64,000 nt of DNA from Desulfocarbo indianensis (GTDB taxonomy: Bacteria; Desulfobacterota; Desulfarculia; Desulfarculales; Desulfarculaceae), in contig LBMP01000005.1 in assembly GCA_001184205.1 (NCBI GenBank), positions 248,001 through 312,000 of the forward strand. The letters are read 5' to 3'. Of the stretch, positions 1 through 64,000 are shown in pieces (position 1 is the first letter of the stretch; every line of letters starts with the position of its first letter). Made by a program: the position numbers and the translations under genes. The notes beneath the pieces are model-generated. The model worked only from the letters and a program-made list of their open reading frames with translations. It searched no databases and was not told the DNA's origin.

Positions 1-3000
1 TGGCGCAGACTGGAGGTGGGCGCTTCGCCGTTCTGGATGTCGCGGTAGTGGGCCAGGGCCAGTAATTGGCGCGCGTATTCCTCCAGGGAAGCCTGATGGG
101 CCTGGCGGGCCTCCTTGCCCTGGCGGACCAATCCGCGCACCTTTTGCAGCAGCCAGAAAAAGCGCTCCAAGAGATCCTCGGTGAACGAGCTCTCCTGGCT
201 GGCCGCGGTGAATATTACCGAAAGCAGGAAAAGGGCCTCCAGCAGGGGCTGGTCCTGTTCGCCCAGCAGGCTTTCCAGGTTGAGCGAGGTGCTTTCGCCG
301 TTGATGATCTGGCCGAAAACGCCGTGGTGCTCCAAAAGAAAGCTCAAGTCGGCCAATTGCCGCTTGCCGAGCCCCTGGGCCCGCACCAGGGGATGGATGG
401 CCAAATCGTGGCCGGAGAGCGTATTGGGCCCTTGGCCGCGCAACAGGACCGCCAGCATGAGCAACTCGGCCAGCTGGTATTTGGCGCCGCCCGCCAGGAG
501 TTGGGCCAGGCTGGCGGTGAGCGTCTGGAACTGCAAGGGGCTGACCCCCACGATGCCCGCGGCGGTGGCCCCGAACTCGGCGCGGGCCGTCTCATGGCTC
601 TTGTACATGTCCTGAAACAGATCGAGCCGCCGCATGTACAGGGCCGAGAGCTTCTGGGCCGCCCGCAGGCAGCGCCAGGTCCGCGGCTGCCCGGCCGGCC
701 GGGGCAGCAGCCGATCCATTACCCGCGGACAGTTAAGCATGAGCCGCTTCAAGTTGACCGCGAAGCGGGGGAGATCGAACAGCTCGCTCAGCAGATAGTT
801 TTCCAGACGCCGGCTGAGCCGGTTTTCCTGGCGCACCATCTCCAGCAAGCGCTCCGCGCCCAAATCCTTGCCCGGCCGGCGCCTGCCCTGCGCCGCCAGA
901 AAACGCTGCACCTCGTAGAGGCCGCGGTCCAGGGCCTGCAGGCGCTCGTCGGAAACCTGGCTCAGTTCCACGGCCAGGCCGTGATCCATCTCCGCCTTTA
1001 CCCGGCCCAGCTCGTCGGCCACGTCCAGAAAGCGGGGGGTGAGCGCGCCGGTGGTTTTATCCAGGGTCAGGTAAATGCCGGAATCCAGGATATAGGCTTC
1101 GCTGCCCTCGGCCATGGCCCCCCGCAGGGAGGCCAGCCACCGCGGGCTCAACTGGCCGGGCTCCAGGCGGTTGAGAGCCAGGCGCAGCTTGTCCAGGCGC
1201 TCGTCAAGCTCGGACTGGCCGCCCACCTCTATGAGGCGGTTGAAGTTCAGGAGCCGCTTTTCGCTGGTGTGCACGCAGATCCACAAAAGCTTGAAACCGG
1301 CGGTGGCTCCCAGGCGGGGCAGCAGGCGGCCGGTTCCGTGCATTTCGCAGTTCAGGAGCGCCCGCAAGAAATAAGGACGGGCCATGGAATCGCCGGCGTA
1401 AAAGCGCTCCACGAACTGGCGCCCCTGGTTGGCCAGTTCCACCACCTGGCCGATGCGCTCCAACTTGGCGGGATCGAAGCCGGCCATGGCCTCTTTCAAG
1501 CGGGGGCCGGCCTGCTCCAGAGCCTGCCAGCTGTCCAGATATTCGAACAGGTTGAACAGCTTGAGCATCTTGCGAAAGGCCTTGGCCTGCACGCCGCCCA
1601 GCCGGCTGATCTGTTGGTTGAGCAGGTCTTGCCAATCAAACCCAAGGTCGGTGACCACCCTGATGGCGTCGTCATAGAGGGAAAACAGCTCGGCGACCTG
1701 CTCGTTGGTGAGCCCGCTGGGGCTGGCGGCCGCCGCCTCGGCCACCGACAGCAGGCGGTAGAGCCTGATCATGGTGACCGCTTCCTCCAGGTTGCGGTAG
1801 GAGCCCAGATCGGTCAGCGGCTCCAGGGTGGTCTCGGGCAGCTTGCCGAAGGTCACCCGGGCCATGGTGGAGTGTCCCAGCACGATGAGGGAAAGCTGCA
1901 GCAGGGGCCCCTCTTCCAGGCCCATGAGCGAGAGTTTTTCCAGGTTGCTCAAAACCGGGGTGCGCGGACCGGCCAGTCCTTCGGGATTCAGCCGGTTTTC
2001 CATGCGCCCCAGGCGGGGGGCCAGGGCCATGAGCTTGAACACGTCGTGCAGGGCCGGATGGCGGCGGGCGGTTTCAAAAGGCTTGCGCAGGCGGCTCAGC
2101 TCCAGTCCCGGCAAGCCGCGCAGGGTCCCCTTGCGCACCTCCTCCAACAGGTCCAGCACCTTGCGCACGTAGGCGAAGGAATCCTTGTAGCCGGCCAAAA
2201 GGCCCCTGTCGCAACCCGCGATTCTCTGGCTCTGCAGCCTGCTTTCCAGGTTGGCGTAAGACACCGCCGGCCGCCGTCGCCTGCCCTCCAGCACCAAGAG
2301 GGTGTCCGGGAAATATCCTTCCAGCTCGTAACGGGTTTTCCATTCCCGGCGCTGAACCTCGGGCAGGGTGGCCACCCTGCGGTGCAACTCGAAAAAGGGG
2401 CTGAACCAGCGCTGCCAGGCCGCCAGGGCGCTTTCCGCCGATCCCCTGGGCAGCGACAAATCCTGATATGGCAGCCGGTCTATTTCCCTGGGCTCCACCA
2501 TGGCCAGGCTGCGTCCTTCCAGCAGACCCTCCACGGTTTCGTGATATATAGAAATCCCGGAAAGAAACGTGTTGAAATCAAAGCGATTGACCTTTAATTC
2601 CAAGCCCTTGCCGCTTTTATAGCGCCGCCGGGTGCGGTAGACGTGGCTGAACATCAAAAAGCGCTTCAGCTCGCCCTGGGAGGCGAAGCGCACGTTGACG
2701 TTCTCGTTGCTGGGGCCCAGGGGACAGTCGGCCAGACAAAGGACCTCGCCGGTGTCCTCCAGCATGTCCCATAGGCGGCTGGTTATGAAATAGCCGTTGG
2801 CCTCGCGGTCCGGGTGCTGCTCCGGCTGTTCAGGCGCGCCGCGCTGGGCGCGGACGAACGCCAAGGGATCGCCCACCATTATCATGGCGGCGAAGGGGCC
2901 CTGGCGCGCGGCCAGGGCGGACAGGGAATCGATTATCTTGAACTCGAGATGCGGCATGCGGGCCTGCACCTCGGGCACCAATAGCTCGTTGCCGCTCACC

Positions 3001-3476
3001 ACGATGCCGACCCGCAGGCTTTCGCTCAGGCGGCGCGAGAGCAGGCCGCTCAAGAAAGTCACGATCTGGTCGGTGCGGGCCTGGACCTCCACCAGGAAAT
3101 GGGCCACGTATTGGCGGGGTATCAGAAAGAAAGGGAGCCCTTTTTGGCTGTAGCGGATCAAAAGCCCCAGGCGCTTGAATATGTCGTTTATGGTCCTGTA
3201 ATTGGCCGCCGCCTGGTCTTGGTCGGAAAGGTCCAGGGTTTCAAGTACATGGGCGTGTTCGGGCGGCAGGACGCTCTGCTCGTACAGGCCCAGGCCATAG
3301 GCGTTCCCCCCGAAGCGGTCGGGCAGAAAAGGCGGATGGTCTTCCGCCGGGAATGTTCCCAGGGGCACGTCCTCGGGGTCTATGCCCAGCTCCTCGAACC
3401 GCTCTGGCGGAATGAAGCGGTAAAGACCCGAAACCCGTGCAACCTCCGGGGGCAGGGCTACCGTGGTGCCTGACAT
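1..3476 (-). CDS. Very large uncharacterised protein, C-terminus beyond left edge
   Basis: An open minus-strand frame runs without a stop from an ATG at 3476 to the window edge, giving more than 1,150 residues; the C-terminus is missing. I do not recognise a named family. The N-terminal ~270 residues look alpha/beta (a strand IVVSGNELLVPEV near residue 160 and MIMVGDPLAFV near 215). The rest is leucine-rich and helical. Near the visible end, the pattern LLMLAVLLRGQGPNT, a single His, and later LEHHGVF recalls the spacing of the HD phosphohydrolase part of GlnD-type proteins, but the HD dipeptide is replaced by R-G, so any such domain would be catalytically dead. The gene is divergent from the M20 peptidase gene. 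Long plus-strand frames over the same bases are shadows: this frame is unbroken for 3.4 kb with normal protein composition. Function unknown. Confidence 0.75.
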   Translation of the reverse strand, partial: MSGTTVALPPEVARVSGLYRFIPPERFEELGIDPEDVPLGTFPAEDHPPFLPDRFGGNAYGLGLYEQSVLPPEHAHVLETLDLSDQDQAAANYRTINDIFKRLGLLIRYSQKGLPFFLIPRQYVAHFLVEVQARTDQIVTFLSGLLSRRLSESLRVGIVVSGNELLVPEVQARMPHLEFKIIDSLSALAARQGPFAAMIMVGDPLAFVRAQRGAPEQPEQHPDREANGYFITSRLWDMLEDTGEVLCLADCPLGPSNENVNVRFASQGELKRFLMFSHVYRTRRRYKSGKGLELKVNRFDFNTFLSGISIYHETVEGLLEGRSLAMVEPREIDRLPYQDLSLPRGSAESALAAWQRWFSPFFELHRRVATLPEVQRREWKTRYELEGYFPDTLLVLEGRRRRPAVSYANLESRLQSQRIAGCDRGLLAGYKDSFAYVRKVLDLLEEVRKGTLRGLPGLELSRLRKPFETARRHPALHDVFKLMALAPRLGRMENRLNPEGLAGPRTPVLSNLEKLSLMGLEEGPLLQLSLIVLGHSTMARVTFGKLPETTLEPLTDLGSYRNLEEAVTMIRLYRLLSVAEAAAASPSGLTNEQVAELFSLYDDAIRVVTDLGFDWQDLLNQQISRLGGVQAKAFRKMLKLFNLFEYLDSWQALEQAGPRLKEAMAGFDPAKLERIGQVVELANQGRQFVERFYAGDSMARPYFLRALLNCEMHGTGRLLPRLGATAGFKLLWICVHTSEKRLLNFNRLIEVGGQSELDERLDKLRLALNRLEPGQLSPRWLASLRGAMAEGSEAYILDSGIYLTLDKTTGALTPRFLDVADELGRVKAEMDHGLAVELSQVSDERLQALDRGLYEVQRFLAAQGRRRPGKDLGAERLLEMVRQENRLSRRLENYLLSELFDLPRFAVNLKRLMLNCPRVMDRLLPRPAGQPRTWRCLRAAQKLSALYMRRLDLFQDMYKSHETARAEFGATAAGIVGVSPLQFQTLTASLAQLLAGGAKYQLAELLMLAVLLRGQGPNTLSGHDLAIHPLVRAQGLGKRQLADLSFLLEHHGVFGQIINGESTSLNLESLLGEQDQPLLEALFLLSVIFTAASQESSFTEDLLERFFWLLQKVRGLVRQGKEARQAHQASLEEYARQLLALAHYRDIQNGEAPTSSLR

Positions 3477-3548
3477 TTAGCTCCCTCTTGGCCGAGTTGC
3501 TGGGCGCTTGCAGATGGTATCTCCCTTGGAGGCAAGAGTCAATGATGG

Positions 3549-3577
3549 TTGACGTTCCCGCCGGGCCTGGCTAGTCT
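3549..3577 (+). promoter_or_regulatory. Candidate sigma-70 promoter for the M20 peptidase gene
   Basis: TTGACG (3549-3554) and TAGTCT (3572-3577) are 17 bases apart. They lie about 55 bases before the ATG, in the divergent gap between two genes. The -35 is good, the -10 matches only 3 of 6 positions. Confidence 0.3.
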
Positions 3578-3631
3578 TGGGCCCTGGCGTTTGCCGCGGG
3601 CGACCCCCGATTCCAGCAAGGAGGCTTTGTC

Positions 3632-4858
3632 ATGTCCCTGGCCCAAAAACTCATGGACCGCGTTGAAACCTACGCCGCGCAAATGGTGGAGGCCCAAGAA
3701 AAGCTGGTGGCGGTGCCGGCCCTGGGGCCGGACAACGGCGGCCAGGGGGAACTGGCCAAGGCCCTCCTGGTGGAGGATTGGCTGCGGGAATTGGGCCTGG
3801 CCATAGAGCGGGTGGACGCTCCCGACCACCGGGTGGAAAGCGGCCTGCGGCCCAATCTGGTGGCCAGGCTGCAGGGAGGGCCGGGGCCGGCCCGCTGGGC
3901 GCTGAGCCATCTGGACGTGGTGCCCACCGGCCCCCTGGAGCAATGGACCAGCGACCCCTGGCGGCTCCGGGTGGAGGGCGACAAGCTCTACGGCCGGGGC
4001 GTGTTGGACAACCACGGGGGTCTGTTGGCCTCGTTTTTCGGCCTGAAAGCCCTGCTGGAAGAAGGCGTCGCGCCGGCGGGCGCGGCGGGGCTGGTCATGG
4101 TCAGCGACGAGGAGACCGGCTCCCAATACGGCCTGGACCATGTGCTCAAGGCCAGGCCCGATCTGATCGGGCCCCAGGACCTGGTGGTGATACCCGACGC
4201 CGGCGAGGACGACGGGCTTTTCATCGAAGTGGCCGAGAAATCCATCCTGTGGCTCAAGGTGGAGGTGTTGGGCAAGCAGGTGCACGGCTCCACTCCCCAG
4301 GACGGGGTCAACGCGCTTTACGCCGCGGCCCGCATGATGGTGGCGGTGCGGGAGATGTACGGGCGCTTCAGCCAGAGTGACCCGGTTTTCGCGCCGCCGG
4401 TCAGCACCTTCGAGCCCACCCGCAAGGACGCCGGCGTCTCCAATATCAACACCATACCGGGCAAGGACGTATTCTACGTGGATTGCCGGGTGTTGCCCGA
4501 AATAGACTTGGCCCGGGTGGAGGCCGCCTTTGCCGAAAGGTTTCAGGAGATCGCCGGCCAGGAGGGGGCCCAGGTGCGCATAAGCGCTGAGCAGCGCCTG
4601 CAGGCCCCGCCCGCCACGCCCGCGGATGCGCCGGTGGTGCGGGCCCTGGCCCAGGCCATTCAAACCGTGAAGGGCGAGCCCGCCAAGCCCGGCGGCGTCG
4701 GCGGCGGCACGGTGGCGGCCTATTTCCGCAAGCGGGGGTTGCCGGCGGCGGTCTGGTGCACCTGGCCGCATACCGCCCACATGCCCGACGAATGGTGCTC
4801 CCTGCGCAACCTCCTGGACGACGCCAAGGTGTTCGCCCTCTTGTTCGCCGGAGTCTAG
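3632..4858 (+). CDS. M20-family zinc metallopeptidase / amidohydrolase (ArgE/DapE/CPG2-like)
   Basis: A 408-residue cytoplasmic protein that should hydrolyse an amide bond in a dipeptide or N-acyl amino acid. The family's metal ligands are visible: H in LSHLDVVP (about residue 93), the bridging D in GRGVLDNHGG (about 128), the catalytic Glu pair in SDEETGSQ (about 163), a D in VIPDAGEDD (about 190) and the final His in PHTAHMPDE (about 384). The lid domain lies between about 200 and 315. No signal peptide is seen. AAGGAGG sits about nine bases before the ATG and sets the start. The substrate cannot be told; the length fits M20 dipeptidases of the Xaa-His/ArgE type. Confidence 0.9.
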   Translation: MSLAQKLMDRVETYAAQMVEAQEKLVAVPALGPDNGGQGELAKALLVEDWLRELGLAIERVDAPDHRVESGLRPNLVARLQGGPGPARWALSHLDVVPTGPLEQWTSDPWRLRVEGDKLYGRGVLDNHGGLLASFFGLKALLEEGVAPAGAAGLVMVSDEETGSQYGLDHVLKARPDLIGPQDLVVIPDAGEDDGLFIEVAEKSILWLKVEVLGKQVHGSTPQDGVNALYAAARMMVAVREMYGRFSQSDPVFAPPVSTFEPTRKDAGVSNINTIPGKDVFYVDCRVLPEIDLARVEAAFAERFQEIAGQEGAQVRISAEQRLQAPPATPADAPVVRALAQAIQTVKGEPAKPGGVGGGTVAAYFRKRGLPAAVWCTWPHTAHMPDEWCSLRNLLDDAKVFALLFAGV

Positions 4859-5384
4859 GCCGCCGCCAGCCCAGCGCCGGTCCCCGGCATGCGGGCTTTG
4901 CCAGGTTCGGATTCGGGGAGGCCGCGCGTTCATATTTGTGCGGCCGCCCCGACCATTTTCGCCATGCGCCATTGTGTGTTTGACAGCGCAAAGCGCGATG
5001 TTCTAGCATTTGAGATGTAAGCGCGCTTGCCGGTAACCGGCCAGGCCGGCCCGAAGGCGCGAAGGGGGGGGCAAATCATCCAATGACCATCCGATTGCGT
5101 GCCAGCCAGCCAAACGAAGCCGCCGGACGCGGGCGGAAACCTGAGATCAAGCCTTTAGACTAAGCCGCGCCCACCCTCCCAAAATATTTTCCCGAAAGCG
5201 ATCCCGCTGGTTAAGTGCCGGGATGGCATGAAGATCGGCAACCCCATGCCTGCCCCTCGCATGGCGGCCCCAAGGTTTGAGCGATGCGCCCCTCTCGCCA
5301 AGGCGGCGCAAAGCGATGACCAGGCCGGCTGATGGCGTACTTATTCGCACTTAAGGTATCCACCCAGCAAAAAAGGGGAGCGAC
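4859..5384 (+). promoter_or_regulatory. Upstream region of the repeat-peptide cluster with a candidate promoter
   Basis: This 526-base stretch holds no convincing gene; the short frames in it lack good starts. A possible sigma-70 promoter is TTGACA (4980-4985) and TAGCAT (5004-5009) with an 18-base gap, which would leave a leader of about 370 bases before the precursor gene at 5385. A strong Shine-Dalgarno stretch (AAGGGGAG) stands just before the ATG at 5385. I see no recognisable riboswitch. Confidence 0.35.
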
Positions 5385-5948
5385 ATGGCCAAGAAAGACG
5401 AAAGCAAGAAAAAAGCCGCTGGCAAAAGCAAAAAAGGAGGGTTCGCTCCGGTGCTGACCGATGAACAGGGCAAGCCCCTGGGGCCGGGCGTGGAAGTCGA
5501 CCCGGCCAAACTGGCGGAAGTAATCGCCGGCGTGTCCCATTGCTCGGCCGGCCACAAAGTGGACTCCAAGAAGCTGGCCGAGGTCATTGCCGGGGTCTCC
5601 CACTGTTCCGCCGGCCACAAGGTTGACCCCAAGAAGCTGGCCGAGGTTATCGCCGGAGTGTCACATTGCTCGGCCAGCGAAGTGGTGCACGCCGATAAAC
5701 TGGCCGAAGTCATTGCCGGGGTATCCCACTGCTCGGCCGGCCACAAGGTGGACCCCAAGAAACTGGCTGAAGTCATCGCCGGAGTGTCACATTGCTCGGC
5801 CAGCGGACTCCTGGGGGCCGAGGGCTTGATCTGCGGTCCCGGAGCCCTGAGCGCGCAGGACGTGACCAATTTGTTGGAATCCATAAAAAATCTTTCCGAA
5901 AGCCTCAGAAACGCCTCTGAACTGCTTCTCAGGCTTTACAAGGGCTAA
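5385..5948 (+). CDS. Five-repeat precursor-like peptide, putative radical-SAM RiPP substrate
   Basis: A 187-residue protein with three parts: a Lys-rich N-terminus (residues 1-37, ending in TDEQGKPLGPG), five tandem 21-residue units (38-142) and a C-terminal tail (143-187) that is mostly an amphipathic helix. All five units contain the identical 14-mer KLAEVIAGVSHCSA. Cys falls at 53, 74, 95, 116 and 137, exactly 21 apart, each preceded by His. Units 1, 2 and 4 continue G-H-K, units 3 and 5 continue S-E or S-G. One more Cys is at 150. There is no signal peptide. The LAEVIAG part resembles the end of double-glycine/Nif11-type leaders, so each unit may carry its own recognition or cleavage element. 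The gene is followed at once by five radical-SAM genes, which is why I call it a precursor. The modification and final product are unknown. A metal-binding repeat protein is the alternative. Confidence 0.85.
   Translation: MAKKDESKKKAAGKSKKGGFAPVLTDEQGKPLGPGVEVDPAKLAEVIAGVSHCSAGHKVDSKKLAEVIAGVSHCSAGHKVDPKKLAEVIAGVSHCSASEVVHADKLAEVIAGVSHCSAGHKVDPKKLAEVIAGVSHCSASGLLGAEGLICGPGALSAQDVTNLLESIKNLSESLRNASELLLRLYKG
5496..5810 (+). repeat. Five 63-bp in-frame tandem repeats in the precursor gene
   Basis: Units start at 5496, 5559, 5622, 5685 and 5748, each exactly 63 bases. The amino acid core is invariant while the bases differ at many third positions (for example GTA, GTC and GTT for one Val). Units 3 and 5 share a long identical run (from 5651 and from 5777, 126 bases apart), which points to duplication of a two-unit block. 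Confidence 0.9.
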
Positions 5949-5965
5949 AGCGGGGGGGTAAAGGC

Positions 5966-5988
5966 CGCCGGCGTTCTGGCGCCCGGCG
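5966..5988 (+). other. Intercistronic stem-loop after the precursor gene
   Basis: CGCCGGCG (5966-5973) can pair with CGCCCGGCG (5980-5988) with one bulged C and a six-base loop. It lacks a T-run. In the 59-base gap between the precursor and the first maturase it could limit read-through or stabilise the upstream message, giving more peptide than enzyme. This is an inference from position and folding only. Confidence 0.35.
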
Positions 5989-6007
5989 CGCCGCGCCGCA
6001 TAGTTGC

Positions 6008-7393
6008 GTGAGACCATCATCGCCAAACAGCCTGGGTCTTTCTCAGGGAACCGTGCTGCTGGAAGGACGAAGCGGCGACTTCGCCTATTTGGTCAGCTCC
6101 AAGCCCAACCGCGCCCTCCAGCTCAACCGTCACGGTATTTTTTGTCTCAAGGCGCTGCACCAAGGGGTCAGCCTGGAGGCGCTGGCCCTCTTGTGCTCGC
6201 TGATTTTCGAGGATGAGCTGGAGGAGTGCCGCCGCAAGGTGGCCGGCCTGGTGGGGCCGCTGGCGGATATGGGCATCGTGGGCCAGGACCCCGCCCGGCG
6301 CGCCCGTTCCCCCTTCAGAAAGGTCAGGACCTCCCGCCCCTTGCTGAGGATATTTCTGGAACTGACCAAGCACTGCAACCAGCGCTGTCTGCACTGCTAC
6401 GCCGAAGCCGGCGCTTCGCCGCCAACGAAAGCGGAACTCACCCTGGCGGAGATCGAATCCCTGATCGCCCAAGCGGCCCGGCTGGGCGTCATGGAATTCG
6501 ATGTAACCGGCGGCGAGCCCTTCACCCGCCCCGACATGGCGGGCGTCTTGCGGGCCTTTCATCGCGCAGGCATGCTGGTGAACCTCTACACCAACGCCAC
6601 TTTGCTGGGCCGGGCCAACCTGGCCGCCCTGGCCGAGTATCCCGTCAGGTCGCTGATCATAAGCCTGGACAGCCTGGACGAAGGCGTGCACGACCGCTTC
6701 AGGGGCATGGCCGGGGCCCAGGCGCGCACTCTCCAGGCGCTCAAGCGGCTGCGCATGATGGGCCAGCCCTTCCGCGTCAATATCAGCCTGAACAAGCTGA
6801 CCCACCAGCGGGCTCTGGCCACCGCCCGTTGGGCCTTGGAGGAGTTGGGGGCCTGTTCCCTGGCCGCGGCTCCTCTGTTTTCCGTGGGGCGAGGCCGGAA
6901 GAACCGCGGCCTTTGGCTGGACCGGGAGAGCTGCCTGGAGGTGCTGGCAGAGCTATACCGCCAATGGGGCCCCGGCCTGCTTGCCGGGGAGCATGGCGGC
7001 GGCCCGCCGGGCTCGCCGGCCTGCGGCGTGGCCGAAAGCATGCTTTTCATTTCCGCCGGCGGCGAGGTCTCCTTTTGCCCCACCCTGACCGCCGGCCAGG
7101 CGCCGGAGCTGGCCCTGGGCAATGTGCGGCGGAAAAGCCTGGGGCAATTGTGGGAACGGGGCATGCTGCGGCACCGCTTTTACCGGGCGCAGTGCAGGGA
7201 TATGGAGAACTGCCCGGCGGCCGGGCTCTGCCGGGGCGGCTGCCGCAGCCGGGCCTTCCTGGAGACCGGGGAGATGAACGCTCCCGACCCCCTGTCATGC
7301 CGGCTTTTCAGAGGTCTTTTGGCCGAGCAAGGAGGTTGCCGAACTGGACCGCTTGATGCCATCGCTCACCGTGGAGCTGACTTACCGCTGTAA
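6008..7393 (+). CDS. RRE-fused radical SAM/SPASM peptide maturase (first of cluster)
   Basis: A 461-residue protein. Residues about 14-92 resemble a PqqD-like winged-helix (RRE) domain that would hold the precursor leader. The radical-SAM core follows with C123-x3-C127-x2-C130 (KHCNQRCLHC) and the GGEP motif (TGGEPFTRP). The C-terminus has the Cys set of a SPASM domain (C-G..., F-C-P, then C-R-D-M-E-N-C, L-C-R-G-G-C and S-C-R), expected to bind auxiliary [4Fe-4S] clusters. Such enzymes form thioether, C-C or similar crosslinks in peptides. The start is a GTG at 6008; a GTG at 6053 preceded by AGGGAA is an in-frame alternative and would keep most of the RRE. The next gene overlaps its end by about 38 bases, so they are probably co-translated. 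Confidence 0.88.
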   Translation: MRPSSPNSLGLSQGTVLLEGRSGDFAYLVSSKPNRALQLNRHGIFCLKALHQGVSLEALALLCSLIFEDELEECRRKVAGLVGPLADMGIVGQDPARRARSPFRKVRTSRPLLRIFLELTKHCNQRCLHCYAEAGASPPTKAELTLAEIESLIAQAARLGVMEFDVTGGEPFTRPDMAGVLRAFHRAGMLVNLYTNATLLGRANLAALAEYPVRSLIISLDSLDEGVHDRFRGMAGAQARTLQALKRLRMMGQPFRVNISLNKLTHQRALATARWALEELGACSLAAAPLFSVGRGRKNRGLWLDRESCLEVLAELYRQWGPGLLAGEHGGGPPGSPACGVAESMLFISAGGEVSFCPTLTAGQAPELALGNVRRKSLGQLWERGMLRHRFYRAQCRDMENCPAAGLCRGGCRSRAFLETGEMNAPDPLSCRLFRGLLAEQGGCRTGPLDAIAHRGADLPL

Positions 7394-8324
7394 CCGGAGC
7401 TGCCTTTTCTGCTATTGCGGCGAGGCGCGCGCCGGCAAGGCCGAGTTGGCCCTGGATGATCTCAAGCTGCTGCTGGGCAATTTCCGTGGGGCCGGCGGCA
7501 GGCAGGTGGCCTTTACCGGCGGCGAACCCTTCCTGCGCCGGGACCTGCCGGAGATCGTGGGTTTCGCCAGGAGCCTGGGCCTCTGGGTCTCCTTGAGCAC
7601 CAACGGCACCCACGCCGCCGCCGCGGAAAACCGGGGCGGCGTGCTGGACGCCGTGAACCTGGTGCGGGTGAGCCTGGACGGGCCCCCCAAAATACACGAC
7701 GGCCTGCGGGGCCGGGGCTCCCACCAACGCCTCATGGCCTTTGTGGAGCTTCTCGAGCAAGCGGGCAAGCCCTACGAAATCCAATACACGGTCAGCCGCA
7801 ACAACTTCGCCTTTTTGCCGTGGATGTTCGAGACCTGTTGTTCCCTGCCAAGCCTGCGGTTCCTTTCCGTCACCCCGCTTCTGCCCCTGGGCCGGGCCGC
7901 CTCCGGCGAGCAATGCCTGGACCACGCCCAGGAATTGGCGCTCTATCTGTTCCTCAGGCAGTGGGGAAACGGCTCCCAAGGCCGGTTTTTCTGGGGCAGC
8001 GAACTCTGCGGGCAGCGCTCCCTGAGCCGCCGTCGCCAGATTTTCAAGACCAGCCCCTTGTCTTTCATGCGTCTGGTGGCCCAGCCCCATGGCGTCCTCT
8101 TCCCCTGGTTCAGCCTGGGGCCGGCTTGGTCCCTGGGCGGTTTCCGCGATTCCTGGGACAAGCTCTTGGCCAGCCCCAACCTGGCCAGGGCCCTGGCCGT
8201 GGTGGAGGGGGCCTTCCTGGCCGGCGACCGCCTCTTGCGCGAGAAATACGCGGTGGACATCTCGCGGCTGATCATGACCGGCTTCTCCCTGGCGGCCGTG
8301 GAGGCCGCCGGCCATGCCGGCTGA
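7356..8324 (+). CDS. Minimal radical SAM protein (second of cluster)
   Basis: A 322-residue radical-SAM enzyme that begins almost directly with its cluster motif: C12-x3-C16-x2-C19 (RCNRSCLFC). TGGEPFLRRD and a strand with SLDG follow. It has no RRE domain and no evident SPASM Cys set; the C-terminal third (from about 190) is unlike standard maturases. It may act together with one of its RRE-bearing neighbours. The ATG at 7356 is chosen; a TTG at 7353 is next to it, and the best Shine-Dalgarno (AAGGAGG, 7329-7335) lies about 20 bases upstream, so the true start could be a few codons earlier. It overlaps both neighbours, which supports tight coupling. Confidence 0.82.
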   Translation: MPSLTVELTYRCNRSCLFCYCGEARAGKAELALDDLKLLLGNFRGAGGRQVAFTGGEPFLRRDLPEIVGFARSLGLWVSLSTNGTHAAAAENRGGVLDAVNLVRVSLDGPPKIHDGLRGRGSHQRLMAFVELLEQAGKPYEIQYTVSRNNFAFLPWMFETCCSLPSLRFLSVTPLLPLGRAASGEQCLDHAQELALYLFLRQWGNGSQGRFFWGSELCGQRSLSRRRQIFKTSPLSFMRLVAQPHGVLFPWFSLGPAWSLGGFRDSWDKLLASPNLARALAVVEGAFLAGDRLLREKYAVDISRLIMTGFSLAAVEAAGHAG

Positions 8325-9804
8325 GGCCCAGGCCCGGCGCGGCCTCGCGCACAAGACCGGCATAGCGCCCCAGGTGCGCTATTGTTTCGAGCACGGGCGT
8401 TTGTTCATGCACGACCGGCGCGACTTGAGCCTTTACGAAGGCAACCGGGACCTCTGGGAGCTGCTGGAGGCCCTGTCCGCCACGCAGAGCCCGGCCCAGG
8501 CCCTGGAGCGCCTGGGGCGGGGCAGAAACGGCCAGGACCCCGCCTTGGCCGCCCGCTTCCAGCAAACGCTGGCTCTCCTGGCGCAAATGGGCCTGGTGGA
8601 GCTTGCGGACCTCCCGGCTCCCCAACCGGCCGGGGAAGCGGCCAAGGCCGGCGCGGCCCCGCGCCCGGCGGGCCGGCGGGCCTATTCCTATGACGCCTTC
8701 ATCGCCCGCATATCGGATATGGTGCGTCCGGCCGGCTCCCAGCCCTTGGCGCGCCCGCTCCTGGTGGAATGGCAGTTGACCAACGCCTGCAACCTCTCCT
8801 GCTTTTATTGCTACCACGGCGAAAACAAGGCCCGCACCGCCGGCCAACTGAGCACGCCGCAAGCCCTGAGCCTGGCCCGCGACCTGGCCCGCTCCGGGGT
8901 GATGCAGGTCACCCTGGAGGGCGGCGAGCCCCTCCTGCATCCCGGCCTCTTGGACATCGTGGCCGAGTTGAAGAACCTGGGCCTGCAGGTTCGCATCCTC
9001 ACCAACGGCACCCGCCTGAGCCCGGACATGGCTTCAGCCCTGGCCGGGCTCCTGGACCCGCGCGCGGACCTGATTCAGATCAGCCTGGACGGCTCCAGCG
9101 CCGCGGTGCACGAACTCAGCCGGGGCGAGGGAAGCTTCGAGCCCGCCCTGCGCGGCCTGGCCAACCTGGCCAGGGCCGGCCTGCCCTGCCAGGTGAGCAT
9201 GGTGGCCCACCAGAGCAACCTCCACGACCTGAAAAACACCTATCTGCTGGCCGGCCGCTTTAACAACGTGACGGGATTCATGGCCGCCCATTACATGAAG
9301 GCGGGCAGCGCCCTGGCTATGGCCGCCCTGGACAAGGCTCCCCTGCTGGAGGCCTTTCATCAGGCGCGGGCGGCGGCCTGGCGCGACGCCTCGCTTCCCC
9401 CCGCCACCCTGTTGCCCGGCCACCTGCTCCACCTGGACGAGGTGTGGCGGATGTGCCAGGAGCTATCCAACCCGGAAATACGCTATTGCCGGGCCGGCCG
9501 GGCCAAGGTGACCATCGACGCCAACGGCGACGTGTACCCCTGCCACTTCCTGATCTATCCCGAGTTCAAGCTGGGCAGCCTGCGCCAGGAGAGCCTGGCC
9601 GACATCTGGACCTCGCCCCGCATGGCCTTCATCCGCGACCCCCGCAGCCCGCAGGCGGAATGCCACCGATGCGACCGGGGCCGCTGGTGCGGCAAGAAAT
9701 GCATGGGCCTGGCCTATGCCTATTACCGCGACCTGGACAGGGCCGATCCCAACTGCCTCTACGCGGCGCGGGGCTTCCAGGCGGCCTCCAGGGCCGGGGC
9801 CTAG
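8314..9804 (+). CDS. RRE-fused radical SAM/SPASM peptide maturase (third of cluster)
   Basis: A 496-residue protein. Residues about 17-98 form a PqqD/RRE-like domain, followed by an Ala/Pro-rich linker (100-122). The radical-SAM motif is C159-x3-C163-x2-C166 (TNACNLSCFYC), with EGGEPLLHPG and SLDGS further on. The SPASM-type Cys set stands at the end: Y-C-R, Y-P-C-H, then C-H-R-C, W-C-G-K-K-C and N-C-L-Y. The architecture parallels the first maturase but the sequences differ, so they probably catalyse different steps on the same peptide. The ATG at 8314 overlaps the previous gene by 11 bases. The next gene starts two bases after the stop. Confidence 0.88.
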   Translation: MPAEAQARRGLAHKTGIAPQVRYCFEHGRLFMHDRRDLSLYEGNRDLWELLEALSATQSPAQALERLGRGRNGQDPALAARFQQTLALLAQMGLVELADLPAPQPAGEAAKAGAAPRPAGRRAYSYDAFIARISDMVRPAGSQPLARPLLVEWQLTNACNLSCFYCYHGENKARTAGQLSTPQALSLARDLARSGVMQVTLEGGEPLLHPGLLDIVAELKNLGLQVRILTNGTRLSPDMASALAGLLDPRADLIQISLDGSSAAVHELSRGEGSFEPALRGLANLARAGLPCQVSMVAHQSNLHDLKNTYLLAGRFNNVTGFMAAHYMKAGSALAMAALDKAPLLEAFHQARAAAWRDASLPPATLLPGHLLHLDEVWRMCQELSNPEIRYCRAGRAKVTIDANGDVYPCHFLIYPEFKLGSLRQESLADIWTSPRMAFIRDPRSPQAECHRCDRGRWCGKKCMGLAYAYYRDLDRADPNCLYAARGFQAASRAGA

Positions 9805-9806
9805 CC

Positions 9807-11393
9807 ATGGCCGCGCCCAAAAGCCTTTTGGTGTTCCCGCCCATCTGGCTCAGCACGTCATTCCCCTATCTGTCCCTGCCCTGCCTGGCGGCGGCCCTGC
9901 GCGGCCACGGCTATCCGGTGGAGGTATTGGACCTCAACCTGGGCTTTGCCCATCGCCTGGCCAGCAGGGAAGCGGGCTCCGCCCTGTTGCAAGCCATGCT
10001 GGCCCAGGGCCGCCCGCCCAGCGTCCAGCAAAGAAGCCTGGCCGCCTGGCTGGCGCCGCCCAAGGTCAAGGGCCGCTTGCAGCCGGGCCAATACCCAGGC
10101 CTGCTGCACCTGGCGGCCACGCTGAGGGGCCTGCCTCCAGGCCTTTCCGCCAGCCACGCCGCCCATTTCCTCAGCGGCATCTGGTCCAATCAGGTTACCC
10201 TGGCGCAGCTCATGAGGCTCTGCCAAAACCCGGAGCACCACCTGGCGGCCCCTTATCTGGAGCAAAGCTTCGGCGAGGCCCTGCACCGCCACCGTCCCCA
10301 CCTGGTGGGGCTATCCGTGGCCAACAGCACCCAGCTCATGGCCGCCTTCGCCCTGGCTGGCCAGGCCAGGGAGATATTGGGACGGCGCGTCACCATCGTC
10401 ATGGGCGGGCCCTGGTGCACCCTCATGGCCCGGACGCTGAGCCAGGCGCCGGAGCTTTTCGATCTGCTGGACTACGTGGCCGTCTCGGCCGGGGAAGCGC
10501 CGCTCCTGGCCATCCTGCGGGGCCTGGCCCAGGGCCGGGGCCCCAGCCGCCCGGAGGGGTTGATCCATAGGGACGCCCAGGGCCTGGTGAGGCAGACCCC
10601 GCCGGCCCCCCTGAGCTGCCGCCACTTGCCGCCGCCGGATTTCAACGGCTTGGATCTGGCGGGCTATTCCGGCTTTTCCACGCATTCGCTCACCATCCCC
10701 CTGGAAGCCTCGCGGGGCTGTTATTGGGGGCGCTGCCGGTTTTGCAATTATTGCCGCATCAATCCTGGCTACCAGGCCAAGGGCGCGCCGCAGGTGCTGC
10801 ATGAAATCGGGGAGGCCCTGCGCGCCTATCCGGGGGCTGGCATATCTTTCATAGACGACGTGCTGAGCCCGGCCCGGCTGGGCCGGCTGGCCGGGGCCAT
10901 CCTGGAGCGCGGCTGGCGCTTCGCCTGGTCCGCCTCGGCCCGGGCGGGCAAGGGCTTCACCCTGGAGCTTTGCCGCGCCTTGCGGGCGGCCGGCTGCCGC
11001 CTGCTGTTTTTCGGGCTGGAAAGCGGCAGTGAGCGTCTGCTGAAGCTCATGGACAAGGGCTTCGGCCTGGCGGAGGCCCGCCGCACCGTGGCCAATTGCC
11101 ACCGGGCGGGCATCGTGGCGGCGGCCAATCTGATCGTGGGGCTGCCCACCGAGAGTCGGCAAGAGGCCGAGCAGACCATGGAGTTCAGCCGGGAGTTGGG
11201 CTTGTCGCGCCAGTATCTCACGGTTTCGGAGTTCTCCTTTGCCAGGGGCTCGCGCTTTTTCCAGGACGCGGCCCGCTACGTGGACGACCCCGGCCTTTTG
11301 GCGAGCATGCGCCGCGGCCAGGTGCAGACCACCTTTCCCCTGCCCCGCGATTATGAAGTCAGCCAATGGCTGACCGCCAAGGAAGCGCCATGA
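9807..11393 (+). CDS. B12-binding-type radical SAM protein with Cx4Cx2C motif
   Basis: A 528-residue protein that opens LLVFPPIW, as B12-binding radical-SAM enzymes often do. A Rossmann-like segment (about 160-250: VGLSVANST, VTIVMGGPW) lacks a DxHxxG motif, as is usual for this class. The radical-SAM cysteines are C305, C310 and C313 (RGCYWGRCRFC), a Cx4Cx2C spacing instead of Cx3Cx2C, and a further Cys is at 316. FIDDV, FGLESGSERLL and VGLPTES follow, typical of this superfamily. Enzymes of this type commonly methylate unactivated carbons, and RiPP-associated relatives also have lengthened Cys spacing. The ATG at 9807 is two bases after the previous stop; a longer frame upstream overlaps the third maturase and is rejected. 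Confidence 0.82.
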   Translation: MAAPKSLLVFPPIWLSTSFPYLSLPCLAAALRGHGYPVEVLDLNLGFAHRLASREAGSALLQAMLAQGRPPSVQQRSLAAWLAPPKVKGRLQPGQYPGLLHLAATLRGLPPGLSASHAAHFLSGIWSNQVTLAQLMRLCQNPEHHLAAPYLEQSFGEALHRHRPHLVGLSVANSTQLMAAFALAGQAREILGRRVTIVMGGPWCTLMARTLSQAPELFDLLDYVAVSAGEAPLLAILRGLAQGRGPSRPEGLIHRDAQGLVRQTPPAPLSCRHLPPPDFNGLDLAGYSGFSTHSLTIPLEASRGCYWGRCRFCNYCRINPGYQAKGAPQVLHEIGEALRAYPGAGISFIDDVLSPARLGRLAGAILERGWRFAWSASARAGKGFTLELCRALRAAGCRLLFFGLESGSERLLKLMDKGFGLAEARRTVANCHRAGIVAAANLIVGLPTESRQEAEQTMEFSRELGLSRQYLTVSEFSFARGSRFFQDAARYVDDPGLLASMRRGQVQTTFPLPRDYEVSQWLTAKEAP

Positions 11394-11944
11394 AAGCCGA
11401 CCCCAACGACATACGCCTAAGGCCCGTGACCTACGAGGACCTTCCCGACCTGCACGCCTGGTGGAGCGATCCCCAGGTCATGCGGCCGGTGCGGGCCGAA
11501 AAATTCAAGGTGAGCCTGCAAGAGTTCCAGGAGGAGTATTGGCCCCGCTGGCGCTCGCCCGCCCCGGATCAATACCACCAATTCATCATCACGCTGGATG
11601 GCCGGGCCATCGGCGAAATCGGCTACCTGCGGGAAAGCGCCGATCCCTGCACAGTGTCCGTGGACATCAAGATCGGCCTTCCCCGGCTCTGGGGCCGGGG
11701 CCTGGGCGGCCGCGCGCTGGGGCTTTTCCTGGAGATGCTCTTCGGGCAATTGAAGGCGGAGCGGGTCATCGCCCAGCCCGGCGCCTGGAACCAGCGCAGC
11801 CTGCGGCTTTTCCAGGGAGCGGGTTTTCAGGAAACCGGCCGCCAGGAGATAGCGCCCAGCGCCATCCACGAGGGGGGGACCATGGTGAACCTGGAACTGG
11901 ACCGCGCCTCCTACCTCGCCCGGCGGGGGCCCCGCCGTGGCTAG
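11390..11944 (+). CDS. GNAT-family N-acetyltransferase in the RiPP cluster
   Basis: A 184-residue protein of the RimJ/RimL-like GNAT fold. It opens IRLRPVTYEDLPDLHAWW, continues with IGEIGYL, and has the acetyl-CoA loop region around LWGRGLGGRALGLFL and the late N-x-x-S-L-R-L-F motif (WNQRSLRLF). It would transfer an acyl group from CoA to an amine. In this setting the target may be the N-terminus or a Lys of the processed peptide, or it may give self-protection. The ATG at 11390 overlaps the preceding stop as ATGA and has AAGGAAG at a good distance; an earlier in-frame start at 11366 lacks this. Confidence 0.85.
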   Translation: MKADPNDIRLRPVTYEDLPDLHAWWSDPQVMRPVRAEKFKVSLQEFQEEYWPRWRSPAPDQYHQFIITLDGRAIGEIGYLRESADPCTVSVDIKIGLPRLWGRGLGGRALGLFLEMLFGQLKAERVIAQPGAWNQRSLRLFQGAGFQETGRQEIAPSAIHEGGTMVNLELDRASYLARRGPRRG

Positions 11945-14219
11945 GGCCGGGCGCGCCATAAACCGCGTCACCCTCCTGGCCATGTACCCGGAGGACGACG
12001 CCTATTATCCCCTGGCTTCCGCCCTGCTGCGGGGGGCCATCCTGACCTCCCCCCTCTTGCGGACCAAACCCGAGGTCAGCATCGTGAACCTGTGCAACCG
12101 GCTGGGCGGCCAGGCCATCGCGCAGGCGGTTCTGGCCACCCGTCCCGATTTCTTGGGCGTCACCTGCCTGATCTGGGATTTGGCCCTGGCGGAGCGGGTG
12201 GCGGAACTGGTGCGGACCGCCTCGCCCGGCTGCCGGGTGGTCCTGGGCGGCAGCGGGGCGCAAGCCTGCGCCGCGGAGATCATGGCCCGCTGCCCCCAGG
12301 TGGATTGGGTGGCCCAATGCGAAGGCGAGGAAGCACTGCCCGAACTTTTGGCCGAGTTGGGGGAGCGTCACGCCGGCCCCTTGCGCACGCCGGGCCTGCA
12401 CGGCCGCCATCGCGGCAGGCCTTATTACACCGGCCAGCGCCCGCTCATCGCCGACCTGAGCGCCCTGCCCTCCCCCCTGGAATACGGGCCGGCCATCCAA
12501 CCCGAGATGACCCTGCTCCTGGAAACCTCCCGGGGCTGCGCCATGGCTTGCGCCTATTGCTTTTGGGGCGACCGCCGCATGCGTTTCCGCGACCCCGCCA
12601 GCTTCCAGCGCGATCTGGAGCTGCTGGCCCGTTCAGCCCGCCGTCCCAAGCGCCTCTGGTTCGTGGATTCCATCTTCAACCTCAAGCCCGGGCACGCCAA
12701 GGGCATCTTGCGCCTCATGCGGGGCATGGACGGATCCATCCACGTCACCATGTTCATGGAATTCGGCCTGCGCCGCCTGGACGACGAAATGATCGACCTG
12801 CTGCTGGAGGCGCGCATCGACGTGCTGGGGGTGGGCCTGCAATCGGCCGATGCCCAGGCGCTGGCCGCGGTCAACCGGGGCTGGAACCGGGAAATCTTTC
12901 TGGAGAACATGCGTCGGGTCATGGAGCGCCGTAGGGGGACGCCCTATCTGGACCTGGACATGGACCTGATCTTCGGCCTGCCCAAGGGCAACCTGGCCGA
13001 GTTCCGGGATTCGTATAATTTCCTGGCCAAGCTCAGGCCGGAGATCATTCATTGCTTCCGGCTGCAGGTCCTGCCCGGCACCAGGCTCCATGACGAGCCC
13101 AACGAGCACGGCTTTGTGCTGGAGCGGGACTATCACGTCAGGGAGAGCCGCGACTGGAGCGCTCAGGAAATGACGGCGGCCAACCATTTCGCGGTGGCTT
13201 CCCACGCCCTGATCAATTCCATCTACGACCTGGCCGACCACCGCCAGGCGCGCTCCTGGCTGGCGCGCCTGGAAGACAAAATACAGGCCACGCCTTATGA
13301 AATGGTGGAATGCTGGCGGCATTGGCTATGGCTGCGCCACGGCCTGGACGCGGGCGGCGTGGCCGCGGCCACGGCCCAGCGCATGCAGGAGCTGACCGTG
13401 GAATTCATCCTCACCCTGGCCATGAACGTGGACCCCGCTCTCATGGAAGAGATTTCCTCCCATGGGGGCCGCCGGCCGGTGCGCGCCGCGCAATACGATG
13501 AAGATGGTCCCGAACTGTCTCTTTACCGGCGCTTCGCTTCCTGCCTGCCGGGGCCGGTGCTGGAGCTTGGCGCGGGCGACGGCCGCATCTGCGGCATGCT
13601 GGCCAGGGCCGGCAAGGAGGTGACGGCGGTGGACCGCGACGCCGCCTGCATAAACAAACTGCGGCGGCTGGCCGCGGGCCTGGCCGGGGGGCCCGGCTCC
13701 TTAAATCCCGTGCAGCGCGATTTTCGCGGCATGGACTTGGGCAGAAGATTCCCCCTCATCATTTTGGGCGGCAACTCCCTGGCCATCCTGGAGGGCCGGG
13801 AATCGGTGCGGGCGGCCCTGGCTTGCCTGGCCAGGCACCTGGAAGCGAACGGCCTGGCCTTGGTGGATTGGGTGGATCAGCAGGGACTCGCCGCGAGCAA
13901 TGGAAAGGTTCACGAGCTGGGCCCCAAGGGCCCGACCGGCGAAAGCGCCTTCCTGCGCATCAAAAACGCCGCTGGGAAGGACAGGGTGTTGATCCAGAGG
14001 GTCACGGTGCGCCAAGACGGCCAAGGCCAGCCCCAGGTGGCTTACAGCCAAAAGGCGGCCCTTATCCTCGGCCAGGACGCCATCCCCCAGCTGGCGGCGG
14101 ACTGCGGCCTGAAGGTGGCCTTTTCCATAGTCAATCTCAGCCGTTTCGTGCCTGGGCCGGGCCAGGGCTTGCACGTCATGTATGCGCTCGGCCACGCGGA
14201 ACCGGCGCGACCCTCCTAA
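11937..14219 (+). CDS. B12-binding radical SAM protein fused to a SAM-dependent methyltransferase
   Basis: A 760-residue two-enzyme fusion. The N-terminal ~180 residues are a B12-binding-like Rossmann domain (DFLGVTCLIWD, CRVVLGGSGA). The radical-SAM core follows with TSRGCAMACAYC (Cx3Cx2C), WFVDSIFNL, GVGLQSAD and FGLPKGN. A helical linker (about 395-520) leads to a class I methyltransferase with motif I VLELGAGDGR near residue 536 and the acidic strand TAVDRD. The C-terminal domain lacks obvious target-recognition features. Methylation of both carbon (B12 radical) and a heteroatom (class I) is therefore possible. It starts with GTG at 11937, overlapping the acetyltransferase by eight bases, and is the last gene of the cluster. 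The respiratory operon beyond is convergent. Confidence 0.83.
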   Translation: MARAGRAINRVTLLAMYPEDDAYYPLASALLRGAILTSPLLRTKPEVSIVNLCNRLGGQAIAQAVLATRPDFLGVTCLIWDLALAERVAELVRTASPGCRVVLGGSGAQACAAEIMARCPQVDWVAQCEGEEALPELLAELGERHAGPLRTPGLHGRHRGRPYYTGQRPLIADLSALPSPLEYGPAIQPEMTLLLETSRGCAMACAYCFWGDRRMRFRDPASFQRDLELLARSARRPKRLWFVDSIFNLKPGHAKGILRLMRGMDGSIHVTMFMEFGLRRLDDEMIDLLLEARIDVLGVGLQSADAQALAAVNRGWNREIFLENMRRVMERRRGTPYLDLDMDLIFGLPKGNLAEFRDSYNFLAKLRPEIIHCFRLQVLPGTRLHDEPNEHGFVLERDYHVRESRDWSAQEMTAANHFAVASHALINSIYDLADHRQARSWLARLEDKIQATPYEMVECWRHWLWLRHGLDAGGVAAATAQRMQELTVEFILTLAMNVDPALMEEISSHGGRRPVRAAQYDEDGPELSLYRRFASCLPGPVLELGAGDGRICGMLARAGKEVTAVDRDAACINKLRRLAAGLAGGPGSLNPVQRDFRGMDLGRRFPLIILGGNSLAILEGRESVRAALACLARHLEANGLALVDWVDQQGLAASNGKVHELGPKGPTGESAFLRIKNAAGKDRVLIQRVTVRQDGQGQPQVAYSQKAALILGQDAIPQLAADCGLKVAFSIVNLSRFVPGPGQGLHVMYALGHAEPARPS

Positions 14220-14266
14220 CCGGGCTGGAGACCGGGCCGCTCCTGTACTGATCCGCCGACCCTACC

Positions 14267-14899
14267 TTAAGAGCTGCGCCAAAACGAAGGCGGCATGTGC
14301 GCGCCGCCCGGCAGGGTGGGCGCAATGGCCCAATCCAGGATATCGGTGCCGGCCAGATAGAAAACCTGGGGTTTGGTGTCGAACTGGGGCGCGGTGACGG
14401 TGACCACCTTCTGGCTCTTGAGTAGCCTGGCCGCCGCGCTTTCCGGGTCGTTCAGGTCGCCGAAGACCCGCGCCTGGGTGGGGCAGGTCTCCACGCAGGC
14501 CGGCGGGCGGCCTTCCTGCAGACGATGGCTGCAAAAATCGCACTTGTCCGCCACCCTGGTCATGGCGTCGCGGTAGCGCGCCCCATAGGGGCAGGCGGTG
14601 ACGCAGTTGCCGCAGCCGATGCACTTGGCCGGGTCGATGACCACCACCCCGTCCGCCCGCTGCCAGGTGGCCCCCACCGGGCAGGCCGCCACGCAGGAGG
14701 GCTGGTCGCACTGCATGCACTGGCCGGGCTGGTATTGCCTGCGCCGCCCGAAGCCGCTGGCGTCGTTGCGCACCCAATTGCGCCACTTTCCGCAGGGCAG
14801 GCTGTTCTCCACCTTGCAGGCCACCATGCAGGCCTTGCAGTCCAGGCACCTCTTGGTATTTATCACCATGCCCCAGCGGGGGCTCTTGGCCTTGTCCAT
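14267..14899 (-). CDS. Four-cluster ferredoxin subunit of a molybdopterin oxidoreductase (DmsB/PhsB/NrfC-like)
   Basis: A 210-residue protein with four Cys quartets: CLDCKACMVAC; CMQCDQPSCVAAC; CIGCGNCVTAC; and CDFC with CVETC. This is the classical arrangement of the electron-transfer subunit of DMSO-reductase-family enzymes, carrying electrons between the catalytic subunit and a quinone-reactive membrane subunit. There is no signal peptide, so it would be exported with its Tat partner or work on the cytoplasmic side. It is the last gene of a minus-strand operon, 43 bases behind the catalytic-subunit gene. A second, Tat-bearing ferredoxin is encoded in the same operon. Confidence 0.9.
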   Translation of the reverse strand: MDKAKSPRWGMVINTKRCLDCKACMVACKVENSLPCGKWRNWVRNDASGFGRRRQYQPGQCMQCDQPSCVAACPVGATWQRADGVVVIDPAKCIGCGNCVTACPYGARYRDAMTRVADKCDFCSHRLQEGRPPACVETCPTQARVFGDLNDPESAAARLLKSQKVVTVTAPQFDTKPQVFYLAGTDILDWAIAPTLPGGAHMPPSFWRSS

Positions 14900-14942
14900 C
14901 CGGCTTATCCGCCTTTCCTCAGCGCCCGGCCCCGCGGGGCCC

Positions 14943-17180
14943 TTATGCCTTGCTGACGCTCACCAGGGTCTCATGCATGGCCATGTTGCCGGTGACCGCG
15001 TCGGCCCGGTCCTCCAACAGCTCGGCCAGGCAAGCGCCCTTGCCGTACACGTTTTCCAGCGCCTTGGAGATCACCCCGAAACCGGAATCCATATACACCG
15101 TGTCCGGCCGGGTCTCCTCGGTGATGCGGGCCTTGATGGTCTGCGAACCCACCGGGCTGGTCACCAGCACCTTGTCGCCCTGGGCCAAACCCAGCTTGGC
15201 CGCCTCTTGGGGATGCATCCACAGCGAGTTTTCCTGCTCCAGCTCGCAGAGCAGCACGTTGTTGGTGCTGGAGCTCTGCGAGATGTAGGCGTTGCGGCCC
15301 ACCACCATGCGGTATTTGCCGGCGGGCACCGGCTTGGGCGCGTGGTAGACCGGCATGGGGTCCACGCCGTGCTCCAGATAGCGGTCCACGTACAGCTCCA
15401 CCTTGGTGGAGCGGGTGCGGAAATCCTTGCCCTGGTGCTGGCCGTGGGTGGGGCTCACGTCGTTGTATACCCCTTCTTCCTTGAGCGCCTTGGCCACCTG
15501 GGGCAAGTCCTTGAGCTGGGCCCGGCGGTAGTCCTCTATGGTGAAATCGAAATACTCGCCCAGGCCCAGCCGGCCCGCCAATTCCTTCACGATCCAAAAC
15601 ACCGGCCGGCTCTCGAACATGGGCTCCACCACCGGATCGCGCATCACGATGCCCGAGCAGGCCGAGGAGCCCTGGAAGGACGACACCGGGTCCTGGCGCT
15701 CCAGATAGGTGGGCGCGGGCAGGACCAGGTCCGAAACCCAGGCGGTGTCGCTCATCAAGATATCCACGCAGACCGAAAACTCCAGCTTGGAGAACATCTC
15801 CATGGTCTTCTTGCGGTTGGCCCCGGTCTGCATGGGGTTGGTCTTGTAGTTGAACCAGCCCTTGACCGGATAGGGCTTGCCCTCCAGCACCGCGTCCCGG
15901 GTGTGCTTGAAAGAACCCTCTTCGGGAAACATCATCTGGGCCCGGCCCGCGTCCACCCGGTCCTCGGGGTTGTTATCGTAGAAGGGCGCGGTGAAGCCGA
16001 TGGAGCCGGTCTTTATGGCGCGCGGCAGGGTCAGGCCGCCCTTTTGATCCCAGTTGCCCAAAAGCGCGTTGACTATGGCCATGGAGCGCCTGATCTGGCT
16101 GGAGTCCTCATAATCCGAACTGCGCCGGCCCGGATAGACCATGGCCGCCGGCGCGGCCGCGGCCAATTCCCTGGCCATGCGTTTGATGTCGGCGGCGGGT
16201 ATCTCGCATTCCTTTTCCGCCCATTCCGGCGAATAGGGGCGCAGGTGCTTGGCCAGCTTGTCAAAGCCATGGGTGCGCTGGGCCACGAACTCCCGGTCGT
16301 ACAACTCCTCGGCGATGAGCACCTGGGCCAGGGCCAGGAAGAACGCCATGTCGGTGCCAGGCTTGATGGCGTGGTATTCGTGGGCCAGGGCGGCGGTCTT
16401 GGTGAAGCGCGGGTCCAATACCACCAGCTTGCAGCCGCGCTCCATGGCGGTGACGATGTCGATGCTGTCAGGCGTTACCAGGGCCTCGAAGCGGTTGGCC
16501 CCGGCCATGATGATGTACTTGCAGTTCAGGGTGTCGGGAATGGGCACCACCCCGAAGGTGTCCAGAAAGGCCCGGTTGCGGCTTATCAGGCAGTTGGATT
16601 CGTGGGAGATGACGTTGTAGGAGCCGTAGGCCTCGGCGAAGCGGTGCACGAACACGGACTGGGTGTCGGTGCCCGCGTTGAAGACCGTGCCGCAGGGCGA
16701 GTATTCCTTGGCCAGCTTGCCCAGCTTTTCCGCGGCCAGATCCAGGGCCTGTTCCCAGCTCAGCCGCTGCCACTTGCCTTCGCCGCGAGCGCCCTTTCTG
16801 AGCAGGGGATACTTGAGCCGGTTGGGGTCGTAAAGCTGGCGGATGCCGGCGTTGCCCCGCGCGCAAAGCATGCCGCGCGATTTCAAATAGCGGGGGTTGG
16901 GGTCCAGCTTGCGCACCACCCCGTCCCGCACCCGCGCGATGAGCCCGCATTTGTTGAAGCACATGTCGCAGGCCGAGAAATGCCGGCTCATCTCGGGCGC
17001 GGCCTTGGCGGCCGGAGCGGCGGCCCAGGCCCGCCCGCCCGCCAGCGCTCCCGGTCCGCCCAGGATGCCGCCCAGGGCGGCCGCGCCGCTCAGTTTCAGC
17101 AGCCGCCGCCGGGAAAAGCGCGTTGGCGTATTCGCCGTCAGGGAGCCGGCTCCTTGCGTTTCTTTTTTGCGATCAGACAT
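14943..17180 (-). CDS. Tat-exported molybdopterin oxidoreductase catalytic subunit (PhsA/PsrA/TtrA-like)
   Basis: A 745-residue DMSO-reductase-family enzyme. The Tat signal is SRRRLLKLSGAAALGG (residues 23-38) ending near AWAAAPA. A [4Fe-4S] cluster is bound by C71, C74, C78 and C106. The likely Mo/W ligand is C197 in SHESNCLISR, which places it with the Cys-ligated thiosulfate/polysulfide/tetrathionate branch and not with Ser-ligated DMSO reductases. The C-terminal dinucleotide-binding domain (SLWMHPQEAAKLGL) is present. With the haem, NrfD and ferredoxin partners it would reduce or oxidise a sulfur oxyanion or polysulfide in the periplasm; the substrate is an inference. The ATG at 17180 shares one base with the upstream stop. 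A longer upstream frame overlaps the cytochrome and is rejected. Confidence 0.88.
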   Translation of the reverse strand: MSDRKKETQGAGSLTANTPTRFSRRRLLKLSGAAALGGILGGPGALAGGRAWAAAPAAKAAPEMSRHFSACDMCFNKCGLIARVRDGVVRKLDPNPRYLKSRGMLCARGNAGIRQLYDPNRLKYPLLRKGARGEGKWQRLSWEQALDLAAEKLGKLAKEYSPCGTVFNAGTDTQSVFVHRFAEAYGSYNVISHESNCLISRNRAFLDTFGVVPIPDTLNCKYIIMAGANRFEALVTPDSIDIVTAMERGCKLVVLDPRFTKTAALAHEYHAIKPGTDMAFFLALAQVLIAEELYDREFVAQRTHGFDKLAKHLRPYSPEWAEKECEIPAADIKRMARELAAAAPAAMVYPGRRSSDYEDSSQIRRSMAIVNALLGNWDQKGGLTLPRAIKTGSIGFTAPFYDNNPEDRVDAGRAQMMFPEEGSFKHTRDAVLEGKPYPVKGWFNYKTNPMQTGANRKKTMEMFSKLEFSVCVDILMSDTAWVSDLVLPAPTYLERQDPVSSFQGSSACSGIVMRDPVVEPMFESRPVFWIVKELAGRLGLGEYFDFTIEDYRRAQLKDLPQVAKALKEEGVYNDVSPTHGQHQGKDFRTRSTKVELYVDRYLEHGVDPMPVYHAPKPVPAGKYRMVVGRNAYISQSSSTNNVLLCELEQENSLWMHPQEAAKLGLAQGDKVLVTSPVGSQTIKARITEETRPDTVYMDSGFGVISKALENVYGKGACLAELLEDRADAVTGNMAMHETLVSVSKA

Positions 17181-20100
17181 CAGCGCACCACCATTTTCAA
17201 AGGCATGCTGCGGAAGCGGCCGCCCTTTTCCAAGGGATCGCCAGGATAGCCCAAGGCCTTGAAGTCCAGATAGTCGCGCCGCTTTTCCTGGGTGGCCATC
17301 TGGCCGGGGTCCACGCCCGGCGCGGCCTGATGGCAGCGCAGGCAGCCGTCCTGCCTGGCAAGCGACTGGTGGCAGGCGGCGCAGGAAAGGGCTTCCTTGG
17401 CCGGGGTGACCTCGTGGGTCAGGCCCCAGTACATCACGGTCTCCACGAATCGGTACTTGCCGCTGTAGGCCAGGCCGGCCTCGGCCATGCCCTCGCGGGC
17501 GGCGCGGTCCCAGTCCCAGTATTTCCAGAACCCCTGCCACAGCTTGGGCGCGATGAGATAGTTGTGCACCGCGTCGGCTATCTGGCGGCCCCGGTGCATC
17601 TTGAAGGGATAGATGCGCGAGGCGGGATCGGCGATGCCTCCCACCGGACTGGTGAGGGCGGTCACCGCATTGGGGTCCAGGCGGTCGCCCAGGATGTGGC
17701 GGCGCACGGTGCCGTTGTACCAATGGTATTCCGGCTTGGCCCCTTCGGCCCAGACGAAGCTGCCCTTCATCTTGTTGTAGGTTGGCATGCCGTATTTATC
17801 CTTGCTGGGCGGGCGGTCCTGGCCGGCGGTGGACCAATCCCAGAAAACCTTGGTGGGATTGCCCCGGCCGTAAACCGGGATGTGGCAGGTCTGGCAGGCC
17901 AGGTGGGCGGTGTGCTTGTTGAGGTGATGGTCCGCCAGGGTGCCCGACACGTGGGGCGAATCGGTGTGGCAGTATTCGCAGGAAAGATCGCCCTCCACCG
18001 CCGGCACCGATATGCTGCGGCCCGAGATCATGTGATTGCGGGTCTTGTGGCAATCCTGGCAGCGGAAATTGAGGCCCTTGTCGCCGCCGCCCATGTGCAC
18101 GTCCTGCTCGCGGGTGGGATGGGTGAGCGCGGAACTCAAATCGCCGTGCTTCACCGCGTCGCCGCCGCCGCCCAGGAAATGGCAATTCATGCCGCAGGTG
18201 TCGCGGCTGGGCCGTCCCACGTTTTGGGCCACCTTCAAGAGGTCCACTTTGTCGGCGGGGAAGCCGGCTCCGGTGGGGGTCTTCTTATAGGTTCCCGTGG
18301 TGTCGTGGCACACCAGGCAGTCTATGCGGCCGGCGTCGTTGAAATCGAACTTGGCGTCCTGCCAGCCGTAGCCGATGTGGCAGCTGGTGCAGCGCGGCCA
18401 ATTGCCGTTCAGGTTGATGCAGAAGTTGTTGATGGTGTTGTGCCGCTTGCCCAGATCGATGCGTTTCTCGTGCCCCACGGTGAAGGGCGAGGCCCCCTGC
18501 CAGTTCCAATGGGCGGTTTTCAAGATGGCCTGGCCTTCCTTCTCGTGGCAGGTGAGGCAATTCTGGGTCACCGCCAGGGCGTCGGGCTTGCCCGCAAGCT
18601 TGACCAGCTTGGCGTGGTCGGGCACCTTGCGCGCGTGGCAGGCCAGGCAGTCGGTGGGGGCCTGGGTATCCAGGGGGCGCACCTCCGGGCCCCGGGCCAG
18701 GGCGCTGTAGATGATGGGGCCCCGCACGTGGGGCGTCTGGTCGGCTTCGCGGTGGCAGTTCATGCAGAGCTGGTGATAAGCGCCCTTCAGGCCCGGCGTG
18801 TCCATCTGCCGGGGGTTGAAGGGCTTCTGGTGGCAATGAGCGCAGGAAGCCGGCTTCTGCTTGCGCTGCCGCAATTGGGAAAGCCGCACCGGCTCGCCGT
18901 AGGTGTCGGCCTTGTCGCGGGGCATGCGGTGATGGCAGATGGTGCAGTCCTTGAGCACGCCCGCGTGCTTGCGGTGCATGAAGCGCACCGGCTCGTATTG
19001 ATCGGAATACTGATTGATGACCGGCTGGTTGAGCACGATGAGGGTGGCGGCGTCGCCCACCGAGGGAAACTGGCGGCCCTCCAGGGAGAGCACCTTCTTG
19101 GGCCGCGCTCCCTCCTGGGCCAGGGCCGGCGGCGAGGCCAAGAGCAGCAAGGCCAGAGGCGCCAGGATGAGGCCCGCCACGGTCATGCGCTTGGGCTGGG
19201 CCCCCAGCACCGGGAAGATGAAGACGAACACCCGGTAGAGGAACATCAGGGTGGCCACCAGGCCCACGGTGATGAACACCTCGGCCACCGAGGGGAAATA
19301 GGCCTCGATCTGATAGGGCGGCCGGTAGCTCACCAAGAATACGTTGATGCGGTTCAGCAGGATGCCCAGCACCCACAAGGTGCTGGCGAAAAACAGCCAG
19401 CCCGGCGAGCGGCGCACCTTCTTGAACAGAAGCAGCGCGAAAGGAAACACCACGCCGGCCAGCATCTCCACCAGGAACGAATTGGTCTGATAGGTGCCGT
19501 CCCACAGATAGACGTAGGTGCCGCGCACCGCCATGTCGCCCAGCTTCACCGCCAGATACACGCCCATGAGCACCGGCATGATGCGCGCCAAAGGCGTGAG
19601 CACCTCCATCTCCGGCTTGCGGCCGAAGGACTTGGCCACCAGGAGCGATTCGAAGGCCACCATGGGGTAGCCGGCGGCAAAGGCCGACAGCAGGAACAAC
19701 AGCGGCAGGATGGGCGTGTACCACAGGGGGTGCACCTTGTAGGGCGCGATGAGCATGAGAGCGCCCAGGCTGGATTGGTGCAAACAGGAGAGCACCACGC
19801 CGGCGATGATAAACAGGAACATCATCTTGCCCAGGAAGCGGTCGGCCAGGGCCAGCAGGGATTCCACGGGCCGGTTGAGGCCGCTCAGCAAGCCGGGCAG
19901 GTTAACCTTGCCCTTGAAGCGCTCCGCCACCACGGGCAGGAACTCGATGTACAGCACGTGAAGGTAGATCATCACGCACATGGCAACCTCGAAGAGCACC
20001 GAGTTGGGATTGTGGTTGAACAGCGGGCTGGTGATGTTCCAGTAGCGGCCGATGTCCACCAGGAGGCCCAGCACCACGAAGGTGTAGCCCAGCATGGCGG

Positions 20101-20386
20101 TGAGTAGCGCCGGCCGGATCACGGCGTGGTATTGGTCGCGGTTGAAGATATAGGCGATGAGGCCGGTGGTGAAGCCGCCGGCGGCCAGGGCCACGCCGCT
20201 GGCCACGTCCACCGCCACCCAGATGCCCCAGGGGTACTGGTTGTTCAGGTTGGACACGTAGCCGATGCCGAAGGCGAAACGGGCCACGGCGAAAGCGCCG
20301 CCCACCGCCATGAGGGCCAGCATGACCATGACGCCGGGCGTCAGGAATTTCTCGTCCAGGGGAGCCGCTTGCTCGTGCGCTTTCAT
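17180..20386 (-). CDS. NrfD/HybB-type membrane protein fused to a 13-haem OTR-like cytochrome c
   Basis: A 1068-residue fusion. Residues 1-395 are a polytopic NrfD/HybB-like quinone-reactive subunit (start DEKFLTPGVMV, conserved YPWGIWVAVD at 51-60). At 398-424 lies a stretch that looks like a Sec signal peptide (basic QPKR, hydrophobic core, ending SPPALAQ). The remainder is periplasmic and holds twelve CxxCH motifs plus one CxxxCH (CGMNCH). The first four (from CTICH at 481) form a separate group. The last nine, with NNFCINLNGNWPRCTSCH and CLVCHDTTG, closely follow the octahaem tetrathionate reductase family. It would connect the quinone pool to periplasmic haems and the molybdoenzyme. NrfD and such cytochromes are normally separate proteins. 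It overlaps the upstream gene by four bases. Confidence 0.87.
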   Translation of the reverse strand: MKAHEQAAPLDEKFLTPGVMVMLALMAVGGAFAVARFAFGIGYVSNLNNQYPWGIWVAVDVASGVALAAGGFTTGLIAYIFNRDQYHAVIRPALLTAMLGYTFVVLGLLVDIGRYWNITSPLFNHNPNSVLFEVAMCVMIYLHVLYIEFLPVVAERFKGKVNLPGLLSGLNRPVESLLALADRFLGKMMFLFIIAGVVLSCLHQSSLGALMLIAPYKVHPLWYTPILPLLFLLSAFAAGYPMVAFESLLVAKSFGRKPEMEVLTPLARIMPVLMGVYLAVKLGDMAVRGTYVYLWDGTYQTNSFLVEMLAGVVFPFALLLFKKVRRSPGWLFFASTLWVLGILLNRINVFLVSYRPPYQIEAYFPSVAEVFITVGLVATLMFLYRVFVFIFPVLGAQPKRMTVAGLILAPLALLLLASPPALAQEGARPKKVLSLEGRQFPSVGDAATLIVLNQPVINQYSDQYEPVRFMHRKHAGVLKDCTICHHRMPRDKADTYGEPVRLSQLRQRKQKPASCAHCHQKPFNPRQMDTPGLKGAYHQLCMNCHREADQTPHVRGPIIYSALARGPEVRPLDTQAPTDCLACHARKVPDHAKLVKLAGKPDALAVTQNCLTCHEKEGQAILKTAHWNWQGASPFTVGHEKRIDLGKRHNTINNFCINLNGNWPRCTSCHIGYGWQDAKFDFNDAGRIDCLVCHDTTGTYKKTPTGAGFPADKVDLLKVAQNVGRPSRDTCGMNCHFLGGGGDAVKHGDLSSALTHPTREQDVHMGGGDKGLNFRCQDCHKTRNHMISGRSISVPAVEGDLSCEYCHTDSPHVSGTLADHHLNKHTAHLACQTCHIPVYGRGNPTKVFWDWSTAGQDRPPSKDKYGMPTYNKMKGSFVWAEGAKPEYHWYNGTVRRHILGDRLDPNAVTALTSPVGGIADPASRIYPFKMHRGRQIADAVHNYLIAPKLWQGFWKYWDWDRAAREGMAEAGLAYSGKYRFVETVMYWGLTHEVTPAKEALSCAACHQSLARQDGCLRCHQAAPGVDPGQMATQEKRRDYLDFKALGYPGDPLEKGGRFRSMPLKMVVR

Positions 20387-21321
20387 TCCGCGCCCTCCTT
20401 TACCTGGTCGGCTCCCTCGGGCTTATCGCCGTTTCGCTTCATGAAGCCGGTAAACCACATCACCCCGCCCAGCACCGCGAACAGGCTTAAAGGCAGCGCC
20501 AGATAGCCGGTGACCGCGTGCTGGATGCTCTCGGTGAGCCGGGGCGGGGCCTTGGCCGCCAGCTTGGGGAAGCCGATGTCGGTGAACGGCTCCGAGGCCA
20601 GATAAATCCAGGCCGTGCCGCCCACCTCGGTTTCGCCGTAGATGTGATCCTGGTAGCGCCCCGGATGGTTTTTGATGCGCCAGCGGGCCAGGCGCAAGAG
20701 GTCGGCCCGCTTGCCGAAGGTGATGGCCTCGCGGGGACAGATCTGGGCGCAGGCCGGCAGGCCGCCTTCCTTCACCTGATCGAAGCACATGGTGCATTTG
20801 CGCACCTGGGGGGTGAGCGCCTTGTCGTACTCATAGGCCGGCACCTGGAAGGGACAGGCCACCATGCAATAGCGGCAGCCGATGCACTTGGCCGCGTCGT
20901 AGACCACCGCGCCGCTGGCGTCCTTGGTGAGCGCCCCCACGATACAGGCCGACACGCAGGAGGGGTCGTTGCAGTGCATGCACTGGAACTTGACGAAGGT
21001 GGGCCGCTGACGCCAGGTGAGGGTGCCCAGGTTGCGCGGGTAGTATTTGTTGACCACGGTGTAGGTGGTCTCGTCCATGCGCCGCTCGTTCTCCAGCACG
21101 GCGGTTTCCTCGAAAGGCACCGGGGGCTGGGGAAGCTGGTTGCGCTGGTTGCAGGCCGCCTCGCATTGGCGGCAGCCCACGCACAAGGTGGTGTCCACCA
21201 GGCAGCCCAGGGAATCCGGGCCGGGCGGAGCCGCCTTGGCCTGGCCGGGGCCGGGATTCAGCATGGTGCCTGCCGCGGCGGCCGTGGAAAGCTTCAGGAA
21301 TTTTCTTCGATCGAATCGCAT
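20383..21321 (-). CDS. HybA-like four-cluster ferredoxin with Tat signal and C-terminal membrane anchor
   Basis: A 312-residue protein. The N-terminus RRKFLKLSTAAAAG is a Tat signal. Four [4Fe-4S] motifs follow: CVGCRQCEAAC, CMHCNDPSCVSAC, CIGCRYCMVAC and CTMC with CAQIC. The HybA-typical phrase IYGETEVGGTAWIYL is present. One transmembrane helix near the end (YLALPLSLFAVLGGVMWF) anchors it to the membrane from the periplasm. It would pass electrons between the NrfD-type quinol site and the haem or molybdopterin subunits. The charged tail is cytoplasmic. Its stop overlaps the start of the NrfD fusion (ATGA), so the two are co-translated. Confidence 0.9.
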   Translation of the reverse strand: MRFDRRKFLKLSTAAAAGTMLNPGPGQAKAAPPGPDSLGCLVDTTLCVGCRQCEAACNQRNQLPQPPVPFEETAVLENERRMDETTYTVVNKYYPRNLGTLTWRQRPTFVKFQCMHCNDPSCVSACIVGALTKDASGAVVYDAAKCIGCRYCMVACPFQVPAYEYDKALTPQVRKCTMCFDQVKEGGLPACAQICPREAITFGKRADLLRLARWRIKNHPGRYQDHIYGETEVGGTAWIYLASEPFTDIGFPKLAAKAPPRLTESIQHAVTGYLALPLSLFAVLGGVMWFTGFMKRNGDKPEGADQVKEGAE

Positions 21322-21340
21322 GACGCTACCTCGGGCCGGT

Positions 21341-21577
21341 TCAGCCTTTTTTAATCGTGAGCAGGAAATGGGAGCCCTGATCGCTGGTCTCCAAGACCCG
21401 GTCGGGCGAGGCCGCCAAAAGCCGGCTCATCTCGCCCAAGACATGGGGATCGGAGACCCTCACCCGCAGAACCTGGCCGGCAGCCATGGCGTTGAGCGCG
21501 CATTTGACCTCCAAAAGGCAAAAGGGCCAGCCCACCTGAGCCAGATCCATTTCCCGCGGTTCATCCAAGGTTCCCAT
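21341..21577 (-). CDS. TusA/SirA-like small protein with altered active-site motif (WPFC)
   Basis: A 78-residue protein with the TusA fold pattern: MDLAQVGWPFCLLEVKCAL, GQVLRV, SDP, and the end GSHFLLTIKKG. In TusA the catalytic motif is CPxP; here the aligned residues are W-P-F-C, so the usual sulfur-carrying Cys is a Trp and a Cys stands three places later. It may still carry sulfur on that Cys, or act as a chaperone. It is the first gene of the respiratory operon, which suggests a link to sulfur-compound metabolism. The ATG at 21577 is chosen because GGGAAGGA lies four bases ahead; an upstream in-frame start at 21613 would overlap the -24/-12 promoter. Confidence 0.75.
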   Translation of the reverse strand: MGTLDEPREMDLAQVGWPFCLLEVKCALNAMAAGQVLRVRVSDPHVLGEMSRLLAASPDRVLETSDQGSHFLLTIKKG

Positions 21578-21601
21578 GGCATCCTTCCCGGCGTTTTCTG
21601 G

Positions 21602-21617
21602 GGCAAGAAACATGCCG
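21602..21617 (-). promoter_or_regulatory. Sigma-54 promoter of the sulfur-type respiratory operon
   Basis: On the minus strand the bases read CGGCATG TTTC TTGCC. The GG (21616-21615) and GC (21604-21603) are exactly ten bases apart, matching the -24/-12 consensus at nearly all key positions. Transcription would start near 21591, leaving a short leader with the ribosome-binding site of the TusA-like gene (ATG at 21577). A divergent sigma-54 activator gene stands next door. Confidence 0.72.
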
Positions 21618-21716
21618 CGAGAGGGCCTGACGGACTCGTTGATGATATCTTGTTGAGATAGTTACTTTATTTACTAGAATTGCTTTTGTGGCCAGCGATG
21701 AAGTGAACCGCGCGTT

Positions 21717-21780
21717 TAACATGTGTTTAAGCATCGTCGATAATTATTTATACTGTTGATTAATTTTTAATCACATGTTA
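21717..21780. promoter_or_regulatory. Paired ACATGT palindromes, probable activator sites
   Basis: TAACATGTG (21717-21725) and its exact inverted copy CACATGTTA (21772-21780) are 54 bases apart between centres, about five helical turns. They lie roughly 100-160 bases upstream of the sigma-54 promoter at 21602-21617 and just ahead of the activator gene at 21822. The DNA between is AT-rich, unlike the rest of the window. This layout suits upstream activating sites, possibly with autoregulation. Confidence 0.5.
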
Positions 21781-21821
21781 GATAATTTATTATACGCACA
21801 CACGGCCAAGCGGGGCAAGCC

Positions 21822-23243
<1,422 letters not shown>

Positions 23244-23367
23244 GCGCCGGCCAGACAAGCCGCCCAGCCAGCCTGAGCATCGCCAGGCATCTGAATAGCG
23301 GCGGGCAGGGCAAACGCCGGGCCGGACCGCTGGCAATGCCCAGCGCCCCCGCCAAAGGAACGGCCAG

Positions 23368-24264
23368 ATGATCAAAGCGATAAAATCCATGGCGTTGCTG
23401 CTGGCCGTCATCCTGTTGGACGCGGTGTTTTATCAGGCCTTCATCAGCCCGGTCATCATGCAATGGGGCGCCAGCGCGGAGGAAGCCGGCGCCGCCCTGC
23501 CGGGGGACCGTTTGGCCCCCTTTGCCAGCTCCACCAGGGCCATCACCATTGACGCGCCCCGAGAGACGGTGTGGCAATGGCTGGTGCAACTGGGCGGTGA
23601 CCGGGGCGGGTTTTACAGCTACACCTTCCTGGAAAACCTGCTTGGATACCATAACGACAACGCGATCACCATCGTGCCCGCGTTTCAGGAAATGAAAGTG
23701 GGCCGGGTGGTGCCCTCCACGCCGCCCACCGCCGGGGGCTCGGACAAGATAAGCTGGCCGGTGGTCGGCGTGGAGCCTGGGCGCTCTTTCGTGCTGCAAG
23801 GCTGGGGGGCATTCGTGCTGCGGGAGGCGGGGCCGGCCCGGACCCGCCTCTTGGTGCGCACCCATGGCTGGGACACCCCCACCCTCCTGAGCAAGGCGGA
23901 GTACTTTTTCATCATGCCCTTGCATTACCTCATGGAGCGGAGAATGCTCATGGGCATCAAGGACCGCGCCGAGCGCGGCCCCGGCGCGCCGCTTTCTCCC
24001 CTGGGCGATTACCTCTGGGCCGCTGGCCTATTCCTGTCCGCCGTGGCGCTTATGGCCCTGGTTTTCTTGGCGCGAGGCCCCCTGGGGGCGCTTTGGGCGC
24101 TGGGCTACAGCTTCCTGTGGCTTTGGGCCGGCCTGGTCCTGGCTCCCCTGCCGGTCTTTGCTTTGGCCCTGCTGGGCCTGGGAATCGCGGCCGTCTTCTG
24201 GGCTTGGTTGGGCAAGCGTGGCGGGTCCGCGGGGGATGGCCTGGGGAAGCGCTTGAAGCTATAA
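23368..24264 (+). CDS. Membrane protein with SRPBCC (START-like) domain
   Basis: A 298-residue protein. One helix at the N-terminus (residues 5-25) is followed by a polyketide-cyclase/START-like ligand-binding domain (about 50-190) beginning STRAITIDAPRETVWQWLVQLG, which is the usual SRPBCC opening. The C-terminus has about three closely spaced helices (215-285). Lipid or hydrophobic ligand binding is typical of the fold; the role here is unknown. AAAGGAAC precedes the ATG. It stands alone after the sigma-54 activator gene, about 125 bases away. Confidence 0.78.
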   Translation: MIKAIKSMALLLAVILLDAVFYQAFISPVIMQWGASAEEAGAALPGDRLAPFASSTRAITIDAPRETVWQWLVQLGGDRGGFYSYTFLENLLGYHNDNAITIVPAFQEMKVGRVVPSTPPTAGGSDKISWPVVGVEPGRSFVLQGWGAFVLREAGPARTRLLVRTHGWDTPTLLSKAEYFFIMPLHYLMERRMLMGIKDRAERGPGAPLSPLGDYLWAAGLFLSAVALMALVFLARGPLGALWALGYSFLWLWAGLVLAPLPVFALALLGLGIAAVFWAWLGKRGGSAGDGLGKRLKL

Positions 24265-24292
24265 AAAATCAGGGCCCCGCTGGAGGCCCTGA
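24263..24292 (-). terminator. Rho-independent terminator downstream of tRNA-Arg
   Basis: TCAGGGCC (24269-24276) pairs with GGCCCTGA (24285-24292). On the minus strand the stem is followed by six T (24268-24263), so it ends the tRNA transcript. It also lies just after the stop of the convergent plus-strand gene and may serve both. Confidence 0.85.
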
Positions 24293-24308
24293 TCTCTTGA
24301 AATCATTA

Positions 24309-24385
<77 letters not shown>

Positions 24386-24520
24386 ATGCTTCACGGCATT
24401 CGGATTTCTACCATAGGCCGGGGGTCTTGTCCATATCGGGCTACCCCGCGCGGGGGCCCTTGGATTATGCTGAAAACAGGCTGGTCGGGCCGTTTCGCCC
24501 CAACCCGGAGGAGGCGCTGA

Positions 24521-25066
24521 ATGCATCACGGCGGCACTGGTCCCGCGCGTTGGCTCATAAGCGCGGGCATGATCATCCTGGCCCTTGTCACGGCGGCTTG
24601 CGGCCGCTACCTGGACCCCGGCCCGGAGCCGGCCCGGCTCACCGTCACCGTGCAGGCCCGCACCGATTCCCAAAGGGTGGATGAGCGGGTGCTGGACCGC
24701 CTGGGCCCGCCGCCTTACACGCCGGGCGGGTTCCATTGGCTGGCGCCCCAGCCGGTTTGGGATTGGGGGGTGTATCTGGTGCGGGGCGAAAGGGACCTGA
24801 GGCCCTTGCAGCCCCTGCCGCCGGCCCGGGTGGAATCGGCGCCCGGCTTCGGCCTCAAGCAAACCGCCACCTTCCTGGCCCCGCCGGGCGAGGGGCTCTA
24901 CCGGGTGCTGGCCGAGGCCTTTCTGGAGCACACCTGGCACGAGGGCGGGCCCTGGCGGGAGTACATCCCCATCGCCTCCCACCAGATGGACATGGAGCTG
25001 GAGATGAAGCCCGGCGAGGAGCGCCGGCGGGTGGTCCTTTTCGAGCCCTTCCAGCCGGTGCGTTGA
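24521..25066 (+). CDS. Putative outer-membrane or periplasmic lipoprotein, unknown function
   Basis: A 181-residue protein with a lipoprotein signal: hydrophobic stretch 12-26 ending LVTAACG, the Cys being the lipidation site. The mature part has many Pro and Trp residues and predicted beta strands (ARLTVTVQARTD, WGVYLVRGERD, LYRVLAEAFLEHTW, MDMELEMKPGEE). I do not recognise the family. GGAGGAGG is placed well before the ATG. It converges with the TRAP transporter genes. Confidence 0.75.
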   Translation: MHHGGTGPARWLISAGMIILALVTAACGRYLDPGPEPARLTVTVQARTDSQRVDERVLDRLGPPPYTPGGFHWLAPQPVWDWGVYLVRGERDLRPLQPLPPARVESAPGFGLKQTATFLAPPGEGLYRVLAEAFLEHTWHEGGPWREYIPIASHQMDMELEMKPGEERRRVVLFEPFQPVR

Positions 25067-25094
25067 TGGTTCGCGCGCGGCGCTTAGGCGCAGT

Positions 25095-26384
25095 CTAGGG
25101 CTGGTAAAGGCCGAACCATTCGGCCGGCGCGGTGGCCAGCTCCGGCCAAAAGATCACCAGGCAAAGGCCGGCGGCCATGGCCAGGAAAAAGGGCAGCACG
25201 GCCAGGGAGACCCGCTCCAGGCGGGCCCCGGCCAGGGAGGTGGTGATGTAGAGGTTCACCGCCACCGGCGGGGTGAACTGGCCGATGGCCAGGTTGAAGC
25301 ACATCACCACCCCGAACCACAAAGGGTCCCAGCCGAAATGGCTCATGAGCGGCATGAGGATGGGCAGGAACAAATAGAAGATGCTGATGGCGTCGATGAG
25401 CATGCCCGCCAAGAGCAGAAACAGGTTGACCACCAGGATCATGACCAGGCCGTTGTCCGAAAGCCCCAGCATGAAGCCGGCCAGGCGGTCGATGGAGCTC
25501 AGGGCGTCGGCGGTCCAGGCGAACAGCCCGGCAAAGGCCACGATGAGCATCACCACCGCCGAGGCCACCGCCGCGTCCAGCATGAGCGCGTAGAGATCGC
25601 GCCAGCTTAAGGTGCCGTGAATCACCATGCCCACCACCAGGCCGTAGACCACCGCCACCATGGCCGCCTCGGTGGGGGTGAACACCCCGCCGTAAAGCCC
25701 GCCCAGGATGACCACCGGCGCCAAGAGACCCCAGATGGCCTGCTTGAAGGCCCGCCATATCTCGGCCGGCGTGCCCCACTGGTGCCCGCCGTAGCCCCGG
25801 CGCTTGCTGATTATCACCGCCGGCACGATGAGGGAGAGGCCCGCCACCAGGCCGGGCAGGATGCCGCCGGCGAACAGCGCCGGCACCGAGACCTCGGTGA
25901 TGACGCCGTAGATGATGAGGGCGATGGAGGGCGGCACGATGATGGCGGTGCTGCCGGCGCTGGCCACCAGGCCGGCGCTGAAGGCGCGGTCATAGCCCTT
26001 GGCGGTCATGGCCGGGATCAGCACCGCGCCCATGGCCGCGGCGTCGGCCGGGCCCGAGCCCGACACCCCGCCGAAAAACACGCAGACCAGGACGGCCACC
26101 AGGGCCAGGCCGCCCGGCATGGGCCCCACCAGAAGGCCGGCCAGGTTCACCAGGCGGCGGCTGATGCCGCAGCGCTCCAGGATGAGCCCGGCCATGATGA
26201 AAAACGGTATGGCCAGCAGGGGGAACTTGGCGATGTTGGCGTAGAAGATGGGTGAAATGGCTAAAACGCCCTGATCGTAGAACCAAATCACCAGGCAGGC
26301 CACCGAGCCCAGGGCCACGGCGATGGGCACCCCCAACAGCAAGAGCAGCAAAAACAGGCCGAATAAAACCAGGCCCGGCTCCAT
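25095..26384 (-). CDS. dctM: TRAP transporter large permease (DctM)
   Basis: A 429-residue integral membrane protein with about twelve helices. Family landmarks are LLLGVPIAVALG near the start, FFIMAGLILERCGISRRL, GGVSGSGPADAAAMG and the repeat VASAGSTAIIVPPSIALIIYG. It is the sodium-coupled transport channel of a tripartite periplasmic transporter. The ATG at 26384 overlaps the stop of the DctQ gene by one base; a longer frame reaching 26714 runs through DctQ and is rejected. The three subunit genes are in order P, Q, M on the minus strand. Confidence 0.94.
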   Translation of the reverse strand: MEPGLVLFGLFLLLLLLGVPIAVALGSVACLVIWFYDQGVLAISPIFYANIAKFPLLAIPFFIMAGLILERCGISRRLVNLAGLLVGPMPGGLALVAVLVCVFFGGVSGSGPADAAAMGAVLIPAMTAKGYDRAFSAGLVASAGSTAIIVPPSIALIIYGVITEVSVPALFAGGILPGLVAGLSLIVPAVIISKRRGYGGHQWGTPAEIWRAFKQAIWGLLAPVVILGGLYGGVFTPTEAAMVAVVYGLVVGMVIHGTLSWRDLYALMLDAAVASAVVMLIVAFAGLFAWTADALSSIDRLAGFMLGLSDNGLVMILVVNLFLLLAGMLIDAISIFYLFLPILMPLMSHFGWDPLWFGVVMCFNLAIGQFTPPVAVNLYITTSLAGARLERVSLAVLPFFLAMAAGLCLVIFWPELATAPAEWFGLYQP

Positions 26385-26887
26385 CAGCCGTTTCTCCGCC
26401 CGCGCCCGCGCAGGCCCGGCAGGGCGGCCTGCGCCGAACGGATGATCATGGAAAGCCCGCCCAGGGGGATGGCCAGGCTGTACCAGAACTGGGGGATGTC
26501 CAGGGCCTGGGTGCGGGTGTCCATGCTGATCTCGTCGCTGATCTGGTAGCGCAGGCAAAGATAGCTCACCGCGCCCATGGTGCCGGCCACCAGGATCAGG
26601 CTCAGCCATTCCAGGGCCCATTGCGCGCCCTGGGGCAGGCGCTCCCTGATGAAGCCCAGGCCCAGATGGGCCCCGCGCTTGAAGCCCACCGCCGCGCCCA
26701 AAAGGGTGACCCACACCATCATGGCCACCAAGAGCTCCTCGGTGTAGGCCAGGGAAAAGCCCGCGTAGCGGGTGACCACGTTGGTGAAGCCCAAAAGGGC
26801 CATCACGGCCATGAGCGCCACGCAGGCCACCTCCTCCAGGTTGCCCAGGAGCCAGCGCCAGCCCTTGGCCGTTTGGCCCTCCTTCAT
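26384..26887 (-). CDS. dctQ: TRAP transporter small permease (DctQ)
   Basis: A 167-residue protein with four predicted helices (about 12-30, 47-66, 87-107 and 126-146) and the DctQ phrases ALLGFTNVVTRYAGFSLAYTEEL and LLGAAVGFKRGAHLGL. It bridges the binding protein and the DctM channel. The ATG at 26887 is chosen because GGAAGG lies just before it; a GTG at 26902 is an in-frame alternative. It is 19 bases after the DctP gene. Confidence 0.92.
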   Translation of the reverse strand: MKEGQTAKGWRWLLGNLEEVACVALMAVMALLGFTNVVTRYAGFSLAYTEELLVAMMVWVTLLGAAVGFKRGAHLGLGFIRERLPQGAQWALEWLSLILVAGTMGAVSYLCLRYQISDEISMDTRTQALDIPQFWYSLAIPLGGLSMIIRSAQAALPGLRGRGRRNG

Positions 26888-26906
26888 ATGCGCGCCTTCC
26901 ACCGGG

Positions 26907-27929
26907 CTATTTTCGGCTGGCCTCGATTTCCTGGATGGCCATCTTCACCAAGTCCTCGCCGATCTCGGGCGTCCATTTGTCCCACACCGGCTTGACCTTG
27001 GCCTTGAAGGCCCGCAACTGCTCCGGGGTCAGCTCGGTGACCTGCATGCCGCCGTCGCGCAGGGTCTTTAGGGCCGCCATGTCGCCGGTGAGCCCCTGGC
27101 GGGCCACGCCGATTTCCCAATCGCCCACTTCCTTGGCCACCCGGCGCAGGATGGCTTGGTCCTCCTGGGAGAACTGCTGCCAGGTCTTTTGGCCCACCCC
27201 GATGATGAGGGGATCGATGACGTAATGCCAAATGGTGGCGAATTTATGGTACTGCCAAATCTTGTAGGGAATTATCACCACGTTGACCGGGTTTTCCTGG
27301 CCGTCCACCGTGCCCTGCTGAAAAGCGGTGAGCGCGTCGCCCCAGTTCATGAGCACCGGGTTGGCCCCCAGGGCGGCGAAGGTGTCCTTGAAGATGGGCG
27401 AGCCCACCGCCCGTATCTTGAGCCCGTCCAGGTCGGCGGGTTTTTCAATGGCCCGCACCCGGTTGGTTATCTCCCGGAAGCCGTTTTCGCCCCAGCCCAG
27501 GCAGATCACCCCGTTCTTTTCGATGCGCTCCAGGAGAATCCGGCCGGCCCTGCCGTACTTGACCGCGTCCAGGGCCTTGTAATCGGGGAAGAGGAAAGGC
27601 ATGGAGAACAGGTTCAGTTCGCGCATCTGGGCCGACCAGTTGATGGTGGAGCCCACCGCGAAATCGGCCACCCCCTGCCTGAGCAGCATGAACTCGTTGG
27701 TCTGCTTGCCGGCGAAAAGCTTGCCCGCGAAAAAGCACTTGATCTCTATGCGGCCCTGGGTGGCCTTTTTCACCTCGTCGGCGAAGCGCTGGCCCAATTG
27801 CCCCCAGGGCGAGTTGGGCCCCACCACCACCGAGAGCTTGTATTGTTTTTTATAGTCCACGCTCCAGCCCGGCGAGGCCAGGGCCAGGGCCAACAAAGCC
27901 GCCATAACGCCGATAAGCAACTTACGCAT
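26907..27929 (-). CDS. dctP: TRAP transporter periplasmic substrate-binding protein (DctP family)
   Basis: A 340-residue protein with a Sec signal (RKLLIGVMAALLALALASPGWS). The DctP fold is shown by SVVVGPNSPWGQLGQRFADEV, the central NRVRAIEKPADLDGLKIRAVGSPIF region (the Arg that normally salt-bridges a substrate carboxylate is in KIRAVG), ALGANPVLMNWGDALTAFQQGTVDGQENP and a C-terminal long helix. It delivers an organic acid or similar solute to DctQM; the solute is unknown. GGGAGGG lies before the ATG. Confidence 0.94.
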   Translation of the reverse strand: MRKLLIGVMAALLALALASPGWSVDYKKQYKLSVVVGPNSPWGQLGQRFADEVKKATQGRIEIKCFFAGKLFAGKQTNEFMLLRQGVADFAVGSTINWSAQMRELNLFSMPFLFPDYKALDAVKYGRAGRILLERIEKNGVICLGWGENGFREITNRVRAIEKPADLDGLKIRAVGSPIFKDTFAALGANPVLMNWGDALTAFQQGTVDGQENPVNVVIIPYKIWQYHKFATIWHYVIDPLIIGVGQKTWQQFSQEDQAILRRVAKEVGDWEIGVARQGLTGDMAALKTLRDGGMQVTELTPEQLRAFKAKVKPVWDKWTPEIGEDLVKMAIQEIEASRK

Positions 27930-27980
27930 TTTCCCTCCCTTTTTTTAGACGCCGGGCTTGCCCGCCCGCCCCCCTCCTGG

Positions 27981-28009
27981 CACTTAGCAGCACCCCCGAC
28001 GCCTGTCAA
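27981..28009 (-). promoter_or_regulatory. Candidate sigma-70 promoter of the TRAP operon
   Basis: A perfect TTGACA on the minus strand (28009-28004) is followed 17 bases later by TAAGTG (27986-27981), a weak -10. It stands about 50 bases before the DctP start. Confidence 0.3.
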
Positions 28010-28031
28010 CCGCGCAGTTTTTCAGCCTAGT

Positions 28032-28060
28032 AAAAAAGCCGGGCCCCTGGCGGGCCCGGC
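28032..28060 (-). terminator. Rho-independent terminator of the small 28085-28330 gene
   Basis: GCCGGGCCC (28038-28046) and GGGCCCGGC (28052-28060) form a nine-pair stem with a five-base loop. On the minus strand it is followed by six T. Confidence 0.85.
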
Positions 28061-28084
28061 CGAGCTTGGTCGGAGAACGTGAGA

Positions 28085-28330
28085 TTATTCAAAGTGCGCG
28101 GCGAAGCGGTTTATCTGGACGCCCAGTTGTTCGCAACGAGCGCCCCGCAAACAGGCGGCGGCGTCTTCCTTGTTCAGCAGGGTGTGCAGGCGGTGACGGC
28201 CTTTGGCGATCTTGACCCCCCAGAAATTCAAGGCCTTACTGTATTCGAGGTCCAACACCAGACCGCGTTCGGCCAATTCAGGATAGATTTCATTCAGCTT
28301 GGCGGCCAATTCGGGTGCTTCCTTATCCAT
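28085..28330 (-). CDS. Small uncharacterised protein (81 residues)
   Basis: The start at 28330 is set by GGGAGGGAG nine or so bases upstream; the frame could open to 28417 but without such a site. The product is soluble and mixed alpha/beta, with LNFWGVKIAKGRHRLHTLL in the middle and Cys residues in AACLRGARCEQLGV. I do not recognise a family. It sits alone between the TRAP operon and the MFS gene, and has its own terminator. Confidence 0.6.
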   Translation of the reverse strand: MDKEAPELAAKLNEIYPELAERGLVLDLEYSKALNFWGVKIAKGRHRLHTLLNKEDAAACLRGARCEQLGVQINRFAAHFE

Positions 28331-28452
28331 GGCGGCTCCCTCCCATCTCGCCTGGGCCAGCCGCTGGCCGGCCCGCGCCTTCATGGCTCGTTTAAGATTT
28401 GGCAGCGAAAAGCTCACCTGGTTACCATCCCTTGCCGATTGTCACCAATTAG

Positions 28453-28483
28453 GCCCGGGCGCCCCCCCACAGGGCGCCCGGGC
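28453..28483. terminator. Strong GC stem-loop after the MFS transporter gene
   Basis: GCCCGGGCGCCC (28453-28464) pairs perfectly with GGGCGCCCGGGC (28472-28483). No T-run follows on either strand, so it may be a terminator that needs help or an mRNA 3' end stabiliser. Confidence 0.5.
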
Positions 28484-28523
28484 TAGCTTAGGGCCGAGAG
28501 AGAGTTGAAGGCCCTTTATCGTC

Positions 28524-29903
28524 TTACTTGAGCCGCTCCCGGTAGACGGTCTTCTGCATGCCGTCCTGACGGGAGGAACTCAGGGAATTGCCCGAGGAGA
28601 TTATGGAGTTGAGCGAGCTGACCGAGCGCACCCTGGGCAGGGGCTTGAACTCGGGCTCGGTGACCCGCACGTCGGCCAGGGCCGGCTTCTCGATGACCAT
28701 GGTCATGCCCGCGCCCAGGACCAGCAGGATCGCCGCGGTGAGGTAGGCCGAGTTGAAGGAGCCGGTGCTGGCCACGATCATCTGGGAGAGCCGGGGCAGC
28801 ACGAACCCGCCCACGCCCCAGGCCGAGAACAGGAGCCCGTAGTTGACGCCGAAGTTCTTGAGGCCGAAGTAATCCTTGGTGGCCGAGGGGAACAGGGAGA
28901 GGTTGGTGCCGTAGTTGAAGCCGATCAGGGTGCCGGCCATGACCATGACGAAGGCCTGGCTCTTGCCCACCATCATCAGGGAGAACATGATGATCGCCTG
29001 GAAGGTCAGCATGATGGCCATGGTCTGCGTGCGCCCGATCTTGTCGGAGAGCGTGCCGGCCACGATGCGGCCGCCCGCGTTGCCCACCGCCATGAGGGCC
29101 ACCACCACCCAGGCCAAGTCGCCCAGGCTGGCCTTGGCCATGCCGGCCACGTTGCCGATGATCATGAGGCCCGCGCCGGAGCCCACGAAGTAGACGAACC
29201 ACAAGAGGTAGAAGCTCCTGGTGCGCAGCATCTGCATGGGCTCGAAATTCTCGCTCTTGGGCTTGGGCTTGGCCGCCTGGTCAGCAGTCTGGGGAGCTTC
29301 CGGGCTGTAGCCGGCCGGAGGATTCACCAGGAATTGCGCCAGGCCGCAGACCACCACCAGGAAAGCGCCGCCGAAGATCATCATGGAGGTGCTCAAGCCG
29401 AACTTGCCGATGAGGTAGCTGCTCAAGGGGGCGATGTAGACCGAGGCCAGGCCGAAGCCGGAAACCACCAGGCCGGCGATGAGGCCGGTCTTGGCGGCCG
29501 GGAACCACTTGATGGCCGGCGGCGTGGCCGAGGCGTAGCCGAAGCCCAAACCGGCGCCGGTCATGACGCCGAAGCCCAGGATCCACACCATGAGCGAATA
29601 TGACTGGCTGATCCACATCAAGCCCAGGCCGGTTAGCACGCCGCCGATAACCGCGGTGAAGCGGGGGCTCAGCTTGTCCTGCACCCTGCCGGCGATGATC
29701 ATGCTGAAGGCGAACACCAGGCAGCACACCGCGTAGGGGTCGTTGAGGGAGGCCAGGCTCCAATTGAAACGGCCGTCCGCCGCCTCGATGGAGTCCTTGA
29801 TGGACATTTTGAACATGCTCCAGGTGTAGAGGATGCCCAAGGCCAGGTTGATGCCCAGCCCGGACATGGTCACCGACCAGCCTCTGTTCTTGATCTTTTC
29901 CAT
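28524..29903 (-). CDS. OFA-family MFS carboxylate transporter
   Basis: A 459-residue twelve-helix major facilitator. It opens NRGWSVTMSGLGINLALGILYTWS, the hallmark of the oxalate:formate antiporter (OFA) family, and has GFGYASATPPAIKWFP and GGRIVAGTLSDKIGR loops. A cytoplasmic Pro/Lys loop (about 205-225) divides the halves. Members carry oxalate, formate, lactate or similar monocarboxylates; lactate or formate would suit a sulfate reducer. The start at 29903 has GGGAGGTG ahead; a longer frame to 29972 lacks this. It is preceded by a sigma-54-like element and palindromes and by a two-component operon, whose regulator probably controls it. Confidence 0.88.
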   Translation of the reverse strand: MEKIKNRGWSVTMSGLGINLALGILYTWSMFKMSIKDSIEAADGRFNWSLASLNDPYAVCCLVFAFSMIIAGRVQDKLSPRFTAVIGGVLTGLGLMWISQSYSLMVWILGFGVMTGAGLGFGYASATPPAIKWFPAAKTGLIAGLVVSGFGLASVYIAPLSSYLIGKFGLSTSMMIFGGAFLVVVCGLAQFLVNPPAGYSPEAPQTADQAAKPKPKSENFEPMQMLRTRSFYLLWFVYFVGSGAGLMIIGNVAGMAKASLGDLAWVVVALMAVGNAGGRIVAGTLSDKIGRTQTMAIMLTFQAIIMFSLMMVGKSQAFVMVMAGTLIGFNYGTNLSLFPSATKDYFGLKNFGVNYGLLFSAWGVGGFVLPRLSQMIVASTGSFNSAYLTAAILLVLGAGMTMVIEKPALADVRVTEPEFKPLPRVRSVSSLNSIISSGNSLSSSRQDGMQKTVYRERLK

Positions 29904-29955
29904 GAGACACCTCCCTATAGACAGCTTGTTTGGCTTATTTCCTGGCCCTTCTAAG

Positions 29956-29971
29956 TTCATGTTCCGTGCCA
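29956..29971 (-). promoter_or_regulatory. Possible sigma-54 promoter of the MFS transporter
   Basis: Minus strand TGGCACG GAAC ATGAA: the -24 part is perfect, but the -12 part reads GA where GC is expected. It lies about 50 bases before the start codon, and an NtrC-type regulator is encoded next door. Confidence 0.35.
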
Positions 29972-30025
29972 AGGGGAGGCTTTTACGGTTTGTGCTTTAG
30001 TTATTAGATATTTAGCGTCATGGCC

Positions 30026-30083
30026 GCAAATTGATTTGCCCGTGGCGGCCCCAGAAAAAGGCCCAAATGTAGAAATTTTTCTA
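30026..30083. promoter_or_regulatory. Two AT-rich palindromes upstream of the MFS gene
   Basis: GCAAAT-TG-ATTTGC (30026-30039) and TAGAAA-TT-TTTCTA (30070-30083) are perfect inverted repeats in the gap between the MFS gene and the regulator gene. They are 55-125 bases upstream of the sigma-54-like element, where activator sites are expected. Confidence 0.4.
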
Positions 30084-30138
30084 TTTTGTTGGCAATTCTT
30101 CTAAGCCGAGGCAACGGCTTGCCAAGGAGGGCCGGGGC

Positions 30139-31527
<1,389 letters not shown>

Positions 31528-31535
31528 GGTCGCTC

Positions 31536-33764
31536 CTAACCATGGGAGTCATAGCCCCAATACACCGTGGCCGGCAGCTCCATGTGAAACTCGGCCCCGC
31601 CCCACTGGCTGGTGTTCACCGAAAGCTTGCCGCCGTGGTCGCTTACGATGCGGTGGCACAGGCTCAAGCCTATGCCGAAGCCGTCCCGCCGGCCCGTGAA
31701 GAATGGATCGAAAATGCGCTCCCTGATCTGAGGGGGGACCCCGGGGCCGTTGTCGGCCACCTTGATTATAATACGATCGCGCTCCAGGGAGGTGGCCAGT
31801 CCGATCTTTTTATCGCCCTGGATTTCGCTCAAGGCCTGCACCGCGTTGGTCACCAGGTTGAGAAGCACCTGCTCCAGGAGTTGGCCGTCGGCGTGCACCA
31901 GGGGCAAATCCTGGGTCAGGGAGACTTCCAGGCTCACCCCGCTTTTGCGCAGGGTCACCGCCGACAGCTCCATCACGTTCTTCACCACCTGATTCAGGTT
32001 GAGGAGCGAAACGTTGGGCGCGCTGGGCCGGGAGAAATCCAGCACTCTCTTGATGACCGCCTCTATCTTGGCGCTGGCGGCCTGCACCTTGGCCACGATG
32101 GCCTCTATTTCCGGCCCCTCGCCGGTGGCGATCTTGTTTTCCAAGGCGCTCAAGTACATGTTGATGCCCGACAGCGGATTGCGTATTTCGTGGGCTATGC
32201 CGGCGGCCACCCGGCCCAGGGAGGCCATTTTGTCCTGGATGCGCACCAGTTGCTCCAGTTCCCTGGCCTTGCTCACGTCCAGCATGATGACCAGCACCGC
32301 CTCCCGGCCCTGGTAGGCCATGCGGCGCGCCCGGCAATGCACCCAGCGCACCGGCTGGCCCGCGCCGCGCTTTTGCGAGGCCAGGAAACTAAGGTCCAGG
32401 TCCCAGGCCTGCCCTTCCTGTGCGTCGCCGGCCGCCTCCGTGGCGCGCACCACTTCCAGGAGCTTATGCAGCTCCGGCGAATCCTCCGGCACCTTGCCGG
32501 CCAGGCTGGCCAGGGGAAAAGGCAGGGGCAAGGGGCCCAGGATGCGTTCCTCCTCGGGGTTGGTGAACACTATCTCCCCGTCCTGGACAATGGCGATGCC
32601 CACCTGCACGTTTTCCAGGAGGGTCCGGAAACGGCGTTCGCTCTCCTTGAGGGCCCGGTCGGTTTCCCGGCGCCGGGTGATGTCCTCATAGGTGCAGAGC
32701 ACGCCCACCACCTGGTCCTTGGCGTCCTTCAGGGGGATGCGGTTGGTGTCCATCCACAACGGCGCGCCCGCCGGCCCGGTCTGGGGCTCTATGACGTGCA
32801 GCTCGGCCTGGCCCGAGCCCATCACCCGTTGCTCGGCTTTCAGGAGATTTTGGCCGCCCGCCTGCTTGCGGGAAAGCTCCTCGGGCCGGCGGCCCTTGAT
32901 CTGGCTGGGGGTTTCCAGGCCCAGGTAGGCGGCGAAGGCCCGGTTGCAGCCCAGATAGGCCCCGGCCAGGTCCTTCCAGAAAATCAGCTGGGGGATATTG
33001 TCCATCACCAGGCGCAGCATGCCGCGGGAACGCTCCACCTCGCGCTGGGCCTCCTGGCGGCGGCGCTCGGCGCGCAGGCTCTGCGACACCATGAATAGCT
33101 CCAGGAGCGCCACGATGAGGATGATGGCCAGGCCCACCCAGGTCAGGCGGTCGGTGATCACCGCCACCTGATGGGCCACGTCCTCCACGTAGATGCCGGT
33201 GCCCACCACCCAGCCCCAGGGCTTGAACTCCTTGACAAAGGAGACCTTGGGCACGATGTGCCCGGGGTCGTCCTTCCATTGCCACATGTAATCCACGAAG
33301 CCTTCCCCCTGGCGCTTTACCACCCGCACCATTTCGGAGAAAAGGCGCTTGCCGTGGGGGTCGCTGAAATCGCTCACGTCCTGGCCGTCCAGGTCGGGCC
33401 GGTAGGGATGCATCACCATGCGGGGGACCATGTCGTTGATCCAGTAATAATCCTTGTGGCCCTCGCCGTAGCGCGCGGCCCGCAGCTGGTCCTTGGCGCG
33501 GGCCTGGGCCTCTGCCAGGCTCAGCCGGCCTTCAGCCTCCTGGGCGTGATAATAGGCCAGGGTGTCCATGGCCACCTGGGCCAGCTCCCGGATCATCTCC
33601 CGCTTGCGCTCCACAAAGGCCTGCTCCAGGGCCGGCAGGATGACCACGAACAGGGCTCCGGTGAAAAGCACGATGGTGAGCACCGAGGGCAGCACCAGGC
33701 GCAGGGTGGTTCCCAAGCGCCAGCGGCCGGCCTGATCATGATTCTGGGGTATGGCAAAGGGCAT
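31536..33764 (-). CDS. Cache/PAS sensor histidine kinase
   Basis: A 742-residue membrane kinase. A helix at about 17-40 is followed by a periplasmic single-Cache domain with YYWINDMVPRMVMHPYRPDLDG, typical of small-molecule (often carboxylate) sensors, then a second helix (about 215-235), two PAS domains, the His-box GIAHEIRNPLSGINMYL, and an ATPase with NLVTNAVQAL, DNGPGVP and GFGIGLSLC. The ATG at 33764 begins just before the first helix; the open frame goes further upstream without support. It is the first gene of the operon with the NtrC-type regulator. A role in sensing an organic acid taken up by the neighbouring carrier is likely but inferred. Confidence 0.92.
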   Translation of the reverse strand: MPFAIPQNHDQAGRWRLGTTLRLVLPSVLTIVLFTGALFVVILPALEQAFVERKREMIRELAQVAMDTLAYYHAQEAEGRLSLAEAQARAKDQLRAARYGEGHKDYYWINDMVPRMVMHPYRPDLDGQDVSDFSDPHGKRLFSEMVRVVKRQGEGFVDYMWQWKDDPGHIVPKVSFVKEFKPWGWVVGTGIYVEDVAHQVAVITDRLTWVGLAIILIVALLELFMVSQSLRAERRRQEAQREVERSRGMLRLVMDNIPQLIFWKDLAGAYLGCNRAFAAYLGLETPSQIKGRRPEELSRKQAGGQNLLKAEQRVMGSGQAELHVIEPQTGPAGAPLWMDTNRIPLKDAKDQVVGVLCTYEDITRRRETDRALKESERRFRTLLENVQVGIAIVQDGEIVFTNPEEERILGPLPLPFPLASLAGKVPEDSPELHKLLEVVRATEAAGDAQEGQAWDLDLSFLASQKRGAGQPVRWVHCRARRMAYQGREAVLVIMLDVSKARELEQLVRIQDKMASLGRVAAGIAHEIRNPLSGINMYLSALENKIATGEGPEIEAIVAKVQAASAKIEAVIKRVLDFSRPSAPNVSLLNLNQVVKNVMELSAVTLRKSGVSLEVSLTQDLPLVHADGQLLEQVLLNLVTNAVQALSEIQGDKKIGLATSLERDRIIIKVADNGPGVPPQIRERIFDPFFTGRRDGFGIGLSLCHRIVSDHGGKLSVNTSQWGGAEFHMELPATVYWGYDSHG

Positions 33765-34586
33765 GAGGCAATTATGCTCCCCCGCCGGGCCCACGCGACT
33801 TTGCCCGGCGGCCGGCGGAATTCCCTTTGCCATGGTTTCACTTTTCCGGGCCCCGTGGCAAGGGGGTAGTGGAGATTTAAAGCGCTCCCCGCCCATTGCC
33901 GGCGGCCGGCCGGCTGGGCGGCTGGGCGCTTGACCGGGTCCCAAACCGGCAGCCACCCTTGGCCGGGGAGCGGCTGTCTTCAACGGCACTCGCCAAGCCG
34001 CCGATATCCCGGAACTAAATTTTTTAGGTAAATCTTCTGTTGACTACAGTTATTTTAGGTATTACAAATTGTGCGGAAAAGCGCAACTCAGGAAGCGCCC
34101 CGCATCTATCGCCACGGAGCCACCCCACTTGGCCTTTTTTCGCGCGATCCCAGAAAAGCAGATAGGCGGGGCGCTTCTTTCCCAAAGAGGCAATGGGTTC
34201 GTTCTGTTGTGATGGCAGCCGACGTCTGAAGCAGAGTCCGGCCCTGGTTTCGGCCGCCAAAAGTCTCCCAACGCCAAGCCGGCTGTTTGACGCCGCAAAA
34301 ACCGGATGTGAAAGCAGGGCAGCAAACCGATCAGGGCTGATCCGTGGCGGAAATCAAGCGTCCCAAAATTTGCCGGGCGTTGGCGGACAGGGCGATCCGC
34401 CGGCGGAAAGTCTTGCGCGCCGACTGTCGCTTCACCCTCGCCAGGGCCGTTACTGGCCCGCGGGCCGTGCTGAATGTTAATATTGATTCAGGTCTTGGAT
34501 TCCAGAGGGGCACATGACAGCCCAGAGGCGGCAGGGCGATGATTCTATCCCTTGACTCCGCATCCTGGGCGAGGGAGCCGACATTC
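33765..34586. other. Long intergenic region between two divergent regulatory loci
   Basis: I see no convincing gene in these 820 bases; the short frames have poor starts and odd composition. A possible sigma-70 promoter on the plus strand is TTGACT (34040-34045) and TACAAA (34063-34068), 17 bases apart, in a locally AT-rich patch. It is far (520 bases) from the next gene, so its target is unclear. Confidence 0.35.
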
Positions 34587-35933
34587 ATGCCATCCTCAGC
34601 GCCGTTTCTGGCCGATAAGTTGCCCGCCCTGGAGATACTGGACGCCTTGGCCATCGGCGTTATCGCCATGGACCGCAACGGGCAGGTCACCTTCATCAAC
34701 CACGCGGCCTCGGAAATCAGCGGCGTGAGCAGCAGTGAGGCCCTGGGCCGGCCCTGCCGCGAGGTTTTCAAGTCGTCGCTTTGCGAAAGCGACTGCCCCC
34801 TGAAGCGCGCCCTGCAAACCGGCGAAATCCAGCATGACCGCCAGGCCGTGTTCATCCGGCACCAGGGACGCTCGGTGGCGCCGGTGAAGGTATCGGTGGC
34901 GCCGCTCAGGGATGCCTCGGGCCGGGTGGTGGGCGGGGTGGAGACCATCCGCAGTTACCATTTGGCCCGCATTTTAAATGAGGACCGCAAATACCGCTGG
35001 GAGGATTTCATCGGCGAGAGCCCCCAGGTGCAGCGCCTGTTCGACGTCTTGAAGGTGGTGGCCCCCAAGCCGGTGACCATCCTCATCGAGGGCCCCACCG
35101 GCACCGGCAAGGACCTCCTGGCCCACATCGTCCACCAGCAAAGCCCCAGGGCCGCCAAGCCCTTCATCAAGGTCAACTGCGCGGCGCTCCCGGAAAACCT
35201 CTTGGAATCCGAGATGTTCGGCTATCTGCGCGGCGCTTTCACCGGGGCCGACCGCGACAAGCCCGGCCGCTTTCATCTGGCCGACGGCGGCAGCATTTTC
35301 CTGGACGAGGTATCGGAGCTGCCGCTTTCCCTGCAGGCCAAGCTGCTCAGGGTGATAGAGGACAAGGAATTCTTTCCCCTGGGCGCGCGCAAAACGGCCA
35401 AGGTGGACGTGCGCATAATCGTCGCCTGCAACCAGTCCCTTCAGCAGCAGGTGGAGGCCGGCCTGTTCCGGGAGGATCTCTTTTACCGCCTTAACGTGAT
35501 CCGGGTGCACGTGCCGCCCCTCAAGGAGCGCCGCCAGGATATCCCGCTGCTCATCCGGCGCTTCATCCAGAAAAAGAACATCGAGCAGGGCACCTTCATC
35601 TGCCGCTTCGACCCCGCGGCCCTGGAACAACTGCTGAACTATGATTATCCGGGCAACGTGCGCGAACTGGAAAACATCCTGGAGCACGCCTGCCTTTTGT
35701 GCGAGGGCGAGATGATCCAAGCGGACCACCTGCCTTGGAGCCTGCTGGAGGAGGTCGGCCCCTCGGGCCAGATCAATCCCCACGCCGCCCCCAGCCAGGG
35801 CGGGGAGCGGCAGAGGATTCTGGCCGCGCTGCACCAGACAGGCTGGAAACGCGGCAAGACCGCCCGCGTCCTGGGCATGGACCGCACCACCCTGTGGCGC
35901 CACATGAAACGTCTGGGCATTCAGACGCCATAA
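34587..35933 (+). CDS. PAS-domain sigma-54-dependent activator (probable regulator of the Hdr/MetFV operon)
   Basis: About 448 residues: a PAS domain (from LEILDALAIGVIAMD), AAA+ core (Walker A EGPTGTGKDLL, GAFTGA intact, Walker B FLDEVSE) and a short Fis-type helix-turn-helix (GKTARVLGMDRTTLWRHMKR). There is no receiver domain. The PAS domain contains CREVF, SSLCESDCPL, a Cys arrangement shared with other redox-related PAS domains in this window. The ATG at 34587 has GAGGGAG nine bases before it; an ATG at 34539 in frame is less well placed. Directly downstream lie GTTGCA palindromes and a sigma-54 promoter ahead of the histidine kinase/Hdr operon, so that is the natural target. Confidence 0.9.
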   Translation: MPSSAPFLADKLPALEILDALAIGVIAMDRNGQVTFINHAASEISGVSSSEALGRPCREVFKSSLCESDCPLKRALQTGEIQHDRQAVFIRHQGRSVAPVKVSVAPLRDASGRVVGGVETIRSYHLARILNEDRKYRWEDFIGESPQVQRLFDVLKVVAPKPVTILIEGPTGTGKDLLAHIVHQQSPRAAKPFIKVNCAALPENLLESEMFGYLRGAFTGADRDKPGRFHLADGGSIFLDEVSELPLSLQAKLLRVIEDKEFFPLGARKTAKVDVRIIVACNQSLQQQVEAGLFREDLFYRLNVIRVHVPPLKERRQDIPLLIRRFIQKKNIEQGTFICRFDPAALEQLLNYDYPGNVRELENILEHACLLCEGEMIQADHLPWSLLEEVGPSGQINPHAAPSQGGERQRILAALHQTGWKRGKTARVLGMDRTTLWRHMKRLGIQTP

Positions 35934-35936
35934 AAC

Positions 35937-36056
35937 GTTGCATTTGTTGCAACTTGCTGCCGCGCCTCGCGTAACATTGATGCAACCGTATATCTATTTA
36001 ATTTTTATCGCTAATATTCTGTTGTTCTTCTTATGTGTTGCATTTTTTTGCAACAC
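35937..36056. promoter_or_regulatory. GTTGCA-TGCAAC palindromes, probable upstream activating sites
   Basis: Three related inverted repeats: GTTGCA-TTTGT-TGCAAC (35937-35953), a partial copy GTAACA-TTGA-TGCAAC (35971-35986) and the long perfect GTGTTGCA-TTTTTT-TGCAACAC (36035-36056). They lie 70-190 bases upstream of a sigma-54 promoter and directly after the gene of a sigma-54 activator. The best-formed copy could be mistaken for a terminator of that gene, but it has no T-run after the stem and the motif recurs. Confidence 0.62.
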
Positions 36057-36127
36057 TATGCCTGGCCGGGCCCGCATCATTTAAGTCAACGTCTTGTAAT
36101 CACGTGTCTTTTTTTAGGCGGTTGGCT

Positions 36128-36143
36128 TGGCACGGCTCGTGCC
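36128..36143 (+). promoter_or_regulatory. Sigma-54 promoter of the sensor kinase/Hdr-MetFV operon
   Basis: TGGCACG GCTC GTGCC: GG (36129-36130) and GC (36141-36142) are exactly ten bases apart and the -24 element is perfect. The expected start of transcription is about 36154, only a few bases before the annotated ATG at 36158. Confidence 0.7.
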
Positions 36144-36157
36144 TTTAAAGGGGGGCG

Positions 36158-38467
36158 ATGCCGAACCCTGATTACCATAGGCGGACCCTATCCCGTCCCT
36201 GGCGCAGGGTCTCCTTTCGCCTGACCCTGTGGGTAGGCGTCGGTCTTATCGTGCTCACCTCGGTGGCGGCCTACCTGGGCACCCTGGTTCTGGAGGACCG
36301 GGCGGTCTCGCGCATGCTGCAAACCAGCATGTGGTTTTCCGACACGGTGAAGCGCGCCACCCATTTCAGCATGCTCCGCAACCAGCGCGACAACATGCAC
36401 CAGATCATCAAGGCCATCGGCCAGCAGGAGGGCGTGGAGGCGGTGCGCGTGTTCAACAAGCAGGGCCGCATCGTGTTTTCCAGCCGCGCCCAGGAAATAG
36501 GCCACATGGTGGACATGCAGGCCGAGGCCTGCTACGCCTGCCACTTCAAGGACCGGCCCCTGGAGCGCCTGCCCCAGGCCCAGCGCAGCCGCATCTTCCA
36601 GACCAAGCCCAGCCAAGAGGGACGCCCCCACCGGGTGCTGGGGGTCATCAACCCCATCTACACCGAGCCGGCCTGTTACAGCGATCCCTGCCACGCCCAC
36701 CCCGCCAGCCAGAAGGTGCTGGGGGTTTTGGACGTGGGGCTCAGCCTGGCCGGGGTGGACGAGGAGGTAGCCGCCACCACCCAGGGGGTGGCCGGGGTGG
36801 CCTTGCTCATATTCCTTGGCATCGGGGGGCTCATGGCGGTGATCACCTATTTCACCCTTTCCCGGCCCCTGTCCACCCTGGTGGGCGCCACCCGGCGCAT
36901 CGCCCGGGGGGATTACGACCATCCGGTCCGCATCGACACCCAGGACGAGATAGGCTCCCTGGCCCAGGACTTCGAGCGCATGCGCGAAAGCGTGAAAGAA
37001 AAGACCGAGGCCCTGGATGAAAGCCGCCGCCGCTTCCAGACCCTGTTCGAGCAGGTGCCCTGCTACATCTCGGTGCAGGACGCCGACTTCAAGCTGGTGA
37101 CGGTCAACACCATGTTCGAGCGCGACTTCGGCCGCAAGATCGGCGAGTACTGCTACAAGGTCTACAAGGGACGCTCCAGCATATGCCCAAACTGCGCGGT
37201 GGAAAAAAGCTTCCGGGACGGCCGCATACACACGGCCGAGGAGATGGTGACCGGCAAGGACGGCAAGAACCGGCATTTCCTCAACCTGGCCGCGCCCATC
37301 AGCGACCGCGACGGCGGCATAATCGCGGTGATGGAGATGGCCACCGACGTGACCGATCTGCGCCGCCTGGAAAGCGAACTGCGCAAATCAGAGGAAAAAT
37401 ACCGCCTCTTTTTCAACAACGATCCCAACGCCATCTTCGTCTTCGACCAGCGCAGTTATGAAATCCTGGACGCCAACGACCGCGCCACCAACGAATACGG
37501 CTATCTGCGCAACGAACTCATCGGCCGCTCCTTCCTGGACCTCACCGACCCGGCTGATCAGGCCAAGGTCAAGCGCTTTTTAAGCGCCGGCGGCAACATG
37601 CTGGCCAGGGTGCACCACCTCAAGAAAAATGGCGGGGTTTTCATGGTCAACATGCGCGCCTCCTATGGGCAATACCTGGAACGCATGGCGGTGATCATGG
37701 CCACGGCCGACATCAGCGAGACCCTGAAAACCGAGCAGCAACTGGTGCAGGCGGCCAAGATGGCCACCCTGGGCGAGATGAGCGCCGGCGTGGCCCACGA
37801 GCTGAACCAGCCGCTTTCGGTGCTGGCCACCAGCGTCAACATCCTGGACAAGCAGGCCAAGAGCCCGGACGGGCCAAGCCCGGCGCTCCTGCTGCAGGTG
37901 GCCCAGGAGCTGCATTCCCAGGTGGAGCGGGCCACCCGCATCATCAACCACCTGCGCGAATTCGGCCGCAAGGCCGAGGTGGAACGATGTAAGATAGACT
38001 TGGCCCAGCCTATCGAGGGCGTGTTCCATCTGCTGGGCCAGCAGCTCAGGGTGCACGACATCAGCGTGGAGCTGGACATCCCGCCCGACCTGCCGCCGGT
38101 TTGGGGCGAAGCCAACCGCTTGGAGCAGGTCTTCATCAACCTGATAATGAACGCCCGCGACGCCATCGAGGACCGGCGCCTGACCAACGGCGACATGCAG
38201 GGCCTCATCAAGGTCAGCGCCGCGCGGGACAACGGCAGGATCATCGTGAAAATCAGCGACAACGGACTAGGCATACCCAAGGAACTGGAGGAGCGCATCT
38301 TCGAGCCCTTTTTCACCACCAAGGAAGTTGGCAAGGGCACCGGCCTGGGTCTTTCCATCTCTTATGGCATTGTGCGCGATTATGGCGGCACCATAAAGGT
38401 GGAGAGCCCGCCCGGCCGCGGCGCGAGCTTCACTTTGAGCTTTCCCGCGGCTCTGGAGGATAAGTGA
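36158..38467 (+). CDS. Membrane histidine kinase with periplasmic c-type haem motifs
   Basis: A 769-residue sensor. Helices at about 22-44 and 210-234 bound a periplasmic domain that carries CYACH (C125, C128, H129), a standard c-haem site, and CYSDPCH (C173, C178, H179), a Cx4CH variant. A HAMP domain follows, then two PAS domains; the first has C-Y-K-V and CPNC. The kinase core has GVAHELNQPLSVLA (His near 547), NLIMNARDAI and GTGLGLSIS. It probably senses redox state or a small ligand through periplasmic haem. The ATG at 36158 has a G-rich Shine-Dalgarno stretch but lies almost on the predicted transcription start. The next gene overlaps its stop. Confidence 0.88.
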   Translation: MPNPDYHRRTLSRPWRRVSFRLTLWVGVGLIVLTSVAAYLGTLVLEDRAVSRMLQTSMWFSDTVKRATHFSMLRNQRDNMHQIIKAIGQQEGVEAVRVFNKQGRIVFSSRAQEIGHMVDMQAEACYACHFKDRPLERLPQAQRSRIFQTKPSQEGRPHRVLGVINPIYTEPACYSDPCHAHPASQKVLGVLDVGLSLAGVDEEVAATTQGVAGVALLIFLGIGGLMAVITYFTLSRPLSTLVGATRRIARGDYDHPVRIDTQDEIGSLAQDFERMRESVKEKTEALDESRRRFQTLFEQVPCYISVQDADFKLVTVNTMFERDFGRKIGEYCYKVYKGRSSICPNCAVEKSFRDGRIHTAEEMVTGKDGKNRHFLNLAAPISDRDGGIIAVMEMATDVTDLRRLESELRKSEEKYRLFFNNDPNAIFVFDQRSYEILDANDRATNEYGYLRNELIGRSFLDLTDPADQAKVKRFLSAGGNMLARVHHLKKNGGVFMVNMRASYGQYLERMAVIMATADISETLKTEQQLVQAAKMATLGEMSAGVAHELNQPLSVLATSVNILDKQAKSPDGPSPALLLQVAQELHSQVERATRIINHLREFGRKAEVERCKIDLAQPIEGVFHLLGQQLRVHDISVELDIPPDLPPVWGEANRLEQVFINLIMNARDAIEDRRLTNGDMQGLIKVSAARDNGRIIVKISDNGLGIPKELEERIFEPFFTTKEVGKGTGLGLSISYGIVRDYGGTIKVESPPGRGASFTLSFPAALEDK

Positions 38468-39645
38468 TGACTCAAGCCCCCGACCCCCGTTTCAACCGCC
38501 TGCTCCTGGTGGACGACGAGCCCGGCATCCGCAAGATGATGTCCCTGGACCTGAGCTCGGACGGTTATCAGGTCTTCACCGCCGAGGACGGAACCAAGGG
38601 CCTGGAGGTCTTTGACCGCGAAAAGCCCTGTCTGGTGCTCACCGACCTCAAGATGCCCGGCATCGACGGCATCGAAGTCTTGCGGCGCATCAAGGAGAAA
38701 AGCCCCGAAACCGAGGTGATCGTGATAACCGGCCACGGCGACATGGACCTGGCCATCCGCTCGCTGCAACTGGACGCCTCGGATTTCATCACCAAGCCGG
38801 TGAACCCCCGGGCCCTGCAGGTGGCCCTGGAGCGGGCCCAGAAGCGCCTGGCCCTGAAGGCCGAACTGCGGGCCTATACCCGCGAGCTGGAGCAAAGGGT
38901 GGCCGACGCCACCGAAAAGGTGGTGGCCTCCGAGCGCCTGGCCGCGGTGGGGCAGACGGTTTCCTCTCTGGTGCATTCCATAAAAAACATGCTGTCGGGC
39001 CTGAAAGGCGGGGCCTATCTCATCAAGGAGGGCCGCTCCCAGCAGAGCGAAAAGATGATGGACCACGGCATGGAAATGCTGCAACGCAATCTCAGGCGGG
39101 TGCAAAACCTGGTCTACGACCTCTTGACCCTGGCCAAGCCGCGCCAGCCCAAACTGGAGGAGGTGCCCACCGCCGAGCTGATGCGGGAGGCCGTGGATCT
39201 CCTGGCCCCCCTGGCCCAGGACAAGGAGGTCGAGCTGAGCCTGGAGGTTCCCAAGGAAGCCCAATCGGTGCACGCCGACCGCAAGGCCATCCTGGACAGC
39301 CTTATCAATCTCATCTGCAACGCGGTGGACGCGGCCGCCACCCGCAGCGGGGGCTGGGTGAAGGTGGGCCTCATCAACGGCCGGGAGGAAGTGGCCTTCG
39401 AGGTGGAGGACAACGGCCCCGGCCTGGACGAGGAGGCCGAATCCCGCATCTTCGAAGGCTTCTACAGCTCCAAGGGGGCGGCCGGCACCGGCCTGGGGCT
39501 CATGGTCACCCAGAAGATAGCCAGGGAGCACGGGGGCCGGGTGGATTACGACAACCGGCCCGGCCAGGGGGTCACTTTTTGGCTGGTGCTGCCCAAGCGT
39601 CTGCCCAAGGAGGAGGAGCCGAGCCACCTGAGGGAAATATGGTAA
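38467..39645 (+). CDS. Receiver domain-histidine kinase hybrid
   Basis: A 392-residue cytoplasmic protein with a receiver domain first (acidic DDE, phospho-acceptor D in LVLTDLKMPG, K in ITKPVNP), a coiled linker (135-150), a dimerisation region with SSLVHSIKNMLSGLKGG (candidate His) and a GHKL ATPase (NLICNAVDAA, DNGPGLDEE, GTGLGLMVTQ). It has no DNA-binding domain, so it passes phosphate within a relay. Its ATG shares a base with the stop of the haem kinase, which suggests the kinase as its donor. Confidence 0.88.
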   Translation: MTQAPDPRFNRLLLVDDEPGIRKMMSLDLSSDGYQVFTAEDGTKGLEVFDREKPCLVLTDLKMPGIDGIEVLRRIKEKSPETEVIVITGHGDMDLAIRSLQLDASDFITKPVNPRALQVALERAQKRLALKAELRAYTRELEQRVADATEKVVASERLAAVGQTVSSLVHSIKNMLSGLKGGAYLIKEGRSQQSEKMMDHGMEMLQRNLRRVQNLVYDLLTLAKPRQPKLEEVPTAELMREAVDLLAPLAQDKEVELSLEVPKEAQSVHADRKAILDSLINLICNAVDAAATRSGGWVKVGLINGREEVAFEVEDNGPGLDEEAESRIFEGFYSSKGAAGTGLGLMVTQKIAREHGGRVDYDNRPGQGVTFWLVLPKRLPKEEEPSHLREIW

Positions 39646-39729
39646 GCCGAGGCAGCCGGCGCCTTTAACGGCCGGCAAGCACCGGGGAGGCGGCGGAAGC
39701 CGCCTGGCCCAAGGAAGGTTGGTGGAGCC

Positions 39730-40203
39730 ATGATCGACTACAAAAACATTCTGTACTGCACTGACTATTCGGAAGACGCGGAGATAGCCTTCATCCACGC
39801 GGTGGATTTGGCCGAGCGCTACGGCGCCATGCTGCACGTGCTGCACGTGCTGCCCTCGCTGCACCGCTACAACCCCACCGAGGCCACCAAGGTCCGCGGC
39901 GCCAGCGAGGTGGTGGAGGCCTCTCCCGAGTTGATCGCCGAGGCCACCAGCAAACTCATGGAGCATTATGGGAAACAGCTCGGCGGAATCAAGGAGGTCA
40001 ACTATCAGGTGCTGGCCGGCACCCCCTTCGTGGAAATCCTGCGCTACGCGCGGGACGCCCAGGTGGACTTGATAGTCATGGGCGCCAAGGGCTTCTCCGA
40101 ACTGGAGCCCACCCACTACGGCAGCACGGTGGATCAGGTCTCCCGCCGGGCCCATTGCCACGTAATGGCCATCCGCAACCCGGAAAAAGCATACACCCTG
40201 TAG
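39730..40203 (+). CDS. Universal stress protein (UspA family)
   Basis: A 157-residue protein with the Usp fold: DYKNILYCTDYSEDAEIAF at the start and the nucleotide-binding signature region VMGAKGFSELEPTHYGSTVDQV near the end (G-x2-G-x9-G-S pattern slightly altered). It likely binds ATP and modulates stress or energy state. It sits inside the signalling part of the long operon, 84 bases after the hybrid kinase and 16 before a receiver. Confidence 0.9.
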   Translation: MIDYKNILYCTDYSEDAEIAFIHAVDLAERYGAMLHVLHVLPSLHRYNPTEATKVRGASEVVEASPELIAEATSKLMEHYGKQLGGIKEVNYQVLAGTPFVEILRYARDAQVDLIVMGAKGFSELEPTHYGSTVDQVSRRAHCHVMAIRNPEKAYTL

Positions 40204-40219
40204 CCTAGGAGGAGCTGTC

Positions 40220-40612
40220 ATGGCCAAGACGATTTTAGTGGTGGATGACGAGATGGACATCCGCACCTTCATCTCCACCCTGCTGGAGAGCAACGGCTAC
40301 AAGCTCCGCTTGGCCGAAAACGGCGAGCAGGGCATGCAAAAACTGAAAGACGAAAAGCCCGACCTGGTGACCCTGGACGTGATGATGCCCAAGGAGAGCG
40401 GCATCAAGATGTACCGGGACATCAAGACCAACCCCGAATACCAGGACATCCCGGTGCTGATCATCTCCGGGCTGGCCAAGAAGACCTTTCTGCACTCCCA
40501 GAAGGTGCTGGACAAGTTCAAGAACCAGCAGGTGCCCGCGCCCGATGGATATATAGAAAAGCCGCCGGAGCCCGAGGAGCTGATGGCCGAGGTGAAGCGG
40601 CTATTGAGCTAG
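40220..40612 (+). CDS. Single-domain response regulator (CheY-like)
   Basis: A 130-residue receiver: VVDDEMDIR acidic pocket, phospho-acceptor D in LVTLDVMMPKE (about 54), Ser/Thr in IISG and K in IEKPPEPEELM. It has no output domain, so it probably shuttles phosphate from the two upstream kinases to another partner or binds an enzyme of the operon. AGGAGG precedes the ATG. It ends nine bases before the HdrC gene. Confidence 0.92.
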   Translation: MAKTILVVDDEMDIRTFISTLLESNGYKLRLAENGEQGMQKLKDEKPDLVTLDVMMPKESGIKMYRDIKTNPEYQDIPVLIISGLAKKTFLHSQKVLDKFKNQQVPAPDGYIEKPPEPEELMAEVKRLLS

Positions 40613-40621
40613 GGAGGCCAC

Positions 40622-41224
40622 ATGGAAGCGATGACGCCAGTCAAGGAAGGGGACGTGACTTCCCCGCCCATCAGGCCCAGCCCGGACCTCTTGGAGCGGA
40701 CCCGAGCCATGGGAGAGGCCAGCGCCGCGGCCTGTTACGGCTGCAAGAAATGCTCCAACGGCTGTCCGCTGACCTTCGCCATGGACCTGCACCCCTACCA
40801 GGTGGTGCGCTACGTGCAACTGGGCCTGTGGCAGCGCCTGAAGAACTGCCGCACCATCTGGATTTGCGCATCCTGCCACACCTGTCTTACCCGCTGCCCC
40901 AACCAGGTCGATCTGCCCAGGCTGATGGACGTTCTCAAGCAGATGGTCCTGGCCGAGGGCGCGCCGGTCAGCGAGGAGCGCGTCCTTTTGTTCCACCGCC
41001 TGTTCCTGGACGAGGTGCTCAAAAGGGGCAAGGTGTTTGAAGGCGGGCTCATGGGCCGCTACCTGTTCAAGACCGACGGCCCCTTCAGCCCGGCGGCCAG
41101 GAAGAACGCGGTCCTGGGCTGGCAAATGTTCAAACGCGGGCGCATAAAGCTCCTGCCCCAGGGCACCAGGGACCGCCGCTGGCTCAAGGCCCTGCGGCGG
41201 GCCGGGCAAGGCGGTGGGTCATGA
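40622..41224 (+). CDS. hdrC: Heterodisulfide reductase subunit C-like iron-sulfur protein
   Basis: A 200-residue protein with two [4Fe-4S] motifs: CYGCKKCSNGCP (about residues 39-50) and CASCHTCLTRCP (about 83-94). This is the HdrC pattern; it links the FAD protein HdrA with the HdrB active site. The Arg/Lys-rich tail is typical. The gene directly overlaps hdrB (ATGA), confirming the pair. It starts the metabolic part of the operon. Confidence 0.92.
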   Translation: MEAMTPVKEGDVTSPPIRPSPDLLERTRAMGEASAAACYGCKKCSNGCPLTFAMDLHPYQVVRYVQLGLWQRLKNCRTIWICASCHTCLTRCPNQVDLPRLMDVLKQMVLAEGAPVSEERVLLFHRLFLDEVLKRGKVFEGGLMGRYLFKTDGPFSPAARKNAVLGWQMFKRGRIKLLPQGTRDRRWLKALRRAGQGGGS

Positions 41225-42093
41225 GGGCGGTGGGCTTCTATCCGGGCTGCTCCCTGGAAGCCACGGCCCGCGACTATATGGAGTCGGTAAAGGGCGCGGC
41301 CGAGCTTCTGGACCTGGAGCTGGTGGAGGTGCCGGACTGGAACTGCTGCGGCGCCAGCGCGGCCCACAGCCTGGACCACCGGGCCTCGCTCAACCTGGCC
41401 GCCCGCAACCTGGCCCTGGCCCAAAAGGGCCCCCAGCCGGTGGTGGTGCCCTGCGCCCTTTGCTTTAACCGGCTGAAAGCCGGGCAGCACGAGCTGGCCG
41501 GCGGCCGGGAATTGCTCTTGCCCGAGATCAAGGCCATGGGAGCCGATTTCGCCGCGCCGGAGATCGTGGAGCTGAACACCTTCCTCACCAGCCCCAGGAT
41601 GATCGACCTGGCCGAGGCCGGGAAAAAGCGCGACCTGACCGGCCTGCGGCCGGCGGTCTATTACGGCTGCCAGGGCCAGCGCCCGCCGGCCGTCACCGGC
41701 CACCCGGCTCACGAAAACCCCATGGGCATCGACCGCCTCTTGCGGGCCCTGGGCGCGGAGGTGGTGGACTGGCCTTTCAAGACCGATTGCTGCGGGGCCA
41801 GCCACGCCATAGCCAGGCCGGATTTGGTGCACGCCCTGGTGGGCCGGCTCTACGAGCGCGCCTTGGAGCGGGGCGCCAACTGCCTGGTGACCGGCTGCCA
41901 GATGTGCCAGGCCAATCTGGACATGTACCAGGAGGAAATCGCGGCCGGCCTGCAACGCGAGGTTTATCTGCCGGTTTTTTATTTCACCGAATTGCTGGGC
42001 CTGGCCCTGGGCCACCAGCAAACCAACGCCTGGCTGGGGCGGCATATGGTGAGCCCCGCCCGGCTTCTGGAGCAAAGCGGCTTGAACCTCTGA
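41221..42093 (+). CDS. hdrB: Heterodisulfide reductase subunit B-like CCG-domain protein
   Basis: A 290-residue protein with two complete CCG domains: YPGC, then NCCGAS and PCALC; and YYGC, then DCCGASH and GCQMC. In HdrB these bind two unusual [4Fe-4S] clusters where a disulfide is reduced. In bacteria lacking methanogen coenzymes the partner is another disulfide or thiol acceptor, or the subunit serves only in electron transfer. No HdrDE-type anchor is nearby. It lies 14 bases before the large HdrA gene. Confidence 0.93.
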   Translation: MRAVGFYPGCSLEATARDYMESVKGAAELLDLELVEVPDWNCCGASAAHSLDHRASLNLAARNLALAQKGPQPVVVPCALCFNRLKAGQHELAGGRELLLPEIKAMGADFAAPEIVELNTFLTSPRMIDLAEAGKKRDLTGLRPAVYYGCQGQRPPAVTGHPAHENPMGIDRLLRALGAEVVDWPFKTDCCGASHAIARPDLVHALVGRLYERALERGANCLVTGCQMCQANLDMYQEEIAAGLQREVYLPVFYFTELLGLALGHQQTNAWLGRHMVSPARLLEQSGLNL

Positions 42094-42107
42094 CCCCTGG
42101 AGCTGCC

Positions 42108-45100
42108 ATGAACGCGAACAAGCCCCAAGCCAAGAACCTGTCCGGAGCGGTGCTGGTGGTCGGCGCGGGCATCGCGGGCATGCAATCCTCCCTGGACCTG
42201 GCCGCGGCCGGCTACAAGGTCCACCTGCTGGACCGCAATATCTCCATCGGCGGGGTCATGGCCCAGTTGGACAAGACCTTCCCCACCAACGACTGCTCCA
42301 CCTGCATGATCTCCCCCAAGCTGATCGAGGTGGCCGCCGATCCCAACATCGAGATCATAAGCCGCGCCGAGCTCCTTAGCCTGGACGGCGAGCCCGGCGA
42401 TTTCACCGCCAAGGTCAGAAAGGCCCCCCGCTTCATCGACGAGGACAAATGCTCGGGCTGCGGCGAATGCGTTAAGGTCTGTCCGGTGGAAACGCCGGCC
42501 GATTTCAACCAGGGCCTGGGCATGCGCAAGGCCATCTTCCGGCATTTCCCCCAGGCGGTGCCCAGCGCTTTCGCGGTGGACAAACTGGGCGTGAGCCCCT
42601 GCAAGGACGCCTGCCCGGCCGGCATCAGCGTGCAGGGCTACGTGGCCCTCATCGCCCAGGGGCGCTACCGCGAGGCGCTGGCGCTGATCCGCCGCGACAA
42701 TCCCCTGCCCGCGGTGTGCGGCCGGGTGTGCACCCATCCCTGCGAGGCGGCCTGCGCCCGGGCCGAGGTGGACGAGGCCATCGCCATCCGCGACCTGAAG
42801 CGCTTCGTGGCCGATTGGGAGATAACCCAGGGCGAGCCCGATCTGCCGGAGCTGCCGCCGCGGGACAAGGAAACCGTGGCCGTCATCGGCGCGGGCCCGG
42901 CCGGTCTCACCTGCGCCTACTATCTGGCCCTGGCCGGCTACCTGCCCACCGTGTTCGAGGCCTTGGGCGTGGCCGGCGGCATGCTGCGCACCGGCATCCC
43001 GGATTACCGCCTGCCGCCCCAGGTGCTGAACTACGAGATCGATTACATCCGCTCCTGCGGGGTGGAGATAGTGCTCAACGCGGCCCTGGGCCGCGATTTC
43101 ACCCTGGCCGGCCTCAAGGAGCAGGGCTTCGCCGCGGCCTTCGTGAGCCTGGGCGCTCACCAGGGCATGCGCCTGGGCGTGCCCGGCGAGGAGCTGGCCG
43201 GCGTGCAATCCGGCGTGGAGTTCCTGCGCCAGGCCGCTCTGGGCGCGGCGGCGGCCCCCGGCGACAAGGTGCTGGTCATCGGCGGCGGCAACGTGGCGGT
43301 GGATGCGGCGCGCAGCGCCCTCAGGCTGGGCTCAAGGGAGGTGACCATCCTCTACCGCCGCTCCCGCGAGGAAATGCCGGCCTACGCGGACGAGGTGGAG
43401 GAGGCCCTGGAAGAGGGCGTGAGGATCGAGTACCTGGCCGCGCCGGCGCGCTTCCACGGCGAAGCGGGGCGTCTCACGCGGGCGGAAATCATCCGCATGG
43501 AGCTGGGCGAGGCGGACGAATCCGGCCGGCGGCGGCCGGTGCCCAAGGAGGGCAGCCAATACAGCCTGGAGGCGGACTGCGTGCTGGCCGCCATCGGCCA
43601 GCAGCCCCAGGCCGATTGCCTGGACGAGGGCTGCGCGGTAGAGGTGGCCCGCGCCTCCCGCCTGGTGGCCGATCCCCTGACCCTGCAAACCGGCGAGCCC
43701 TGGGTTTTCGCCGGCGGCGACGCGGTGACCGGCCCGGCCACGGTGGTGGAGGCCATCCAGGCCGGCAAGGCCGCGGCCGAAAGCATCAAGCGCTATTTGA
43801 GCGGCCAGGATTTGCGCCTGGGCCGGGAAACCCGGCGCGAGGTGGCCCGGGCCGAAAGCTTGGGCCTGGCCAGAATCCCCCGCAAGAGGCCCGCCCTGCA
43901 AGACCCCCGGGAACGCCGGGCCGACTTCCGGGAGGTGGCCCAGGTCTTTAGCGAGGCGGACGCCCGCGCCGAGGCCGCGCGCTGCCTTTCCTGCGGCATC
44001 TGCTCGGAGTGCTACCAATGCCTGGAGGTCTGTCAGGCCGGGGCCATCGACCACAGCATGATCGCCCAGGACCTGGAGCTAAAGGTGGGCGCGGTGCTCA
44101 TGGCGCCGGGCTTCGTGCCCTTTGACGCCCACGGCAAGCCGGAGTTCGGTTACGGCCGCTATGCCAACGTCATCACCAGCCTGGAGTTCGAGCGCATCAA
44201 CAGCGCCTCGGGCCCCTACGGCGGCCACGTGCAGCGGCCCGGCGACGGCAAGGAGCCCAAGCGGGTGGCCTGGATCCAGTGCGTGGGCTCGCGCGACGCC
44301 TCCATCGGCCGCGATTACTGCTCCTACGTGTGCTGCATGTACGCCTCCAAGCAGGCCATCATCGCCCAGGAGCACGTGCCCGGCCTGGATGCCACCATCT
44401 TCTTCATGGACATCCGGGCCCAGGGCAAGGGCTTTGACCGCTATTACGAGCGGGCCAAGCATGAGCACGGGGTGCGCTACGTGCGCTCCATACCCTCCCG
44501 GGTGCTGGAGGACCCCGTCAGCGGCGATCTGACCCTGCAATACTTCAACGACCGGGACGAGCTGGTGGAGGAGGCCTTCGACCTCATCGTGCTCTCGGTG
44601 GGGCTGGTGCCCCATCCGGCCGGGGTGGAGCTGGCCCAAAGGATCGGGGTGGAGACCGACCGCTTCGGCTTCGCCGCCCGCCAGGGCCTGGACCCCTTGG
44701 CCACCAGCCGCCAGGGCGTGTACGCCTGCGGCGTGTTCCAGGCCCCGCGCGACATCCCGGACACCGTGATGCAGGCTTCCGGCGCGGCGGCCGAGGCCGG
44801 GGCGCTTTTATCGCCGGCCAGGGGCAGCCAGGTCAGCTCCCTGGAGTTCCCGCCCGAGCGCGACATCGCGGAGGAAAGCCCCAGGGTGGGGGTTTTCGTG
44901 TGCCACTGCGGCATCAACATCGGCTCGGTGGTGGACGTGCCCGCGGTGGTGGCATACGCCAGCGGCCTGCCCGGCGTGAGCCTGGCCGAGGAGTTCATCT
45001 TCACCTGCTCCACCGACAGCCAGGAGAAGATGGCCCAGGCCATCAAGGAGCAGGGGCTCAACCGGGTGGTGGTGGCCTCCTGCAGCCCGCGCACCCACGA

Positions 45101-46535
45101 GCCTCTTTTCCAGGAGACCCTGCGCAAGGCCGGGCTCAACCCCTATCTCTTCGAGATGGCCAACATCCGCGACCAGTGCTCCTGGGTGCACCAGGCCGAT
45201 CACAAAGCCTCCACGGAAAAGGCCAAGGACCTGGTGCGCATGTCCGTGGCCCGCTCCGGCCTCCTGCGGCCCCTGCACCGCTTCCCCAGCCCGGTGGTGC
45301 AGGCGGCCCTGGTGATCGGCGGCGGCCTGGCCGGGCTCACCGCAGCCCAGAGCCTGGCGAACCAGGGCTTCTTCACCCATCTGGTGGAACAGGGCCCGGA
45401 GCTGGGCGGCCTGGCCAGGCGGCTCAGCCGCTCCCTGGAAGGATTCGACATCAAGGCGCACCTGGCGGAGCTGATCGACCAGGTGACACATAACGGGCTC
45501 ATCAAGGTGCGCCTGAACGCCAAGGTGCTGGACAGCAAGGGCCACGTGGGCAGCTTCGCCAGCCGGGTGAAGGCGGGCGAGCAGGAGGAGACCCTGGAGT
45601 ACGGCGCCCTGATCCTGGCCACCGGAGCCCAGGAATACCGCCCCGCCGAATTCGACTACGGCCAAGACCAGCGGGTGCTAACCCAACTGGAGTTGCACGA
45701 GGCCCTGCACGGGTCCCCTGATTATCTGGCCGGCGTGAACCAGGTGGTCATGATTCAATGCGTGGGCTCGCGCAACCAGGAGCATTCCTATTGCAGCCGC
45801 ATCTGCTGCTCCCAGGCGGTGGCCAACGCGCTAGCCATTAAAAAACAAAAGCCCCAGTGCGAAGTCACGGTGCTGTTCCGCGACATCCGCACCTTCAGCC
45901 TGAAAGAGCTTTGGTATCAGGAGGCGCGCAAGGCCGGCGTGAACTTCGTGCGCTTCAACCAGGACCAGCCGCCGCTGAGCCAGGCCGACGACGCCTGCAT
46001 CACGGTGCGGGTGCGCGACGCCATCCTGGGCGAGGAGCTGGAGCTCACCGCCGACCGCCTGGTGTTGGCCGCGGCGGTGCGGCCCAGGGAGGACGCGGCC
46101 CGCCTGGCCTCGGACCTCAAGCTGCCCCTGGACGCGGACGGATTCTTCATGGAGGCGCATCTCAAGCTGCGTCCGGTGGATTTCGTCAACGCCGGCTTTT
46201 TCATGGCCGGGGCGGCCCACGGGCCCAAGTTCGCCGAGGAGGTGATCGCCCAGGCCAAGGCCGCCGCCGCCCGGGCCGCCACCGTGCTCAGCCGCAGCGA
46301 AATGATGGTGGGCGGCGAGGTGGCGGTGGTGGACGCGGAGCGCTGCGTGGCCTGCCTCACCTGCGTGCGCACCTGCCCCTACGGCGTGCCCCAGCTCAAC
46401 GAGGACGGCGTGGTGTATATCGACCCGGCCGCCTGCCAGGGCTGCGGCTCCTGCGCCTCGGCCTGCCCGCGCAAACTCATCCAGGTTCAGCATCACACCG
46501 ACGCCCAGATCATGGCCAAGGCCACGGCCATCTAA
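42108..46535 (+). CDS. hdrA: HdrA fused with a GltD-like NAD(P)H-dependent flavoprotein (1475 residues)
   Basis: The HdrA N-terminus is clear (VLVVGAGIAGMQSSLDLA, NDCSTCMISPKLIEVA, CSGCGECVKVCP). At about residue 160-570 a GltD-like module is inserted: CKDACPAGISVQGYV, CGRVCTHPCEAAC, an FAD site (VAVIGAGPAGLTCAYYLA), an NAD(P) site (VLVIGGGNVAVDAAR) and GGDAVTGPATVVEAI. HdrA sequence then resumes (CVGSRD, CCMYASKQAI; NIRDQCSWVH), with a second FAD domain (ALVIGGGLAGLTAAQSLA), a second CVGSRN block and two terminal [4Fe-4S] motifs (CVACLTCVRTCP, CQGCGSCASACP). Such a protein can split electrons from NAD(P)H between a high- and a low-potential acceptor. The start at 42108 is supported by the HdrA alignment; a longer frame overlaps hdrB. 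Confidence 0.92.
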   Translation: MNANKPQAKNLSGAVLVVGAGIAGMQSSLDLAAAGYKVHLLDRNISIGGVMAQLDKTFPTNDCSTCMISPKLIEVAADPNIEIISRAELLSLDGEPGDFTAKVRKAPRFIDEDKCSGCGECVKVCPVETPADFNQGLGMRKAIFRHFPQAVPSAFAVDKLGVSPCKDACPAGISVQGYVALIAQGRYREALALIRRDNPLPAVCGRVCTHPCEAACARAEVDEAIAIRDLKRFVADWEITQGEPDLPELPPRDKETVAVIGAGPAGLTCAYYLALAGYLPTVFEALGVAGGMLRTGIPDYRLPPQVLNYEIDYIRSCGVEIVLNAALGRDFTLAGLKEQGFAAAFVSLGAHQGMRLGVPGEELAGVQSGVEFLRQAALGAAAAPGDKVLVIGGGNVAVDAARSALRLGSREVTILYRRSREEMPAYADEVEEALEEGVRIEYLAAPARFHGEAGRLTRAEIIRMELGEADESGRRRPVPKEGSQYSLEADCVLAAIGQQPQADCLDEGCAVEVARASRLVADPLTLQTGEPWVFAGGDAVTGPATVVEAIQAGKAAAESIKRYLSGQDLRLGRETRREVARAESLGLARIPRKRPALQDPRERRADFREVAQVFSEADARAEAARCLSCGICSECYQCLEVCQAGAIDHSMIAQDLELKVGAVLMAPGFVPFDAHGKPEFGYGRYANVITSLEFERINSASGPYGGHVQRPGDGKEPKRVAWIQCVGSRDASIGRDYCSYVCCMYASKQAIIAQEHVPGLDATIFFMDIRAQGKGFDRYYERAKHEHGVRYVRSIPSRVLEDPVSGDLTLQYFNDRDELVEEAFDLIVLSVGLVPHPAGVELAQRIGVETDRFGFAARQGLDPLATSRQGVYACGVFQAPRDIPDTVMQASGAAAEAGALLSPARGSQVSSLEFPPERDIAEESPRVGVFVCHCGINIGSVVDVPAVVAYASGLPGVSLAEEFIFTCSTDSQEKMAQAIKEQGLNRVVVASCSPRTHEPLFQETLRKAGLNPYLFEMANIRDQCSWVHQADHKASTEKAKDLVRMSVARSGLLRPLHRFPSPVVQAALVIGGGLAGLTAAQSLANQGFFTHLVEQGPELGGLARRLSRSLEGFDIKAHLAELIDQVTHNGLIKVRLNAKVLDSKGHVGSFASRVKAGEQEETLEYGALILATGAQEYRPAEFDYGQDQRVLTQLELHEALHGSPDYLAGVNQVVMIQCVGSRNQEHSYCSRICCSQAVANALAIKKQKPQCEVTVLFRDIRTFSLKELWYQEARKAGVNFVRFNQDQPPLSQADDACITVRVRDAILGEELELTADRLVLAAAVRPREDAARLASDLKLPLDADGFFMEAHLKLRPVDFVNAGFFMAGAAHGPKFAEEVIAQAKAAAARAATVLSRSEMMVGGEVAVVDAERCVACLTCVRTCPYGVPQLNEDGVVYIDPAACQGCGSCASACPRKLIQVQHHTDAQIMAKATAI

Positions 46536-46552
46536 GACTGGAGAGGTTAGCC

Positions 46553-47008
46553 ATGAACCGGAAATACGAACCCAAGATCGTGGCCCTGTTGTGCACCTAT
46601 TGCACCTACACCGCCGCCGACATGGCCGGCTCCATGCGCCTGCAATATCCCTCCAACGTGCGGGTGGTCAAGCTGCTCTGCACCGGCAAGGTGGACGTGG
46701 TCTACCTGCTCGGCGCGTTCCGGGCCGGGGCCGACGCGGTCATGGTCTCCGGCTGCGAAATCGGCGACTGCCATTTTCTGGAAGGCAACTTAAGGGCCAA
46801 GGAGCGGGTGGAGCACGCCAAGACCCTGCTCGACGAGCTGGGCCTGGATGCCCGGCGGCTGGAGATGTTTCACATCGGGGCTTCCGATGCGCCCAAATGG
46901 GCCGCGGCCGTGGAGCAGATGACCCGAAGGGCCCTGGAACTGGGCCCCAACCCCCTGGGACAGGCGTCCGCCGCCGTGGAGCGGACCGGCGAGGAGTTGA
47001 CAAGATGA
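46553..47008 (+). CDS. mvhD: MvhD-like hydrogenase iron-sulfur subunit
   Basis: A 151-residue protein of the MvhD/FrhD family: IVALLCTYCTYTAADMAGSM, the conserved VRVVKLLCTGKVD and GADAVMVSGCEIGDCHFLEGN, with Cys residues expected to bind a [2Fe-2S] cluster. It transfers electrons between HdrA and a partner enzyme. In the MetFV-HdrABC-MvhD complex of acetogens the same protein connects to methylene-tetrahydrofolate reductase, and metV overlaps its stop here. GAGAGG precedes the ATG at 46553. The frame open upstream overlaps HdrA and is rejected. Confidence 0.93.
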   Translation: MNRKYEPKIVALLCTYCTYTAADMAGSMRLQYPSNVRVVKLLCTGKVDVVYLLGAFRAGADAVMVSGCEIGDCHFLEGNLRAKERVEHAKTLLDELGLDARRLEMFHIGASDAPKWAAAVEQMTRRALELGPNPLGQASAAVERTGEELTR

Positions 47009-47685
47009 TCGTGGCCAAGCGCAAGCCTTTTGATGAGATAGCGAGCGCCGCCGCGCCCTACCACCGGATCATGGTGGTGGGCTGCGGCACCTGCGTGGCG
47101 GTGTGCCTCACCGGCGGCGAAAAGGAAACGGGCATCCTGGCCGCCCAACTGGACATCGCCGCCCAGATGGCCGGCCGGGACCAGATTTTCGAAACCGCCT
47201 GCGTGGAGCGCCAGTGCGACCGCGAGTTCCTGGACGAGCTGGCCGAGCGCAGCGAGGGCTGCGACGCCATGCTCTCCCTGGCCTGCGGCGCGGGCATCCA
47301 ATTCCTGGCCGAGCGCTATCCCCGGATGCCGGTGCTGGCCGGGGTGGATACCACCATGATCGGGGTCAACAGCGCGGTGGGGGTGTGGGACGAGAAATGC
47401 CGGGCCTGCCGCAGCTGCGTCCTGACCATGACCGGCGGCTACTGTCCCCTGGCCCTCTGCCCCAAGGGGCAGATCAACGGCCCCTGCGGCGGCGCCCGCC
47501 AGGGCAAATGCGAGACCGACCCGGAGAGGGACTGCGTTTGGAGCCTTATCTGGAGCCGGCTGGAAGGCAGCGGCCGGCTGGAAAACCTGAGCGCCATCCA
47601 GGAGCCCCGCGACCATTCCATCGCCAATCTGCCGCTCAGACAGGTTCATCCCGCCTACCAGAGGAGGTACAGCGCCCATGAATAG
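47005..47685 (+). CDS. metV: MetV-like zinc/iron-sulfur partner of methylene-tetrahydrofolate reductase
   Basis: A 226-residue protein with the MTHFR-C-terminal (MetV) pattern: VGCGTCVAVCLTGG near the start, ACVERQCD, SLACGAGIQ, and the Cys-rich end KCRACRSCVL, GGYCPLALCPKGQINGPCGG and KCETDPERDCVW. MetV supports MetF in linking the flavin to iron-sulfur electron transfer. It overlaps mvhD at the start (ATGA) and metF at the end (eight bases), so the three are tightly coupled. Confidence 0.93.
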   Translation: MIVAKRKPFDEIASAAAPYHRIMVVGCGTCVAVCLTGGEKETGILAAQLDIAAQMAGRDQIFETACVERQCDREFLDELAERSEGCDAMLSLACGAGIQFLAERYPRMPVLAGVDTTMIGVNSAVGVWDEKCRACRSCVLTMTGGYCPLALCPKGQINGPCGGARQGKCETDPERDCVWSLIWSRLEGSGRLENLSAIQEPRDHSIANLPLRQVHPAYQRRYSAHE

Positions 47686-48451
47686 GTTCAGCCAGGCGCT
47701 AAAGGAAAAGGATTTCGTGGTGACCGTGGAGCTGGAGCCGCCCAAGGGAACCGACCTGGAGCCGTTGGTGAAGCTGGCCTCGGATTTGGCCAAGCGGGTG
47801 GACGCGGTGGTGCTGGCCGACAATCCCCGCGCCGAGGCCCGCCTGGACCCGGTGATGGCGGCCCACAAGCTGCTGCGCCACGCCGAGGTGGACGTGATCC
47901 TCACCCTGACCTGCCGCGACCGCAACCGCCTGGCCCTGACCGGCCAGATGCTGGCCGCCGCCGCCGCCGGGGTGGAAAGCTTGCTCCTCGTGAGCGGCGA
48001 TTTCGTGAACCTGGGCGACCACCCCCAGGCCAAGCCGGTCTACGACCTGGACTCGGTGCAGGCCTTGCAGCTGGCCGCCAAGCTCAGCCAGGGCCAGGAC
48101 CTGGCCGGGGGAGAGATATCCGATCCGCCCGCTTTCCTGTTGGGCGCGGCCTTTTCCACCCAGGCCGAGCCCAGGGGGGCCCACCTGATGAAGCTGAAGA
48201 AAAAGCTGCGGGCCGGCGCCGGCTTCATCATCACCCTGCCCCTGCCCGAAGCCGCGCCCTACGCGCCCCTGCGCGCGGAAACCGGCGAGGCGAAGCTCAT
48301 CGCCGGGGTGACGCTGGCGGACCCGGCGGAGCGGGAGCGAGCGGCCGCCTTGGTCAAGGAGCTGCAAGCCGCCAAGGCCGACGGCGTGCATTTGGCCCTG
48401 CCCGCGGCCCAAGCGGAACTGCCGGCCTTTCTCAACGCCTGCGGGCTTTAG
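47678..48451 (+). CDS. metF: 5,10-methylene-tetrahydrofolate reductase
   Basis: A 257-residue TIM-barrel flavoprotein, somewhat short, as in acetogen-type MetF. It shows DFVVTVELEPPKG (catalytic Glu region), DAVVLADNPRAEARL, DVILTLTCRDRNRLAL and LLLVSGD, with the FAD-binding AAFSTQAEP-type segment later. It reduces methylene- to methyl-tetrahydrofolate in the methyl branch of the Wood-Ljungdahl pathway, or runs in reverse for complete oxidation of acetyl units. With MetV, HdrABC and MvhD upstream, coupling to electron bifurcation is likely. Confidence 0.94.
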   Translation: MNRFSQALKEKDFVVTVELEPPKGTDLEPLVKLASDLAKRVDAVVLADNPRAEARLDPVMAAHKLLRHAEVDVILTLTCRDRNRLALTGQMLAAAAAGVESLLLVSGDFVNLGDHPQAKPVYDLDSVQALQLAAKLSQGQDLAGGEISDPPAFLLGAAFSTQAEPRGAHLMKLKKKLRAGAGFIITLPLPEAAPYAPLRAETGEAKLIAGVTLADPAERERAAALVKELQAAKADGVHLALPAAQAELPAFLNACGL

Positions 48452-48466
48452 GCAAGGAGGCCTGTC

Positions 48467-49687
48467 ATGAGCCTCGCTGAAAAGACGGTGGTGGTGATCG
48501 GCGGTGGCATCGCCGGGGCCGGAGCCGCCCTGAACCTGGCCCAGGCCGGGATCAAGGTGGAGCTCATCGAAAAGGACGATTTCATCGGCGGCCACGCGGC
48601 CCGCCTGACCTGCAAGGCCACGGACCAGTGCCAAGCCTGCAACGGCTGCCTGGCCGAGCCCAAGCTGCGCGAGCTGCTGGCCCACCCGCTGATAAACATC
48701 CGGCGGCGCAGCCGGGTGAGCCTGGTCAAGCCCCAGGACCGCGCCTTTCTGGTCAGCCTTACCCAGCGCCCGGCCTATATCGATCCCAAGGCCTGTACCG
48801 GCTGCGGCCTGTGTTTGGAAACCTGCCCCGAGGAGGGGGCCCTGCGCGGCCCGCTCCTCACCGGCGATTCGCCGCTCTTGGCCCTGGACCCCCAGCGCTG
48901 CCTCTATTTCCGCGACCGGCATTCCACCCTGTGCCGCGACGCCTGCCCGGAGGAGGCCATCGACTTCAACCGGGAGCCGGCCGCCCAGGAGATCCAGGCC
49001 CAGGCCCTGATCCTGGCCACGGGCTTCGCCCCCTACCCGGCCCGGGAAAAGGAGCGCCTGGGCTACGGCCGCCTGGCGGACGTGGTCACGGCCATGGAAC
49101 TGGAAGCCCGGCTGCGCGCCGCGGGCCGGCCGGAACGCCCCTCCGACGGCGAGCTTCCCCGGCGCGTGGCCTTTGTCCAGTGCGTGGGTTCCCGTGAGAT
49201 CAAGGGCCACAACTACTGCTCGCGGGTCTGCTGCGGCTACGCCCTGCGCCTGGGACGCATGCTGAGGCACCGCTTCGAGGCGGAAGTGAGCGTCTTTTAC
49301 ATGGACCTGCAAAGCTTCGGGCACGCCTATGACGAGTTCCTGGCCGCCGCCCGGGATGAACTGAACCTGGTGCGGGCCATGCCCTATGACGTATGGCCCG
49401 GCGATAACGGCGGGGTGGAGTTGGAATACCAGCCCCGCTCCGGCGCGGAGACCGTGCGCGAGCCCTTTGATCTTTTGGTGCTCTCGGTGGGCATGACGCC
49501 GGGGGCGGACCATCCGGAACTGGCCGAGGCCCTGGGCCTGCGGCCTGACGTCCATGGCTTCCTGGCCCAGGGCGCACCGGGAATCTTCGTGGCCGGCGCC
49601 GTGGCCCAGCCCATGGACGTGGCCGAAAGCCTGGCCACGGCCGGACGCGCGGCCAGCCAAACCATACGTTATCTGCAGGAGGCTTGA
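48467..49687 (+). CDS. HdrA/QmoA-like FAD iron-sulfur oxidoreductase
   Basis: A 406-residue flavoprotein. FAD site VVVIGGGIAGAGAALNLA, then ECs-like Cys set CQACNGC, a single [4Fe-4S]-type motif CTGCGLCLETCP with CRDACPEEAI, and the HdrA-like CVGSRE and CCGYALRLG. It is the size of QmoA and unlike the large HdrA upstream. With the next gene it forms a QmoA/QmoB-like pair; no QmoC-type membrane subunit follows, and no aprAB is in sight. It may feed electrons to or from the MetFV module. It begins 15 bases after metF. Confidence 0.87.
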   Translation: MSLAEKTVVVIGGGIAGAGAALNLAQAGIKVELIEKDDFIGGHAARLTCKATDQCQACNGCLAEPKLRELLAHPLINIRRRSRVSLVKPQDRAFLVSLTQRPAYIDPKACTGCGLCLETCPEEGALRGPLLTGDSPLLALDPQRCLYFRDRHSTLCRDACPEEAIDFNREPAAQEIQAQALILATGFAPYPAREKERLGYGRLADVVTAMELEARLRAAGRPERPSDGELPRRVAFVQCVGSREIKGHNYCSRVCCGYALRLGRMLRHRFEAEVSVFYMDLQSFGHAYDEFLAAARDELNLVRAMPYDVWPGDNGGVELEYQPRSGAETVREPFDLLVLSVGMTPGADHPELAEALGLRPDVHGFLAQGAPGIFVAGAVAQPMDVAESLATAGRAASQTIRYLQEA

Positions 49688-49690
49688 GCC

Positions 49691-51829
49691 ATGCCCAACC
49701 CCGCGCGCGTGGGAGTGTTTCTTTGCCGGGGCGGCCTCGGCCGATCCGAGAGCCTGGCCTACAAGCAATTGCGCTGGGCCGCGGAAACCGGCGCGCCCGG
49801 CGGCAGACTGTACGAGATCAGCAAGGCCTGCCAGCCCCAGGGCGCGGCGGCCCTGGCCCGCCTGACCCAGGAGCACGGCCTGACCCAGGTGCTTTTGGGG
49901 GCCTGCCCCCTGGCCAGGCCGGCCGGCCCCCTGGCCGAAGCCCTGGCCCAAAAGGGCCTGGACCCCTCCGGCATCACCCTGGTGGAGGTCTGCCAGCGGC
50001 CCGCCGAGGGCATGGAGCAATGCCTGGTGGAAAGGGGGGCCCATTTCGCCCTGTGCCAGGCCTTGGCCGCCCTGAAGGACCGGCGGGAGCCGGAGCCCCA
50101 GGCTTTGCAGACCCGCCAGCGGGTGCTGGTGATCGGCGCGGGCCTGGCCGCCCTGCGCGCCGTGAGCGGCCTGGTGCAAGCCGGCCAGGAAGCGTTGCTG
50201 CTGACGCCGGACAAGCGCCTGGCCCCGCCGGAGCCTCTTTTGGGGCCGGAAGCCGCGCAGGCCGCCTCGGAACTGGCCCAGGCGCTCAAGGAGAATCCCC
50301 AGGTCACGGCGCTCCCCAGGGGACGTCTGTTGGGGCTGGCCGGTTCGGCGGGCGCTTTCCAGGCCCTGCTGCGCGACCAGGAAGAGCGCCTGCTGGCCTG
50401 GGAGGTGGGCGCGGTGATCATGGCCCAGGGCCCGCCCCTGGAGCTTAACGCGGGGCCGTGGGACCTGGAGCCCTCGCCCAGGCTGATGTCCCTGGAGGCC
50501 CTGGCCGCCCTGGCCGCGGCCCCCCAGCACCTGGCCAAGCTCTTGGGAGCCAGCGCGCCCCGGCTGGGCCTGGGCGTGGGCCTGGAGCGTGAGGCGGGTC
50601 CGCTCCAACTGCGCGCCGCCCTGCGCCTGGGCCGGCTTCTTATCCAAGAGCTGGACGCCGAGGCAACCCTCTTCACCGGGAACCTGAAGGTGGCGGCTCC
50701 GGATTTGGAGGAGCTGAGCCAAGCCGCCAAGTCCGCCGGCCTGCGCCTGGTCAAGTTCACCGCCGGCGCATTGCATCCTCAGGCTTCGCCGGAGCGCGTG
50801 CTGGTGGAATACCGCGACGAAATCCTGGAACGGGACCTGCGCCAGGAGTTCGACCTCATGGCCCTGGACCAGCGCCCGGCCCCGGACTTGGGCTACGCCG
50901 AGCTGGCCCGTTGCCTGGGGCTCTGCGTGCAGGCGGACGGCACTTTGCAGCCCGACGCGGTCAACGCCCTGCCCACCCTCTCCCCCCGGGGCGGCGTGTT
51001 TCTGGTGGGCGCGGCCCAGGGCAGCCGCGACCTGGCCAACACCCTTGACCAGGTGGACGAGGCGCTCTGGCAAGTTCGGCAGCTTCTGGGCGCGGGCCCC
51101 ACCTCGCTAAAGGCCGGCATGGTCAAGGTGGACCGCAAGGCCTGCGCCCTGTGCCTCACCTGCCTCAGGGTCTGCCCCCACGGGGCCATGGGCAGGATGG
51201 AGCGACGGCCGGTGGCCAATCCCCTGATCTGCACCGGCTGCGGCACCTGCGCCGCCGAATGCCCCATGAACGCCATTCAGCTTATCAACCTGGAGGACGC
51301 GCGCTATCAGGCCGAGATCAAGGCCGGCCTGGGCACCGCCGCCATGGCGGCGCAAGGCGAGTTGGGGCGGGAGATGCTGGTGCTGGCCTGCGCCAATTCG
51401 GCGGGCCAGGCCTTGCAGGACGCCCGCCTCAATGGGGCGGCCTGGCCCCAGGAGGCCCGTCTGGTGCGGGTGCCCTGCGCCGGCAAGATAGACCCGGAAG
51501 AGGTGCTCTGGGCCCTGCGGGAGGGCTTCGACTCCATATTGGTGCTGGCCTGCCACGACAAGGCCTGCTATTCGCTCACCGGCAACGCCTGGGCCGGATT
51601 GCGCCTGGAGCATCTGCGCGCGCTTTTGGGGGAGGCTGGCTTTGCCCCGGAGAGGCTCATGAGCGCCAGGGTGGCCCCCAGCATGAGCCGGGAAGTCATG
51701 GGCCATATTGAAAAGGCCTTGGAGGAGACCCGCAAGCTGGGCCCCAGCCCGCTGAAGATAGAGGCCAGGGTGCGGGATTTGCTATCGCCCTACACCCTGC
51801 GCATGGACCGTTCCTATACGATTCTTTAG
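49691..51829 (+). CDS. QmoB-like flavoprotein with C-terminal MvhD domain
   Basis: A 712-residue protein. It begins VGVFLCRGGLGRSESL, an HdrA/QmoB-type opening with a Cys. The FAD domain is at about 140-480 (VLVIGAGLAALRAV, later GGVFLVGAAQGSRDLANT). Two [4Fe-4S] motifs follow (CALCLTCLRVCP, CTGCGTCAAECP) and then an MvhD-like domain (VLACANSAGQ, VRVPCAGKIDPEEVL, VLACHDKACYSL). This order is that of QmoB. It starts three bases after the QmoA-like gene and ends the long operon. A role in electron confurcation with the partner is inferred. Confidence 0.88.
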   Translation: MPNPARVGVFLCRGGLGRSESLAYKQLRWAAETGAPGGRLYEISKACQPQGAAALARLTQEHGLTQVLLGACPLARPAGPLAEALAQKGLDPSGITLVEVCQRPAEGMEQCLVERGAHFALCQALAALKDRREPEPQALQTRQRVLVIGAGLAALRAVSGLVQAGQEALLLTPDKRLAPPEPLLGPEAAQAASELAQALKENPQVTALPRGRLLGLAGSAGAFQALLRDQEERLLAWEVGAVIMAQGPPLELNAGPWDLEPSPRLMSLEALAALAAAPQHLAKLLGASAPRLGLGVGLEREAGPLQLRAALRLGRLLIQELDAEATLFTGNLKVAAPDLEELSQAAKSAGLRLVKFTAGALHPQASPERVLVEYRDEILERDLRQEFDLMALDQRPAPDLGYAELARCLGLCVQADGTLQPDAVNALPTLSPRGGVFLVGAAQGSRDLANTLDQVDEALWQVRQLLGAGPTSLKAGMVKVDRKACALCLTCLRVCPHGAMGRMERRPVANPLICTGCGTCAAECPMNAIQLINLEDARYQAEIKAGLGTAAMAAQGELGREMLVLACANSAGQALQDARLNGAAWPQEARLVRVPCAGKIDPEEVLWALREGFDSILVLACHDKACYSLTGNAWAGLRLEHLRALLGEAGFAPERLMSARVAPSMSREVMGHIEKALEETRKLGPSPLKIEARVRDLLSPYTLRMDRSYTIL

Positions 51830-52132
51830 GCGGGGCGGCTCTTGGGCCTGGCCGGTTTTTCGCCCCTGTCGCCAAGCCGCCGCTGAGCCGGCCTTTGCCG
51901 ACGGGGCATGATTTGCACGTTTCAAATACGCTTTTCCGGCCTTCCATACCGGCTGCCCGAGGATGCCCGGCACGCTGGCCAACCACAAAAGAGTCAAAGG
52001 CCTATCGTTCCTTGCCGGGGATTACATGGCCCACGCCACGGCGGACGGCGCGGAACGCGGCGGCTACAGGGCGGCCAAGGCTGACCCAAACAAAATGGGG
52101 CTAGGCTTATTAGCCTAACCCCTTGCTATCTT
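51830..52132. other. Intergenic region with the tRNA-Ala terminator
   Basis: About 300 bases between the QmoB-like gene and tRNA-Ala with no gene I can support. The only clear element is a hairpin at 52097-52122 (given separately). Confidence 0.5.
52093..52122 (-). terminator. Terminator downstream of tRNA-Ala
   Basis: GGGGCTAGGCT (52097-52107) pairs with AGCCTAACCCC (52112-52122) with one mismatch. On the minus strand the stem is followed by ATTTTG, a short T-run. Confidence 0.7.
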
Positions 52133-52208
52133 TGGTGGAGCTGATCGGGATCGAACCGACGACCTCATGACTGCCAGTCATGCGCTCTCCCAGCTGAGCT
52201 ACAGCCCC
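52133..52208 (-). tRNA. tRNA-Ala (anticodon GGC)
   Basis: Minus-strand cloverleaf: acceptor GGGGCTG with CAGCTCC (one G-U pair), D-arm TAGCTCAGCTGGGAGAGC, anticodon loop CTGGCAG between CATGA and TCATG (anticodon GGC, reads GCC), T-loop GTTCGATCC, encoded CCA (52135-52133). Confidence 0.96.
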
Positions 52209-52400
52209 GAGCAAGGTGTTTTCTAACAGAGCGCCGCCGCCTTGTCAACGCCGTCAACGCCTTAATCTCATTTATTTGCCGGCTCAAAAACCATAAAAAC
52301 TCCCCGGCGCGGACCAAATGCGGCTCAAACCCGCCGCCGGGCCGGCTTGACCGGAGGGTCGAGCCCGTGATACAAGTATTTCGGGAGGTTAGCAAAGATA

Positions 52401-54080
52401 TTGGCAGCAATGGATCCCCCGGAGCGGTTTTTCAGCCAGGTAACGGTGGGAAAACTACGTTTATGGGATATGTTGGAGCAATCGCCCAAGGAGGCTCCTC
52501 CCACCCTGGAAGAACTCCTGTGGTTTTTGGATTACGTCTATATGGAAGCCGGCCTTTTGGCGGCCTACGACGCTGATTATCCCCTGGTGGAACCCCGGGA
52601 ATTGGTGCCTTCCTTTGACGCCCCCTTCATTGAATACCGGCACCTGCCCGCCTTCAGCATGCTGGTGCTGGACCGCCAGTTGAGCTACCAGGACGAAGGT
52701 TTCCAATTCGACATATTGCTCCCCGAGGGAACGCCCCCCGACGCCGGCGTGGCCGCCCAAAACCGCCAGACCCTCCGCGACCGGCTGCCCCGCAACCTGA
52801 TACCGGAGCTGGAAAAGGAACTGGGGCGCAAGGCCCCCACCCCCTTCTCCCGCTTCACCAAACTGCTGCCCCTGCTTTTCAGCATGGACCGGGGCCACGT
52901 CATCGCCAAGGGGCCGGACGGCAATTTCAGGCTGGGCGGCATCTTCGCCTCCTTCCCCTCGGATCTGGACGGCGAGATCAAACGCTTCGGCAGGCAGATC
53001 GGCAAGTTCGCGCCGGGCGACAACGAATCCTACGCCCGCAACCGCCAGTTCGTTTACCGCTTCCTGATGGAGCAATCCGGCTTTCCCATCTGCGGCGAGC
53101 GCCACACCTCGGCCGCGCTTTTTTCCCGCCGCCTCATGCGCCGCAAGGAAAGCTTCGCCATGAAGGTGCTGGGCCAAAGCGACCGCACCATCACCACCCT
53201 GACCAGCCTGGGCGGCAAGAACCATCTGCCCCGGGTGAGCAAGGTGGCCCTGGTGAGCGCCAGGGCCTGCGGCAAGGAGGGGCAAAAGCGCCTGGAGGAA
53301 GAGGGGTTCATGGTGGACCCCGCCCGCAGGACCATCATCCTGCGGGTGACCTATACCCAGCATTCTTATCACCACAACAACGTGTTGGAGGACCGTGCCC
53401 TGTCGGTTCTCGGCCAGGAGGTTATCCACCCCCAAACCGGGCAACCCCTGGAGATGGACGTTTTGGGGCTGGGGCGCGACCGCCTGCTCATGCTCAACGA
53501 CATCGTGCGCGGCGAGCACCAGGGCACCATCGTCTTCCGTGACAGCGAGGAAGTGCAGGGCACCGCCGACATGGGCAGTCGGCTGAAGTTCCTCCTGGCC
53601 TGGCTGAAAAAGCATTGGCATATCCTGGCCGATTACAGCCCGGACACCTTCGAGCGGGTCGGCAAGGTGATAAAGTCTTTCCTGGATGATCCCGACTTGC
53701 AAAAGGACTTTCAGCGCCTGCCCGATCTGCACAAGGAACTGGAAACCAGCCTGCCCAAGATGCGCATGGCCCACCGCCTGCGCCTTTTGGAAAAATTGGT
53801 GTATAACCGGGCCGACGCCAGCGGCAGAAAGCTCCAGCACGTGCACATCATTATCATCCTGGTGCACGTGCTCAGCCAGGAGGGCGACGAACTGCTGGAG
53901 ACCTTTCCCGGCGCTTTGGACAAGCTCTTGCATATCTGTGAAAAGCAGCTGGCAAACGCCTATCTCAAGCGGCGCTACTTGTCCAAGCCTCCCAAGGGGG
54001 CCCTGGAGCGGGAATTGGTGGGCCACTACCGTTTGCTGGAAAGCCTGGTGGACCGCTATTCCAAGGCGATGGAACGTTGA
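52401..54080 (+). CDS. Uncharacterised 559-residue protein
   Basis: A soluble protein that I cannot place in a family. It is rich in helices, with charged stretches (LELEKELGRKA-like), a His-rich segment THYTQHSYHHNN-like near residue 320 (actual: YTQHSYHHNN) and another at HVHIIIILVHVL (about 478). No signal peptide, Cys cluster or nucleotide motif is visible. The start is uncertain: TTG at 52401 is 12 bases after GGGAGG, and an ATG at 52410 is in frame. It precedes moaA by about 60 bases, but a functional link is not shown. Confidence 0.75.
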   Translation: MAAMDPPERFFSQVTVGKLRLWDMLEQSPKEAPPTLEELLWFLDYVYMEAGLLAAYDADYPLVEPRELVPSFDAPFIEYRHLPAFSMLVLDRQLSYQDEGFQFDILLPEGTPPDAGVAAQNRQTLRDRLPRNLIPELEKELGRKAPTPFSRFTKLLPLLFSMDRGHVIAKGPDGNFRLGGIFASFPSDLDGEIKRFGRQIGKFAPGDNESYARNRQFVYRFLMEQSGFPICGERHTSAALFSRRLMRRKESFAMKVLGQSDRTITTLTSLGGKNHLPRVSKVALVSARACGKEGQKRLEEEGFMVDPARRTIILRVTYTQHSYHHNNVLEDRALSVLGQEVIHPQTGQPLEMDVLGLGRDRLLMLNDIVRGEHQGTIVFRDSEEVQGTADMGSRLKFLLAWLKKHWHILADYSPDTFERVGKVIKSFLDDPDLQKDFQRLPDLHKELETSLPKMRMAHRLRLLEKLVYNRADASGRKLQHVHIIIILVHVLSQEGDELLETFPGALDKLLHICEKQLANAYLKRRYLSKPPKGALERELVGHYRLLESLVDRYSKAMER

Positions 54081-54138
54081 CGCCCGAGCCGGGCGGGGCT
54101 AAACTTGCCCCATCTCGCAAATGCAACACGGGCGGAAC

Positions 54139-55182
54139 ATGGCGGAAAACTCTCACATCGACCCTTCGGGGGCGCCGCGTCAGCTCATCGATCCCTTTGG
54201 TCGCCACCTGACCTACCTCCGGCTTTCGGTCACCGACCGCTGCAACCTGCGTTGCGCCTATTGCATGCCCCAGGGCGGGGTGAAAAAGCTGGCCCATGAC
54301 CAGGTGCTGACCCTGGAGGAAATCGCGCGGGTGGCCAGGCAGGCGGTGAGGTTGGGCGTGAACAAAATCCGGCTCACCGGGGGCGAGCCCTTCCTGCGCC
54401 GGGATTTGGGCGTGCTGCTCCTGGCCCTGGATTCCCTGCGCAACCGGCCCGATCTGCGCATCACCACCAACGGCATCCTCCTGGAGGAAAACCTGCCGCT
54501 CCTCAAGCGCTACGGGGTGAGCACGGTCAACATCAGCCTGGACACCCTGGACCCGGAGGCCTTCGGCGTCATAACCGGATTGGGCAGGGAAAAAGGTCCC
54601 GAGGGCCATAAAAAGGTCTGGCAATCCATCGAGGCGGCCCTGGCCGAGCAGGGCCTGGACGTGAAGCTGAACGTGGTGCTTTTGGCCGGCTTCAACGAAG
54701 ACCAGATCGAGGACTTCGCCAGGCTCAGCCAAAATCTTCCCCTGGCGGTGCGCTTCATTGAATACATGCCGGTGGGCCGCCACACCGCCTATGACAGCTC
54801 CCGCTTCATCTCCGCCGATGAGGTGCTGGAAAAGATGCGCCGCCTCGGCCCCTTGGAGGCCCTGCCCAGCCGGCCCGGCGACGGCCCGGCCCGGCGTTTC
54901 CGCCTGGCCGGGGCCAAGGGCGAATTGGGCGTGATTTCGGCGGTGAGCAGCCATTTCTGCGCGGCCTGCAACCGCTTGCGGCTTTCCGCCGAGGGCTGCC
55001 TGGTGCCCTGCCTGCTGGCGGATATCCAATTCGATATCAAGAACCTCCTGCGCGGCGGGGCCAGCGATTATGAGTTGAGCGAGGCCCTTCTGGACGCCGC
55101 GGCCTGCAAGCCCATGAACCACGGCCAAGCCTTGAGCCATCTGCAAACCGTGGGCTGTCCCATGAGCCGGCTGGGCGGCTAG
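54139..55182 (+). CDS. moaA: GTP 3',8-cyclase (molybdenum cofactor biosynthesis)
   Basis: A 347-residue radical-SAM enzyme that turns GTP into 3',8-cyclo-GTP, the first step of molybdopterin synthesis. The N-terminal cluster motif is DRCNLRCAYCMP (Cx3Cx2C), TGGEPFLRRDL follows, and the C-terminal GTP-binding cluster is FCAACNRLRLSAEGCLVPC. The chain ends in Gly-Gly as MoaA requires. The ATG at 54139 is after GGGCGGAAC; an ATG at 54121 is in frame. The molybdoenzyme at 14943-17180 in this window is a likely user of the cofactor. Confidence 0.95.
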   Translation: MAENSHIDPSGAPRQLIDPFGRHLTYLRLSVTDRCNLRCAYCMPQGGVKKLAHDQVLTLEEIARVARQAVRLGVNKIRLTGGEPFLRRDLGVLLLALDSLRNRPDLRITTNGILLEENLPLLKRYGVSTVNISLDTLDPEAFGVITGLGREKGPEGHKKVWQSIEAALAEQGLDVKLNVVLLAGFNEDQIEDFARLSQNLPLAVRFIEYMPVGRHTAYDSSRFISADEVLEKMRRLGPLEALPSRPGDGPARRFRLAGAKGELGVISAVSSHFCAACNRLRLSAEGCLVPCLLADIQFDIKNLLRGGASDYELSEALLDAAACKPMNHGQALSHLQTVGCPMSRLGG

Positions 55183-55270
55183 CTTCCGCCGGCTTTTTGC
55201 TTGAAACCCCGCGGCCAAGCGGGCTAACATGCATTGCGTCTCCACCATGAGCGAGGTAGCCTGACCGACC

Positions 55271-55651
55271 ATGAGCATTGCCGCCTGGCGCAAAATCGCT
55301 GAAGACCGCATACGCGAAGCCATCGAGCGGGGCGAGTTGAACGACCTTCCCGGCAAGGGCCAGCCCCAAAACCTGGAAGACGATTCGCACCTGCCCGAGG
55401 AGCTGCGCATGGCCTACAAGGTCCTGAAAAACGCGGGCTACACGCCGCCCGAGTTGGACGTGCGCAAGGAACTGGCCCAGGTGGAGGACCTCCTGGTGAA
55501 CGCCCCGGACGAGGCGTCCCGCTACAAGGCGCTCAAGCGCCTGAACTACCTGGCCGGCAAACTGAGCGCCATCCGGCCCCAGTCGGCCATCCTGGAAGAA
55601 CACCGTTACTCGCAACGCGTTTTGGAGAGGCTCACCCGCAAAAAGACCTGA
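55271..55651 (+). CDS. DUF1992 (DnaJC28-conserved domain) protein
   Basis: A 126-residue helical protein with the signature WRKIAEDRIREAIERGEL and DLPGKGQP, followed by ELRMAYKVLKNAGYTPPEL. These are the hallmarks of the DUF1992 domain found alone in bacteria and next to a J-domain in eukaryotes. Its molecular role is unknown. It stands between moaA and the Liv transporter genes and is probably independent of both. Confidence 0.92.
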   Translation: MSIAAWRKIAEDRIREAIERGELNDLPGKGQPQNLEDDSHLPEELRMAYKVLKNAGYTPPELDVRKELAQVEDLLVNAPDEASRYKALKRLNYLAGKLSAIRPQSAILEEHRYSQRVLERLTRKKT

Positions 55652-55699
55652 GACAACAGTGCGTAGCCTGCCGCGCTCCGCCGGGGAGGACCCAGCTTA

Positions 55700-56749
55700 A
55701 TGGACATGAAGCGCGACTATTACGAGGATATCCGCCTGCTGGACAGCGGATCCCAAATATTCTGGCTTATCGCGCTTCTCGCCGTCCTGACCGCCTTTCC
55801 TTTCTTCGCCAGCTCCTATCTGATCTACACGGTCAACCTCATGGCCATAAACGTCATCGTGGCCCTGGGGCTCAACCTTCTGGTGGGCTACACCGGCCAG
55901 ATCAGCCTGGGCCACGCCGGCTTTTTCGCCATCGGCGCCTATGGCACCCTGGTGCTCATGACCAAGCTGGGCCTGCCCTTCCCCGCGGCCCTTGTGGCCG
56001 GCGGCCTGATCTCGGCGCTTTTCGGCTTTCTTTTGGGCCTGCCCGCCCTGCGCCTGGAAGGCCCCTATCTGGCCATAGCCACCCTGGGCTTCGGCCTGAC
56101 CATCACCCAGATTCTGGGCCGCATCGACTATTTCGGCGGCCACATGGGCCTGCAAGCCCCGCCCTTGAGCGTCTTCGGCATCGAGGTCACCGGCGACGCC
56201 GGCCGCTACGCGGTGATCATGCCGGTGTGCGTGCTCCTGGCCTGGGGGCTGCGCAACCTCACCAAGACCAGGGTGGGCCGCGCCTTCGTGGCCATCCGCG
56301 ACAGCGACATCGCCGCCGAATGCATCGGGGTCAACCTCACCTATTACAAGACCCTGGCTTTCGCGGTCAGCGCCTTTTACACCGGCGTGGCCGGCGGGCT
56401 CATGGCTTTCGTGCTGGGCTTCATCAACCCCCACACCTTCAACGTGATGATATCCATCCTGTTCCTGGCCATGGTGGTGGTGGGGGGCCTGGGATCGGTG
56501 CTGGGCTCCATCATGGGCGCGGTTCTGATCTCCTGGCTGCAGATCGAGCTGAACCGCATCACCGAGCTGCCCCTTTTGGGACCGCTCCTGGAGCAGATAA
56601 GCCACAGCGTGTTCACCATAAGCGGCCTGCCCAACGTGCAATACGTGGTGTTCGGGCTGATCATGGTGGGCATAATCATTTTCGAGCCCCTGGGGCTCTA
56701 CGGCATTTGGATACGCACCAAGCTCTATTGGAGAACGTGGCCGTTTTAG
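55700..56749 (+). CDS. livM: Branched-chain amino acid-type ABC transporter permease LivM
   Basis: A 349-residue membrane protein with about nine helices. LivM landmarks are INVIVALGLNLLVGYTGQISLGHAGFFAIGAYG near the start, GLPALRLEGPYLAIATLGFG, and the EAA-like loop VGRAFVAIRDSDIAAECIGVN. It forms half of the transmembrane channel with LivH. GGGGAGG precedes the ATG. It is the first gene in the order M-H-K-G-F, unlike the more common K-H-M-G-F. Confidence 0.95.
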   Translation: MDMKRDYYEDIRLLDSGSQIFWLIALLAVLTAFPFFASSYLIYTVNLMAINVIVALGLNLLVGYTGQISLGHAGFFAIGAYGTLVLMTKLGLPFPAALVAGGLISALFGFLLGLPALRLEGPYLAIATLGFGLTITQILGRIDYFGGHMGLQAPPLSVFGIEVTGDAGRYAVIMPVCVLLAWGLRNLTKTRVGRAFVAIRDSDIAAECIGVNLTYYKTLAFAVSAFYTGVAGGLMAFVLGFINPHTFNVMISILFLAMVVVGGLGSVLGSIMGAVLISWLQIELNRITELPLLGPLLEQISHSVFTISGLPNVQYVVFGLIMVGIIIFEPLGLYGIWIRTKLYWRTWPF

Positions 56750-56824
56750 GACCGGACCATACCGTCTATTCAGGTTTTTCTCTGGGAAAACGCCGGACAA
56801 GGGCCGGCGGCTGAAAGACAAGGA

Positions 56825-57700
56825 ATGTTCAGCCAGCTCATAATAAGCGGCATCGCCATCGGCGCCACCTACGCCCTCATGGCCCTGGCCATGGTCATCA
56901 TCTACAAGACCAGCGAGGTCTTGAACTTCGCCCAGGGCGACATGGCCATGCTGAGCGCCTTCGTGGCCTATTTCATCCTGGAGGACCAGGGCCTGGGCTT
57001 CGCCGCGGCCTTTCCCCTGGCGCTGTTGTTCGCCTTTTGCCTGGGCGCGGTGCTGGAATTCGGATTCCTGCGCCGGGCCAAGGAGCCCACGGTGCTGGGG
57101 CTCATCATCATCACCCTGGGCCTGCAAATGATCCTCTACGGCCTGGCCTCCTGGCGCTGGGGCTCGGACCAGAAAAATTTCCCCTTCCCGGTGAGCGATT
57201 TCGAGGTGCACGAAATCCTGCCCGGCGCGGTGATCAGCGACCTCAACCTGGTCACCCTGGGCTGGGCCCTTTTGCTCATGCTGCTCTTGTTCGCCTTTTT
57301 CCGCTATACCAAGCTGGGCGTGGCCATGAAGGCCACCCAGCAGAACCACGTGGTGGCCCGCATCATGGGCATCAGGGTCAACCGCATCCTGATGCTCACC
57401 TGGGGCATCAGCTCCATGGTGGGCGCCTCGGCCGCCTTTTTGATCGCCTCCACCGACACCCTGGACCCCAACCTCATGTGGAACCCCCAGTTGAAGGGCT
57501 TTTCCGCGGCGGTGTTGGGCGGCATGACCTCGCTCCCCGGAGCGGTGGCCGGCGGGTTCATCCTGGGGGTAATCGAAAACCTGTTCGGCGGCTACGTGTC
57601 GGTGGAATTCAAAAGCGTGGTGGCTTTCGCGGTCATCGTGCTCATTCTTTGCGTGCGGCCCAGCGGGCTTTTCGCCCGCCATTACGTGCGCAAGGTGTAG
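56825..57700 (+). CDS. livH: Branched-chain amino acid-type ABC transporter permease LivH
   Basis: A 291-residue membrane protein with about eight helices: GIAIGATYALMALAMVIIYK at the start, LNFAQGDMAMLSAFVAY, and the cytoplasmic loop TKLGVAMKATQQNHVVARIMGI that meets the ATPase. MTSLPGAVAGGFILGVIENL is the conserved late motif. It pairs with LivM. It starts 75 bases after livM. Confidence 0.95.
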   Translation: MFSQLIISGIAIGATYALMALAMVIIYKTSEVLNFAQGDMAMLSAFVAYFILEDQGLGFAAAFPLALLFAFCLGAVLEFGFLRRAKEPTVLGLIIITLGLQMILYGLASWRWGSDQKNFPFPVSDFEVHEILPGAVISDLNLVTLGWALLLMLLLFAFFRYTKLGVAMKATQQNHVVARIMGIRVNRILMLTWGISSMVGASAAFLIASTDTLDPNLMWNPQLKGFSAAVLGGMTSLPGAVAGGFILGVIENLFGGYVSVEFKSVVAFAVIVLILCVRPSGLFARHYVRKV

Positions 57701-57911
57701 GCGCGGTGTTTCACGAGGGCCCGGCTGATTCTCATCATCTTGCATAGGCAAAACAACTTGAGAGCGCCCATCGCGCCGAGCGCGAGGGCAATCCGGCGAC
57801 AGCCGCCCCAAACCAAATAAGGGAGGAATGCTTTCCCCAGGGACGACCGCCCGCGACGGGTCCGCCACGGGAAGGCTGGCCAACGGTTACCGGGAGCAAA
57901 AGGAGGGACAC

Positions 57912-59081
57912 ATGGCGAAGAGGTTATTTCTGGCGGCGGCTCTCTTGGCCGCCTTGGCCCTGGCCGGCGGCGCCTGGGCCGGCGTGACCAAGGGCGTGAG
58001 CGACACCACCATCAAGATCGGCCAGTGGGGACCCCAGACCGGGCCGGCCGCCCTTTGGGGAGCGGTGGCCCGGGGCACCGGCGTCTATTTCCAGATGATC
58101 AACGCCGAAGGCGGCATCAACGGCCGCAAGATAGAATATTTCCTGCGCGACGACGCCTACCAGCCCGACCGCACCAAGGCCATCGTCAAGGACCTCTATG
58201 AAAACGTGGGCGTGTTCGGCTTCGCCTCCGGCGTGGGCACCTCGCCCGGCATGGCGGTGATGCCCTATCTGGTGAAGAACCAGATACCCTGGGTGGGCTC
58301 GGCCTCGGGCTCCACCCATTGGGCCTATCCGCCCAAGAAGACGATCTTCGCGGTCTACCCCAACTACCCCGACGAGGCCAAGGTTTTGGTGCGCTACGCC
58401 CTGGACACCCTGGGCAAGAAGAAGATCGGCTTCCTGTATCAGAACGACGACTACGGCAAGGGCGGACTGGAAGGGGCCCAGGCCGAGATGAAGAAACGCG
58501 GCCTCAAGCTGGCCATTGAGGTGCCCACCGAGGTCATGGACACCGATCTTTCCAGCCACGTGCTCAAGCTCAAGGAGGCGGGGGCCGACGCGGTGGTCCT
58601 GTGGCTCCTGCCCAAGCAGGCGGCCATAACCATGGGCACCGCGGCCAAGCTGGGCTACAAGCCCCAGTGGATGGCCTGCTCCACCCTTTCCGACGCCCCC
58701 CTCATGTACAAGATCACCAAGGGTCTCTGGAAAGGCGTGATCTTCGGCAACTTCGCGGAGCTGCCCGACAGCGATAACCCGCTTATGGTCAAGTATCGCA
58801 AGGCCCAGCAGGAATTCGCGCCCAAGGAGCGCTGGGGCGTGTTCTTCTACGCGGGCTTCGGATTCGTGGAGCCCATGGTGGAGGGCATCAAGCGCGCCGG
58901 GAAGGACCTCACCGTGGACAGCTTCGTGAAGGCCATGGAGACCATCAAGGACTTCCAGGGAATCTTCGGCAAGGTTACCTACGGACCGGACCGCCGCCAG
59001 GGCATCCGCCAGGTCTTCCTGGCCAAGTGCGAGGACAAGGGGCAGGCCAAGCGCCTCTCCGACTGGATCGACGCCGAATAG
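57912..59081 (+). CDS. livK: ABC transporter periplasmic substrate-binding protein (LivK-type)
   Basis: A 389-residue protein with a Sec signal (KRLFLAAALLAALALAGGAWA). The mature part opens VSDTTIKIGQWGPQTGPAA, the usual LivK-type beginning, and has AYQPDRTKAIVKDLYEN and GFLYQNDDYGKGGLEG. It captures amino acids or related amides or acids in the periplasm for LivHM. The ATG at 57912 is directly behind AGGAGGGAC; a frame open to 57828 has no such site. The ligand cannot be told from sequence. Confidence 0.94.
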   Translation: MAKRLFLAAALLAALALAGGAWAGVTKGVSDTTIKIGQWGPQTGPAALWGAVARGTGVYFQMINAEGGINGRKIEYFLRDDAYQPDRTKAIVKDLYENVGVFGFASGVGTSPGMAVMPYLVKNQIPWVGSASGSTHWAYPPKKTIFAVYPNYPDEAKVLVRYALDTLGKKKIGFLYQNDDYGKGGLEGAQAEMKKRGLKLAIEVPTEVMDTDLSSHVLKLKEAGADAVVLWLLPKQAAITMGTAAKLGYKPQWMACSTLSDAPLMYKITKGLWKGVIFGNFAELPDSDNPLMVKYRKAQQEFAPKERWGVFFYAGFGFVEPMVEGIKRAGKDLTVDSFVKAMETIKDFQGIFGKVTYGPDRRQGIRQVFLAKCEDKGQAKRLSDWIDAE

Positions 59082-59164
59082 CCGAGCAACGGGGACGGGC
59101 GCGGGGCCCGTCCCCTCCATTTCCCAAGCCGGGCCAGGGGGAAAGCCCGGCGGACAGGCCAGGC

Positions 59165-59966
59165 ATGAGCTTTTTCCAGGTCAAGGACTTGAGCATGATC
59201 TTCGGCGGCCTCACCGCCTTGAGCCAGGTGTCCCTGGAGATGGACCAGGGCTCCATCGTGGCGGTGATCGGCCCCAACGGGGCGGGCAAGACCACCCTGT
59301 TCAACTGCATCACCGGCCTTTATAAGCCCAGCTCGGGCAGCGTCAGGTTCAAGGGCCGGGAGATCGTGGGCCGCAGGCCCCACCAGATCGCGGCCCTGGG
59401 CATCGGGCGCACCTTCCAGAACATCGAGCTGTTCAGCAAGATGACCACCCTGGACAACCTGCTCCTGGGGCGGCATCTGCACATGCGAACCGGCGTGTGG
59501 AGCGGCGCCACCTTTTTCCGCCGCGGCAGCCGGGCGGCCAAAGAGGAGATCGCCCACCGGAAAAAGGTGGAGGAGATCATAGATTTTCTGGATTTGCAGC
59601 ACGCCCGCGACCGCTTCGTGGGGGGGCTGCCCTACGGCGTGCAGAAAAAGGTGGAGCTGGGCCGCGCCTTGGCCATGGAGCCCGAGCTCTTGCTCCTGGA
59701 CGAGCCGGTGGCCGGCATGAACCTGGAGGAAAAGCAGGATTTGATCTTCTGGCTGGGCGACATCCAGGCGGAATACGGCATCACCCTTTTGGTCATCGAG
59801 CACGACATGCGCCTGGTCATGGAGGTAAGCGATCAAATCATGGTGCTGAACTACGGCCAGCCCATCGCCTACGGCTCCCCCCAGGAGGTGCAGAACCATC
59901 CCGAGGTGCTGAAGGCCTATCTGGGCGACCAGGCGCCGGACGCTGATGACGGCGGGGAGGCGGCCC

Positions 59967-59974
<8 letters not shown>
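59165..59974 (+). CDS. livG: ABC transporter ATP-binding protein LivG
   Basis: A 269-residue ATPase: Walker A GPNGAGKTTLF, the LivG-type signature LPYGVQKKVELGRAL in place of LSGGQ, Walker B LLLLDEPVAGMN and switch His in LVIEHDM. A family-typical insert (about 110-150) is present. It drives transport together with LivF. The ATG at 59165 agrees with the family start; the frame opening earlier (59027) runs through non-homologous sequence. It overlaps livF by eight bases. Confidence 0.95.
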
Positions 59975-60734
<760 letters not shown>

Positions 60735-60745
60735 GGCCGGCGCTT

Positions 60746-60763
60746 CCCGCCTGGGAAGGCGGG
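60746..60763. terminator. Stem-loop after the Liv operon
   Basis: CCCGCCT (60746-60752) and AGGCGGG (60757-60763) form a seven-pair hairpin just after the livF stop. It has no T-run, and could stop transcription from both converging operons only weakly. Confidence 0.35.
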
Positions 60764-60907
60764 GCGGCCAGCCGCCGGCAGACAAGGCGTCTGGCAAGCG
60801 AGGCCCGCGGGCGCAGCCAAAGCCGCGTCAAGGCCCGAGAGCGGCCAGCAACGCAGGCTGCCGCTGGCTGGCGCAGCCGGACGCGCGGCCCTCGTTAAAT
60901 AGGCTGG

Positions 60908-62227
60908 TTAATAATAGCCGTCGATGATGTTGGCGCTGAGGGCCTGGACCAGGTCAAAGGCCTGGCGGCGCACCTGGCTGGGGCTGGGGCTGCTCAGGTC
61001 CTTGGCGAAAGACTCCTTGTCCACCTCCAGGATTTGGGTGAGCTTTTGTTGCAGGGCCTCGGTCCAGCCGCCCTCGCCCACCAGGACCTCCCGCACCTTG
61101 TCAAAGGCGGCGATCACCCTTTCGCCGAAGTTCTCGCTCATCTCCAGGCGGCCCTGCAGGGTGGCCCTGAGCCCCACCTGCCCCACCAGCCGGGAGCGGT
61201 CCTCCAGGGGGCGCGCCACCCGGTCCTTCAAGGAGGGCCGCAAGAGATCGGCGTGAGCGTCCAGGTAGCGCACCAGGTCGTTGTAGCCGGCGATCACCTG
61301 GGAAAGCTCCTGGGTTATCACCTCGGGCCCTTGGGTGACGTCCACGCTCAGGGGCGACACCGTGGAGTCCTCGATCCGGGCGATGACCCGCCCGCCGTCC
61401 AGTTCCAGGGTGTTGCCGCTTTGATCGCGCAAAGCGCCCCCCACCACGACCCGCGCGGCGCGGCGCGGCTGCACCGCGTTCAGGCCGTATTGGCCGGCGA
61501 TGCCGTTGCCCTCGGGGTCGGTCAGGTAGAAATCAGGGCCCTGGCCTTCCTCGGTGCCGGTGATTTCCAGGCGCACGGTGCGGTTCATGGGGCGGCTGCG
61601 GGGGGTTGGGTCGTAGGCGTCCTCCTCGCCGTAGACCACCTCGGCCTTCACCCGGGAATCCACGCTGCTGATGGCCATGGCCACGGTGGCCAGGAACTCC
61701 TCCTGGGTGTCCACCTGGGAGCCGCTGTTACGCACGCTGAAGTCGATCTCGTGCTCCTGGCCGTCTATGGTGAGGGTGAGGCTGTAATCGCCCTCGGCCA
61801 GGCTCACCGGCTCCACCGGGTTCTGCGGGGTGGAAAGGATGGTCTGCCCCTGGGCCGGGTGGCGGATCTCCACGGTGTAGCGGGCCGGCGACTGGGCCAG
61901 TTCGCCGGCGCCGGCGCTCAGGGCCGAGGGCTGGCTGCTCAGCGCGGTCTTGGCCCGCAGCACCAGGTCGCTCTCCGGCACGTGCAGATTGTCTATCTGG
62001 CGGGATAGCTCCTCGGCCTTGCGATAGACCGTCTCCAGCACCGCCTGCTGCTCGATCTTGCGCAGGGATTGCCGGATTTCGCTGGGATTGCCGGCAAGAT
62101 AGACGCCGGCGGCGCTGTTGGGGTCGGGCGTCTCGGCCGCGGCCGGCCTGGTCGGCGGATACACTCCGCTGGGGGTTACCAGCAAGGGGCCGTCCTTGAG
62201 GCCCTTGTATTTAATGGTTATGCCCAC
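60908..62227 (-). CDS. FliD-like (flagellar hook-associated protein 2-like) protein
   Basis: A 439-residue beta-rich protein. The middle (about 100-300) has repeated strand-turn patterns (YTVEIRHPAQGQT, YSLTLTIDGQEHEIDFSV, ARVVVGGALRDQSGNTLEL) that resemble FliD D2-D3 domains, and the following DVTQGPEVITQELSQVIAGYNDLVRYLDAHADLL is like the FliD segment before the C-terminal coil. Both ends are helical, as in axial flagellar proteins. It is shorter in its N-terminal part than classical FliD, and no other flagellar genes are in the window. It may be a divergent cap or an adhesin-like relative. Moderate certainty. Confidence 0.55.
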   Translation of the reverse strand: MGITIKYKGLKDGPLLVTPSGVYPPTRPAAAETPDPNSAAGVYLAGNPSEIRQSLRKIEQQAVLETVYRKAEELSRQIDNLHVPESDLVLRAKTALSSQPSALSAGAGELAQSPARYTVEIRHPAQGQTILSTPQNPVEPVSLAEGDYSLTLTIDGQEHEIDFSVRNSGSQVDTQEEFLATVAMAISSVDSRVKAEVVYGEEDAYDPTPRSRPMNRTVRLEITGTEEGQGPDFYLTDPEGNGIAGQYGLNAVQPRRAARVVVGGALRDQSGNTLELDGGRVIARIEDSTVSPLSVDVTQGPEVITQELSQVIAGYNDLVRYLDAHADLLRPSLKDRVARPLEDRSRLVGQVGLRATLQGRLEMSENFGERVIAAFDKVREVLVGEGGWTEALQQKLTQILEVDKESFAKDLSSPSPSQVRRQAFDLVQALSANIIDGYY

Positions 62228-62298
62228 CGCTTTCCCGTGCCGCCCTTGCTATGGATATACCCGCCCATATCTCTTATCGGCCTGAACAACGTTGGACT

Positions 62299-63342
62299 TT
62301 AAGCTTTTTTAGCCAGCACCGCCGATAATTGGCTCAAGCTTTCCGGCAGGGCGGCCAGCCGGTTTTTGGCGGCCTGGATGCGGTGGTGGCTGGCCCAGAT
62401 GCGCTCCTGGGATATCTCGCCCGCCTCGGCCAGGGCCGTCAGGCGGTCCAGGGCCTGCAAGGCCAATTCGGCGCGGTGGCAGACCAGGACCAAGTCGCAG
62501 CCCGCCAGATAGGCCCGCACCGCGGCCTGGTCCGGCTCCAGCTCGGCGGCCACGGCCCCCATCTCCAAATCGTCGGAGAGGACCAGGCCCTGATAGCCGA
62601 TCTCCTTGCGCAGCAGGCCCTCTATCACCGCCGGCGAGAGCGAGGCCGGGCTGGAATCGTCCAGGGACTCGAACACCGCGTGGCACACCATGACCCCGCT
62701 CACGCCGACTTCTGCGGCCCGGCGGAAAGGTATCAGCTCCACCTCCTCCAAATCCCGGCGGCTCAAGGCCACCCGCGGCCTTTCCCGGTGGGTGTCGGCG
62801 GTGGTGCGGCCCAGGCCGGGAAAATGCTTGGCGCAGGCCAGGCATCCCGCTTCCTGCTGGCCCAGGATGAAGGCCGCGCCCAGCTTGGCCACCCGCTCCG
62901 CATCGGAGCCCAGGCTGCGGCGCTGCATTATGCCGCCAGCCACCGCGTGCACGTCCATCACCGGGGCCAGGTTCCAGTTGAAGCCCGCCGCCGTGAGCTG
63001 GCGGCCCAGGAGCGCGCCGTGGGCCCTTAGCTCGAAGGGCCGGGCCCGGCCCAGCTCGGACAGGCCGGGGCCGTCGCAGAAGGGCTCGTGCAGCCTGGCC
63101 ACGCTGCCGCCCTCCTGGTCCACCATTATGAAGAGCGGCGGCCGCTCGGCCTCGGCCGCGGCCCGCCGCAGCCGGTAGTTGAGCTCCCAGACCTGGGCCG
63201 GCGATTCCACGTTGCGCTTGAACAGGATCACGCCGCCCAGGCCCTCGTGCCCCGCCAGGCGCAGTTCGCGGTCGCCGGCCTGAGGGCCGGGGATTCCCAC
63301 CACGAAGGATTGGGCCAATATGGCGCGGGGGGTGAGCATCAT
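62299..63342 (-). CDS. nagZ: Glycoside hydrolase family 3 beta-N-acetylhexosaminidase (NagZ-like)
   Basis: A 347-residue TIM-barrel enzyme. NagZ/GH3 landmarks: LGGVILFKRN near the start, FIMVDQEGGSVARL, NWNLAPVMDVH, CAKHFPGLGRTTADTHRERP (the loop with the acid/base His-Asp pair) and LVLSDDLEMGAV with the Asp nucleophile. There is no signal peptide, in line with cytoplasmic recycling of cell-wall muropeptides. The ATG at 63342 overlaps the stop of the next gene upstream. Confidence 0.9.
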   Translation of the reverse strand: MMLTPRAILAQSFVVGIPGPQAGDRELRLAGHEGLGGVILFKRNVESPAQVWELNYRLRRAAAEAERPPLFIMVDQEGGSVARLHEPFCDGPGLSELGRARPFELRAHGALLGRQLTAAGFNWNLAPVMDVHAVAGGIMQRRSLGSDAERVAKLGAAFILGQQEAGCLACAKHFPGLGRTTADTHRERPRVALSRRDLEEVELIPFRRAAEVGVSGVMVCHAVFESLDDSSPASLSPAVIEGLLRKEIGYQGLVLSDDLEMGAVAAELEPDQAAVRAYLAGCDLVLVCHRAELALQALDRLTALAEAGEISQERIWASHHRIQAAKNRLAALPESLSQLSAVLAKKA

Positions 63343-64000
63343 GGCTTGGCGCCTCCCCGCTCCAGCATCGCCTTTTCCGCCGCCTTGACGTCCTCCTCGC
63401 TGGGGAAGCGGGTGGAGGCGGTGGATTGGGTGGGGCCCCGGAAATCCAGATCGCCCTTGAAATCGCAACGGAACACCAGAGTATTGCGCACGCCGGAGGC
63501 GGCCAGGTCGCTCAGGGGCACCCGCCAGCGCACCCAGCCGCCGGTCACCTCCGGCTCGGCCTTGGCCGAGCCCGCCACCAGCGGCCAGGCCTTGATGATC
63601 TCGCCCGGCAGGTTCATGGTGAGGCTCACGTAGTGCCCGGCCAGGCCGCCGGCCAGAAGCCTGGCCGCCTTGGCCGCGGCCGGATCGCTGGGGGCGGCGG
63701 CGGGGGCGCGCTCCTCCAGCTCCAGGCCGGGCTTCACCGAGCGGTCCGGCAGGTCGCCTTCCATGGATTCCAGCCAGACGGTCATGCGGTAGGTGTAGGC
63801 GGTCATGCCCAAAATCCCGGTGCCTATCTCTTCCACCTGGAACCGCAACCGGCGCATGGCCATGACGTCCAGCCATTCGAACTCCAGGCGCTCGGACACG
63901 GTGAGGCGGCCTTCTTGCACGTCGCGGATTCTTTGCGGCACGGGATACACGATGGTGCCCAGGTCTATCTGGCTGTTCCGGGCCAGGTGGGCCGGCAAAT
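63339..64000 (-). CDS. Uncharacterised protein, N-terminus beyond right edge
   Basis: At least 220 residues in an open minus-strand frame that reaches the window edge; the only start inside is a TTG at 63998, so the true N-terminus probably lies outside. It shows beta strands (RLRFQVEEIGTGILGMTAYTYRMTVWL, VSLTMNLPGEIIKAWP, WVRWRVPLSDL, NTLVFRCDF) and an acidic-to-basic helical tail. The pattern recalls envelope proteins of unknown role, but I do not recognise the family. Its stop overlaps the NagZ-like start (ATGA), so they are co-translated and may share a cell-wall role. Confidence 0.65.
   Translation of the reverse strand, partial: LPAHLARNSQIDLGTIVYPVPQRIRDVQEGRLTVSERLEFEWLDVMAMRRLRFQVEEIGTGILGMTAYTYRMTVWLESMEGDLPDRSVKPGLELEERAPAAAPSDPAAAKAARLLAGGLAGHYVSLTMNLPGEIIKAWPLVAGSAKAEPEVTGGWVRWRVPLSDLAASGVRNTLVFRCDFKGDLDFRGPTQSTASTRFPSEEDVKAAEKAMLERGGAKP

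Follow-up and report, generated by a model that had tools for sequence, protein, structure and literature searches.

Regarding the closest described systems, Kostenko et al. (2022; PMC9062424) reported "Cluster 115", a Cys-rich type of biosynthetic gene cluster (BGC) with 3 to 5 radical-SAM (rSAM) enzymes for one Cys-containing precursor peptide, and the same source covers TvgA/TvgB, a poly-cyclopropylglycine RiPP in which a repeat precursor is repeatedly modified by an rSAM/SPASM enzyme. Both elements, a repeat precursor and a BGC in which 3 to 5 rSAM enzymes act on a Cys peptide, have already been published separately. In the window analysed here, a stretch of 64,000 nucleotides from Desulfocarbo indianensis, an earlier note had proposed a candidate RiPP precursor followed by a cassette of five rSAM genes, and this proposal is supported, the rSAM proteins being confirmed by PF04055, with B12-binding, SPASM and GNAT domains also detected. 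The same note called the set of maturases "unusually rich"; five rSAM proteins are indeed encoded, but the wording is overstated and needs to be tempered because of the BGC type of Kostenko et al. In our view, the locus very probably serves the biosynthesis of a RiPP from a multi-unit substrate, with the 187-residue peptide as its candidate precursor, and it has the general features of such a system, namely, a short gene-encoded peptide beside modifying enzymes and, according to models of moderate confidence, an RRE domain in the cassette.

The putative precursor (5385..5948, + strand; 187 aa) is encoded by an open reading frame that contains the repeats and has a Shine-Dalgarno-like AGGGGAG directly 5' of it. 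A Lys-rich N-terminus (residues 1-34) is followed by five 21-aa units and then by a helix-prone C-terminal tail containing Cys149. The units lie at 5487-5549, 5550-5612, 5613-5675, 5676-5738 and 5739-5801 (all + strand), each consisting of a 7-aa linker and the 14-mer KLAEVIAGVSHCSA, which is the natural phase of the repeat (5487-5801); at 5508-5805, Tandem Repeats Finder detected a period of 63 bp, and also one of 126 bp. The units had been described as exact, which holds for their number and length but not for their sequence, since only 14 of the 21 residues are invariant in all five, and the linkers vary (in order, GVEVDPA, GHKVDSK, GHKVDPK, SEVVHAD and GHKVDPK). Each unit has a single Cys and one His-Cys pair.

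The 14-mer is selected as a protein and the repeat is not a chance pattern because its copies differ only synonymously: pairwise comparisons of the five 14-codon copies gave 67 synonymous and 0 non-synonymous differences (pS 0.59, pN 0), whereas pN in the linkers was 0.46. The segment is invariant in the sense frame only, and the chance that approximately 15 changes would all be silent is approximately 2e-8.

Profile searches against Pfam, NCBIfam and PHROG assigned no family to the peptide, in which no leader of a known type was found; matches to MOZART1, MXAN_6577-like and phrog_28930 were weak, being below the curated cut-offs, where these exist, or confined to short stretches. Neither a relative of the peptide nor an orthologous cassette was found in approximately 400 genomes of the phylum, including those of the order, in plasmids, in phages or in a motif-limited scan of approximately 85,000 GTDB species, and a scan of IMG/VR likewise gave no relative of the peptide. 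The sole match with an E value below 0.001 (G350, E 5e-4) was judged spurious because it runs antisense to a long beta-propeller/NHL-like reading frame, and the phage matches (E 0.07 and worse) were attributed to chance. VSHCSA-like DNA occurs elsewhere in the genome, at C222 and C290, the former lying opposite an ABC transporter gene and looking like chance. Searches with rSAM1 to rSAM5 retrieved generic relatives only, mostly 25-36% identical and never the whole set together; the flanks of the best ones were included in the inspection, and no peptide at the loci of these relatives resembled the 21-mer. The flanking genes are kept in relatives of the family that are without the cassette. As judged by these searches, the cassette is an orphan within the genomes covered, with no second genome found to offer co-conservation of peptide and enzymes.

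Six co-directional, mostly overlapping genes follow the peptide gene, five encoding rSAM proteins and one a GNAT acetyltransferase. The spacing from the peptide gene to rSAM5 is +59, -41, -11, +2, -28 and -8 nt, all on the + strand, which bears out the earlier description of tightly packed genes on one strand. PF04055 was detected in all five rSAM proteins (E 1e-13 to 5e-25), a B12-binding domain in two and SPASM in two; the cysteine motif of the radical cluster is kept in 5/5. rSAM1 (6008..7393, +; 461 aa) has an RRE/PqqD-like N-terminus (approximately residues 15-90), the core motif CNQRCLHC and a SPASM Cys set at 339-431 (PF04055 1.5e-21, SPASM 3.6e-6); its PqqD match (0.0052) is below the cut-off of that family and is the strongest in the whole genome. 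rSAM3 (8314..9804, +; 496 aa) has the core CNLSCFYC, a full SPASM Cys set at 392-481 (PF04055 4.8e-25, SPASM 2.9e-14) and an RRE-like N-terminus (approximately residues 21-91), for which the Pfam sequence profiles gave no RRE match. In structure models built on five-sequence alignments (mean pLDDT 58-63), both N-termini appear as beta-beta-beta-alpha-alpha-alpha, winged-helix-like folds of moderate confidence. Foldseek ranked SuiB first for rSAM1 and SkfB, SuiB and PqqE best for rSAM3, so that the suggestion of RRE-like domains in two maturases agrees with the profile match, both models and the structural search. Taken over the cassette, RiPP maturases (SkfB, SuiB, PqqE, CteB and TigE) are among the best structural or profile matches.

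rSAM2 (7353..8324, +; 323 aa; PF04055 1.5e-17) has the core CNRSCLFC and no RRE. The protein previously termed "minimal" has a C-terminal region that aligns with a SPASM-like region minus its cluster cysteines. rSAM4 (9807..11393, +; 528 aa) combines a B12-binding domain with an rSAM domain (Cx4Cx2C, CYWGRCRFC), is distantly related to the RiPP C-methyltransferase family TIGR03975 and is 80-200 residues shorter than its relatives. The GNAT N-acetyltransferase (11366..11944, +; 192 aa; PF13302 5e-22) is distantly similar to AAC(6'), below the cut-offs; its translation may begin further in, at an ATG near 11390. rSAM5 (11937..14219, +; 760 aa) has B12-binding and rSAM (CAMACAYC) domains, with an N-terminal half resembling TokK/CysS/KedN5, and ends in a fused class I SAM methyltransferase (approximately 520-727), which the earlier note had missed; this C-terminal half matches methyltransferases including the cypemycin N-terminal methyltransferase and the daptide methyltransferase model. 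No cobalamin riboswitch or other RNA element was found near the cassette, which encodes neither a protease nor an exporter or transporter. The upstream M20 peptidase was rejected as a dedicated maturation protease because relatives of the family have this gene without the cassette.

Several points weigh against the RiPP reading: the system has no second genome among those searched, the RRE matches are weak by sequence and the models behind them of low mean pLDDT, and the cassette has neither a leader of known type nor a dedicated protease or exporter. We infer that the peptide is the substrate, and likewise the sequence of reactions and all of the bonds given below. rSAM1 and rSAM3, the RRE-bearing SPASM enzymes, would bind the peptide and probably install the scaffold bond of each unit, for which the likeliest candidates are a thioether involving the single Cys and a C-C crosslink inside VIAGVSHCSA. 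As the rSAM2 gene overlaps those of rSAM1 and rSAM3, rSAM2 probably acts in a complex with one of them. C-methylation of unactivated carbons is the expected role of rSAM4 and rSAM5, and the capping of amines with methyl and acetyl groups that of the rSAM5 methyltransferase domain and the GNAT protein. The variable linkers and the lack of a protease or transporter in the cassette make us lean somewhat towards modification in place along the chain, as beads on a string, over a release of five separate peptides. A bolder proposal, which we put forward tentatively and with more doubt than confidence, is a new RiPP class, a polymeric beads-on-a-string peptide whose VIAGVSHCSA units would each receive crosslinks from two RRE-SPASM enzymes and C-methyl groups from two B12-rSAM enzymes, so that three or more different modifications would recur in all five units.

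The product may instead be a peptide-derived redox cofactor or metal-binding compound, similar to PQQ or mycofactocin and not antimicrobial, with the five units as cofactor sites or releasable copies; it falls within the RiPP reading, from which it departs in function and not in assembly. One His-Cys pair per unit and a downstream molybdopterin/NrfD/cytochrome operon, by which the host resembles a respiratory anaerobe, are consistent with it, as is the top NCBIfam match of rSAM3, a mycofactocin maturase (155 bits); however, this match is under its cut-off (265), as are all the others, and such matches are generic to SPASM proteins. Considering also that PQQ- or mycofactocin-type partner genes are absent from the cassette and that the system is missing from relatives, which is unusual for a cofactor, we regard this function as rather unlikely. 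Much less probable is a small-molecule pathway of the amino-sugar or carbapenem-like type, with the repeat peptide as an unrelated neighbour, such as a metal-binding or structural repeat protein: the likeness of GNAT to AAC(6') and of rSAM5 to TokK/KedN5, and the presence of the non-peptide enzymes BlsE and DesII among the structural matches, have to be set against two RRE-like domains in the operon, RiPP maturases ranking first, a peptide gene that precedes rSAM1 by 59 nt in the same orientation, and protein-level selection on the 14-mer. A decaying or non-functional cassette, to which the cysteines lost from rSAM2, the shortness of rSAM4 and the lack of a known second copy might point, is the least credible in view of six open enzyme frames, five intact radical-cluster motifs and a 14-mer free of amino-acid change.

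Under the RiPP reading, one compact seven-gene operon joins a repetitive Cys substrate, five rSAM proteins of three architectures and a fused B12-rSAM/methyltransferase. All the genes are of a size suited to co-expression, which makes the cassette a ready test of several radical enzymes sharing one multi-site substrate and also of the recruitment of an rSAM protein without an RRE and auxiliary-cluster cysteines. As an orphan, it also illustrates that systems of this sort can escape family-based genome mining.

The cassette fits no named RiPP class tested, as the earlier note had said of the core. SuiB, the streptide maturase, shares the RRE-rSAM-SPASM arrangement, and the Lys-Trp crosslink of streptide is impossible here because the 187-residue peptide has no Trp. 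The daptide methyltransferase model was reached only in part (90.2/175 bits) and as a fused domain, with no decarboxylase or aminotransferase partner domain in the cassette. Proteusins such as polytheonamide similarly combine B12-rSAM C-methyltransferase-like enzymes with other rSAM enzymes and an N-methyltransferase (PMC8326336), whereas the present peptide has tandem short units and no NHLP/Nif11-type leader; no nitrile-hydratase-like or Nif11-like model matched in the cassette, and rSAM4 scored 135.8 of 281.85 bits against TIGR03975. A Cys-bearing core with an RRE-rSAM-SPASM maturase, as in sactipeptides and ranthipeptides, is present, and SkfB, the best structural match, and CteB have this architecture; however, identity is approximately 20%, those systems use one maturase per peptide, and no curated sacti- or ranthipeptide model was matched above its cut-off, rSAM3 staying below those of StsB (118.7/625 bits), PapB (81.4/340) and SkfB (88.6/300). 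The Tvg system has TVGG repeats, which are absent from our peptide, and one rSAM enzyme, in contrast to a 21-aa Cys unit and five rSAM proteins. Cluster 115 is set apart by its description, with a peptidase and a hydrolase, an Asp-Cys motif and at least three Cys (PMC9062424), whereas the present cassette, with no peptidase or hydrolase and no Asp-Cys motif, has five tandem units and two B12-type rSAM enzymes.

The strongest evidence that the repeat represents a functional peptide is the codon pattern of the 14-mer in each unit. Pairwise comparisons of these 14 codons among the five copies revealed 67 synonymous and 0 non-synonymous differences (pS 0.59, pN 0), and pN in the linkers was 0.46. 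According to a hand count from the codon table, at least 15 independent changes are required across the 14 codons, and given a chance of approximately 0.30 that a random, transition-biased change within the segment is silent, the probability that all of them are silent is approximately 2e-8. Since the segment loses its invariance in each of the other five frames, the opposite-strand ORF at 5351-5884 was ruled out as the selected one.

The peptide gene (5385-5948, + strand) is real in sequence, as the earlier note proposed: the ORF spans 187 codons, AGGGGAG precedes the ATG by a few bases, and a 63-bp repeat was independently detected by TRF, also as 126 bp. The description of five exact 21-residue units was too strong because the linkers vary; re-phasing gave five units, each with a 7-residue linker followed by the invariant 14-mer KLAEVIAGVSHCSA. 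Each unit contains exactly one Cys, with Ser, His, Ala, and Val around it; the tail of the peptide holds a sixth.

The presence of five radical-SAM proteins and a GNAT protein (11366-11944) was borne out by Pfam. Each of the five large ORFs matched PF04055; rSAM1 (6008-7393) and rSAM3 (8314-9804) also matched SPASM, rSAM4 (9807-11393) and rSAM5 (11937-14219) have B12-binding domains, and rSAM5 carries a methyltransferase domain at its C terminus. The genes, all on one strand, overlap or almost touch (spacing +59, -41, -11, +2, -28, and -8). rSAM2 (7353-8324) keeps the radical cluster motif and has lost the SPASM cysteines. None of the cassette enzymes reached an NCBIfam family above the cut-off; the nearest models, all below it, included the mycofactocin maturase for rSAM3, the TIGR03975 RiPP C-methyltransferase for rSAM4, and, in rSAM5, KedN5 for one half and the daptide methyltransferase for the other. 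In the PDB, rSAM5 matched TokK and CysS; the matches of its C-terminal domain were methyltransferases acting on small molecules or peptides, among them the cypemycin enzyme. rSAM4 stops 80-200 residues before the ends of its relatives and does not have their C-terminal extension.

The two maturases rSAM1 and rSAM3 likely, though not provenly, carry RRE domains. The N terminus of rSAM1 (approximately 6092-6280) gave the strongest PqqD-family match genome-wide, below the curated cut-off, and AlphaFold models predicted a strand-strand-strand-helix-helix-helix N terminus at residues 15-87 of rSAM1 and 21-91 of rSAM3, with moderate confidence (five-sequence alignments; mean pLDDT 58 and 63, respectively). 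The top Foldseek matches included SuiB, SkfB, PqqE, and CteB for rSAM1 and SkfB, SuiB, and PqqE for rSAM3, CteB being the name given here to an entry annotated only as a sactipeptide thioether enzyme. In a profile search with the alignment, coverage of CteB and TigE already began in the N-terminal region of each. Radical-SAM/SPASM relatives of rSAM3 with similarly RRE-like N termini were noted at two other loci (L010 and L012), and an HPr-kinase-like ORF comes after the L010 homologue (L039), a possible further RiPP-type setting.

No relatives of the peptide were found in the order (21 genomes, its own included), in 395 genomes of the phylum, in plasmids or phages, or when IMG/VR and GTDB were scanned with peptide patterns; the GTDB scans rely on short exact motifs and could therefore miss distant relatives. 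The phylum yielded no standout orthologs of rSAM1 or rSAM2 (203 genomes each), rSAM3 (395), or rSAM4 or rSAM5 (375 each), and among 80 loci from GTDB that contain relatives of rSAM4, none had the full cassette set. Just upstream (1-4858) lies a divergent gene pair, one member encoding an M20 peptidase and the other a very large protein of more than 1158 aa that matched nothing in Pfam; in two family relatives (L178 and L181), where both genes are called, the pair stays side by side and is followed by other genes, which makes the cassette look like a lineage-specific insertion. An operon for 4Fe-4S proteins, a molybdopterin oxidoreductase, and an NrfD/multihaem cytochrome (14267-21321, - strand) converges on it. 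Another candidate peptide cassette was noted in Syntrophobacterales bacterium DeMMO6_13 (JAGVAH010000032.1; L075:8280-13453), with a PqqD protein (PF05402, 4.7e-11), B12-type radical-SAM genes, two paralogous peptides of approximately 65-79 aa (the one scanned had no Pfam match), and a 233-aa ORF in which the heptad PKLERV(A/T) recurs many times.

RRE-rSAM-SPASM enzymes, such as SkfB, CteB, SuiB, and PqqE, act on peptides, and their known products carry thioether or C-C bonds; since each unit has one Cys, one crosslink per unit would be the likeliest scaffold. B12-type radical-SAM proteins such as those of the TIGR03975 and TokK/CysS types add methyl groups to unactivated carbons, and the Val and Ile residues of VIAGV would be natural targets for C-methylation. 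Val methylation by PoyC is cited in PMC8326336. The fused methyltransferase domain and the GNAT protein would modify amines, for which the N terminus and the Lys side chains in the units are candidate sites. The LAEVIAG motif resembles a double-glycine-type cleavage context; the release of single units is not favored because the cassette contains no protease or exporter and the C39-type peptidases of the genome are unlinked to it.

The cassette is best filed among radical-SAM-dependent RiPP systems, and there is a real chance that it will constitute a new class once its chemistry is known. In the features tested, it did not match the named sacti/ranthipeptide models, the proteusins, the daptides, or Tvg. 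It joins both ideas of Kostenko et al. 2022 (PMC9062424), namely, a repeat precursor modified by a radical-SAM enzyme and the use of three to five such enzymes per Cys peptide. Beyond those systems, it has a longer unit, a fused methyltransferase, and two enzymes of the B12 type.
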